From Spirochaetaceae bacterium (GTDB taxonomy: Bacteria > Spirochaetota > Spirochaetia > DSM-27196 > PWMO01): 40,623 bases of DNA. Both the position numbers and the translations under genes were made by a program. The notes under the pieces are model-generated. The model was not told where the DNA came from. It was given only the letters and a program-made list of their open reading frames with translations, and did not search any database. Every line of letters starts with the position of its first letter. The stretch's first letter is position 1. The DNA lies in contig REDW01000056.1 of NCBI GenBank assembly GCA_007693325.1, positions 1 to 40,623 of the forward strand. The letters are read 5' to 3'. Positions 1 to 40,623 of the stretch are shown here, piece by piece.

Positions 1-1
1 C

Positions 2-940
2 CCGCTCGCGGCCACCATGATGACCAACAGTCCACGCAAGGGCACCAAGTACGCGGTGGATTTCAACGTGCAGCAGGCAATCAACGCGCTCTACATGGCA
101 GAGCTCGGCGATATTCTCAACGACAAGGAAATCAGTTTCCGCTACAAGCGGCACTACTTCTCGCTCAAGACGCGCATCAATAACCTGATGTGGAACGAAG
201 AGCACGGGCTGTACTTCGACATAGACAAGAGCGAGCGTCAGCTGCCGGTCAAGACCATTGCCTCGTTCTGGCCGCTGCTGGCCGAGCTTCCCAACGAAGC
301 GCGCTTTGAGAAGATGCTGGCGCACCTGACAAACCCGGAGACCTTCGGCACCGAGAACCCGTTTCCGACGCTGGCAGCCGATGAGGAAGAGTTCAGTGAA
401 AAGGGTATGGGGTTCCGCGGCTCGGTCTACCCACCGTTCACCTTCATGGTAATCAAAGGGCTGGAGAAGTACGGCGCCTACGAACTTGCGCGCGAGTGCG
501 CCATCCGCCACCTCTATTATATGCTCGACACGCTGCACCCAGAAGGCCGCGACAAGGGCACCGTCTGGGAAGCGTACGCACCGCGCAAGGACGGCCCGGC
601 GCAGTGGCCGGGCAAGAAGGACTTTCCGCGCTCACTGTTTGTTACCTATACCGCGCTTTCAACCATCTCGCTGATGATTGAAAACGTTCTCGGGCTCTAC
701 GTCAGCCTGCCGCGTAAGACCGTTGACTGGATAGTACCCACGCTCGAAATCATGGGGATAGAGAACCTCTCTCTCAAGCGCAACATGATCACCATTCTGA
801 GCAACAAGAGCGGGCGCGGCTGGGAAATCCGCCTCGAGAGCGAGAAACTCTACTACTTCACCATCGACATCCTCAGAGAGAAGAAGAAGACGCTGCCGAT
901 TCCGTCGGGCAAATGCTCGATGCTGATCGACAAGCTCTGA
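2..940 (+). CDS. GH63/trehalase-like glycosidase, 3' part (5' end outside window)
   Basis: C-terminal portion of an (alpha/alpha)6-barrel glycoside hydrolase of the trehalase/GH63-like group. The frame is open to the window edge (residues PLAAT precede the first Met at 17), so the start lies upstream and the Met at 17 is probably internal. Visible family marks, numbered from that Met, are an N-terminal stretch NSPRKG...AVDFN as found just after the catalytic Trp-Asp segment of relatives, GFRGSVYPP at 132-140 (equivalent to the usual W-R-G-P-hydrophobic-W) and TVWEAYAP at 182-189, where Glu185 sits at the usual catalytic-base position. It probably hydrolyses an alpha-glucoside or alpha-mannoside; the substrate cannot be read. 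It ends in a convergent arrangement with the minus-strand oxidoreductase that follows. Confidence 0.75.
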   Translation, partial: PLAATMMTNSPRKGTKYAVDFNVQQAINALYMAELGDILNDKEISFRYKRHYFSLKTRINNLMWNEEHGLYFDIDKSERQLPVKTIASFWPLLAELPNEARFEKMLAHLTNPETFGTENPFPTLAADEEEFSEKGMGFRGSVYPPFTFMVIKGLEKYGAYELARECAIRHLYYMLDTLHPEGRDKGTVWEAYAPRKDGPAQWPGKKDFPRSLFVTYTALSTISLMIENVLGLYVSLPRKTVDWIVPTLEIMGIENLSLKRNMITILSNKSGRGWEIRLESEKLYYFTIDILREKKKTLPIPSGKCSMLIDKL

Positions 941-985
941 GCGCCGCGCTCGCCGGCGCAGTACTTCTTGCGCGCCGCGTGGCGC
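941..985. terminator. Two GC-rich hairpins between convergent genes
   Basis: The 45 bases between two convergent stop codons hold two stem-loops. The first is GCGCCG (941-946) pairing with CGGCGC (954-959). The second is GCGCC (972-976) pairing with GGCGC (981-985) around a 4-base loop. Neither is followed by a clean T tract, so a role as bidirectional terminator is inferred from position and structure only. Confidence 0.35.
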
Positions 986-1975
986 TCAGCCGACTGGCTG
1001 CCAATCGCCGGACTTCTCCGAGGCAAACAGCGCGTCGAGCACGTTCTGATTGGCCAACGCGTCCTCGGGCAGGGTTGGCGCCGGCCCCGATTCGCGCAGC
1101 GCAACCGAGAAACGCTCAAACTGCAGAGCGTACTGATCCAGCGGTCCGTGCTGTATCACGCGCTCACCCACGCCGGTGCGCACGATAGTCACCACCGGTA
1201 CATCCGGGTAGATATTGAAGGGAACCTCAACCCACGCCGAGCCGCCGCTGCCGAAGACGTGGACATGCTGGTGCGGGAACGTCTGCGTGCCACAGACAAA
1301 GGTGGCCTGTATATCGCCAAAGTCCAGGATTCCCGAGCTGAGGATATCGGTACCGAACTGCGGATCGCGCGTTACGCGCGCAACCACGCGCTGGGGCTCG
1401 CGGGCGGTGAGAAAGCGCGCCGAAGAGACGCAGTAGCAGCCGATATCGTAGATTGCGCCGCCCCCCATCGACAGGATATTGCGAATATTGTGCGGATCTT
1501 TGTTGCTGTAGAAGAACGATGACTGCAGCGCGTGTACCGTTCCGATCTCGCCGCACTGCACCAGGTCGCGCAGGTGGGTCCACTGCGGATGAAAGCGATA
1601 CATGAATGCCTCCATCAGCATGACGCCCTTGCCTCTGGTGTAATCGATTGCCTGCTGAACCTGCGCGGCGTCCATCCCCATCGGCTTTTCACACAGTACG
1701 TGCTTGCCCGCATCGGCGCACTTCTTGATGTACTCGAGGTGAAGATGATTGGGCAGCGGAATGTAGACCGCCTCGACCTTGGGATCGGCGAGCAGCGCTT
1801 CGTAGCTGCCGTAGGCCGCAGGAATCCCCAGGCGCGCCGCGGCCGCTTCGGCCTTCTGCTGCGAGCGCGAGGCTATCGCGCGCACCTCGCATACATCACT
1901 GGCGCGCACCGGCAGGTGCACCCGCTTGATATAGTGATCCGCAACACCGAGAACACCCCACTGGACTGGTCTCAT
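986..1975 (-). CDS. Gfo/Idh/MocA family NAD(P)-dependent oxidoreductase
   Basis: 329-residue sugar oxidoreductase of the Gfo/Idh/MocA family. The N-terminal Rossmann domain starts with WGVLGVAD (a loose form of the GxGxxG loop), followed by the VYIPLPNHLH strand and the family hallmark CEKPM, whose Lys normally takes part in catalysis; the C-terminal alpha/beta domain contains GGGAIYDIGCYC. Members oxidise or reduce sugars, polyols or sugar acids with NAD(P); the sequence resembles the dimeric dihydrodiol/xylose dehydrogenase-like branch. The ATG at 1975 is chosen because CAGGAGGAGACTT lies just upstream and the Rossmann fold begins at once; the upstream reading frame is unrelated. It lies 17 bases after the SDR gene at 1993-2787 and is probably cotranscribed with it. 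The substrate is unknown. Confidence 0.85.
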   Translation of the reverse strand: MRPVQWGVLGVADHYIKRVHLPVRASDVCEVRAIASRSQQKAEAAAARLGIPAAYGSYEALLADPKVEAVYIPLPNHLHLEYIKKCADAGKHVLCEKPMGMDAAQVQQAIDYTRGKGVMLMEAFMYRFHPQWTHLRDLVQCGEIGTVHALQSSFFYSNKDPHNIRNILSMGGGAIYDIGCYCVSSARFLTAREPQRVVARVTRDPQFGTDILSSGILDFGDIQATFVCGTQTFPHQHVHVFGSGGSAWVEVPFNIYPDVPVVTIVRTGVGERVIQHGPLDQYALQFERFSVALRESGPAPTLPEDALANQNVLDALFASEKSGDWQPVG

Positions 1976-1992
1976 AAGTCTCCTCCTGTTTG

Positions 1993-2787
1993 TCAGGTTA
2001 CCCGGGCGCGCGCGATGATACGCGCGTACAGTCCCGGAACACATGCGCTCAAAAACATTGCCAGGCGGCCCTTCAATCCCATCGCCAGCCGCACTTCGCG
2101 CCGTCCTGCCAGCGCCGCCTGCAACAGCCGCTGCGCAACCAGCGCCGGTTGGCGGCCGCGCAGCTGGTTAGGGTCGAGCCGGCCGTACGCCGCGCCGTCG
2201 GCGGTTACCGCGTTGCGCGAGATATCGGTACGCACAAATCCGGGCACGCCGATAGTGACGCTGACCGCGCTGTCGGCCAGCTCGGCGCGCAGCGAGTTGT
2301 AGTAGCCGTGAATTGCGTGTTTGGCCGCACAGTAGCCGCTGCGCAGCGGAGTGGCTACCAGCCCCGCCAGGCTCGACACCACCAGAATTGCGCCTGCGTT
2401 CTGGCGCAGCATGCGCGCCGCGGTCAGTCGGGCGATCTCGGCCTGCGAGAGAAAGTCGATATCGATGATGTGCCTGAGCACCGCGTAGTCCGTGTCGGTT
2501 GCGGTTGCACGCTGGCTGACGCCGGCGTTCAGTGCCAGCAGATCAACGCGCCCGAAGACTGCGTGGGCTGCTTCAACCGCCGCTGCCAGCGCCGCGGAAT
2601 CGGTCAGGTCCAGCGCAACAACGTGGGCGCTGCCGAGTTCGTCCGCCATCTGTGCCAGCTCCTGCTGCGGCCCGCCGGACAGCACCATGCGCGCTCCGGC
2701 GGCCGATGCCGCACGCGCCAGATTGCCCCCGATTCCGCCGCTTGCCCCGACTATCCAGATAACTTTGTTGTCCAGCGATGCAGCCAT
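1993..2787 (-). CDS. Short-chain dehydrogenase/reductase (DHRS7/DltE-like)
   Basis: 264-residue classical SDR. The cofactor loop is GASGGIG at residues 14-20, the structural NAG follows in LALNAGVS, and the catalytic Ser...Tyr-x-x-x-Lys set is seen as VVSSLAG and GYCAAK. The C-terminal tail (GLKGRLAMFLSACVPGLYARI) is hydrophobic and basic, as in DHRS7B-like SDRs that associate with membranes. The ATG at 2787 is selected because the fold starts there; the ribosome-binding site before it is poor, so the start is less certain than the family. It is divergent from the GntR gene, with 145 bases between starts, and is followed by the Gfo/Idh/MocA gene. The substrate cannot be inferred. Confidence 0.8.
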   Translation of the reverse strand: MAASLDNKVIWIVGASGGIGGNLARAASAAGARMVLSGGPQQELAQMADELGSAHVVALDLTDSAALAAAVEAAHAVFGRVDLLALNAGVSQRATATDTDYAVLRHIIDIDFLSQAEIARLTAARMLRQNAGAILVVSSLAGLVATPLRSGYCAAKHAIHGYYNSLRAELADSAVSVTIGVPGFVRTDISRNAVTADGAAYGRLDPNQLRGRQPALVAQRLLQAALAGRREVRLAMGLKGRLAMFLSACVPGLYARIIARARVT

Positions 2788-2839
2788 TGCGGCACAAGTG
2801 TAGCACACCACATGATGGCGGGAATAGCCGTAATAGCCG

Positions 2840-2868
2840 TTGACAAGCGGAGGCAGACAAACTATAGT
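2840..2868 (+). promoter_or_regulatory. Sigma70-type promoter of the GntR-aldolase-kinase operon
   Basis: A perfect -35 box TTGACA (2840-2845) is followed by a 17-base spacer and a -10 box TATAGT (2863-2868, five of six consensus bases). Transcription would start near 2875, upstream of the GTG start at 2933. The -10 box lies within the 10-base palindrome AACTATAGTT. Confidence 0.8.
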
Positions 2869-2878
2869 TAAAAAAAGC

Positions 2879-2901
2879 GTGATATACTCATTGCATATCA
2901 C
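2879..2901. promoter_or_regulatory. Inverted-repeat operator candidate before the GntR gene
   Basis: Arms GTGATATAC (2879-2887) and GCATATCAC (2893-2901) form an inverted repeat with one mismatch and a 5-base centre (TCATT). The outer seven bases, GTGATAT and ATATCAC, match perfectly. The repeat lies from about +5 to +27 relative to the predicted start, a typical repressor position. It shares the 8-mer TGATATAC with the transketolase promoter region at 33583-33591. Autoregulation by the GntR protein encoded next is an inference. Confidence 0.6.
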
Positions 2902-2932
2902 TGAGGTAGACCGAGGGAGAGGGATAGACCAC

Positions 2933-3628
2933 GTGGCGCAGCAAACCGCAGCACACAATACTGCATCATTCCCGCTATCACACAACAAGCCCGCACAGGG
3001 AAACCAGCAGCGAATCTACCAGGCGGTCAAGACGCGGATTGTCAACTGCGAAATGTCCCCCGGTGAGACCATCTACGAGGATCGCCTGGCCCAGGAGTTT
3101 GGCACCAGCCGGACCCCGGTGCGCGAGGCGCTGTTGAAGCTGCGCAACGACAACCTGGTCTCGATTATATCGCGCAAGGGCACTTTTGTCTCTCACATAA
3201 CGGTGCAGGACGTCTACGAGATCTATCAGATCCGTCAGCTCTTGGAGCCGGGTATTGCCGTCATGGTGCGCCAGGACGTGGAGCCCGAGCGCTTGAAACA
3301 GTTCGCCGAGGCCTTTGAAGCACGAACCGGCAACAGCGTGCTCCCGGGCGATTGGTTCTCGCTGGACCGCCAGTTCCATACCTACCTGGTGGAGTGTACC
3401 GGCAACCACACCCTGATGGAGCTCTACGAAGGTATCATGAACCACCAGCAGCGCATCAGTATCCTGGCCAGCCGGCTGCCGCGCAGACTGGAGAGCACCG
3501 CGGTTGAACACCGCAGAATTGTGGAAGCGCTGCAGACCGGAGACGCCGCCCAGATCGAGAGAGCAGTACGGGCGCACATCATGGCGGCCTGGGAAGCTTC
3601 ACTGCGCATCGAACAGCTTGTTCGTTAA
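2933..3628 (+). CDS. GntR family transcriptional regulator, FCD subfamily
   Basis: 231-residue DNA-binding regulator. The N-terminal winged helix-turn-helix covers roughly residues 25-95 and includes LAQEFGTSRTPVREALLKL, the GntR recognition helix, and the wing RKGTFVS. The all-helical FCD effector domain follows, with the usual metal- or ligand-binding residues seen in DRQFH, VEHRR and RAHI. FCD members mostly sense sugar acids or other carboxylates. The GTG at 2933 is preferred: a purine-rich GGGAGAGGG lies upstream, and longer in-frame options begin before the predicted transcription start. It is first in a plus-strand operon with an aldolase, a phosphatase, a second aldolase and a kinase, so it probably represses that operon and possibly the two other operons that carry similar palindromes. 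Confidence 0.85.
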   Translation: MAQQTAAHNTASFPLSHNKPAQGNQQRIYQAVKTRIVNCEMSPGETIYEDRLAQEFGTSRTPVREALLKLRNDNLVSIISRKGTFVSHITVQDVYEIYQIRQLLEPGIAVMVRQDVEPERLKQFAEAFEARTGNSVLPGDWFSLDRQFHTYLVECTGNHTLMELYEGIMNHQQRISILASRLPRRLESTAVEHRRIVEALQTGDAAQIERAVRAHIMAAWEASLRIEQLVR

Positions 3629-3642
3629 TCGGGAGGATTGCC

Positions 3643-4518
3643 ATGTCTGTGGTCTCCGCAACCGAGATGCTGCGGCGCGCCACCGAGGGCGGCTACGCAG
3701 TAGGGGCCTTCAACGTCACCAGCTTTGTACAGATGGTAGCGGTAGTGCAAGCGGCAACCGCAAAGCGCGCACCGGTCATAATCCAGACCTCTGTTACACC
3801 AACGCTCTTTTACGGACCACGAACTATCGCAGGCGCGTATCGCGCACTGGCCGAGGAGTCTGTGGTACCGGTCTGTCTGCACCTCGATCACTGCACCGAT
3901 GTCGATCTGTGCAAGCGCTGCGTTGATGCCGGCTACACCAATATCATGATTGACGGCTCCCAGCTGAGTTTTGACGAGAACATCGCGGTAACGCGCGAGG
4001 TTGTTGAATACTGCCGCAGCAGCGGTGATGTGTCTGTAGAGGGCGAGCTGGGCACGGTGTCCGGTGTTGAAGACCAGGTTGCCGTGGTGCAGGACGATGC
4101 GGCGCTGTGCCCGGTAGACAAGGCCGTGGAGTTTGTCGAGCGCAGCGCGGTAGACATATTTGCGCCGGCAATCGGTACTGCCCACGGCGTCTACAGCACC
4201 CCTGACCCTAAAATCGACTACCGGCGGCTGGGCGAGATCGTCCAGCTGCTGGCACAGCGACAGCCGCTTGTACCGGTAGTAATCCACGGCGGAACCGGCC
4301 TTGGTGCGGACATCGTACGGCGCCTGGTGGGCCTCGGCGGAGCAAAGTACAACGTCTCGACCGATCTCAAGCATCTGCTGATCGATACCAGCGCCGAGTA
4401 CCTGTCACAGCAGCGCGGCTCGTACAATCCGGGCAAACTGGACAGCGCCGTCAGGGACGCCCACGTTGCCCGAGTTGGTGAATGGATCGACCTGCTGGGA
4501 TCGGCCGGCAAGGCGTAG
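3643..4518 (+). CDS. Class II (zinc-dependent) ketose-bisphosphate aldolase
   Basis: 291-residue TIM-barrel aldolase of the fructose/tagatose-bisphosphate aldolase class II family (FbaA/GatY/KbaY-like). The signature HLDHC at residues 80-84 supplies the catalytic Asp82 and zinc ligand His83; VEGELG at 132-137 carries the Glu ligand; His181 (GTAHGVY) and His215 (VIHGGTG) complete the zinc site and phosphate loop. It should cleave a ketose 1,6-bisphosphate or a ketose 1-phosphate into dihydroxyacetone phosphate and an aldehyde. The start has a strong GGGAGG ribosome-binding site, 14 bases after the GntR stop. With a sugar kinase and a CbbY-like phosphatase in the same operon, its substrate may be an unusual ketose phosphate rather than the glycolytic one. 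Confidence 0.9.
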   Translation: MSVVSATEMLRRATEGGYAVGAFNVTSFVQMVAVVQAATAKRAPVIIQTSVTPTLFYGPRTIAGAYRALAEESVVPVCLHLDHCTDVDLCKRCVDAGYTNIMIDGSQLSFDENIAVTREVVEYCRSSGDVSVEGELGTVSGVEDQVAVVQDDAALCPVDKAVEFVERSAVDIFAPAIGTAHGVYSTPDPKIDYRRLGEIVQLLAQRQPLVPVVIHGGTGLGADIVRRLVGLGGAKYNVSTDLKHLLIDTSAEYLSQQRGSYNPGKLDSAVRDAHVARVGEWIDLLGSAGKA

Positions 4519-4553
4519 CGCCTCGGCCGCCGTTAGCTACAGGAGCAAGAGCA

Positions 4554-5312
4554 ATGCTGAGAGCGGTATTCTTTGACTTGGACGGTGTGATAATCGACAC
4601 CGAACGCGACGGACATCGGGTGGCGTTCAACGAGACCTTTGAGCATTTCGGGCTTGCCGACCGCTGGGATGTTGATCTCTACCACCAGCTGCTGCAGATA
4701 GCCGGCGGAAAAGAGCGCATGAAGCACTACTTCACCTCCATCAGCGGTCAGCCACCGGTAGCAGAGGACAGGCTCGACGGGTTGATCGCGGAGCTGCACG
4801 CGCACAAGACCTCCCGCCTGGTGCAGATGCTGGAGAACGGACGTCTACCGCTGCGCCCCGGCGTGCGGCGCTTCATGCGCGAGGCGCGCGATGCCGGCCT
4901 TGTGCTTGCTATCTGCACAACCTCCAACGAGCGCGCGGCCAACGCCGTTGTGCGCAGCATGCTTAGCGAGTTCGAGTTCAGCGCGGTGCTGGCCGGAGAC
5001 GTTGTCTCGCACAAGAAACCCGATCCCGAGATATACCGGCTTGCACTGGAAAGATCCGGCTGCGCTCCGGCAGAGTGCCTGGTGGTCGAGGACTCGCGCA
5101 ACGGGGTTCTGGCGGCCAAAGCAGCCGCAATCCCGGTGCTGGCAACAACCAACTACTACACCCGGCAGGAAGACCTGCGGCGGGCCGACCTGATTGTCAG
5201 TTGCCTGGGTGACGAGGACGGCCAACGCGCTACCGTGCGCAAACCCCGCAGCGGGTTTGCCGCCGGCGGAGTTGTCTACCTGGACGAAGTGAGGCGGTAT
5301 CTGTATGAGTAG
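4554..5312 (+). CDS. HAD hydrolase, CbbY-like sugar-bisphosphate phosphatase
   Basis: 252-residue HAD-superfamily phosphatase. Motif I is DLDG with nucleophile Asp8 and acid/base Asp10, followed by the CbbY-type cap segment ERDGHRVAFN...WDVDLY and GGKERMKHYF. Motif II is ICTTS, motif III is HKKPDPEIY and motif IV is VVEDSRNG. CbbY proteins dephosphorylate xylulose 1,5-bisphosphate, an inhibitory by-product of Rubisco, to xylulose 5-phosphate. No Rubisco is visible here, so the enzyme probably acts on a related sugar bisphosphate made by the neighbouring aldolase and kinase. The ATG at 4554 follows AGGAG with good spacing; the longer frame from 4482 overlaps the aldolase. Its stop overlaps the next gene's start by 8 bases, indicating translational coupling. 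Confidence 0.85.
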   Translation: MLRAVFFDLDGVIIDTERDGHRVAFNETFEHFGLADRWDVDLYHQLLQIAGGKERMKHYFTSISGQPPVAEDRLDGLIAELHAHKTSRLVQMLENGRLPLRPGVRRFMREARDAGLVLAICTTSNERAANAVVRSMLSEFEFSAVLAGDVVSHKKPDPEIYRLALERSGCAPAECLVVEDSRNGVLAAKAAAIPVLATTNYYTRQEDLRRADLIVSCLGDEDGQRATVRKPRSGFAAGGVVYLDEVRRYLYE

Positions 5313-6216
5313 CAGCAATCCGGAATCTGCGTCGCGGCTGGGCGGCGTATTTGCCCCGCTGGTAACTCCGTTTCGCGGGGGGCAGCTCGACCTCGAGGCG
5401 CTGCGCTTCAACCTGCAGCGGCTCGAGCAGAGCGCGCTTACCGGTTACGTCGTGCTGGGCTCCAACGGCGAGTTCCGCAGTCTCTTTGACGCCGAGCAGT
5501 ACGAGGTCTTGCGCGTGTGCGCAGAAGAAAAGGGCACCAAGACCGTGATCGCGGGGGTGTCCGCAGAATCCACGGCGCAGGTCAGGGCTGCCATCGAGCG
5601 GGTCCACAACCTGGGATTTGAGTACGCCGCGGTTCAGGTACCTTCGTACTTCAGCAAGAGTATGACGCAACCGGTTGTGAAGCGCTTCTTCACTGAGCTG
5701 GCGGACTGGTCACCGCTATCGCTGGTACTCTACAATGCTCCCGGCTTCCTCAACGGAATTGCCATCGCGCCGGCAACCGTGGCAGATCTGGCGCGCCACC
5801 GTGCGATAGCGGGTATCAAGGATTCCGGCCCGGCGGGACCGTTTGCCTACATAGCGCGCTGCGAGGAGTCTGCGGGCAGCTTCACGGTGCTGGCGGGATC
5901 GGCCACCTTCCTCTACCCGGGACTGCAATCGGGCGCCGGCGGAGGAGTTGTCTCACTTGCAAACGCCGTGCCGCAGTTGTGCTGCCGGCTCTATCAGCTC
6001 TTTGTCGACCGGGATTTCCCGGCAGCACAGGCGCTGCATAATCGCCTGGTACGCCTCAATGCGGCGGTCTCCGGTTCTCACGGCGTTGCCGGTGTAAAAG
6101 CAGCCATGAACCTCTGCGGCTACCGTGGCGGCGAGCCGCGGCCGCCGATTCCCCCGCTCAGCGATAGCGATTTAGCCGCCATCCGCAGCGCACTGCAGCG
6201 CGAAGGAGCGTTGTAG
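5305..6216 (+). CDS. DapA-family aldolase, 4-hydroxy-2-oxoglutarate aldolase (HOGA)-like
   Basis: 303-residue class I (Schiff-base) aldolase of the dihydrodipicolinate synthase superfamily. The phosphate/carboxylate loop reads GSNGEF rather than the GTTGE of DapA, matching the HOGA1-like branch; catalytic Tyr143 (VLYNAPG) and Schiff-base Lys172 (GIKDSG) are present; VLAGSATFL, SLANAVPQ, GVAGVKAAM and GYRGG also follow the HOGA pattern. Likely reaction: cleavage of a 2-oxo-4-hydroxy acid (4-hydroxy-2-oxoglutarate, or a 2-keto-3-deoxy sugar acid) to pyruvate and an aldehyde. Lysine biosynthesis is unlikely given the operon. It starts inside the end of the HAD gene and stops one base before the kinase gene. 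Confidence 0.85.
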   Translation: MSSSNPESASRLGGVFAPLVTPFRGGQLDLEALRFNLQRLEQSALTGYVVLGSNGEFRSLFDAEQYEVLRVCAEEKGTKTVIAGVSAESTAQVRAAIERVHNLGFEYAAVQVPSYFSKSMTQPVVKRFFTELADWSPLSLVLYNAPGFLNGIAIAPATVADLARHRAIAGIKDSGPAGPFAYIARCEESAGSFTVLAGSATFLYPGLQSGAGGGVVSLANAVPQLCCRLYQLFVDRDFPAAQALHNRLVRLNAAVSGSHGVAGVKAAMNLCGYRGGEPRPPIPPLSDSDLAAIRSALQREGAL

Positions 6217-6217
6217 C

Positions 6218-7567
6218 ATGGCGCGTGTAATGGGCGTTGATATTGGAACAACCGCGCTGAAGATGGCGGTCTATGAGACGCAGGACGGCCCCGATCCGCT
6301 GCTGCTGCTGGACCAGTACGCGCAATCGTACCCGATCCGCACGTACAACAACGGCCTGTTCAGCGATATAGACTCAGAAAAGTGGAAGAGCGCGTTTGTC
6401 AGCGGCTGCAAGGCGCTGGAGTCAGAAATTGCAACCGTGGAGGCAATCGGGCTTTCCGGCACAACTCCCGGACTCACCGCCCTGGCCGCGGACGGAACGG
6501 CGCTCTATCCTTCGATCCTGATGCTCGATCAGCGCTCACGGCAACAGGCCGCCCGGATTATCGAACGGATCGGCATGCAGACTCTGCTGGAGAAGACCGG
6601 CAATATGCCGGTGGCCGGCGGCTGCTCGCTGGCCAGCATCCTGTGGCTCAAGGATCACGAGCCGCAGGTCTTTGAACGCGCGGCCTGCTTTGGCCACAGT
6701 AACTCTGCGATTGCACTGTGGCTCAGCGGCAATACCGCAATCGATCCATCCTCGGCCTCTTTGTCGGGGTTGTACAACACGGTCCGTAACGACCTCAGCT
6801 GGAATCTGGAGATCGCCGCTGAAATGGGCGTTGCCGCGGAGAAGCTGCCGCCGCTGTTGAAGAGCAGCCAGAGTCCCGGCAGGGTCAGCAGTGAACTGTC
6901 ATCGCAGCTGGGCCTGGCTGCACGTCCCGCGGTTGTAATCGGCGGCAACGATGCGGTGGTAGCGGCCTACTCGCTGGGTATGGAGAAACCGGGCCAGGTG
7001 CTCAACGTGAACGGAACGTGCGAGATATCACTGGTGTGCCTGCCACGCTGTATTCCCTCCACCCGCTACAACGTACGTGCACACGTCATGCCCGATCGTT
7101 GGCTGACCCTCTACGTGATGAACGCCGGCGGCAAGGCGTACGAATGGTTCCAGCGCCTGTTCTGCAGCGAAATGCCGCTGCAGACCTTCTTCGACGAGTT
7201 TGTTCCCAGCGCCGTGGCTCAGTGGCTCGAGCGCAGCAGCAGCGTTGAGTACGTACCGTACCTGATGGGCTCGCGCTACTCGCAGCAGCCCCTGACCGCT
7301 GCGTTTCGCGGTATGACCGAGGAGACCACGCGCGAAGAGTTACTGGCGGCGCTGGTACGCGGGTTGTGCCAATATCAGCGCGAGCACCTGCGCGATATAG
7401 CGCTCGAGCTGCCGCTGGCCGCCGCTACGTTTGTGACCGGGGGTGCGGTGAACCAGGCGATACTGCAGGCCAAGGAGCGATGGATGCGCAACTCCAGCTA
7501 CCTCATGAAGGAACAGTCTTCTATGGGAGGCGCAGCGCTGCTGGCGCTCAAGCACCTGCGCGGTTAG
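6218..7567 (+). CDS. FGGY family carbohydrate kinase
   Basis: 449-residue sugar kinase with the actin-like fold. The N-terminal phosphate loop is GVDIGTTALKMAVY (residues 6-19), the sugar-binding MLDQRS follows at about 103-108, and the C-terminal domain has GGNDAVVAAYSLG, VNGTCEISL and VTGGAVNQAILQ. It phosphorylates a ketose, polyol or related sugar with ATP in the cytoplasm; xylulokinase-like is the closest general label, but the protein is shorter than the usual 480-520 residues and the substrate is not readable. The start is one base after the preceding stop, with GAAGGAG as ribosome-binding site. Its stop overlaps the stop of the convergent uxaB-like gene by 4 bases, leaving no room for a conventional terminator. 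Confidence 0.88.
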   Translation: MARVMGVDIGTTALKMAVYETQDGPDPLLLLDQYAQSYPIRTYNNGLFSDIDSEKWKSAFVSGCKALESEIATVEAIGLSGTTPGLTALAADGTALYPSILMLDQRSRQQAARIIERIGMQTLLEKTGNMPVAGGCSLASILWLKDHEPQVFERAACFGHSNSAIALWLSGNTAIDPSSASLSGLYNTVRNDLSWNLEIAAEMGVAAEKLPPLLKSSQSPGRVSSELSSQLGLAARPAVVIGGNDAVVAAYSLGMEKPGQVLNVNGTCEISLVCLPRCIPSTRYNVRAHVMPDRWLTLYVMNAGGKAYEWFQRLFCSEMPLQTFFDEFVPSAVAQWLERSSSVEYVPYLMGSRYSQQPLTAAFRGMTEETTREELLAALVRGLCQYQREHLRDIALELPLAAATFVTGGAVNQAILQAKERWMRNSSYLMKEQSSMGGAALLALKHLRG

Positions 7568-9006
7568 TCAGCCAACAGTAACCGCGCAACGTTGGCAATC
7601 CCGTCACGCTCAATCTGCGCCAACTGCCTGGCTGTGTGCTCGATCAGGCCCACCGGTGGCACCTGGTCACCAAACGCCGGCGGCACCAACCGGCGCGACA
7701 GCTCGACCCAATCCCCGTTGCGGCTGAAATCACGCCAGGCAGCCGCACACGTCTCTATTACCTGTTGATCGTCCCTGATCGGCTGCTCAACGGTCTCGGA
7801 CGTAGCACAGGCCCGGTACAGCATAATCAGCGCCGCCAGCGAGAAGCTGAGGATCGGCGGTAGTGCTCCGTGGACCTGCTGGTAGGCAGCGATACTCGGC
7901 GCAACGCGGACAGCAAACTTGGCAACCGAATTGAGCGCGATATCGGCCAGGTAGTGGCGAATGGCCGGATTGGCAAAACGGATCAGTACGTCTTCGGCGT
8001 AGCGTCGTGACTCGTCCTGATCCAGCGTCAGCTGAGGTATTACTTCATCCATCAGCATTCTGCGCATCAGCGGGCCAAAGACCTCATGCTCGGCCATCTG
8101 CTGCACGGTGGCCAGTCCGGCCAGCAGGGCGGCGGGAACCGTAGCGGTGTGCGCGCCGTTGAGAATGCGCACCTTGCGCTCGCGATAGGGGCCAAGGTCT
8201 GCAACCCTGGTCAGCGCCAGGCCGGCCTTTTCCAGGCAGAGGTCCAGCGTGAGGTTGTACGGGTCCTCTATGATCCAGCAGTGGAACGATTCGCCAACCA
8301 CCATCAACTGGTCACGATAGCCCAGCTCCTGCTCCAGGCTCTGCGCCTCGTCCCTGGGATACCCCGGCACAACACGATCAACCAGGGTGTTGAAGAACCG
8401 GTTACTCTCGGCCAGCCACGTCCTGAAGGCCGCAGACAGCTGCCAATCCTCGGCGTGCTGCAGGACAATCCGGCGCAGCGTGCTGCCGTTGGACGCGTTG
8501 AGCTCGCAGGGGAGGATGTGAAGCCCCGCCTCAGTGGAGCCATGGAAATGATTGAATCGCTCGTAGAGCAGCATCGTCAGCTTGGCCGGGAACGACTGCG
8601 GGCAGCTGTGGGGAGTCATGCTGCACTGCTGGTAGACGATGCCCGCTTCGGTGGTGTTGGAGACCATCCAGCGGATTGTAGGCACCCGCGCCAGTGCCAG
8701 GAACTCCTGCCACTGCGTATAGGGGTCTATGCTGGCCTGGACCGCCGTGATCAGCGTTATCTCGGTCTGCAGGACTCCGTCGCGCAGACCTTTAAGGATC
8801 ACGGTGTACAGGCCGTCCTGCCGGCGCAGCGTCTCGATACTGCCCTCGGGCAGCGGCTGCACCACCGCAATTGCGCTGTCCATCACTGCGGCGTTGTTGG
8901 CCGTTTCTATCATCCAGCCGATAAAGCAGCGCAGAAAGTTGCCTTCACCGATCTGCACCACTCTCAGCGGACGCTGCGGCAGCGGCGGTCTGCGGGGAGC
9001 GTCCAC
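7564..9006 (-). CDS. uxaB: Tagaturonate reductase (altronate oxidoreductase) family, UxaB-like
   Basis: About 480-residue polyol-specific long-chain dehydrogenase of the mannitol dehydrogenase/UxaB family. Typical UxaB features are VVQIGEGNFLRCFIGWM near the N terminus (dinucleotide loop), SNTTEAGI, FPAKLT, HILPCELN, NTLVDRVVPGYPR and the catalytic region KVRILNGAHTA, whose Lys and His are conserved in the family. UxaB reduces D-tagaturonate to D-altronate with NADH. The start is uncertain: GTG at 9006, 4 bases after the SDR stop, is preferred, but TTG codons at 9024 and 9036 would overlap the SDR. It is the last gene of the TRAP-uronate operon, next but one to the UxaE homologue that would make or use the same substrate. 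Confidence 0.85.
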   Translation of the reverse strand: MDAPRRPPLPQRPLRVVQIGEGNFLRCFIGWMIETANNAAVMDSAIAVVQPLPEGSIETLRRQDGLYTVILKGLRDGVLQTEITLITAVQASIDPYTQWQEFLALARVPTIRWMVSNTTEAGIVYQQCSMTPHSCPQSFPAKLTMLLYERFNHFHGSTEAGLHILPCELNASNGSTLRRIVLQHAEDWQLSAAFRTWLAESNRFFNTLVDRVVPGYPRDEAQSLEQELGYRDQLMVVGESFHCWIIEDPYNLTLDLCLEKAGLALTRVADLGPYRERKVRILNGAHTATVPAALLAGLATVQQMAEHEVFGPLMRRMLMDEVIPQLTLDQDESRRYAEDVLIRFANPAIRHYLADIALNSVAKFAVRVAPSIAAYQQVHGALPPILSFSLAALIMLYRACATSETVEQPIRDDQQVIETCAAAWRDFSRNGDWVELSRRLVPPAFGDQVPPVGLIEHTARQLAQIERDGIANVARLLLAD

Positions 9007-9010
9007 AGGC

Positions 9011-9832
9011 TCAGCCCATCTCAAATCCGCCGTCAACGTTCAGCGTCTGGCCGGTAATGAAGTCTGCATCGCCGGAACAGAGAAAAGCCACCGCCACCGC
9101 CATGTCATCCACCGTACCGGCGCGCTTCAACGGCACCTGCTCTATGAACTGCTCGGCTTCCTTCTCGGCGTCGCGGCCAAAGATGCGGCCTTTCTCGATA
9201 ACGTTTACATCCCACATCCGGGTGCGCACCGGCCCCGGTGAGATAGCGTTGACGTTGATATTGTAGGCAGCAAAGGCCAGCGCCGCCGACTGCGTCAAGC
9301 TGATAACCGCCGCCTTGCTGGCCGCGTAGTGCACCTGCAACGGACGGCCGCGCCGGCCGGATATCGACGAGAAGTTGACGATCTTGCCGTGGCAGACAGC
9401 GGACTTGCCCTGCGCCTTGACCTCATCGGGAACCCTGTCAACCATGTGCCGCCCAACAAACTTGGTACAGAACGCTACCGCCCGCTGGTTGATGTCGATG
9501 ACGCGATCCCAATCCTCCTGCTCGATCTCCAGCAGCGGAGTGTTATGTACGATTCCGCCACAGTTGACAAAGATGTCGATTCGGCCCAGGTACGCTATCG
9601 ATTGCTCTACCATCTGCCTGATCGACTCTACATTGCCGAGATCAACCGTTACCACCTGGCTGCGGCGTCCCAGCGCCACAATCTGGCTGCAGACCTCGGC
9701 AGCCTGTTGGGCGTCGATATCCGCTACAACTACGTCTGCACCCTCGCCGGCCAGTCGCAGCGCCACCGCACGGCCTATGCCCTGTGCAGCGCCGGTTACC
9801 AGGGCCTGCTTTGCATTGAACCTCTGCTCCAT
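9011..9832 (-). CDS. SDR family NAD(P)-dependent oxidoreductase
   Basis: 273-residue classical SDR. The TGAAQGIG cofactor loop is at residues 13-20, followed by ADID (acidic residue favouring NAD), NCGG in place of the usual NNAG, SSISG and the catalytic YAASK. ISPGPVRTRM and the C-terminal ITGQTLNVDGG are standard. An insertion of about ten residues before the Ser motif (DEVKAQGKSAVCHG) is longer than usual. The family includes galactitol, sorbitol and gluconate dehydrogenases. The start has AAGGAG seven bases upstream. It sits between uxaE-like and uxaB-like genes, so oxidation or reduction of a sugar acid or polyol entering through the TRAP system is likely. Confidence 0.85.
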   Translation of the reverse strand: MEQRFNAKQALVTGAAQGIGRAVALRLAGEGADVVVADIDAQQAAEVCSQIVALGRRSQVVTVDLGNVESIRQMVEQSIAYLGRIDIFVNCGGIVHNTPLLEIEQEDWDRVIDINQRAVAFCTKFVGRHMVDRVPDEVKAQGKSAVCHGKIVNFSSISGRRGRPLQVHYAASKAAVISLTQSAALAFAAYNINVNAISPGPVRTRMWDVNVIEKGRIFGRDAEKEAEQFIEQVPLKRAGTVDDMAVAVAFLCSGDADFITGQTLNVDGGFEMG

Positions 9833-9850
9833 CGCGTTGCTCCTTGGTGG

Positions 9851-11626
9851 CTAGTACGCCGGGGGATGGTCAAATACGTCTTCAGCGACGGCAACCAGAC
9901 GCTCTGCCACCCGCCGTGCGATCTCGCGCTCGAACTCCGCTTCCAGATTGTAGAACCGCTCGCGATTCACAAACGCTCCTTTGGCGTCACGCCGGCCTAC
10001 CGAGGCAAAATTGTAATGCTCAAACAGCGCGTGATTCGGGTGCGGGCGGGGGTCCGGGCTGCGCTCGTAGGCTCTCAGACAGTCGATTGCAAACGGTGAT
10101 CCGGCCTCAGCCTCACGCCGTACCCAGGCGATAGTGTCGTTCCACCACCACTCAAATCGCTCCGGGTACATATCGTAGAGCGTTTCGGCGAAGAGTACCT
10201 GCAGCGAGGGCGAAACCTTGAAATGGACGCGCCCGGCGCACGCACGCCCCACGGTCTGCCTGGTGGCCTGACTGAGATCATCGCCGGAATGACAATCCAG
10301 AAAAAAACCCATTTCCGAGGCCAGCAGATAGAGGCGGTGAAAACGGTGCTCCAGCCCTTCGAGCCCGTCGGGGCCCCGATAGTCGGTACCCTTTTCTATG
10401 CCGAAGTTGGGCGCCAGATGCGTCACCGGAAGCCCGCGCCGGCGGATCTCGAGCATCAGGAAAAGAAGCTCGGCTTCCCCGGTGATAGCGTTGAACGTTG
10501 GAATCTCGGCGGGTGTTTCGTCAATGCTTATTTCCAGATCGAAGCCCTCGCCCTCTTTGAGCGACTGCAGCTGGGCGACCATCTGGTCAACCGCTTCAAG
10601 CGCCGCCCAGTACTTGCCCACCAGCAGGCCGATCTCGGCTTCGTTCAGCCGATACGTCTGCCCGAACAACCAGCGCTCGCGGCCGTGATACGCCAGAATG
10701 TCGCGGCGCTGCTGCTGATCGGGCAGCGCCTCGGTCAGAAACCGGTCGGCATCGGCGGCGGAGAACGCCCACAACGCGTGATAGTTCAGCACATCGGAGA
10801 CATCGAGGGTATAGAAGGAATAGTAGCGCGCAGCTTCCAGGTAGAGCCGGGCGCGGCTGAGCCCATCAGCACCGCGCTTGACCTGGATATGGTCGGCGTC
10901 AGCACCGTAGCGCGGCAACCCCGCCGAGGCCAGCGCTTCGAGCACGCCGGCTACCCAGAGTCCCTCAAAGGTGCTGCCCGCGTGGCCCTCCTGTATGCTG
11001 CCAAAACTGAACAGGTAGTTCTCGCGAGACGGCCGGCCCTCGGTGAGGGTCTCCAGCAGATGCAGTTCGCGCACCGAGTTCTGGATCAGATTTGCCGAGA
11101 ACGAACCGCGATGCATCGCCTGCAGCGCTCCCGGCCACATGTAGACCGAATGGCGCACTCCGATCCCCATGCGCGGTACTGCCCCGAGCGGCCGCGGTCC
11201 CTTTTCCGGGTCCACCGCAGCAAAGTAGCGATGCAGCGTAGCGGCATCGGTCGGATGGACGTGCAGCCGCTTGCCGTCGCCCAGATTACGGCTGTGAGCG
11301 CTGGTTGACACCCGCTGATTGGCCGCTGCCGAGTTGAACTCCAGCAGAACACGTTGTCCGTCCGCAACGGTTTGCGCCAGAAACCAGCGGCTACCGTTGC
11401 TGCGTACAAACGAGCCCGGAAACAGCTGCAGCTGATCGCAGGAAAAGCGCTCGCGGTCAAGCGCCGGGAGACGCTCGCCGTTCAGCCCGCCGATAGCGGC
11501 AAAGAACTCAGCGGCAACCCGGTCAACGGTGGCGCACGCGTGTTCAAATTGCCACGATCCGGTATCCAGGATTGCCGGGTTGCGCCGGGGATCTATCTCC
11601 AGCGCGCCAAAACGTAGTTGCTTCAT
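9851..11626 (-). CDS. uxaE: Tagaturonate epimerase family protein, UxaE-like
   Basis: 591-residue protein recognised as a homologue of the tagaturonate/fructuronate 3-epimerase UxaE described in Thermotoga. The family-like core is the C-terminal half: ISIDETPAEIPT, HLAPNFGIEKGTDYRG, FFLDCHSGDD, VHFKVSPSLQVLFAETLYDMYP. It contains acidic and histidine residues expected for a metal-dependent epimerase, but ligands cannot be assigned by eye. UxaE links the galacturonate and glucuronate branches of hexuronate catabolism by interconverting D-tagaturonate and D-fructuronate. The long N-terminal part (FPGSFVRSNGSRWFL, RMGIGVRHSVYMWPG) is not assigned. The start has AGGAGACT directly upstream and lies 6 bases after the transaldolase-like stop. 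A UxaB homologue in the same operon supports the call. Confidence 0.75.
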   Translation of the reverse strand: MKQLRFGALEIDPRRNPAILDTGSWQFEHACATVDRVAAEFFAAIGGLNGERLPALDRERFSCDQLQLFPGSFVRSNGSRWFLAQTVADGQRVLLEFNSAAANQRVSTSAHSRNLGDGKRLHVHPTDAATLHRYFAAVDPEKGPRPLGAVPRMGIGVRHSVYMWPGALQAMHRGSFSANLIQNSVRELHLLETLTEGRPSRENYLFSFGSIQEGHAGSTFEGLWVAGVLEALASAGLPRYGADADHIQVKRGADGLSRARLYLEAARYYSFYTLDVSDVLNYHALWAFSAADADRFLTEALPDQQQRRDILAYHGRERWLFGQTYRLNEAEIGLLVGKYWAALEAVDQMVAQLQSLKEGEGFDLEISIDETPAEIPTFNAITGEAELLFLMLEIRRRGLPVTHLAPNFGIEKGTDYRGPDGLEGLEHRFHRLYLLASEMGFFLDCHSGDDLSQATRQTVGRACAGRVHFKVSPSLQVLFAETLYDMYPERFEWWWNDTIAWVRREAEAGSPFAIDCLRAYERSPDPRPHPNHALFEHYNFASVGRRDAKGAFVNRERFYNLEAEFEREIARRVAERLVAVAEDVFDHPPAY

Positions 11627-11632
11627 AGTCTC

Positions 11633-13360
11633 CTACCTCACCAGATGGGTCAGCCGTTCGAGGATCATGCTATTCATAACGCTGTAGCCGTCGATGAACT
11701 GATCCAGGGTCTGGCGCACCGGCTTCCACGCCGCCACTGCTTCGTCATTCCCGTCCGCCAGGCTCAGAGGCTCTCTGGGGGCCGTTTCGGCGCCGTCTTC
11801 CTCGGTCCACCACGCCTGGCGGAACAGCTCGCTGGACAGCATTGTCCGTATGGCTTCAGCCGGAGTGGCATTCACCACACTGTTGCCGTCGATCTGCCGC
11901 GGATGGGCGTCCAGCGCACGCCTGACATTGGGAAACACCGTGATAGCCGGAACTCCCCACAGCTCGCTGATGTCGGGCAACCAGTCATCGTAGATCCGCA
12001 GCGAAGCAATAAGCAGCCGCACCCGGCTGCGATCGATGCCCATCCCGCCTTCGCTCACAGGGTTGTAGAGCCGCCGGAACGCCTTGCGTGCCACCGCAAC
12101 GCCGGCCCAGCGCGCGGCCTCTTCACCGCCGGTGACCCCGTTTGCCTTGAGCTCGTCGCGCACGGGAAACGCCAGTCTGCCGTTCATGATCGCGATATTG
12201 GAGACCAGCGCGTTGCTGTTGCGTATCACTTCGGCCACCGGGCACGTCTGAAACAGCGAGAACGTCAGCGTCACGGTCACACCGATCCCCAGGCGGGTAA
12301 GCTCGGCTGCGGCGTCCCTGCCGGCCGGGGTGGCGGGAACCTTGATGACGACATTCGGTATGCCCGAAAGCCGCGTGCGTAAGTCCTGGTAGACCTCTAC
12401 CGCCTGGCGCACCATGGCTGAGGCGTCGGCGTAGTTATCCGGGCTGACCTGCAGGTTGAGATAGCCCTCGCGGCCGTCTGTCATCAGGAAGATATCCCGC
12501 AGCAGACGGCAATTGCGCTCCACCACCGCGGTAGTCACCAGGGTGTTGATCCGGCGCAGCATAGCGTCACGATCGTCATCGGACTGCTGCAGCGCAGCGC
12601 GGATCTGCTGCAGATCGTAGCTGCCCCGAATGATGGCGTCTATGCGCGAGTCCCAGCCGGGCTTGTCGGTATCCCAGGCGAGCTTTATCAGCACCGGATT
12701 GGTTGTCTGCGAGCTGACGCCGACGCGCAGCGCATGGTCAAGAAACGCGGCGTAATCGTTGCCCAGTGCGGTGGTTGTCTCTCCGCTGAGGTACATCGCG
12801 GCGGCGCGGCGCATGTTGGATGACGCGTAGTAGCGCCACATGCCGCGCACGTAATCACCAAGACCGGAACCAAACGCTTCATTGGCGAGTCGCTGTGCCT
12901 CGGCCGCATCGGTGACCGCTTCGGCATGCAGGCGCGCCAGGAAGTCGGAGCGCTGCCGCTGCTGCAGCTCACCTGCCGTGGCGCTGTCGGCGCGGCTGAG
13001 GCGTTCGCACAACGACAGCACGCTGCCGGCGAGGTCGGCTTCAGGCTGCACTGCAGCGGATCGCCACGCCGGCAGAAAGCTGCCGAGATCCAGCGCCAGC
13101 TTGACGCAGAACTCCAGAATCTGCTGCCTGCGCGGCGCGCCGCTGTCGTGAAAACGCCCCGGCAACCGCTGCACCAGGCTATCGACAAGCGCTGCGCGTT
13201 CCGCAGGTTCAGCGCGGAAGATTACGTGTGCGGTTGCGTCGCTTATGCGGCCGTCATCGATGCGGTCCAGCAGGTCTTCCGACGGCTCTGCCGTGCGCCG
13301 GTTCCACTCGTCGCGAATCTCGGCCAGCTGCTCGGTTGGTGAAGTAACATTGATATTCAT
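11633..13360 (-). CDS. Transaldolase-like protein with long N-terminal extension
   Basis: 575-residue protein. Roughly residues 175-500 form a transaldolase-type barrel: [12 protein letters not shown] (about 217-228), LNLQVSPD (about 301-308), VVIKVPAT with the candidate Schiff-base Lys340, and [11 protein letters not shown]. The first 170 or so residues are helical, Ala/Arg/Glu-rich and resemble nothing I recognise. Classical transaldolase moves a dihydroxyacetone unit between sugar phosphates; members of this superfamily can also act as simple aldolases. The ATG at 13360 is chosen over 13366: it overlaps the previous stop as ATGA and sits 8 bases after GGAG. It lies inside a TRAP-uronate operon, which suggests action on a pathway intermediate rather than the pentose phosphate pathway. 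Confidence 0.75.
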
Positions 13361-14490
13361 GACCATAGCTCCAGGCCGTAGCGCTCGATAGCCTCCGGCC
13401 GCAGGGTTGTACCCGCCCCCGGCAGCCGCGGCAACGCGTAGTAGCCGGAGTCAACCACAATTGGTTCTTCAAAACAGTCCTTGATCCACGGAATGTACTC
13501 CAGGCGGGTAGCGGCGGGATGCGCGTAGCACAGATGTACGTGGACCTGTCCCATGTCTCCAACGTGCGGCACCACCGGCAGGTGATAGGCCAGCGCCAGG
13601 TCAGCGACCCTCAGCCACTCGGTGATTCCGGCCAGACGGGTCATATCGGGCTGCACCCAGTGGACCGCGCCGGCAGATATGAAATCGCGGAAACTGTCCA
13701 GGGTGTAGAGCTGCTCGCCCACGGCAATCGGTGTACGCATTGCCTGCGCCAGCCGGACGTGCCCCGGGAGGTCATCGTAGAATAGAGGCTCTTCAATCCA
13801 CAGAACGTCAAAGTCGGGCAACCGGGGAGCCACCGACAGTACGGTAGTCAGGTTCCAGCGTCCGTTGCAGTCAACAGCCAGCGTAGCGTCCGGTCCGATT
13901 GCCGCGCGCACCGCTTCTATGCGCCTGAGATCAGCGCGCGGATCATCGGTCCCGATTTTGATCTTCACGCCGCGGTAACCCTCACTCTGGACCAGCCTGC
14001 GGCAGTTGTCGGCAACCGTTTGACTGTCAAGACTCAACCAGCCGCCGTCGGTATTGTAGGCCTCCAGCCGGTTGCAGGTAGCGCCTCCCAGCAGCTTCCA
14101 CAGAGGCTGCTCGCTGGCTTTGGCTTTGATGTCCCACAGCGCGGTGTCAACAGCGGCAATTGCCAGATGCGTGATGCCGCTTCGGCCGACCCATTGAATC
14201 GGGGCGCAGTTGTACAGAGCACTCCACAGCCGCTGTACGTCACACGCGTCCTGGTCAATCAGAAGCGCGGCGTAGCAATCGCTGATACAGCTTGTTATCA
14301 GCCGGTCCGAGGCGAGATGGGCGTGCGTTCCGCTGAATCCGTAGCCGGTTATGCCGCCGGCGGTCCGGACTCGGGCACCCACTACGCCCCAGTGAGTTAG
14401 CGTGTGCGTGCTGTCCTGGATCATGTTGCCGGTTACCGGGACGTGCAGAATGAAGGGCTCAACCGCGATAATGGTTGTATCAGGTGACAT
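13357..14490 (-). CDS. Enolase superfamily (mandelate racemase subgroup) sugar-acid dehydratase
   Basis: 377-residue member of the mandelate racemase/muconate lactonising enzyme group with a complete active site: KxK base Lys176/Lys178 (GVKIKIG), metal ligands Asp207 (AVDCNGRW), Glu233 (WIEEP) and Glu259 (VGEQ), and the Asp282-His309 dyad (VQPD and VVPHVGD). Members with this set dehydrate aldonic or aldaric acids to 2-keto-3-deoxy acids, or epimerise them. The AYNTDGGWL segment occurs in sugar-acid dehydratases of this subgroup. It starts 4 bases after the alcohol dehydrogenase stop, with AGGAAT as ribosome-binding site. In this operon it could dehydrate the altronate-like product of the UxaB homologue, replacing the missing UxaA; that is an inference. 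Confidence 0.85.
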
Positions 14491-14494
14491 CGAA

Positions 14495-15532
14495 CTATTC
14501 CTGTGGTTGAAGCATAAGCTTCAATCCGGACTTGCTTTCAAACAGTTTGAACGCTTCTTCCCACCTGGTCAGCGGCAACTCGTGCGAAATCAGCGGATCG
14601 GTCTGAACCTGCCCGTCCGCCAGCAGCTGGATAGCGGCGAGCCACGAGCTGCGTTTTGATCCCAGCGATCCGCTGACCCTGAGCTCCTTGAAGCAGATCT
14701 TCTCGAAGTTCACCGATATCGGCTTGCCAAACAGCCCCACCTGAATGAATTGGCCCTGTTTGCGAATCAGGTTCAGCCCGCTATCAACCGCCGCGGCTGC
14801 CCCGGCACACTCCAACACCACGTCGACACCCTGTCCGTCGGTGACCTCGGCAACCAGTGCATCGAGATCTCCGCTGCTTACATCGATTGTGCGTTCTGCT
14901 CCCAGCTGAGCTGCTGCCCGCAGGCGATCATGGTCTATCGAGGAACCGGCCACAATGACCCGCGCCCCCTGAGCGCGCGCCACCTGCAGCGCCAGCAGGC
15001 CTATTGCCCCGGGGCCGGTCACCAGGACCCAGTCTTCGTGTTCTATGGTTGTCAGATCGATGGCGGCGTGGGTTACACACGCCAACGGTTCGAGCATAGC
15101 GCCGGCGCTGAAACCGACGTTATCCGGCAACCGGTGCACCCGATCTTCAGGTACCACCGTGTAGCGGGCAAACGCGCCGTTGTACCAGTACCCCAGCGTG
15201 CGCCGCTCGGGACAGAGGTTATAGAAACCGCTGCTGCAGTAACGGCACGTGCCACAGTAACTGAAGGCGGTCTCCGAGGTTACTCTGTCGCCCGGCGAGA
15301 AGCGCCTGACACCCGGTCCGACCTCAACCACCGTTCCGGCAAACTCGTGGCCGGTGACCACCGGTGGGTTGATTGGAATATCAATGTCATAGTGATAGAT
15401 GTGCAGATCAGAACCGCAGATTCCGGTGTTTGCAACTTTAATCTTTACCTGCTCCGGTCCCGCCTGAGGTTCTGCAACATCTCGGATCTGCATGTTGCCG
15501 GGGCCCTTGTCCGTCTTTACCAACGCCAGCAC
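14495..15532 (-). CDS. Zinc-dependent medium-chain alcohol (sorbitol/threonine-type) dehydrogenase
   Basis: 345-residue MDR enzyme. Catalytic zinc ligands are Cys39 (TGICGSD) and the GHE motif (His62, Glu63); the structural zinc site is formed by Cys93, Cys96, Cys99 and Cys107 (CGTCRYC...NLC). The Rossmann domain contains [13 protein letters not shown]. It belongs to the sorbitol/threonine/galactitol dehydrogenase branch and oxidises a secondary alcohol of a polyol or sugar acid with NAD(P). The start is GTG at 15532, with GGGAGGGATCA just before it. It lies 11 bases downstream of dctM, so it is cotranscribed with the transporter and probably acts early on the imported substrate. Confidence 0.9.
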
Positions 15533-15543
15533 TGATCCCTCCC

Positions 15544-16821
15544 CTATCCGAAGAACACGCCCGGAAGCCAGAGCGAGAGCGCCGGTACAAAAGTAACCAG
15601 CAGCAGCACAATCACCAGCGGTATGATGAAGACCGCGGTAGCCTTTGCACAGCGCTCAAACGGGATCTTGGCCACGCGCGACAGGACGTAGAGCACCATG
15701 CCAACCGGTGGTGTCAGCAGCCCGATCATCAGGTTGAGTATCATGAAGATTCCGAAGTGCACCGGGTCTACCCCGATCTGCAGCGCAATCGGCAGCAGAA
15801 CGGGCACCAGAATGGTGATCGCCGCGATAGTCTCCATGAAGAACCCGACGATGAACAGCACCAGGTTGAGCAGCAGCAGCAATACGATAGGGTTTTCGGT
15901 GATCGACAGCAGCAGCGCGGCAAAGTGACTCGGTACCTGCAGCCGCGTCAGAATCCAGGCAAAGATGGCCGCGCCTGCAACGATGAACAGAATGATTGCG
16001 GTAGTCTCGAGCGTGTCGATGCTGACCTGCATGATCTTCTTGAAGGTCAGTGTCCGGTAGATCAATGTCCCGAGGATCAAGGTATAGGCCGATGCTGCCA
16101 CCGCGGCCTCGGTTGGTGTGAAGACACCGAACGCAATTCCGCCGATGATGATCACCGGCGTCAGCAGCGAGGGAAAGCCACGCCACAGGCTTACCACCAT
16201 CTGACGCACGGTAAACCGCGCATCGCGCGGATAGTTGCGCTTGCGCGCGTACCACGCGATCAACACCATCAGCGACACACCCATCAGCAGCCCCGGTACA
16301 ATACCGGCAATGAACAGCCGCCCGATTGAGGCCTGCGCAATAACACCATAGATCACAAGCGGCAGGCTCGGCGGGATAATCGGACCGATGGTTGAAGAGG
16401 CGGCCGTAATAGCCACCGATATATCGGTGTCATAACCGGCATCAGTCATCGCCTTGATTTCGATTGTACCCAGCCCGCCGGCATCGGCAACCGCAGCGCC
16501 GGACATACCGGCAAAGATGATGCTGGCGCCGACGTTGACATGGCCCAGACCACCGCGCATCCAGCCTACAATCGAGCGTGCAAAGGCAAAGATGTGCGTG
16601 GTTAGCCCTGCGGCGTTCATCAGGTTGCCCGCCAGAATGAAGAACGGCACCGCCAGCAGCGGGAAACTGTTGACCCCACCAACCATGCGCTGCAGGATAA
16701 TGAAATCCGGTATGCGCTGCGCAAGGTAGACCCACAGCATCGAGGCGCCCCCGAGCGACATGGCAATAGGAACACCGATGATCAACATCACAAAGATTGA
16801 AATGAAAAGTACGGCTATCAC
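15544..16821 (-). CDS. dctM: TRAP transporter large permease subunit DctM
   Basis: 425-residue polytopic membrane protein, almost wholly hydrophobic, with about 12 predicted helices and the DctM family segments LAVPFFILAGNLMN, FAGMSGAAVADAGGLG, SSTIGPIIPPSLPLVIYG and LLTPPVGMVLYV. It is the ion-coupled transport subunit of a tripartite ATP-independent periplasmic transporter, which takes up carboxylates, sugar acids or related compounds with the help of sodium. It follows dctQ after 15 bases and is followed by the alcohol dehydrogenase gene. Length and order (P, Q, M) are standard. Confidence 0.95.
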   Translation of the reverse strand: MIAVLFISIFVMLIIGVPIAMSLGGASMLWVYLAQRIPDFIILQRMVGGVNSFPLLAVPFFILAGNLMNAAGLTTHIFAFARSIVGWMRGGLGHVNVGASIIFAGMSGAAVADAGGLGTIEIKAMTDAGYDTDISVAITAASSTIGPIIPPSLPLVIYGVIAQASIGRLFIAGIVPGLLMGVSLMVLIAWYARKRNYPRDARFTVRQMVVSLWRGFPSLLTPVIIIGGIAFGVFTPTEAAVAASAYTLILGTLIYRTLTFKKIMQVSIDTLETTAIILFIVAGAAIFAWILTRLQVPSHFAALLLSITENPIVLLLLLNLVLFIVGFFMETIAAITILVPVLLPIALQIGVDPVHFGIFMILNLMIGLLTPPVGMVLYVLSRVAKIPFERCAKATAVFIIPLVIVLLLVTFVPALSLWLPGVFFG

Positions 16822-16836
16822 TGGATTGCCCTCGCC

Positions 16837-17451
16837 TCAGATAGTGGGGGTATTGGGAGCAGTGGTGGCAGTGGGGTCACCACGGTCTTCGCGGCACATC
16901 GGAACATAGTTGTCTTTCCAGTGTCTGATAGCGAGCTGTACGGCACGAAACAGCATCAGCGCAAACCCGATCAGCACAATCGAGTAGACCGCTGCCAGCG
17001 GAATCCGGACGGTACTGAGGAAGTTGTTCATGGTTCTTGGTATGATACGGATTCCCAGGCGCACGCCAACAGCCAGGAACAGCACCCGAATCAGATCGAC
17101 CACGGTTACCAGTATTCGGCCAACCGTGCGCGGCATGTAGCGATAGAAGAACTCCACAAATATGTGCGAGTTGCGCCGAATTGCCATAACCGAACCGAGA
17201 AATGTCACGCACACCAGCAGGTAGCGCGCGCCTTCTTCGGTCCACGCAAATGAGAATCCGAGGAAGTAACGCGTGAAAAACTGCGAGAAGACGATCAATG
17301 CCAGGATCCAGAAGACCCCCAGCGCAACGTAGTCTTCAACCTTATAATCGCTATACGAGAAATCCGGCTCGGCGGCTGTCTGCTCTTTGATCAGCTCGAT
17401 CAACTCGTCGCTGCCGCTTACCCCTTCCGGCGGTGGGCTGTGGTCAGTCAT
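16837..17451 (-). CDS. dctQ: TRAP transporter small permease subunit DctQ
   Basis: 204-residue inner-membrane protein with about four transmembrane helices (VALGVFWILALIVFSQF, YLLVCVTFLGSVMAI, VVDLIRVLFLAVGVRL, VYSIVLIGFALMLF). The segment FAWTEEGARYLLV is the DctQ hallmark: a Trp-Thr-Glu-Glu cluster before the second helix. A charged N-terminal tail of about 45 residues and a proline-rich C terminus flank the membrane part. DctQ assembles with DctM and the binding protein DctP. AGGGG lies before the ATG. It is separated from dctP by about 100 bases that contain a strong stem-loop. Confidence 0.92.
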   Translation of the reverse strand: MTDHSPPPEGVSGSDELIELIKEQTAAEPDFSYSDYKVEDYVALGVFWILALIVFSQFFTRYFLGFSFAWTEEGARYLLVCVTFLGSVMAIRRNSHIFVEFFYRYMPRTVGRILVTVVDLIRVLFLAVGVRLGIRIIPRTMNNFLSTVRIPLAAVYSIVLIGFALMLFRAVQLAIRHWKDNYVPMCREDRGDPTATTAPNTPTI

Positions 17452-17504
17452 GGTTTCCCCTCGTCAGGTGACAGAATTTTGGTACACGGCGCGAGGCGGC
17501 AAAG

Positions 17505-17532
17505 CGGCCGGCCCGCACAAGCAGGCCGGCCG
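17505..17532. promoter_or_regulatory. Intercistronic stem-loop between dctP and dctQ
   Basis: Twelve-base arms at 17505-17516 and 17521-17532 (CGGCCGGCCCGC and GCAGGCCGGCCG) pair with one mismatch around an ACAA loop. No T tract follows in the direction of transcription. Position directly after the binding-protein gene suggests an mRNA-stabilising or partial-termination element that raises dctP expression over the permease genes. Confidence 0.6.
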
Positions 17533-17552
17533 ATGATTCGCTACAGCCGTGG

Positions 17553-18539
17553 TTAACGGATCTGCTGCATGCGGCTCAGGTGATCGGCGGACCAGGTAGC
17601 ATCCGGACCGGTCAGCATAGGCTCAACTGCATCCATGAACGGCTGCCGATCCACGTCTATCACGGTCAGGCCCTGCGCCTCAAACCATTCGCCGAGCTCG
17701 AGTTCCTCCTGATAGATAGCCTCCGAGCTGCGGACGGCCGCTTCATTGATGATTTCGGTGAAGATGGCCTGGTCTTCAGCGGACATCGCATCCCACAGGT
17801 CGCCGCGAACCACCGTCATCAGGGTGTTGGTCATATGACCGGTCAGGTTAATGTAATCCTGGACCTCGTAGAACGCCATACCGCGGATAGTCGGCAACGG
17901 GTTCTCCTGCGCCTCTACCACGCCCTGCTGCAGCGCCAGGTAGACCTCGGCAAACGCAACCGGTGTCGGGCTGGCGCCAACCGCGCGCGGGAACATCAGG
18001 TAGAGCGGCGCATCGGGAACGCGGATGCTGAGTCCCTGCATGTCAGCCGGAGTCCGAATCGGTCTATTGGAACTCACATGGCGAGTACCGTAGTAGGTTG
18101 GAGTAACGATGTGGTGCCCGGTAGCGTCTCGATAGCCGGCTGCCAGGTCTTCCATCAGATCGCTGTCGGCAAACGCCATCCAGTGGTCAAATCCGCGGAA
18201 CACAAACGGTGCCTCGGCAATAGCAATCGGTCCGTACGAACCGGAAAGAAACGCAGCGCCGGCGTAGATCATATCAACCGTTCCAAGTCCCAATCCTTCG
18301 GAAATCTCGGATTCACTGCCGAGCTGCGAGGCCGGGTATACCTGGATTGAATAGCGACCATCGGTGCGCGCGGCAATCTGGTCTGCCGCCCAGACGGCCT
18401 CCTGGTGGTACGGAAGATCGGGTTCGTAGACGTGAGCCCAGCTCAATTCCTGGGTTGCCGGTTCAGCCCTTCCGCCGGCAAATGCCAGTCCGCTGACGAC
18501 AATTATCAGCACAAGCGATAGTACGGTGAGTTTCTTCAT
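17553..18539 (-). CDS. dctP: TRAP transporter substrate-binding protein DctP
   Basis: 328-residue periplasmic binding protein with an N-terminal signal peptide (MKK..., hydrophobic core to residue 20, FAGGRAEP around the cleavage site). The DctP family region follows, including the carboxylate-binding Arg173 in SIRVPDAP and the VYLALQQGVVEAQENP segment. The Arg normally forms a salt bridge with the carboxylate of the ligand, so an acid substrate is expected; with UxaB, UxaE and sugar-acid dehydratase genes downstream, a uronate or other sugar acid is the best guess. The ATG at 18539 follows AAAGGGAGGC. An excellent promoter and an operator-like repeat lie upstream. Confidence 0.93.
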   Translation of the reverse strand: MKKLTVLSLVLIIVVSGLAFAGGRAEPATQELSWAHVYEPDLPYHQEAVWAADQIAARTDGRYSIQVYPASQLGSESEISEGLGLGTVDMIYAGAAFLSGSYGPIAIAEAPFVFRGFDHWMAFADSDLMEDLAAGYRDATGHHIVTPTYYGTRHVSSNRPIRTPADMQGLSIRVPDAPLYLMFPRAVGASPTPVAFAEVYLALQQGVVEAQENPLPTIRGMAFYEVQDYINLTGHMTNTLMTVVRGDLWDAMSAEDQAIFTEIINEAAVRSSEAIYQEELELGEWFEAQGLTVIDVDRQPFMDAVEPMLTGPDATWSADHLSRMQQIR

Positions 18540-18572
18540 GAAAGCCTCCCTTTGAGTGTTTGTAATATATAA

Positions 18573-18587
18573 GTTGTATACTACAAC
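18573..18587. promoter_or_regulatory. GntR-type operator candidate at the dctP promoter
   Basis: Perfect 6-base arms GTTGTA (18573-18578) and TACAAC (18582-18587) flank TAC. On the minus strand the site falls at about +1 to +15 of the predicted transcript. TTGTA...TACAA is the classic pattern for FCD-type GntR regulators of uronate and aldonate genes, which suits the operon. Which regulator binds is not shown. Confidence 0.6.
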
Positions 18588-18593
18588 GCTAGA

Positions 18594-18623
18594 AGTATAG
18601 GGCGTCCTGAGCTGATCTGTCAA
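18594..18623 (-). promoter_or_regulatory. Sigma70-type promoter of the TRAP-uronate operon
   Basis: On the minus strand, TTGACA (18623-18618) is followed by an 18-base spacer and TATACT (18599-18594). Five of six -10 bases and all six -35 bases match consensus. Transcription would start near 18588, just before the palindrome at 18573-18587. This makes dctP the start of its own transcript, separate from the ALDH/Ldh2/E1 genes upstream. Confidence 0.8.
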
Positions 18624-18684
18624 TTATTTTTGACTGGTGCCAAAATTGTGTTTTTTTGGAGCCTGCAGGGGCACCGAGGTGGCG

Positions 18685-20052
18685 TCACTGCACCCAGACA
18701 CCCTTGATATTGACAAACTCGCGGATTCCGAAATGGGAGAGCTCCCGGCCGTAGCCGCTGCCCTTGATGCCGCCAAACGGCAGCCGCGGATCCGAGCGCA
18801 CAAACTGGTTGACAAATACGCATCCCGCGTCTATCTGCTCCTCGGCGATACGGGCGGCACGCTCGGTATCAGCACTGAACACGGCACCGCCGAGGCCAAA
18901 GAAGGTGTCATTGGCAACCTCGGTAGCCTGGGCCTCGTCCGTGACCCGGATTACTGCGGCCACCGGACCGAAGAGCTCGTCGTCATAGGCGGGCATTCCC
19001 TTGCGCACGTTTGACAGCACGGTTGCCGGGTAGTACGCGCCGCGAGATGCGGGGATCTCGCCACCGAGCAGGCAGCGTGCCCCGCGCTCGATACTCTGCC
19101 GCACCTGAGCGTGCAGTTCATCACGCAGATCGACGCGCGCCTGCGGCCCGATATCGGTAGCTTCATCCATCGGATCACCCATCAGCTTTGCCGCCATCTG
19201 CTCGACAAACATCTGCTCAAAGCGGTCGGCAATCGCTTCCACTACGATGAAGCGCTTACCGGCAATACAGCTCTGACCGGAGTTGAACAGTCGCGCGGTC
19301 ACGCACATCGGTACCGCCTGCTCCAGATCGGCGTCCGCCAGTATCACGTACGGATCGCTTCCACCCAGCTCCAGCACGCACTTCTTGAGCTGCTCACCGC
19401 ATTTGCTGCCGATGGCCCGCCCCGCGGGTGTACTGCCGGTCAGGGTCACCGCCGCGACCGCCGGATGCTCGATTACCGCGGCAACCTGGCCACTGCCGAT
19501 CACCAGGGTGCGGAAGACATCCTCCGGCAGCCCTGCGTCACTCAGGAGCGTTTCGATTGCCAGGGCACAACCGGTAACGTTTGAGGAGTGCTTGAGGACA
19601 ATGCAGTTACCGGCCATCAGGGCGGCCGCGCCAAATCGAAAGAACTGCCAGAAGGGAAAATTCCACGGCATGACAGCCAGAATTACCCCCAGCGGCTGGT
19701 AGCTGACAAAACTTCGGCTGGCTTCGGTCGGCGCATCTTCCTGCTCGAGAAAGCGCTCGGCGTTCTCGGCGTAGTATTCGCAGACCCAGGCGCACTTCTC
19801 GATCTCGGCCCGGCTGTCGCGAATGGGCTTTCCCATCTCTTGGGTCATCAACGCTGCGTACTGGCCGCTACGGCGGCGCAGCAGGTCGGCGGTTTGCTTG
19901 AGTACGGCGCCGCGCTCGGCAAAGGAGCTGCGGCGCCAGCTGGCAAAGCGCTCACCGCAGGCCGTCACAGCTGCGGCAACCTCTTCAGGACGAAACTCCG
20001 CGTACTCACGGATTGTCTCGTTGGTAGCTGGATTGATCGATACCAGTGCCAT
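18685..20052 (-). CDS. Aldehyde dehydrogenase, succinate-semialdehyde dehydrogenase-like
   Basis: 455-residue NAD(P)-dependent aldehyde dehydrogenase. Motifs in order: PWNFPFWQ (about 129-136), the Rossmann TGSTPAGRAIG, catalytic Glu228 in LELGGSDP and catalytic Cys262 in NSGQSCIAGKR, then DELFGPVAAV and PFGGIKGSGYGRE. The short N terminus and PWNFPFWQ fit the Sad/YneI-like branch of succinate-semialdehyde dehydrogenases, which oxidise small acid semialdehydes. The ATG at 20052 follows AAGGAG; it begins 3 bases after the Ldh2 stop, so it is translated with that gene. It would oxidise the aldehyde formed by the upstream reductase/E1 pair; this is an inference. Confidence 0.9.
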   Translation of the reverse strand: MALVSINPATNETIREYAEFRPEEVAAAVTACGERFASWRRSSFAERGAVLKQTADLLRRRSGQYAALMTQEMGKPIRDSRAEIEKCAWVCEYYAENAERFLEQEDAPTEASRSFVSYQPLGVILAVMPWNFPFWQFFRFGAAALMAGNCIVLKHSSNVTGCALAIETLLSDAGLPEDVFRTLVIGSGQVAAVIEHPAVAAVTLTGSTPAGRAIGSKCGEQLKKCVLELGGSDPYVILADADLEQAVPMCVTARLFNSGQSCIAGKRFIVVEAIADRFEQMFVEQMAAKLMGDPMDEATDIGPQARVDLRDELHAQVRQSIERGARCLLGGEIPASRGAYYPATVLSNVRKGMPAYDDELFGPVAAVIRVTDEAQATEVANDTFFGLGGAVFSADTERAARIAEEQIDAGCVFVNQFVRSDPRLPFGGIKGSGYGRELSHFGIREFVNIKGVWVQ

Positions 20053-20055
20053 CAA

Positions 20056-21150
20056 TTACTCCTTGTCAAACCGGGCGGCAAGCTCGTCGGTCAGGCCGGT
20101 CTGCTCGGCCACGTTGAATAGATTGATCAGGACGTAGTCCGGAAGCTGCAACCCCTGCCGGTAGGCTGCATCGCGGCGTTCCCATTCCATCTCACCGGGC
20201 ATGTAGATGCGCTCTGCTCCCTCTGCCAGCGGCGCGGATCGCACTTCCTGGATCATGGCGTCCATGCGCGCCTTGAACGTCTCCACCCCCATAAGGCTTT
20301 CGATATTCACTGCGATGAACGCGTGGCCCTCATCGGCAGGTTCGGGATCCGGCGCCAGCCACGGCTTCACGCCCGAGAGAAAGGAAGCTCCGGTCAGCAC
20401 GCCCGACAGGATCTCGATCATCAGCGCCAGACCGTAGCCCTTATGACCGGACATCGGCAGAATAGCACCCTTGTCCGGGTAGGTGCTGGTATCGGTGGTC
20501 GGGCGTCCGCGATCGTCCACCAGCCAGCCCTCGGGAATCGGCTTGCCAGCAGTCTTGGCCGCGATAACCTTGCTGATAGCCACCACGCTGGTAGCGATAT
20601 CGAGGAACACCGTGCGCTCTGTGCCGGCGGGAACCGCGTACGCCAACGGGTTGGTACCGATGACCGGGGCGCGCGCACCGGGAACGGTCATGCAGACATC
20701 CACGTTGGTCATCGAGAGGCCGATCATGTCCTGATCTGCCGCCATTACGGCGTAGTAGCCCGCAGCTCCGTAATGACCGCTGCGGCGCACCGCGGCGTAG
20801 GCGATACCCGCGCTGCGCGCCTTGTCGATGGCCGCCTGCATTGCCAGCCGCGACGTAACCATCGGCATGGCAAAGTGGCCGTCCACCACCACAAAGCCGC
20901 TGCCCTGATCGACAATCTCGGGCTGCGCATCAGCCTTGAGCCCGCCTTTACGCAGATTGTTCAACAGCGGCACAAGCTGCCGGCTTCCGTGACTGAAGGT
21001 TCCCCAGGTATCGGTGGTCACCAGTACTTCGGCGGTCTGCTCGGCGTGTTGGCGCGACAGTCCGGATGCCTCTATCGCCTCCACACAGAAGCTCTTCAGT
21101 TTGTCCGGGTGGATTCGCGCATCGGCAAATTCGAGTGCGGGGTTACTCAT
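20056..21150 (-). CDS. Ldh2/YiaK-type malate/L-lactate dehydrogenase family oxidoreductase
   Basis: 364-residue NAD(P)-dependent oxidoreductase of the Ldh2 (malate/L-sulfolactate/2,3-diketogulonate) family, which is unrelated to classical lactate dehydrogenase. Features: catalytic His in FSHGSRQL (about residue 54), RRSGHYGAAGYYAVMA, GTNPLAYAVPAG, LDIATSVVAISKV and SGHKGYGLALMIEILSGVLTG. Members interconvert 2-oxo acids and 2-hydroxy acids; YiaK acts on 2,3-diketo-L-gulonate and is paired with a TRAP transporter, which parallels the nearby dctPQM. AGGAGAGGACCT precedes the ATG. It lies 30 bases after the E1 fusion gene and 3 bases before the ALDH gene. Confidence 0.88.
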   Translation of the reverse strand: MSNPALEFADARIHPDKLKSFCVEAIEASGLSRQHAEQTAEVLVTTDTWGTFSHGSRQLVPLLNNLRKGGLKADAQPEIVDQGSGFVVVDGHFAMPMVTSRLAMQAAIDKARSAGIAYAAVRRSGHYGAAGYYAVMAADQDMIGLSMTNVDVCMTVPGARAPVIGTNPLAYAVPAGTERTVFLDIATSVVAISKVIAAKTAGKPIPEGWLVDDRGRPTTDTSTYPDKGAILPMSGHKGYGLALMIEILSGVLTGASFLSGVKPWLAPDPEPADEGHAFIAVNIESLMGVETFKARMDAMIQEVRSAPLAEGAERIYMPGEMEWERRDAAYRQGLQLPDYVLINLFNVAEQTGLTDELAARFDKE

Positions 21151-21180
21151 AGGTCCTCTCCTCGTTCTTACTCGTGTGGT

Positions 21181-23355
21181 TCACAATAGCCGGCGTTCGG
21201 CTGCCTTGACCAGCGTATCGACAATTGTCTCGTCATCCAACATCGCTTCGGCCTCGAGCACGCGAGAAACCGAATTGGGAACATCGAGCGACGTCAGACT
21301 GTAACACGGCGCGTCCAGATAGTCGAAGTAGCGCGCCGATATAATTGCCCCCAGCCGGTTGCCGATAGACTGCCCGCCGGCAGCCTCTTCTACACTCACC
21401 AGCGAGCCGGTCTTGCGCAGTGACTCGCCAACGGTCGCAAAATCCAGCGACGGGAAGTCCAGCGTGCGCAGGTCGATCAGTTCCGCCGCAACCCCTCGCT
21501 GTTGCAGAGTTGGCGCCAGTGCACGCAAGCGTTCAGTCATCGCGCCGTAGCTGACTACCGTGACATCACCGCCGGACTGAATGACGCGCGCTTTGCCGAA
21601 CGCAACACAGTAGTCCAGATCGGACACTGGAACCTCGTACCTGTTCTTGTACAGCGTGTGGTGCTCCAGGAACACTACCGGGTCATTGCTGCACATAGCG
21701 CTGTTGAACAGCCCGATATAGTCAAACGCATTTGAGGGCGCAACAATCCGCCAGCCGGGAAACAGCGCAAAAAGCCCCACCGGATCCATAGAGTGCTGCC
21801 CGCCGTAGCCGCAGCCGGTGGCAATCCGGGTGCGCACCACCAGCGGTATGTCGGTGGTTCCGCCGTACATGTGGCGCGCCTTGGCGATCTGGTTGAAGAG
21901 CTGGTCGGCGGCTACCAGAGAAAAATCCGGGAACATGATTTCAACCACCGGCCGCATGCCGGACATCGCAGCACCCAGGCCCAGGCCGACAAAGCCTGCC
22001 TCCGAAATCGGCGTGTTGAGAACACGGTCCGGGAAACGCTGCGGCAACCCCCTGGTTGCACCGTAGGCGCCGCCGCCAAAACTGGCCACTTCCTCGCCCA
22101 GCACCACCACCCGCTGGTCATTCTCGAGCCAACGGCCGGTCACCGCGGCAATCGCGTCGCTGAAGACCATACTGGTTGTGGCCTCAAAATCTGAGGCTTC
22201 AACGTAGTGCACGTCTGCCAGCTCGGCGCCGCTGCTGCGAACACCCTCTGCGGCACTGCCGGCCGCGGGCCACAGGTCGCTACGGACGGTGCGCGGCGGG
22301 CCCGCGTTGGTGCAGCTATCAACCGCCTGCTGGACGCAGTCGGCAGCCTTCTGCTTCAGCCGCGCCAGTTGCTGGTCGCTGAGCATTGCGGCGTTACGCA
22401 GCGCCTCGGGGAACGCGCGGAGCGCTTCGTTCTGCTCAAACTGCTGCTCCTCCTCTTTGGAGCGGTAGCCAAAGGCGCTCCCCGGCGTGTCTCCGGCGTG
22501 ATGATATTTGCGGTAGCAGAACGCTTCGATGAACCACGGCCCCCCACCGCCGCGGATGTCATCAGCGGCGGTCCGGGTTGCTTCATGGATGGCAACGGTA
22601 TCGCTGCCGTCCACGATCAGGGCGTTCATGCTGTAGGCGTTGGCGCGCTGAGACAGCAGGTGGACCGCGGTGGCCTCATCCGAATGCGTGCCCACCGCGT
22701 AGAGATTATTCTCTATGAAGAAGATCAGCGGCAGTTTCCAGACCCCGGCGAGGTTGCACGATTCGTGAAAGGCGCCCTGGTTGACCGCGCCGTCACCAAA
22801 GTACGAGACCACCAGCCTGCCGCTTGCTGCCTGCTTCTCGGCAAACGCCGCGCCTGCGGCAATCGGGATACCTCCGGCCACTATTGCGTTGGTGCCCAGT
22901 ACTCCCGCTTCCAGGTTGCGCAGATGCATTGAACCGCCCCTGCCGCCACAGTAGCCGTTGGCCAGCCCCATGATCTCGCCCAGGGTTCGTACAACCGCCT
23001 CGCTGCCGTCAGCCGGCATGTCGTCTTCAAGCGGGTCCCACTCTTCGTCCAGCACGTGGCTCATGGTCTTACTGAGAAACTGATGGTGCGCCCGGTGGCT
23101 GCCGGTGATCTTGTCACCGCGCTGCAGCGCCCTGATCGACGCCGCAGCCACCGCCTCCTGCCCGACACTGGTATGCACGGGGCCCCAGATGCAGTCATCG
23201 GTTTTCAACCTGAGCAGTGCGTGCTCAAACTCGTTGATCAGGTACATATCGAACAGAATCTGCGCAGCCCGGCGCACGGATAGCTGCTTTATGTCATCCG
23301 CATCGGAGCGCAGACGTTCCCAGCGTTGTTCAACAACGAGCTTCTCTCGGTTCAT
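21181..23355 (-). CDS. Single-chain TPP-dependent 2-oxo acid dehydrogenase E1 (alpha-beta fusion)
   Basis: 724-residue fusion of the E1 alpha and beta subunits of the pyruvate/branched-chain/acetoin dehydrogenase group. The alpha half (about 20-345) carries the thiamine-diphosphate motif starting GDGAVNQG at 187-194 and ending in IENN; HHAGDTPG lies in the phosphorylation-loop region. A polar linker (about 345-390) leads to the beta half (about 393-724) with VVVLGEEVASFGG, RVLNTPISEAGFVGLGLGAA, GGQHSMDP and the C-terminal transketolase-like domain VVSYGAMTERL. It decarboxylates a 2-oxo acid. No lipoyl-bearing E2 or dihydrolipoyl dehydrogenase is nearby; Ldh2 and ALDH genes follow instead. AGGACG precedes the ATG. 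Confidence 0.9.
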   Translation of the reverse strand: MNREKLVVEQRWERLRSDADDIKQLSVRRAAQILFDMYLINEFEHALLRLKTDDCIWGPVHTSVGQEAVAAASIRALQRGDKITGSHRAHHQFLSKTMSHVLDEEWDPLEDDMPADGSEAVVRTLGEIMGLANGYCGGRGGSMHLRNLEAGVLGTNAIVAGGIPIAAGAAFAEKQAASGRLVVSYFGDGAVNQGAFHESCNLAGVWKLPLIFFIENNLYAVGTHSDEATAVHLLSQRANAYSMNALIVDGSDTVAIHEATRTAADDIRGGGGPWFIEAFCYRKYHHAGDTPGSAFGYRSKEEEQQFEQNEALRAFPEALRNAAMLSDQQLARLKQKAADCVQQAVDSCTNAGPPRTVRSDLWPAAGSAAEGVRSSGAELADVHYVEASDFEATTSMVFSDAIAAVTGRWLENDQRVVVLGEEVASFGGGAYGATRGLPQRFPDRVLNTPISEAGFVGLGLGAAMSGMRPVVEIMFPDFSLVAADQLFNQIAKARHMYGGTTDIPLVVRTRIATGCGYGGQHSMDPVGLFALFPGWRIVAPSNAFDYIGLFNSAMCSNDPVVFLEHHTLYKNRYEVPVSDLDYCVAFGKARVIQSGGDVTVVSYGAMTERLRALAPTLQQRGVAAELIDLRTLDFPSLDFATVGESLRKTGSLVSVEEAAGGQSIGNRLGAIISARYFDYLDAPCYSLTSLDVPNSVSRVLEAEAMLDDETIVDTLVKAAERRLL

Positions 23356-23402
23356 ATTACGTCCTAAAGGTTCGTTCTGCTATGACTCTCGTGCTGCAGC
23401 AA

Positions 23403-24578
23403 TTATCGTGGATCCGCATCGGACTTGCCGGGAGGGACTACGTAGAGACCGGCCGCCTCTCTTCGGCCGGGCATGATGAACTGCTGCTTCGGAGCTGAAT
23501 CTTGTTGCTCCAGTCTAGCCATAATCTCGCCATCAAAGGTAATACCGAGGCCGGGAGACTCTCCCGGAATCAACCAGCCGTCCTTTATCTCATGATCGAC
23601 AGTGAATCCTACTTCCATTCCCGCATTGACGATTTCAATCATCATATGATTCGGCAGCGCCGCAGCGAAATGCCCCATGAAGTTCCCGGGAGTGTTCATC
23701 ACGCATACTGGAATCTCGAATGCATAGGCGAGTTCCGCGACATGCAGGGCCCCGGTTATACCGGAGGTATAGTTGCCAATCTCAACAATGTCCATCGAGC
23801 CGGCCGTAAGATGAGGGACAAACTCCGGAACATCCTTAAGGTTCTCACCGCTCGCTACGGCTGCCTTAATACTGTCCGAGACTTTCTTCAGGCCGCGTGC
23901 GTCCCATCGCCCCGCGGGCTCTTCCGCCCAGAGGAGGCTGAACTCACACTCGATTTCTCTGATTCGGCGAATGGCCTCCTTGGCCGACCAATACTCATTC
24001 GAATCTATTGCAAGTTCTACCCTCTCCCCACTCTTCGCTAAGGCGTCACGCATCACGGCCAGTCGTATTAGGTCACTTTCCTGATCAAGGCCGACTTTCA
24101 GCTTGCCTGCAGAAATTCCCAGCCCGGCCATCTCTTCATAGAAGAAACGGATTTCGTCATTTGAGAGGCAGAGCCCGATTTCGCTCGCGTATGCTTTTAC
24201 CCGCGGATTCGACGCGCCCAGAGTTCTGTAGAGCGGCTCAGCGTTGCACTTTGCCTTGAGATCCCAGAGCGCAAGATCCAGCCCCGCGATTGCCTCGCTT
24301 GCCACGCCTCTATTGCCGCTCTTGAAGACATGGTCCACCAGCTGCTTCCAGAGGCCCCGCACTCCGCGCGGGTCTTGGCCATGAAGGAGCGGCGCCAGCC
24401 GATGAATCATCTGTTCAGCGGCCGGTAATGTAATTGCCGTGCCAGTCAATCCGTCGTCAGTACTTATTGCAACTGCAAGATGAGCCCACTCCTTCTGACC
24501 GTATGGGAAATTTGCATCCGCCAGAGGCCGCTGACTCTTATACGGATACGCCAGCGTCTTCACTCCCGTGATCTTCAT
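23403..24578 (-). CDS. Enolase superfamily protein with atypical active site
   Basis: 391-residue mandelate-racemase-group protein. The capping domain (MKITGVKTLAYPY) and barrel are intact: KxK Lys159/Lys161 (GKLKVG), metal ligands Asp192 (IDSNEYW), Glu219 (WAEEP) and Glu245 (SGEN). The His-Asp dyad is not visible: the strand that normally reads V-Q-P-D reads VEIGN, and the usual P-H is replaced by M-N at Asn295 (CVMNTPGN). It may therefore catalyse only KxK-dependent chemistry such as a one-base dehydration or epimerisation. The ATG at 24578 follows AGGAG; the longer frame is spurious. It is 26 bases downstream of the ABC permease genes and the last gene of the AT-richer cassette, so its substrate is probably what that ABC system imports. 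Confidence 0.82.
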   Translation of the reverse strand: MKITGVKTLAYPYKSQRPLADANFPYGQKEWAHLAVAISTDDGLTGTAITLPAAEQMIHRLAPLLHGQDPRGVRGLWKQLVDHVFKSGNRGVASEAIAGLDLALWDLKAKCNAEPLYRTLGASNPRVKAYASEIGLCLSNDEIRFFYEEMAGLGISAGKLKVGLDQESDLIRLAVMRDALAKSGERVELAIDSNEYWSAKEAIRRIREIECEFSLLWAEEPAGRWDARGLKKVSDSIKAAVASGENLKDVPEFVPHLTAGSMDIVEIGNYTSGITGALHVAELAYAFEIPVCVMNTPGNFMGHFAAALPNHMMIEIVNAGMEVGFTVDHEIKDGWLIPGESPGLGITFDGEIMARLEQQDSAPKQQFIMPGRREAAGLYVVPPGKSDADPR

Positions 24579-24604
24579 TGCTTCTACTCCTGTTGTGTTG
24601 ATTG

Positions 24605-25465
24605 CTACCCTTTGACGGCACCCGCAGTCAAGCCTGCCGTCATATACTTCTGAATGAACATGAACAGAACGATCGCCGGAATAGAACTCACAACGCCACC
24701 AGCGGTCAACAAGCCCCAGTTCAGTACATGCTGACCGATAAGCGTCGCCAGACCGACCGGAAGGGTCCGGCTTGCGAGGCTGCGGGTAAACGTTACGGCA
24801 AACAGGAATTCGTTCCAAGCGTAGATAAATATGTAGATCAGCGTCGCGGCCATCGCCGGCGCAGCTAGTGGCAGAGTAATGCGCACAAACGCCATGCCGT
24901 GCGTACAGCCGTCCACCATCCCGGACTCTTCAAGTTCGTGCGGGATGGAATTGAAGAAGCCAGTCAACATCCAGCAGCAGAAAGGAATTGCGTACGTTGA
25001 ATACGCGATGATCAAGGCCAGGTAGGTATCAAGCAGCTGAAGACTTCGGAAGATCACGAATAATGGTATCAACAGGAGCACTATCGGAAACATGTTCAAG
25101 GTCAGGAAGAGCAACATAACCATTCCGCGGCCGCGGTATCTAAACCGTGAGACACTGTATGCTGCGCTGGTTGAAAGTACCAGCGAGAACAGTGCAGCTC
25201 CGCTCGAAACGAAGAGACTGTTCCGAAAATAGGCTGCAAATGGCAGTGTGCGAAAGAGACTTCGGTAATGCTCCAGCGTAGGCTCAATCGGCAGATAACG
25301 AATCCGCAGCGTTATAATCTCGCTAGCAGGCTTGATGGACGTAATGATCGTCCAGATAATCGGCAACAGTAGAAACAGCAGGAAAAGTAAGAGGGGAAGG
25401 TAGAGACCTATCAATCTATGGCCAGCGCTCTCCATTCCTTGATGGGCGTGGCGCTTGGGCGTCAT
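24605..25465 (-). CDS. ABC sugar transporter permease, MalG-type
   Basis: 286-residue inner-membrane permease with about six helices and the EAA loop LEESGMVDGCTHGMAFVRITLPLAAP that contacts the ATPase. YLPIEPTLEHYRSLF after the first helix and YAWNEFLFAVTF near the end are typical of carbohydrate uptake family 1 (MalG/UgpE). It pairs with the preceding MalF-type permease, whose stop overlaps its start as ATGA. No ATPase gene is in the window, so a shared MsmK/UgpC-type ATPase encoded elsewhere probably energises the system. Base composition is AT-richer than in genes 18685-23355. Confidence 0.92.
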   Translation of the reverse strand: MTPKRHAHQGMESAGHRLIGLYLPLLLFLLFLLLPIIWTIITSIKPASEIITLRIRYLPIEPTLEHYRSLFRTLPFAAYFRNSLFVSSGAALFSLVLSTSAAYSVSRFRYRGRGMVMLLFLTLNMFPIVLLLIPLFVIFRSLQLLDTYLALIIAYSTYAIPFCCWMLTGFFNSIPHELEESGMVDGCTHGMAFVRITLPLAAPAMAATLIYIFIYAWNEFLFAVTFTRSLASRTLPVGLATLIGQHVLNWGLLTAGGVVSSIPAIVLFMFIQKYMTAGLTAGAVKG

Positions 25466-26355
25466 AGGATGCCCTCCTTTCTGGCACGGCCAATGTACAT
25501 AAGAACAACCAGCATCAGAAAAAGGGTAAGAAAGATAGATAATGCCGCAGAATAGCCGTAATTGAGAGTACTTCTGGCAGTCATAAAAGTATATACTGAA
25601 AGAACTTGCGTGCTGTATCCAGGCCCTCCCTCGGTCATCAGATAGATGAGATCAACGAAGTTTGCCGTCCAGATGATACGCAGAAGTGTTGTAGTGACAA
25701 TCACCGGCATAATAACCGGCACTGTAACGTATAACAACTGTTGCCACCCCCTGGCTCCGTCCATTCTGGCCGCTTCGTAAAGGTCGTCGGGAACCGCCTG
25801 CAATCCAGCCAGCAGCATGAGCGCGAAAAACGGCATGCCGCGCCAAACCGTGGTGAGTATGACCGCCGACATCGCAGTATCAGCCCTCGATAGCCACGCA
25901 ATTCGTTCGGACAGAATTCCAAGTCGCAACAGAACATCGTTTATCAACCCGTAGTTGGCGTTAAACAACCAGCGCCACATGAACGCACCCAGTACGCCCG
26001 GAATGACCCACGGGATCAGCATCAGGTTCTTGGACAACGTTGACAATAGTGACCGCTTATTCAGGACCAGGGCAAGACCCAACCCCAACAAGAACTGAAA
26101 CCCGACCGAAGCGAATACGTAGACCGCCGTGTTGCGCAATGACAACCAGAAAACCTCGTCTTGTATCGCACGAACGTAGTTTCCCAAGCCGATGAATCCA
26201 ATGTCAGCGGGCCTCATCAGTGAATAGCTCTGGAACGACATGATAACCGCACGAAGGATCGGATACGCAATGACACCGGCAATCGCAAGGAACGCCGGCA
26301 ACAAGAGCAGGTAAGGTGACACCTTTCGTTGTTGTGGGTAACTCAGGCCAAACAC
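25462..26355 (-). CDS. ABC sugar transporter permease, MalF-type
   Basis: About 297-residue inner-membrane permease with six helices, carbohydrate uptake family 1 (MalF/UgpA). The EAA loop reads YEAARMDGARGWQQLLYVTVPVIMP; NLMLIPWVIPGVLGAFMWRWLFN and LIYLMTEGGPGYSTQVLSVYTF are family segments. GTG at 26355 is preferred as start because GGAG lies 8 bases upstream; a TTG at 26388 has no ribosome-binding site and would begin next to the stem-loop at 26399-26427. It overlaps the MalG-type gene by 4 bases. Confidence 0.9.
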   Translation of the reverse strand: MFGLSYPQQRKVSPYLLLLPAFLAIAGVIAYPILRAVIMSFQSYSLMRPADIGFIGLGNYVRAIQDEVFWLSLRNTAVYVFASVGFQFLLGLGLALVLNKRSLLSTLSKNLMLIPWVIPGVLGAFMWRWLFNANYGLINDVLLRLGILSERIAWLSRADTAMSAVILTTVWRGMPFFALMLLAGLQAVPDDLYEAARMDGARGWQQLLYVTVPVIMPVIVTTTLLRIIWTANFVDLIYLMTEGGPGYSTQVLSVYTFMTARSTLNYGYSAALSIFLTLFLMLVVLMYIGRARKEGIL

Positions 26356-26398
26356 TTTTGCTGCTCCATAACTGGATCCTCGGTGCAAGAATTGCAGG

Positions 26399-26427
26399 GG
26401 ATGCTCGCGGGAAAACCGCGAGCATCC
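26399..26427. promoter_or_regulatory. Intercistronic stem-loop between binding-protein and permease genes
   Basis: A perfect 12-base stem, GGATGCTCGCGG (26399-26410) with CCGCGAGCATCC (26416-26427), encloses a GAAAA loop. There is no T tract after it on the minus strand. As in malE-malF-type operons, it probably protects the upstream binding-protein message or partly terminates transcription. Confidence 0.7.
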
Positions 26428-26445
26428 AACCCCTTCAAGCTACAT

Positions 26446-27717
26446 TTATTGTCGCCCTTCGACCGTTCGAGCGAACTGTTCCATCATTTCTTCGACACTT
26501 ATCTCCCCGATCAGTGCGCGCTGGAAATTTGCCGGCCACGACTGTTCCCAGAACTCGCCCAGTGTCTCGATGTACGGCGGGTTATACGCAAAAGCCGTCG
26601 ATTCAGCAGCCGTTCGAGCAAAGCGGTTCTCTGCGAAGTAAGGTTCCACTTCTTCGACATTCTCAACCACAGGGATTGCGCCTACATACCGACCATAAAA
26701 AGCCGCCTGCTCCGGCTCCGTCATCCACGAGACAAACGTAAAAGCAGCATCTTTGTGTTGTGAGTCTCTCGCTATGACGTAATGATGCATACCAGCTTCA
26801 ACCCAGCGTTCACCATTGACTGAAGGCATCTTGGATATACCCACGGCATCATCGCCAAGTGCCGCGACGTGGCCTTCGGCGCTCATGATATGATGCACCA
26901 GCATCCCCGTCAGGCCGCTCTGAAACCCTTCAATTATTTCGGAGAACCCATCACTGGGAGCGCTCGGAGGTGTCACCCCATGTTCACGGAACAGATCAAC
27001 ATACCATCTTGCGGCTTCAATTGCCTCAGGACGTCGAAAAGTACTACGCCCATCGGCATCGAACCACTGATTGTCGACGGCAGGGAGTACGAACGAGAGC
27101 ATCATACCAGTTCCGCCGCGCGCGCCTCGCATTCCGAAGCCGTAGGCGCCGTCGATCTCTTCGCTTATCCGCTTAGCCGCTTCCAGAAAGTCTTCGCGCG
27201 TCTCCGGAGGATCCAGTCCCAGCTGTTCAAACCAGTCAGCGCGATAGTAAAGGTACCCTGGCAACGTCATAATTGGAACACCAAAAATTGGTTCATCCGG
27301 TGCCGCCCTAGAACCTTCCCATGCGACATCGACAATTTGATCAGCTCCGGGCCACTCAGCGACGTAATCATCCAGCGGTTCAAGCACACCCATTTCCCAG
27401 AAAGCGCTACCCCACGCAGGTGTTGCGTAGAAGATCACGTCTGCCGCGTCTCCGGCAACCAACGAGGTTGTGTACAGGTCGTAAGCTCCACCCCACGGGA
27501 CAAGCTCAAATTCCACTTCAATGTCCGGATGCTCTTGATTGAACCGATCGATCAAGTCATAGAAATAAGGCTCGTCAGGAGCATCCAAGTGCTGCCAAAG
27601 GCGGATATGCCGCACTTCATCTTCCACCGGTTCGGCGCGACCGCCTGCAAACATAACCACGCTCGACACAAAAAGAAAGACTGTGCCAATCGCCACTATT
27701 CTCCACATCTTTTCCAT
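26446..27717 (-). CDS. ABC sugar transporter solute-binding protein, family 1
   Basis: 423-residue periplasmic binding protein. The signal peptide (basic MEKMWR, hydrophobic core, FAGGRAEP at about 23-30) lacks a lipobox Cys. The mature part has the family 1 pattern IRLWQHLDAPDEPYFYDLIDRFNQEHPDIEVEF, DVIFYATPAW, YRADWFEQLGLDPPETREDFLEAAKRI and a C-terminal FVSWMTEPEQAAFYGRY. It captures a sugar, oligosaccharide or sugar derivative for the two permeases downstream. AAGGAGG lies before the ATG at 27717. It is divergent from iclR with a 308-base regulatory gap and has its own candidate promoter. Confidence 0.92.
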   Translation of the reverse strand: MEKMWRIVAIGTVFLFVSSVVMFAGGRAEPVEDEVRHIRLWQHLDAPDEPYFYDLIDRFNQEHPDIEVEFELVPWGGAYDLYTTSLVAGDAADVIFYATPAWGSAFWEMGVLEPLDDYVAEWPGADQIVDVAWEGSRAAPDEPIFGVPIMTLPGYLYYRADWFEQLGLDPPETREDFLEAAKRISEEIDGAYGFGMRGARGGTGMMLSFVLPAVDNQWFDADGRSTFRRPEAIEAARWYVDLFREHGVTPPSAPSDGFSEIIEGFQSGLTGMLVHHIMSAEGHVAALGDDAVGISKMPSVNGERWVEAGMHHYVIARDSQHKDAAFTFVSWMTEPEQAAFYGRYVGAIPVVENVEEVEPYFAENRFARTAAESTAFAYNPPYIETLGEFWEQSWPANFQRALIGEISVEEMMEQFARTVEGRQ

Positions 27718-27799
27718 CTCACTGCCTCCTTAGCAGAAGTCGAAAATGGTTTCGCGACGGCTGCAATCCTGTGGCTGCCCGCGTCGCTCTTACAGCATT

Positions 27800-27827
27800 A
27801 GTGTAAAGCATCCTTCTGGTATGTCAA
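27800..27827 (-). promoter_or_regulatory. Candidate promoter of the ABC transporter operon
   Basis: On the minus strand, TTGACA (27827-27822), a 16-base spacer and TACACT (27805-27800, four of six -10 bases). The predicted start is about 80 bases upstream of the binding-protein ATG at 27717. Confidence 0.55.
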
Positions 27828-27900
27828 TCCAGGAATCTTATTTATGGCTTATCAGTTTCATATAGTGAGACATGCCTCGACGGAATCTTACGTGTTTCGC

Positions 27901-27928
27901 TTGACAACCGCTTGTACTGCGCTAAAAT
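27901..27928 (+). promoter_or_regulatory. Candidate promoter of iclR
   Basis: TTGACA (27901-27906), a 16-base spacer and TAAAAT (27923-27928, five of six -10 bases). The start would be near 27935, which excludes the in-frame start codons at 27912 and 27927 and supports the ATG at 28026, leaving a leader of about 90 bases. Confidence 0.65.
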
Positions 27929-28025
27929 GGTAGCATGCTGTCTCAATCATTACGACGTTTTTTGGAGCGGTCACCGGGATACCTGCTGTGGCGCTACGCG
28001 AAGCCCGACAAATTCGTCACTGACT

Positions 28026-28835
28026 ATGAAGGTTAGAAGTGTAAAACGCATATTCGACATCGTTGAGGCTCTCTCGATGAGTCGATCCGGAATGACCTTG
28101 GCAGAGCTCAGCGCAACTCTTGAACTGCATCGAAGCACAGTGCACCGTTTTTTGACCGATCTCGCCGAACGCGGCTACGTCGACAAGGACCGTGATTCCA
28201 GTCATTACAGGCTTGGACTACGCTTTATTGAGCTTACCGGCGTCTACCTCGACAACGTCGAGCTGAAGACCGAAGCCCGTCCGCATCTCGTCTCCTTGTC
28301 TAATCGGAGCGGCCACACCGCTTTTATCGCTTTCCTGGATGGCTCTGAGGTTGTTTACATCGACAAGGCTGAACAGCAACAAAGCCTGCGAAGATACTCA
28401 ATAGTCGGAACGCGAGCCCCATTATACTGCACGGCACTGGGTAAGGCCCTGCTCATGAGCATGAGCGACGCAGAGTTCGAACGCGCTGTCCATGCGGCTA
28501 AACTTGCGCGCTTGACGCGCAACACTATTACCTCAGTCGACGAACTCGTCGCTGAAATCAGCCGCAGCCGCGAACGCGGTTGGGCCATGGACAACTGCGA
28601 GCGTTATGACGACATACGTTGCGTTGCGGCACCTATCCTCGACTATCGCCGGCAACCGATCGCCGCAGTCAGTGTATCGGATTACGCAAGAAATCTTCCT
28701 TTGGAAGAAATGCCGGTCCTGGGCAACATGGCAAGAGAGACCGCCGGCGTTATCTCGCGCCTCATGGGCTATACGGACCGCACGGGCAGAAACACGTTAC
28801 TCGGCGGGCAAGACCAGGACACACCAATTCTATGA
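28026..28835 (+). CDS. IclR family transcriptional regulator
   Basis: 269-residue regulator. The N-terminal winged HTH (SVKRIFDIVEALS, MTLAELSATLELHRSTVHRFLTDLAERGYV, then SHYRLGLRF) covers residues 5-70; the C-terminal IclR effector domain includes VVYIDKAE, APLYCTALGKALLMSM, RERGWAMDNCERYDDIRCVAAPI and AAVSVSD. IclR proteins often control sugar-acid and aromatic-acid catabolism. It is divergent from the ABC operon and probably its local regulator. The start has no clear Shine-Dalgarno sequence but is the only start codon after the predicted promoter. Its stop overlaps the end of the convergent VOC gene by 6 bases. Base composition matches the ABC cassette. Confidence 0.88.
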   Translation: MKVRSVKRIFDIVEALSMSRSGMTLAELSATLELHRSTVHRFLTDLAERGYVDKDRDSSHYRLGLRFIELTGVYLDNVELKTEARPHLVSLSNRSGHTAFIAFLDGSEVVYIDKAEQQQSLRRYSIVGTRAPLYCTALGKALLMSMSDAEFERAVHAAKLARLTRNTITSVDELVAEISRSRERGWAMDNCERYDDIRCVAAPILDYRRQPIAAVSVSDYARNLPLEEMPVLGNMARETAGVISRLMGYTDRTGRNTLLGGQDQDTPIL

Positions 28836-29258
28836 CTCTCGCAGTTCCAGTACCTCGCCGTCGGGGCCGCGGAAGTAGAACAGCCACACCCCCGGGCGGA
28901 ACTCCACCGGATCGCTGAGGAACTCGACGCCGTGCTGCTGGAGCCGTTTGAAGTCAGCGCGCGCGTCGGTTGAGCGCAAGCCGAGGTGAACCAGGCCGTG
29001 GTCCGCCTGACGCCGCCCGGGTTCTATCGGCCGGCCTGCGGGCTCGCTATACTCGAAGAGCTCGACCAGAAATGATCCGGTGTAGAGGTGCGCGATGCGG
29101 GCGCAGCAGCCCGGCTGGGCGGTCACCTGAGGCAGCCCGGTCTCGGGCCCGCACTCCAGCACGCGCGCCAGGCTGAGCCCCAACAGATCGCGATAGAAGG
29201 CCAGCGAGCGTTCCAGACTGGATACGCTGATGGCAACGTGTTCTACGCCTGCTATCAT
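28830..29258 (-). CDS. VOC (glyoxalase/bleomycin resistance) family protein
   Basis: 142-residue vicinal-oxygen-chelate protein with two beta-alpha-beta-beta-beta modules. The first holds VEHVAISVSSLERSLAFYRDLLG with His7; the second holds DHGLVHLGLRS and ends in FRGPDGEVLELRE. His and Glu residues are at the usual metal-ligand positions. Functions in this family range from lactoylglutathione lyase and methylmalonyl-CoA epimerase to dioxygenases, so no reaction is assigned. GAGGAG precedes the ATG. It appears to be the last gene of the transketolase-dehydrogenase operon, after a gap of 141 bases. Confidence 0.85.
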   Translation of the reverse strand: MIAGVEHVAISVSSLERSLAFYRDLLGLSLARVLECGPETGLPQVTAQPGCCARIAHLYTGSFLVELFEYSEPAGRPIEPGRRQADHGLVHLGLRSTDARADFKRLQQHGVEFLSDPVEFRPGVWLFYFRGPDGEVLELRES

Positions 29259-29399
29259 GCTCGACTCCTCTCGCCGGTCTCCGCCGCCAGAATACGGTGT
29301 GGTTCCAGTTCATCCCACTTGAATTGCAGCCCGTGGCCGGCAACCAGCGGCGCAACGGCGTAGCCGTCCTCCAGCTGCTGCGGCGTGTGCTGCCCGCCG
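29259..29399 (-). other. Unexplained coding-like gap
   Basis: Between the cyclophilin-like stop and the VOC start, one minus-strand frame ending at 29255 reads SGGQHTPQQLEDGYAVAP... and ...HGLQFKWDELEPHRILAAE with ordinary amino-acid composition, but no start codon with a ribosome-binding site lies close by. It may be the tail of a decayed gene or a chance open frame. I do not recognise a family. Confidence 0.25.
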
Positions 29400-29777
29400 C
29401 TAGCCCGCGCGCCGGATGGTGACGGCGGCGCCGTCGGCCACCGCCTTGAAGGCCGTAGCGTCACCGCTGACCGTTCCGAGTCTGTTACTCTCGCTGGCCA
29501 GCCGCGGCTCTCCGTCCGCACCGCTGGCCGGTGTCGGGCCAAACAGGATGCAGAACGCCTTCCCCGGCGGCCAGTAGGCCAGGCTTCCTACCGGCATCGT
29601 GTCCGTGGCATCCGGCTCCAGTTCGAGCTGCAGCCCGGTTGAAAAATAGATCTCGTCGCCCCAGCGACTGGCCCTGCCCTCCAGCGGCAGCGCGTCCCAT
29701 ATTGCCGTGGAAGCAGGGCTTTCGCGCAGCTCGGCCTGCATCCGTACCTCACCGGCCTCTATCGCTATTGTGTACAT
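29400..29777 (-). CDS. Cyclophilin-like fold protein (DUF369/TM1367 type)
   Basis: 125-residue cytoplasmic protein of the small cyclophilin-like family. Diagnostic segments are IWDALPLEGRASRWGDEIYFST in the middle and VGSLAYWPPGKAFCILFGPTP, matching the conserved W-G-D-E-I-Y-F and A-Y-W-P-P-G of the family. The fold resembles cyclophilin, but isomerase activity is not established; relatives occur in sugar and sugar-acid operons. GGAG lies 7 bases before the ATG. The gene follows the D-2-hydroxyacid dehydrogenase stop by 16 bases, so it belongs to the same transcript. Confidence 0.8.
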   Translation of the reverse strand: MYTIAIEAGEVRMQAELRESPASTAIWDALPLEGRASRWGDEIYFSTGLQLELEPDATDTMPVGSLAYWPPGKAFCILFGPTPASGADGEPRLASESNRLGTVSGDATAFKAVADGAAVTIRRAG

Positions 29778-29793
29778 CCTGGGCTCCAGCGCG

Positions 29794-30747
29794 CTAGTTG
29801 ACCACGTTGATGGGCTTGCCGGCCTGAAAGGCGCGGATGTTCTCGGCGGTGGTCTCCATCAGCCGGATCCGTGCTTCGAGTGCCGCCCACGCGATATGCG
29901 GCGTAACCAGAATGTTCCTGGCTGAAAACAGCGGGTTGTCCTCTTTAATAGGCTCCGAAGAGACAACGTCAACCGCGGCCCCGGCGAGGGCTCCGTTGTT
30001 CAGTGCGTCCGCCAGGTCGCGCTCGTTGACCAGGCCACCGCGCGCGGTGTTGACGAGAAATGCGCTCGGCTTCATTTTGGACAGCAGCGCCTTGTTGACC
30101 ATTTCGGTGTTTTCCGGTGTCTGGTTGCAATGCAGCGTCACAACGTCACTGCGGCTGAACAGCTCGTCAACCTCGGACCACGCAAAGCCGTAATCCGGCG
30201 GGTTCCCGTGGTAGGTGTCGTACGCCAGCACCTCCATCTTGAACGCTGCGGCCAACTCACCAACCCGGCGCCCGATCCTGCCAAAGCCAACGATGCCGAT
30301 GGTCTTGCCGGCAAGCTCGGCCAGCGGGGTGCGCCAGAAAGAGAAGTCGCCGCTCTTCTTCCATTCGCCCTTCTGTACCAGTTCCGCGTGCAATACCGGG
30401 CGGCGAAAGTGATTGGTCACCAGCGCAAACACGTACTCGGCAACCGCGTCGGTACCGTAGATCGGAACGTTACTGACCGGAATACTGCGCTCGCGTGCCG
30501 CCTCGATATCAACGATGTTATAGCCGGTAGCCAGGACCCCGATGAACTGCAGCCTGGGCAGCTTTGCGATAGTCTCGCGCGAGAGCGGAGTCTTGTTGGT
30601 CAGAACGATCTCGGCGTCTCTGGCCCGCTCGACTATCTGGTCTGCGGCGCTCCGGTCGTAGACGCTGAACTCACCGAGCTTCTCGACCTCGGTCCAGGGG
30701 TTGTCTCCCGGGTTGAGCGTATATCCGTCCAGTACAACAATCTTCAT
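29794..30747 (-). CDS. D-2-hydroxyacid dehydrogenase, glycerate/hydroxypyruvate reductase-like
   Basis: 317-residue NAD(P)-dependent dehydrogenase. The first residues MKIVVLDGYTLNPGDNPW are typical of the HprA/glycerate dehydrogenase branch. The dinucleotide loop is GIVGFGRIG; catalytic residues are the Arg in NTARGG, the Glu in SSEPI and the His in TPHIAW. It would reduce hydroxypyruvate, glyoxylate or a similar 2-oxo acid. Hydroxypyruvate is also a ketol donor for transketolase, whose genes lie upstream in the same operon, which makes a C3-acid link plausible but unproven. AGGAGGCTGAT precedes the ATG. Confidence 0.9.
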   Translation of the reverse strand: MKIVVLDGYTLNPGDNPWTEVEKLGEFSVYDRSAADQIVERARDAEIVLTNKTPLSRETIAKLPRLQFIGVLATGYNIVDIEAARERSIPVSNVPIYGTDAVAEYVFALVTNHFRRPVLHAELVQKGEWKKSGDFSFWRTPLAELAGKTIGIVGFGRIGRRVGELAAAFKMEVLAYDTYHGNPPDYGFAWSEVDELFSRSDVVTLHCNQTPENTEMVNKALLSKMKPSAFLVNTARGGLVNERDLADALNNGALAGAAVDVVSSEPIKEDNPLFSARNILVTPHIAWAALEARIRLMETTAENIRAFQAGKPINVVN

Positions 30748-30790
30748 ATCAGCCTCCTATGCTGGGTTGTGGGAAACAGCGCAGCGGCGT

Positions 30791-31705
30791 TCAGACCCGC
30801 GCCCACGCCGCGTCGAGCGTCTCTTTGCACTGCGCCAGTAACTTGTCGCGCGTCCAATCGCCGTAGACGCAGACCTCAAAGCTCAAGAACGGCCGGGTAT
30901 TCTTGTTCAGATAGCCGTTGTTCAACAGAACCCCCAGGTAGTCTGCCAGCTCATCGACGCAGTTCTGACCATCGGGATCGCACAGCGGGGGATGTTCATC
31001 GCCGTTCATGGGGTGGTCAGGCTTGTTCATGACGCAGTTTCCCATGTGCGCGTGCACCACGTAGTCCCCTGCGTCCGCCCACGCCTGCGCGGAGCTCTCG
31101 CCCTGCAGCGGAAGATGGCTCAGGTCGATCATCAGGCCGAACCCGGGTACCGACTTGCGCACCTCTTTGGCAATTGCCGCAGCGTCCTTATTGGGTCCGA
31201 TCAGGCAGTTCTTGCCGTAGTCCAGCTGGTCAAAGGTCTCCATCACCAGCGGAATATCGCTGTGCTGCTTGAGTTTGGTGCCAATCTCAACCAGCGACTT
31301 CACCAGCTGCTCCATTGCGCGGCCCTTGTCCGCCGCGGCCACGTTCTTGCCCGACAAAACCGCAAATCCGCGCGCGCCGAGCTCAACGGCCTGCGGCATG
31401 ACGTCCACCACCGCCGCAACCGCTTTGCTGCGCTCGGCCTCGTCGAGATGGTTGATATCGAGCTTCTGCGTCAGCAGCACCGGTTGCGCGCCAAACGCCA
31501 GCGCCTTGCCGGACTGCTTGACCGCCTGCGCCACACGGGCGCGGCCGGCGGCGTCCTTGATCCACGACACCTCCACTCCGCCGAAGTAGGGATCATCCAG
31601 CAGGGTTGAAACCGAGGAGAAATCCCCCTCGCCCTTGATGCACTCTTTCCACAGCATGAAGTGGACCAGACCGATTGTGGCGTAGTCCTGGATTGGTTCT
31701 TTCAT
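30791..31705 (-). CDS. TIM-barrel sugar phosphate isomerase/epimerase
   Basis: 304-residue protein of the xylose-isomerase-like TIM-barrel superfamily (AP endonuclease 2 fold). Four candidate metal ligands occur at barrel strand ends: Glu in LVMETFD, Asp in LMIDLSHLP, His in VVHAHMGN and Glu in LSFEVCV. Members include tagatose/psicose 3-epimerases, hydroxypyruvate isomerase and inosose isomerase/dehydratase. A C-terminal stretch containing DGDWTRDKL-like residues (VYGDWTRDKL) is conserved in epimerases of this group. The ATG at 31705 follows AAGGAGTGATGAC; its ribosome-binding site overlaps the end of the transketolase gene. It probably interconverts a ketose used by the adjoining transketolase or oxidoreductase. 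Confidence 0.8.
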   Translation of the reverse strand: MKEPIQDYATIGLVHFMLWKECIKGEGDFSSVSTLLDDPYFGGVEVSWIKDAAGRARVAQAVKQSGKALAFGAQPVLLTQKLDINHLDEAERSKAVAAVVDVMPQAVELGARGFAVLSGKNVAAADKGRAMEQLVKSLVEIGTKLKQHSDIPLVMETFDQLDYGKNCLIGPNKDAAAIAKEVRKSVPGFGLMIDLSHLPLQGESSAQAWADAGDYVVHAHMGNCVMNKPDHPMNGDEHPPLCDPDGQNCVDELADYLGVLLNNGYLNKNTRPFLSFEVCVYGDWTRDKLLAQCKETLDAAWARV

Positions 31706-31709
31706 GTCA

Positions 31710-32654
31710 TCACTCCTTCTTGGCACTGACCGCGGCCTGCGCGGCGCTGACTATGTCGGCAACCGCCATTCCGTAGTTATCCAACAGTGTGTCATAGGGA
31801 CCGGTTTCGGTAAAGCGATCGTGGACCCCGACGCGCTTGAGCGGCACCGGGGCCTGATCGCTCACAAGCTCGGCAACCGCACCGCCAAGCCCGCCGATGA
31901 CGCTATGCTCTTCGGCGGTGACAAGCGCCCCTGTAGTGCGCGCGGCGTCCAGCACCGCGTTGTTGTCAAGCGGTTTGATAGTGTGCATCTCCAGCACGCG
32001 CGCCGAAATACCGTTCTTGTGCAGTTGTTCGGCGGCCTCGAGGACTCGCCCCATCATGATACCGCAGCCTATGATGGTCACATCACCCCCGTCACGCGCG
32101 GTATAGGCCTTGCCGATCTGCGGCGTGTAGCTGGAATCAAACAGCACCGGTACCTCATTGCGGTTCAGCCGGCAGTACACCGGGCCGTCCCACGCGGCAA
32201 TCTGCGCCAGCAAGCCGGATAACGACCCGGCCTCGCTCGGCACCACAATGGTCATGTTGGGCAGACTGCGCATGATCGCCAGGTCTGTTACGGTGTGATG
32301 CGTCGGCCCGTCAAACGAGTCCGAAAGCCCGGCGTAGGCTGCCATCATCTTGATCTTTGCACCACCGTAACAGGCGTGAGTCCTGACCATCTCAACCGCA
32401 CGGGTGGCAAAGAACGCCGCGAATGTATTGGCGAACGGAATGAATCCGTTCAACGCCAGGCCAACCGCAACGTCTACCAGCGCCTGCTCGGCAATTCCCA
32501 CATTGAAGAAGCGGTCAGGAAAGGCGTCTTCAAACATGTAGCTGTGGTCGGAGTTGTGGACGTCCGCGCTCAGGACAACCACCTTGCTGTTCTGCTGCCC
32601 CAGAGCCACCAGCGCTTCACCGTACGCTTTGCGCATAGGAACTAGTTCTGCCAT
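31710..32654 (-). CDS. Transketolase, C-terminal (pyrimidine-binding) subunit
   Basis: 314-residue second half of a split transketolase. It contains the pyrimidine-binding domain with FPDRFFNVGIAEQALVDVAVGLAL, whose Glu in the G-I-A-E-Q motif activates thiamine diphosphate, then YAGLSDSFDGPTHHTVTDLAIMR and the C-terminal domain VTIIGCGIMMGRVLEAAEQL. With the N-terminal subunit it transfers two-carbon ketol units between sugar phosphates. The ATG at 32654 has AAGGAG upstream and overlaps the end of the partner gene by 13 bases. Split transketolases are common, so this is not a frameshift. Confidence 0.92.
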   Translation of the reverse strand: MAELVPMRKAYGEALVALGQQNSKVVVLSADVHNSDHSYMFEDAFPDRFFNVGIAEQALVDVAVGLALNGFIPFANTFAAFFATRAVEMVRTHACYGGAKIKMMAAYAGLSDSFDGPTHHTVTDLAIMRSLPNMTIVVPSEAGSLSGLLAQIAAWDGPVYCRLNRNEVPVLFDSSYTPQIGKAYTARDGGDVTIIGCGIMMGRVLEAAEQLHKNGISARVLEMHTIKPLDNNAVLDAARTTGALVTAEEHSVIGGLGGAVAELVSDQAPVPLKRVGVHDRFTETGPYDTLLDNYGMAVADIVSAAQAAVSAKKE

Positions 32655-33532
32655 TGTTCCACTCCTTGCTGCAGCTCCGCCAGCGCCGCTTCGTATTGCT
32701 GCTGCGTGGGAGGCTGGCCGTGCCAGCGATGGTCGTACTCCATGAAACTGACCCCCTTGCCCTTGGTGGTACGCGCTACTATAACGGTTGGCCGCGCGTG
32801 AACCTCGTCGGCGTGGTCCAGCGCATCGAGAACCTGGCGCATGTTGTGTCCGTGTATCTCTATAACGTGCCAGCCGAAGGCCTTCCACTTGTCGCCAATC
32901 GGCTCGGTGGGCATAGAATCTGCGCTGGCACCGGTCTGCTGGATGCCGTTGTAATCAACGATGGCCGTGAGATTACCCAGACGGTACTTGCTGGCCGACA
33001 TAGCTCCCTCCCAGATCACACCGGCGTTGAGCTCGCCGTCTCCCAGCACCACGTAGACCCTGGCGGCACTCGCCCTGGCCGACGGAGACGTCTGGGCCGA
33101 CGGCTTGGCATCTTTCATCCGCAGCGCCAGCGCTGTGCCAACTCCAATTGCCACCCCGTGGCCCAGCGGACCGGCAGCAATCTCCACTCCGGGAGTCTTG
33201 ACGGGATCCGGATGGCCCTGGAGACGGCTGTTGAAGCAGCGGAAGCTCATCAGCTCATCGGGCGCAAAAAAACCGCGGTGTGCCAGCGCAGTGTAGAGCA
33301 TGGCGCAGGCGTGCCCTTTGGAGAACAGCAGGCGGTCGCGTCCCTCCCAGGACGGATTGTCCGGATCGAGCTTGAGGTGGTGGAAGTAGAGCGCGGTGAG
33401 AATCTCCGCGGCCGAATACGCGCCCCCGAGATGTCCACTCTGGGCGCTGTAGACCATCTTCAGCACCTGAATCCGAAACTCAAGCGCTTTGCGCGACAAA
33501 TCGCGCACCAGCTGATCACTGTGTGCATGCAT
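32642..33532 (-). CDS. Transketolase, N-terminal (TPP-binding) subunit
   Basis: 296-residue first half of a split transketolase. The thiamine-diphosphate motif begins GDGELNAG and ends in VDYNGIQ; SGHLGGAYSAAEILTALYF, LLFSKGHACAMLY and AAGPLGHGVAIGVG are family segments. A short insertion (KPSAQTSPSARASAARV) before the motif is unusual but sits in a loop. GAGGGGG precedes the ATG at 33532. It is first in a minus-strand operon (transketolase, isomerase, 2-hydroxyacid dehydrogenase, cyclophilin-like) driven by the promoter at 33616-33645, which has an operator-like palindrome at its start. Confidence 0.93.
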   Translation of the reverse strand: MHAHSDQLVRDLSRKALEFRIQVLKMVYSAQSGHLGGAYSAAEILTALYFHHLKLDPDNPSWEGRDRLLFSKGHACAMLYTALAHRGFFAPDELMSFRCFNSRLQGHPDPVKTPGVEIAAGPLGHGVAIGVGTALALRMKDAKPSAQTSPSARASAARVYVVLGDGELNAGVIWEGAMSASKYRLGNLTAIVDYNGIQQTGASADSMPTEPIGDKWKAFGWHVIEIHGHNMRQVLDALDHADEVHARPTVIVARTTKGKGVSFMEYDHRWHGQPPTQQQYEAALAELQQGVEQWQN

Positions 33533-33591
33533 CGATGCCCCCTCGTTATGCGGCGTATGACGCCGGTACTCGCTGTCGCTATTTGATATAC

Positions 33592-33607
33592 GCTTGATAT
33601 ATCAAGC
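33592..33607. promoter_or_regulatory. Perfect 16-base palindrome at the transketolase promoter
   Basis: GCTTGATATATCAAGC is a perfect palindrome from about +2 to +17 of the predicted transcript. A second half site TTGATATAC lies at 33583-33591, 11 bases from the TTGATATAT inside the palindrome, about one helical turn. It shares TGATATAC with the repeat before the GntR gene at 2879-2901, so the same regulator may bind both. Confidence 0.65.
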
Positions 33608-33615
33608 TAACCACC

Positions 33616-33645
33616 AGCATAACCGGTAGTACGCAGTTTTGTCAA
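33616..33645 (-). promoter_or_regulatory. Candidate promoter of the transketolase operon
   Basis: On the minus strand, TTGACA (33645-33640), an 18-base spacer and TATGCT (33621-33616, four of six bases). The predicted start is near 33609, about 77 bases before the transketolase ATG. Confidence 0.65.
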
Positions 33646-33693
33646 AGAAAAGTCATGGACAACATTGACGAGCTCATGCGCAGCGCCGCCCAC

Positions 33694-34440
33694 CTACCAC
33701 TCGCCGTTGGTCTTAAACCGTCGCCGCGTGTTTTCGCGAAACCGCGCCCCGGCGTCGCGAATGGCGTCCAGCGTTTCCTGATGCGTGCGCCCAGCGCTGC
33801 CGCGCGCGGCGGCAATCATGGTTTCGCACTCGTTGTTGTCCATGAACAGCACCGCGTCCAGCAGTCCTTCCTGATCCTGCGGCGGAATGACGAAGAAGCC
33901 GTGTTTGTCGGCGTGAATCAGACTGCCGGGTTCAATCGTACAGCCAAAGACCGTGACCGGGCAATTCCATCTGACCGGTGCCGAGTAAGCGTGGCCGACG
34001 CACAGCCGCGACGCCAGCGCCTTGAATCCGGCGTTGGTCATCTCGTCAACGTCGCGTATGGCGCCGTCGGTGATTGTACCAACGCAACCTAACGCGCGGT
34101 GGACGTTGCTGTTCACCTCGCCCCAGAACGCTCCAACAAAGTCCGGCTTGTCCAGATCCTGAACCACCACAATCTTGGGCCCCGGCACCGAGGCAACGTA
34201 GTGCCGGTACTCGCTACCCGCGTTGGGATTGCGCCTGGGCGGCTCGGGGTCGCTGGCCTGCTGTACTACAGTCACCGCGTAGCCGATCATCGGTCCCATC
34301 TGCGGCATGAAATCGCGTGTCTCTTCGCGGTTGAACAGTGCGGCCATGCGCTCGCTGGAACTCATTGCCTCCCAGCCGTTGTAAATCGACGGGGTGTTCC
34401 AGCGTTTGAGCTTCAACAGAACGTCGTGTGACAGTGGCAT
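33694..34440 (-). CDS. RraA-like (4-hydroxy-4-methyl-2-oxoglutarate aldolase family) protein
   Basis: 248-residue RraA/HMG-aldolase-family protein. The metal- and substrate-binding segment is GEVNSNVHRALGCVGTITDGAIRDVDEM, with Arg129 and Asp130 at the usual catalytic and metal positions. The fold covers most of the chain; N-terminal LKRWNTPSIYNG is the usual first segment. Members cleave 4-hydroxy-2-oxo acids to pyruvate or decarboxylate oxaloacetate; true RraA inhibits RNase E and is shorter (about 160 residues), so an enzymatic role is more likely here. AAGGAGGAG precedes the ATG. It is 45 bases downstream of the URO-D-like gene. Confidence 0.82.
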   Translation of the reverse strand: MPLSHDVLLKLKRWNTPSIYNGWEAMSSSERMAALFNREETRDFMPQMGPMIGYAVTVVQQASDPEPPRRNPNAGSEYRHYVASVPGPKIVVVQDLDKPDFVGAFWGEVNSNVHRALGCVGTITDGAIRDVDEMTNAGFKALASRLCVGHAYSAPVRWNCPVTVFGCTIEPGSLIHADKHGFFVIPPQDQEGLLDAVLFMDNNECETMIAAARGSAGRTHQETLDAIRDAGARFRENTRRRFKTNGEW

Positions 34441-34485
34441 GAATCGACTCCTCCTTGTAATGTGAGTACCCGCTGCCCGGGCGTG

Positions 34486-35643
34486 CTATGCAGAGGTTAG
34501 CTCAGCAATCCTCTTGCGGTAGTACCGGTAGTTCTCGAACGATACGTCCGGCGGCACCTGGTGGTCGAGCATCGGTATGTATCCACCGCCTTCAACCATG
34601 CCGGGCAGCCGTCTTTCGAGCTCACGGTCAATGTGTTGTGGACCGAGAGCAACCTCTTTCTTATCGATTCCGCCCAGGATCTGCAAGCGTGGGAATGCCT
34701 CCCGGACGCTCTTGACGTCCATACCGGCCTGCACTTCAAAGGGGTACAGACCGGTGATGCCACCTTTGAGAAACTCGGGTATCAGCTTGGTGCAGTCGCC
34801 GTCGGTATCGAGCAGTACTACATTCACACCGTGACTGCGAGCCACATCGGTCACTTTGCGGTACGCCGGGACCATGAACTCTTCAACCAGGGCAGGGCTA
34901 ATCAGCGGTCCATTCTTGTACGACATGTCTTCCCAGAGGTGGATGCAGTCCAGCTTGACCTCCGACAAGACCCGGTCAAAGATCGCCACCCACAAGTCCG
35001 CCAGATGATCGGTCATGCGGCGAATCAGCTCTGGGTTATCGAGGTATCCCATCATTAGACCTATCTCCCCCATCAGGTAGCGCGGCGCACCGAAGAAGCC
35101 ACACGGCGAGCCCCCAATCGAGACCACGCCGTCGTAGCTGTTGAGTCGCTCCACGTGCTGCTGCCAGTCGGGAGGAAAGCGTTCCACGGTATCAGGGTTG
35201 AGGCGTTCGGCGGCCAGCTGTTCAAAGTCCTCCATACTCTGGATCGGCCATGCCACGAAATGCGGCACCGTACCTCTGTTATCTGTGATGTACTTGGTTA
35301 TGCCCATCTGATCGCGAACCAGAAGCCGTTCATCCTTCTTCTCAAGGATTTGCTCTTCAAAACCGGGGCATATGTAGAGCTCCACCGGAACTTTGAGACT
35401 CGGTTTATCCAGACCCGTAGATTCGATGACATCACGACTGAACCGGTCCTGGGGCCTGATGGGCGTAGCCGGACCGCGAACGGTCTCTCCCCACAAGGGA
35501 TTACCGTCAACGCCGTGGTTCATGGGCATACCTTCGGTGTACCAGCGTTCAACCGTACCACCCCAGAAGCCCTGCTCCCAATACAGCATGCGGTCCGGCG
35601 GCTCGAAGTTCATGATCGCGTGGAACCTCTGTTTGTCATTCAT
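34486..35643 (-). CDS. Uroporphyrinogen decarboxylase (URO-D)-like protein
   Basis: 385-residue TIM-barrel protein of the URO-D superfamily, which contains haem-biosynthetic decarboxylases and cobalamin-dependent methyltransferases. Visible segments are RFHAIMNFEPPDRM (typical N terminus of non-haem members), SPCGFFGAPRYLMG, HLWEDMSYKNGPLISP and LLDTDGDCTKLIPEFLKGGITGLYPFE. The last two resemble divergent family members found in sugar-related operons rather than HemE. The reaction is unknown. A GGGGG run is present before the ATG. The base composition is less GC-biased than in the RraA gene that follows it. Confidence 0.8.
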   Translation of the reverse strand: MNDKQRFHAIMNFEPPDRMLYWEQGFWGGTVERWYTEGMPMNHGVDGNPLWGETVRGPATPIRPQDRFSRDVIESTGLDKPSLKVPVELYICPGFEEQILEKKDERLLVRDQMGITKYITDNRGTVPHFVAWPIQSMEDFEQLAAERLNPDTVERFPPDWQQHVERLNSYDGVVSIGGSPCGFFGAPRYLMGEIGLMMGYLDNPELIRRMTDHLADLWVAIFDRVLSEVKLDCIHLWEDMSYKNGPLISPALVEEFMVPAYRKVTDVARSHGVNVVLLDTDGDCTKLIPEFLKGGITGLYPFEVQAGMDVKSVREAFPRLQILGGIDKKEVALGPQHIDRELERRLPGMVEGGGYIPMLDHQVPPDVSFENYRYYRKRIAELTSA

Positions 35644-35814
35644 GCCGCACCCCCGGACGCCGTCCCACTACAATTAACCAGGACATTTTATTGACATATG
35701 ACTTACCTTACCATAGCATGACTTCAGCAGGAGAACAACCATAGGCCGCCGGAAACTGTGAGCTGCACGACCGCCCGGAGGGATTTACTGCAGGCGACAG
35801 TCAAACCGTAACGG

Positions 35815-37644
35815 TCATCCGCCCTCAGAGGCGGTTGCCGCTTCAATGAACTGCTGTGCATAGAGACTGCGGTACATCGGGGCGCTATCCATCAGCTGCT
35901 CGTGCCTGCCGTGCGCCACCACTCTGCCGTGATCGAGGAGAAAGATCTGATCGGCGTTGCGTACGGTAGTCAAACGGTGCGCGATAATTATGGCCGTTCG
36001 CCCGATAAGCAGACGCTTCAGCGCACGCTGAACCACTGCCTCGGTCAGAGTATCAACGCTCGATGTTGCCTCGTCCATGATAAGAATCCGCGGGTTGGCC
36101 AACATAGCACGCGCAATGTTGATAAGTTGCTGTTGCCCGGTTGAAAGATTGGCTGCACCCTCGAACACTCGCGAGTCGTAGCCGGCGGGAAGATTGCTGA
36201 TGAACTCGTGGGCCTCGGCGTTACGCGCAGCTTCGATTATCTCCGAGCGGCTCGCTTCTCTACGCCCGAAAGCGATGTTCTCCGCAATTGTTGCGGAGAA
36301 CAGAAAGGGTTCCTGGGGAACGTACGCCATGTGGCGATGCAGGCTGTTGCATCGGATAGTGTGCAGCTCCCGGTCATCGACAAAAATTGTGCCGCAATCT
36401 GCATCGTAGAAGCGGCAGATCAGGTTGATGATGGTGGTCTTGCCCGCCCCGGTGGGACCCACGATCGCAACGGTTTGCCCCGGCTCGATTCGCATATTGA
36501 TATGCTTCAAAATCAGGGTGTCAGCATAAGCAAAACTCAGATTACGCAGCTCGACTCTGCCCTCAATTGTGTCAACCGTTTCTGCTGCATCAGAGTCTTG
36601 TACCGCCGGCCCGGTATCAAGCAATTGCAGCACTCGCTCACCCGCTGCTGACGCCGATTGCAGCGTCGCGAAAAGCTGACTGAGCTCGCGAATCGGTGCA
36701 AAGAATCTACTGACGTAGCTCAGGAATGCAACAACCACACCAATGGATGTATGCCCCTGAACGATCATATATCCACCGGCCAACAGGACAATTGCGCTGG
36801 CAGCGATGCCGAGTACGTCTACCGTGGGCAGGAACACATACGACAGACTCATCGCGCGTACGTGCGCGGTACGGTTGCGTCGGTTATGCTCTTCAAACTG
36901 TTCGTGACTGCGAGCTTCCTGTGCGTAGGACTGGATGACCTTGATACCGCCGATGTTCTCCGCCAGATTCCCGACCAGGCCGGCGATGCTTTCGCGCGTA
37001 GTGCGAAAGGCGACGCGTGCCTTGCGCGAAAAAATGAACGTTGCCAGGATCATCAGCGGCAGAATCGAGAACGTCAGCAGCGCGAGCCGAGCATGCATTG
37101 CCAGCATTACCGTTACCGTACCTGCGATTATGATCGCGTCTCCAATCAAGGTTATCAGGCCCTCACTCAGGAGATTGTTGATAACCGACACATCGTTGAT
37201 GACCCGTGAGACAGTTACTCCAACGAGGTTCGTGTCGTGATACGCCACTGAAAGCCGCTGCAGGTGCTCAAACAGATGCTTGCGCAGGTGAAACAGTATC
37301 TGCTGCCCTACCCGTGCCAACAGGAAAGTCTGCAGGGCTACGGCCGCGTGCGTCAGAACAACCACCAGAGCAAAAAGCAGCGCGTTGCGCCACAGGCCGT
37401 GTGGATCCATTCCGGCGATATTGACGTCGATGATCACACGGGTCAGGTACGGCAGCGTAAGAGCTCCAGCTGTAGCAACCAGCATGAACAGAAACGCCGC
37501 CAGAAGCAGCCAGCGGTAAGGCGCTGCGAAGTGCAACAACCGCAGGATAACGCCGGCCTTGATGCGCTCCTCCTGGCGGTCACCCAGGCTGCGCAGCAGG
37601 CGCCGCGGCCCGACGCTGGACGAGCCAATTCCGGTCCCGATCAC
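35815..37644 (-). CDS. ABC exporter half-transporter, catalytic NBD subunit
   Basis: 609-residue fusion of a six-helix exporter domain (about 40-330) and an ATPase domain. Walker A is GPTGAGKT at 396-403, the signature is LSTGQ at 500-504 (degenerate for LSGGQ), Walker B ends in Glu525 (LIMDEATSS) and the switch His is His556. The intact Glu and His mean this subunit holds the catalytic Walker B of the consensus site, while its signature motif is weak. Its start overlaps the stop of the partner gene by 4 bases (ATGA), so the two make a heterodimer of the TM287/288 or LmrCD type. The exported substrate is unknown. Confidence 0.92.
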   Translation of the reverse strand: MIGTGIGSSSVGPRRLLRSLGDRQEERIKAGVILRLLHFAAPYRWLLLAAFLFMLVATAGALTLPYLTRVIIDVNIAGMDPHGLWRNALLFALVVVLTHAAVALQTFLLARVGQQILFHLRKHLFEHLQRLSVAYHDTNLVGVTVSRVINDVSVINNLLSEGLITLIGDAIIIAGTVTVMLAMHARLALLTFSILPLMILATFIFSRKARVAFRTTRESIAGLVGNLAENIGGIKVIQSYAQEARSHEQFEEHNRRNRTAHVRAMSLSYVFLPTVDVLGIAASAIVLLAGGYMIVQGHTSIGVVVAFLSYVSRFFAPIRELSQLFATLQSASAAGERVLQLLDTGPAVQDSDAAETVDTIEGRVELRNLSFAYADTLILKHINMRIEPGQTVAIVGPTGAGKTTIINLICRFYDADCGTIFVDDRELHTIRCNSLHRHMAYVPQEPFLFSATIAENIAFGRREASRSEIIEAARNAEAHEFISNLPAGYDSRVFEGAANLSTGQQQLINIARAMLANPRILIMDEATSSVDTLTEAVVQRALKRLLIGRTAIIIAHRLTTVRNADQIFLLDHGRVVAHGRHEQLMDSAPMYRSLYAQQFIEAATASEGG

Positions 37645-39419
37645 CGTGCGTCTCCGCGGACTGTATCCGATGTCAGACGCAGCTGGTGGCGGAATATATC
37701 GGCGTACAGAGGGCTATTGCGCAGCAGCTGCTCTTGGGGCGTTTCGCTGGATGTACGCACGCCTACTGCTGCAATCCGGCCGCGCTCGAGAACCAGTACA
37801 CGGTCGGCATTGCGAATAGTGCTGAGTCTCTGTGCAATGATTATTGCGGTGCGGCCGGTCATCAGGTGCTCCAGTGCATCCTGCAGGTGACGCTCGGTAT
37901 CGGTGTCGACACTGGAGGTTGCATCGTCCAGAATCAGCACCTCGGGATTCTTCAGCAGGGCACGGGCAATCGAAATCCGCTGCCGCTGCCCGCCCGACAG
38001 TGTAACCGCCCGCTCTCCCAAAGTAGTACCGTAGCCTTCGGGCAAGCCGATGATGAAATCGTGGATGCAGGCGGCCCTGGCCGCGTCCTCTATCTGCTGC
38101 TGACTAGCCTCCGGCCTGCCAAAAGAGATGTTGGCACGAATCGTTGATGCAAACAGAACACTGTCCTGGAGCACAACGCCAACGTGGTTGCGCAGCGACC
38201 GAACAGCGATCTTGCGTATATCAACGCCGTCGAGGTAGATGGCTCCTTCGTCCGGGTCATAGAACCGCGGAATCAACCTGATAATCGAGGACTTGCCCGA
38301 TCCGGTACTGCCAAGGAGAGCGGTCTTCTCGCCAGGCGCCGATTCAAAGCACAGCTGGTTGAGCACCCGCCGGCCGCGACCATACGAGAAACTGACATTA
38401 TCAAAGCGTATGGCCCCGGCCACTCTGTCAAGTTCTACGGCCTGCGGATCATCCTGCACCTCGGGTTCGAGATCCAGTATCTCAAAGATACGCTCGGCAG
38501 AAGCGGAGGCGCGCGCAATTGCGCTGAGTAACCATCCAAAACGCCGTATCGGGTGAAGAAGCAAGGCCAGATAGGTGGTGAAGGCCACCAGCATACCGAT
38601 GGTCAGTGTGCCGCGGATAACCATTCGGCCGCCGACAGTGAGCACAATCAGTGTACCGACACCCGCCAGAAACTGCATCAACGGCAATATAATGGCGCGC
38701 AGGCGGGCTTCGATCAGCTGAGCATCGAGCAGCCTCGCGTTGTATCGCTCAAAGGCCTGTATCTCGCGTTCTTCCTGCCCGAAGGCCTTCACTATCCGCG
38801 AGCCACGGATATTCTGTTCAAGACGAGAGGTAAGAATGGCCTCGCGATCACGGATTATCATCGAAAGCGGGCGGAAGCGGAAACCGAATTTCACCGCACT
38901 GTACAACAAGACCGGTACGATAGAGAACGCAAGCAGGGTAAGCTGGTAGCTTAAGAAAAGCGCGGCAACCGCCACGCCGGCGATCAGCGTACCCATTTCG
39001 GTTAACTGAAGCAGCCCCTTGCCGGTCAGGAAGCGCACACGGTCAACGTCCTGAACGCTGCGCGCGAGTAGTTGTCCGGATTCTGACTGGTCGTGGAAGT
39101 TGAATGACAGAGCCTGGATTTTCTGGTGGAACGTGTTGCGCAGGTCAAACGCTACGTTCTGTGATGCCGATTCGGTCATATAGCCGGAGACATAGGTAAA
39201 TACGCCTCGGGCCATACCGGTCACCAGCAACAACACCGAGCCCGCTACAATCGTTTGGACATCAGCCGGCCGGATACCGCTATCGACGATGTACCGAATT
39301 ATCAGCGGAATCGAAATGGTAGCCGCGTTCACTATCAATACCGAGGCATAAGCGAACGCGACGGTCCATCGGTACGGTTTGAGCCACGTGAGTGCACGAC
39401 GGACGTAGCGGCCACGCAC
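37641..39419 (-). CDS. ABC exporter half-transporter, degenerate NBD subunit
   Basis: 592-residue exporter half-transporter with six helices (about 15-300) and an ATPase domain. Walker A is GSTGSGKS (370-377) and the signature is canonical LSGGQ (474-478), but Walker B has Asp499 where Glu is expected (LILDDATSS) and the switch His is Gln530 (IIIAQRLS). Its own site is therefore degenerate and pairs with the weak LSTGQ of the partner, while its good signature completes the partner's active site, a known asymmetry of heterodimeric exporters. Start GTG at 39419, 3 bases after the isomerase-like gene; a weak ribosome-binding site suggests translational coupling. Confidence 0.92.
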   Translation of the reverse strand: MRGRYVRRALTWLKPYRWTVAFAYASVLIVNAATISIPLIIRYIVDSGIRPADVQTIVAGSVLLLVTGMARGVFTYVSGYMTESASQNVAFDLRNTFHQKIQALSFNFHDQSESGQLLARSVQDVDRVRFLTGKGLLQLTEMGTLIAGVAVAALFLSYQLTLLAFSIVPVLLYSAVKFGFRFRPLSMIIRDREAILTSRLEQNIRGSRIVKAFGQEEREIQAFERYNARLLDAQLIEARLRAIILPLMQFLAGVGTLIVLTVGGRMVIRGTLTIGMLVAFTTYLALLLHPIRRFGWLLSAIARASASAERIFEILDLEPEVQDDPQAVELDRVAGAIRFDNVSFSYGRGRRVLNQLCFESAPGEKTALLGSTGSGKSSIIRLIPRFYDPDEGAIYLDGVDIRKIAVRSLRNHVGVVLQDSVLFASTIRANISFGRPEASQQQIEDAARAACIHDFIIGLPEGYGTTLGERAVTLSGGQRQRISIARALLKNPEVLILDDATSSVDTDTERHLQDALEHLMTGRTAIIIAQRLSTIRNADRVLVLERGRIAAVGVRTSSETPQEQLLRNSPLYADIFRHQLRLTSDTVRGDAR

Positions 39420-39422
39420 TGT

Positions 39423-40622
39423 TCAACCGTGTAGATCGTAATCGAAGAAATCAATCCCAAGAATGTCAGCAAAACTACGCAGTTCTTTTTTGAAATCGCC
39501 TTCGATACCGTGGATATGGTTTGAACCGAACGTTTCCAGGAAATGGTTCTTATCGATATTCATGCGAAGAAATATCAGCGGTCGAGTCTGTATGGTAGCT
39601 GACTGAGCAGCACGGTCCTTTACTTCTGTTACGCCGGAAAGGACTCCGAGCGCATACTGCGACTCGCGGCGAAAGAACCGCGCAAAGGTCATTTCGATAC
39701 CGGCCGGCACGGTGAAGACAGTCGCGGCTCCGCCGGCTTCACCAAAACTGTGTGGCAGGATCTGCACGCGGGCAAGACTGTGGTCCGGGTCCGGCGACGG
39801 TGCGGCAAAGTAGGTTGCCATTGAACCGCAATTGGCGAGAGTCATCTCGTTAGCAGTTAACCAGGCGATATCGTTCAGATTGGTCGGCTTTCCACCGCTG
39901 AGCAGACTCAGCACCTGCATGGTCAACGCACCGTCCGCGTCCGCCTCGCAGCTGCAGGGAACCGGCTGCTTGCGACCGTCCGCATCGTAGGGGTCGTTGG
40001 CAAGCGCAACGTTGATGCACTGCAGACAGTAGCCGTTGCTCATCTCCGGCTGACATTTAACCCCCATGAAGTCGAGTTCGTAGAGCTTCACCAGTTCTTT
40101 GGTTGCCAAGTATGACCCAACCTGCTTCTGCAGATGCGCAGGGGTGAAATTCGAATCATTGTAAGCCACCGTCTTGCTCTTGCCGCTGAGCCAGTTGATA
40201 TAGTGCGATACCGTCTCGGGATTCTGATTCTCGGCGCGCCGGGCGATCTCAAATTGGTCAATGTGCTCGATGTCAACGCCAAAGAGCCGTTCCCATTGCG
40301 CTACATCGGCGGTGCCGGTGCTGATTCCCAGCGAACGGCCGCCGATTGACCCGTAGGTCTGTCCACGCAGACGCTGACGCGCTGCGGCAGCGCGCAGAAA
40401 CGCCAACAGCCGCGGCCAGTTCTGCACTTCAGCGTAATCTCCCGGCAACCGCAGGCAGGGCACTCCAATCTGGTCCATTGCCCCTGCAACCGCCAGGAAT
40501 GCCAACTGACTGAGCGAGTCCGGGGCTTCATTATGCACCAAGGCAATCGGAACATGCAGCAGGTTAGCAGCGTGGGCCACGAGCGCAGGTGCAACAAAGA
40601 TCGGCGGATAAAGCACCGCACA
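39423..40622 (-). CDS. L-fucose/L-arabinose isomerase-like protein, N terminus outside window
   Basis: The visible 399 residues are the C-terminal part of a ketol isomerase of the FucI/AraA-like group. Family segments are PIALVHNEAPDSLSQLAFLAVAGAMDQIG, GGRSLGISTG, VKCQPEMSNGYCLQC (Glu ligand), CEADADGALTMQVLSLLSGG (Asp ligand) and SNHIHGIEGD (His ligand), the E-D-H manganese set of fucose isomerase. The frame stays open to the window edge past a GTG at 40616, and the first visible residues align inside the family, so the gene is cut by the window. The enzyme interconverts an aldose and a ketose. It directly precedes, and is probably coupled to, the ABC exporter genes. Confidence 0.8.
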   Translation of the reverse strand, partial: CAVLYPPIFVAPALVAHAANLLHVPIALVHNEAPDSLSQLAFLAVAGAMDQIGVPCLRLPGDYAEVQNWPRLLAFLRAAAARQRLRGQTYGSIGGRSLGISTGTADVAQWERLFGVDIEHIDQFEIARRAENQNPETVSHYINWLSGKSKTVAYNDSNFTPAHLQKQVGSYLATKELVKLYELDFMGVKCQPEMSNGYCLQCINVALANDPYDADGRKQPVPCSCEADADGALTMQVLSLLSGGKPTNLNDIAWLTANEMTLANCGSMATYFAAPSPDPDHSLARVQILPHSFGEAGGAATVFTVPAGIEMTFARFFRRESQYALGVLSGVTEVKDRAAQSATIQTRPLIFLRMNIDKNHFLETFGSNHIHGIEGDFKKELRSFADILGIDFFDYDLHG

Positions 40623-40623
40623 G

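Follow-up and report, generated by a model that had tools for sequence, protein, structure and literature searches.

A dyad-less branch of the mandelate racemase subgroup with conserved catalytic lysines and metal ligands

The enolase-superfamily protein P0001, encoded in a 40,623-nucleotide stretch of DNA from a Spirochaetaceae bacterium (contig REDW01000056.1, referred to as the window), belongs to a clade in which the His-Asp dyad of the active site is missing throughout. In an alignment of 89 proteins, Asp at position 268 and His at position 294 occurred in 0 of the 45 clade members, while both were present in 44 of the 44 others. The one-sided active site that an initial annotation read from P0001 is thus real; the loss extends across the clade and is no accident of this one gene. 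P0001 is probably a metal-dependent dehydratase of acid sugars within the mandelate racemase branch, one-sided and acting on 2S substrates by means of Lys161. The clade offers a direct test of whether one base suffices for acid-sugar dehydration in this subgroup and of where the acid comes from.

The P0001 protein and its active site

P0001 (391 aa) is encoded on the minus strand by an open reading frame at 23403-24578; the plus strand is interrupted by stops. Matches to Pfam MR_MLE_C (E 9.3e-34) and MR_MLE_N (E 9.2e-11) give it the N- and C-terminal domains of the mandelate racemase subgroup, a barrel with a capping domain. No NCBIfam model reached its cut-off for P0001. The best, L-talarate/galactarate dehydratase (NF047820), scored 146.8 bits and cis-3-hydroxy-L-proline dehydratase (NF043002) 51.3 bits, each against a required 500. 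By sequence, 2og9 (E 1.6e-29) was the best match among solved structures. The AlphaFold2 model (pLDDT 92.4, pTM 0.91) was overlaid on mandelate racemase 1mns with a Z of 43.3 and an rmsd of 1.9 over 343 residues, and on L-fuconate dehydratase 1yey with a Z of 39.5 and an rmsd of 2.2 over 348 residues. Since this confident model superimposes on mandelate racemase, the fold is predicted to be intact where the dyad has been lost.

Alignments bear out the initial annotation in that P0001 keeps Lys159 and Lys161 (GKLKVG) at the end of beta2 and all three metal ligands, Asp192, Glu219, and Glu245; the beta8 Glu (Glu315) is kept as well. The dyad Asp is absent at the motif VEIGN, as had been noted: Gly268 occupies its beta6 column, and no Asp occurs anywhere in residues 264-275. 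The dyad His is likewise absent, with Met294 (Pro290+4) in the beta7 column and no His in residues 289-300. Asn295, which had been taken for the dyad His position, is the next residue, so that this assignment was off by one. P0001 therefore has no His-Asp dyad at beta7/beta6. Residues 263-277 (DIVEIGNYTSGITGA) contain no Lys, whereas a Lys at the end of beta6 is the defining feature of the muconate lactonising enzyme subgroup.

The contrast drawn with the neighbouring protein P0002 (Table 1) holds, as its motifs VKIKIG, VDCN, EEP, GEQ, VQPDM, and VPH make up the full catalytic set. P0002 is very close to the Agrobacterium structures 3tj4/4h19 (E 4.5e-147 for 3tj4) and has a TRAP transporter (DctM) and a zinc alcohol dehydrogenase as neighbours (13357-18623).

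Table 1. Coordinates of P0002 and of the genes surrounding P0001 in the window.
Feature	Coordinates	Strand	Best match or remark
IclR-type regulator, divergent	27912..28835	+	IclR_C 2.5e-45
ABC sugar substrate-binding lipoprotein	26446..27717	-	weak family matches
Second ABC permease, apparent same operon	25462..26388	-	BPD_transp_1 5.5e-21; clusters with relatives' sugar ABC permeases
Sugar ABC permease, MalG-like, apparent same operon as P0001	24605..25465	-	MalG model E 1.9e-38, below cut-off
Fused E1 alpha/beta 2-oxoacid dehydrogenase, directly downstream of P0001	21181..23355	-
Ldh_2 dehydrogenase (malate/L-lactate/sulfolactate type)	20056..21150	-	PF02615 7.6e-113
Aldehyde dehydrogenase	18685..20055	-	succinate-semialdehyde type best, below cut-off
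P0002, enolase-superfamily protein with full dyad	13357..14490	-	best solved relative 3tj4/4h19

Extent of the dyad-less clade

The 89 aligned proteins consisted of 80 loci, P0001, P0002, L004, and six plasmid hits. The loci came from an alignment-based scan with two peptide patterns, one of them including RWD, across GTDB genomes, and the best 80 of 587 were kept, which makes the clade size a lower bound. The plasmid records were found by tblastn with P0001 as query (E <= 1e-30). Four of the six, with 37.8-39.6% identity over 89-100% of the query, were without the dyad, while those of Geobacillus and Priestia (31.5-32.8% identity) had it. Within the clade, the Asp column was occupied by Gly in 27 of 45 members and otherwise by Ala or Ser, and the His column by Met in 8 of 45 and otherwise by Val or Ile.

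In a maximum-likelihood tree of 87 rows, from which the dyad-bearing rows shorter than 320 aa (L074 and L076) were left out and in which the root serves for drawing only, the 45 dyad-less proteins fell on one side of a branch with a support of 100/100. Long branches were found outside the clade. Subclade B (36 rows, support 100/98) comprises Actinomycetota and Pseudomonadota, and subclade A (9 rows, support 91/96) comprises Chloroflexota including SAR202, Gemmatimonadota, Actinopolymorpha, and P0001, which pairs with the Actinopolymorpha protein L012 (support 97/88). The clade thereby spans four named phyla and the window's own phylum. In that phylum, 296 genomes were drawn and two gave matches at E <= 1e-30, namely P0001's own genome and one with the dyad-bearing L004. 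Lipoprotein ends with the sequence GGRAEP point to a spirochaete.

Three residues, Lys86, Arg224, and Trp225, occurred in all 45 clade members and in none of the 44 others. Glu195 and Arg17 were equally constant in the clade and occurred in one (L079) and four of the 44 proteins outside, respectively. P0001 carries all five marks, as do the copies read from two further genomes found by profile (L125 and L126), where the longest fitting ORF per locus, and thus one copy of each tandem pair, was read. Conservation of Arg224-Trp225-Asp226 was partly selected for by the RWD pattern, while Lys86, Glu195, Arg17, and the dyad columns were absent from the scan patterns. Lys159, Lys161, Asp192, Glu219, Glu245, and Glu315 were found in 45 of 45 members, so that the KxK motif and the three acidic metal ligands of the mandelate racemase subgroup are complete throughout. 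The conservation of the metal ligands, both lysines, Glu315, and the clade marks argues for a working enzyme.

No solved clade member was found, as the overlays listed gave identities of 21-30% and sequence searches returned no close hit. The initial annotation had envisaged that P0001 might group with a characterised family that naturally lacks the dyad. A naturally dyad-less family it is, while no characterised member was found in it, and no description of a mandelate racemase branch without the dyad came up in the literature listings searched.

Gene context of the subclades

Models of neighbour families were derived from the loci of the clade, and every locus was screened with them to a distance of 8 kb, with 42 dyad-bearing loci as controls (L004 and the P0002 neighbourhood were left out). 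The neighbours of subclade B were a beta-helix/GH141-like protein, present at 24 of 36 B loci and none of the 42 controls (p 1.6e-11), an aldo/keto reductase (AKR; 17 vs 2, p 1.2e-5), an L-fuconolactonase-like amidohydrolase (16 vs 2, p 3.3e-5), GH95 (6 vs 0, p 0.0076), and a mutarotase (9 vs 2, p 0.019). FAH proteins, at 8 of 36 B loci and 4 of 42 controls (p 0.21), were not significant alone. All of these p values are generous, as the models derive from B itself and the B rows are related. At least one of AKR, lactonase-like protein, mutarotase, and FAH occurred at 20 of 36 B loci, 5 of 42 controls, 1 of 9 A loci, and not at the window, and at least two occurred at 15 of 36 B loci and 2 of 42 controls. 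The single A locus was L016, with the lactonase-like protein alone; L016 and L018, also of subclade A, are accompanied by sulfatases.

At the thresholds used, the only NCBIfam match of the B amidohydrolase was L-fucono-1,5-lactonase, below cut-off (E 5.2e-52 at L024 and 1.2e-43 at L046). The best model for the B FAH proteins was 2,4-didehydro-3-deoxy-L-rhamnonate hydrolase, where scores of 453.5 and 433.6 bits fell short of the 500 required. In the relatives, none of the lactonase, FAH, and mutarotase models reached the NCBIfam cut-offs. The stretch around L046 in Brevundimonas combines a divergent GntR-FCD regulator, the dyad-less enzyme, AKR, the lactonase-like protein, MFS and TonB transporters, SDR, and an FAH hydrolase, and the dyad-less enzyme is the only dehydratase recognised there. 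These contexts, in which fucosidase-like genes are frequent neighbours along with the AKR, the lactonase-like protein, and the mutarotase, suggest that subclade B occupies the slot of L-fuconate dehydratase. The apiosidase-like gene at L046 and the GH95 and GH141-like genes of B would also fit a release of L-galactose, so that L-fuconate is not separated from L-galactonate, and one or the other is the most likely substrate of subclade B.

Two dyad-bearing controls from Rhodobacterales, L054 and L055, stand in the same AKR/mutarotase/FAH context. Two enzyme types may accordingly fill one pathway slot, and these loci argue against a one-to-one link between dyad loss and pathway. Beside P0001's tree sister, an IlvD/EDD dehydratase lies directly adjacent at 9237-10955 of L012; it scored above the cut-off of the dihydroxy-acid dehydratase subfamily and just below that of the L-arabinonate dehydratase model.

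Proposed mechanism and alternatives

The reaction, base, acid, and stereochemistry that we infer for P0001 would start from a divalent metal coordinated by Asp192, Glu219, and Glu245, which would stabilise an enediolate. Lys161, together with Lys159, would take the C2 proton from a 2S-configured aldonate. In place of the lost His, another residue would help the 3-OH to leave, and the clade-specific Lys86 is the candidate. In the AlphaFold2 model, Lys86 sits in a break between two capping-domain helices (84-91), and its placement near the substrate is presumed. Alternatively, Lys161 could do both jobs in a syn elimination. In the mandelate racemase subgroup, as in mandelate racemase and the L-fuconate dehydratase FucD, 2S substrates are served by the Lys of the KxK motif and 2R substrates by the His of the dyad. 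L-fuconate and L-galactonate are both 2S, and an enzyme with the Lys side alone would therefore suit them. Of the two consequences proposed in the initial annotation, altered stereochemistry is reasonable on this rule, as only the Lys side remains for 2S-type substrates. A new reaction finds no support, as the sister-subclade enzyme often stands in the slot of an ordinary dehydratase in a non-phosphorylating fucose-type pathway.

Four other readings were weighed against a Lys161-based dehydratase. A one-base reaction other than dehydration, in which, e.g., an anhydro-sugar acid or a lactone would be cycloisomerised by Lys161 as the only base, has a small chance of being correct. The best Foldseek matches include 5xd9 (3,6-anhydro-L-galactonate cycloisomerase) and 4hpn (a proposed galactarolactone cycloisomerase), and such a reaction may do without a second acid to assist a departing hydroxyl. 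However, 5xd7 has QPD and CTH at the dyad places (CTN in 5xd9) and is thus of the dyad type, and the B neighbours fit a series of aldose oxidation, lactonase, dehydratase, keto-deoxy-acid dehydrogenase, and hydrolase. The same dehydratase-type context speaks against a 1,1-proton-transfer epimerase or racemase with Lys86 as second base in place of the His. The restriction of Lys86 to the clade and its location in the helix break agree with this reading, but it presumes the position of Lys86 relative to the substrate, and we regard it as improbable.

Half of the catalytic pair is gone, as might be expected of a catalytically dead or regulatory paralog, but the invariance of the three metal ligands and both lysines makes this quite improbable. 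Moreover, no second family ORF was clustered at 38 of 44 clade loci in the stretch covered, while six loci had two ORFs. The least credible reading is that the role of the dyad His is taken by His303, named in the initial annotation as a possible substitute in the same position, or by some other His. Although His303 is present in all 45 aligned clade members, it also occurs in 32 of the 44 dyad-bearing proteins, where it looks like an older structural residue, and it is replaced by Gln in two further clade paralogs, the tandem partners of L015 and L017; it is thus a poor stand-in. Only some members (L018, L022-L026, and L030) have other His residues close to beta6/beta7, and a beta6 His present in L094 and L126 is not conserved across the clade. 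Second enolase-superfamily ORFs were located at 10560-11948 of L033, 1614-2771 of L047, and 5390-6433 of L018. Tandem clade pairs were observed in SAR202-type genomes at 6711-9167 of L015, 6765-9170 of L017, and as L125/L128 and L126/L129.

Comparison with characterised enzymes and SAR202

The clade shares its fold, the beta2 KxK, the three metal ligands, and the beta8 Glu with members of the mandelate racemase subgroup, e.g., 1mns and the talarate/galactarate dehydratases 2pp0 and 2og9/3cb3. It differs from them by the absence of the beta6 Asp and beta7 His and by the five marks of its own, and its beta6 stretch is usually shorter, by one residue in A and by two in B. Its identity to the mandelate racemase and L-talarate/galactarate dehydratase structures is 24-30%. 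FucD from Xanthomonas campestris (1yey/2hne/2hxt/2hxu) has the same fold (Z 39.4-39.5) and, by gene context, the same pathway slot as subclade B, and it has the His-Asp dyad. FucD partitions the D-arabinonate enediolate between dehydration and 2-epimerisation (PMC6336799). As partitioning of this type should need both sides, the dyad-less branch is predicted to dehydrate only, without 2-epimerisation.

L-rhamnonate dehydratase (RhamD; 2oz3, 3fxg), a one-sided member of the same subgroup that keeps the His side and is without KxK, would be the mirror image of the dyad-less clade. In galactarate dehydratase II of Oceanobacillus (GalrD-II), the base is a Tyr/Arg pair at the place of KxK and the general acid is Tyr90 of the capping domain; its residue number is roughly that of Lys86. 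A broader scenario is conceivable, if distinctly tentative. Dyad-bearing ancestors may have given rise to a separate, widespread lineage that gave up the His-Asp side, acquired the capping-domain Lys86 as general acid, and became strictly 2S-specific, non-epimerising, and a mirror image of RhamD. It would have taken over the L-fuconate/L-galactonate step in actinobacteria and sphingomonads, while P0001 and the SAR202 and Gemmatimonadota members would act on other 2S sugar acids.

The function of the many SAR202 enolase-superfamily paralogs is debated (PMC6946804, PMC10444878), and the dyad-less clade touches this question. Cultivated SAR202 strains are reported to carry 80 enolase-superfamily genes and to grow better with L-fucose, L-rhamnose, and the corresponding acids (PMC10444878); roles in chiral organic matter had been proposed earlier (PMC6946804). 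The main text of PMC6946804 does not contain the word "dyad", and the papers combining "dyad", "enolase superfamily", and "fuconate" did not include PMC10444878. In a profile search of 79 genomes of the SAR202 order (E <= 1e-70), at least four had clade members with one or two copies each, a lower bound as only 24 candidates were scored in many genomes, and a fifth match, L127, has the dyad. A large share of dyad-less proteins among the SAR202 paralogs is not supported by this search.

Genes around P0001 in the window and in its genome

The operon of the window comprises the ABC transporter genes, P0001, the fused E1, the Ldh_2 dehydrogenase, and the aldehyde dehydrogenase (Table 1). In one putative reading, the keto-deoxy acid product of P0001 would be cleaved to pyruvate and a hydroxy-aldehyde, which would pass through the aldehyde dehydrogenase, Ldh_2, and E1 to acetyl-CoA, with a putative aldolase among the genes further off. 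An L-fucose gene cluster was considered for the window itself, and none of the fucose-type set lies there. L-fucose is not a strong guess for P0001, because its own genome gave no GH29 match and no L-fuconolactonase match, the latter in a search whose controls were also without signal, so that absence is not implied. Outside the window, the genome holds two mutarotases of the RhaM type that exceed the cut-off and one FAH match that stays under it.

Elsewhere in the window, a hexuronate-type cluster (2840-11626) includes a tagaturonate reductase above cut-off, a UxaE-like epimerase, an FGGY kinase, a class II aldolase, a GntR-FCD regulator, and a DapA-like protein below cut-off. It is followed at 11633-13366 by a 577-aa protein whose first 200 residues are without a match and whose residues 216-508 match transaldolase/fructose-6-phosphate aldolase (PF00923, 4e-25), with no NCBIfam match at 1e-30. 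At 33694-35643, an RraA-like aldolase (PF03737) adjoins a URO-D family protein (PF01208).
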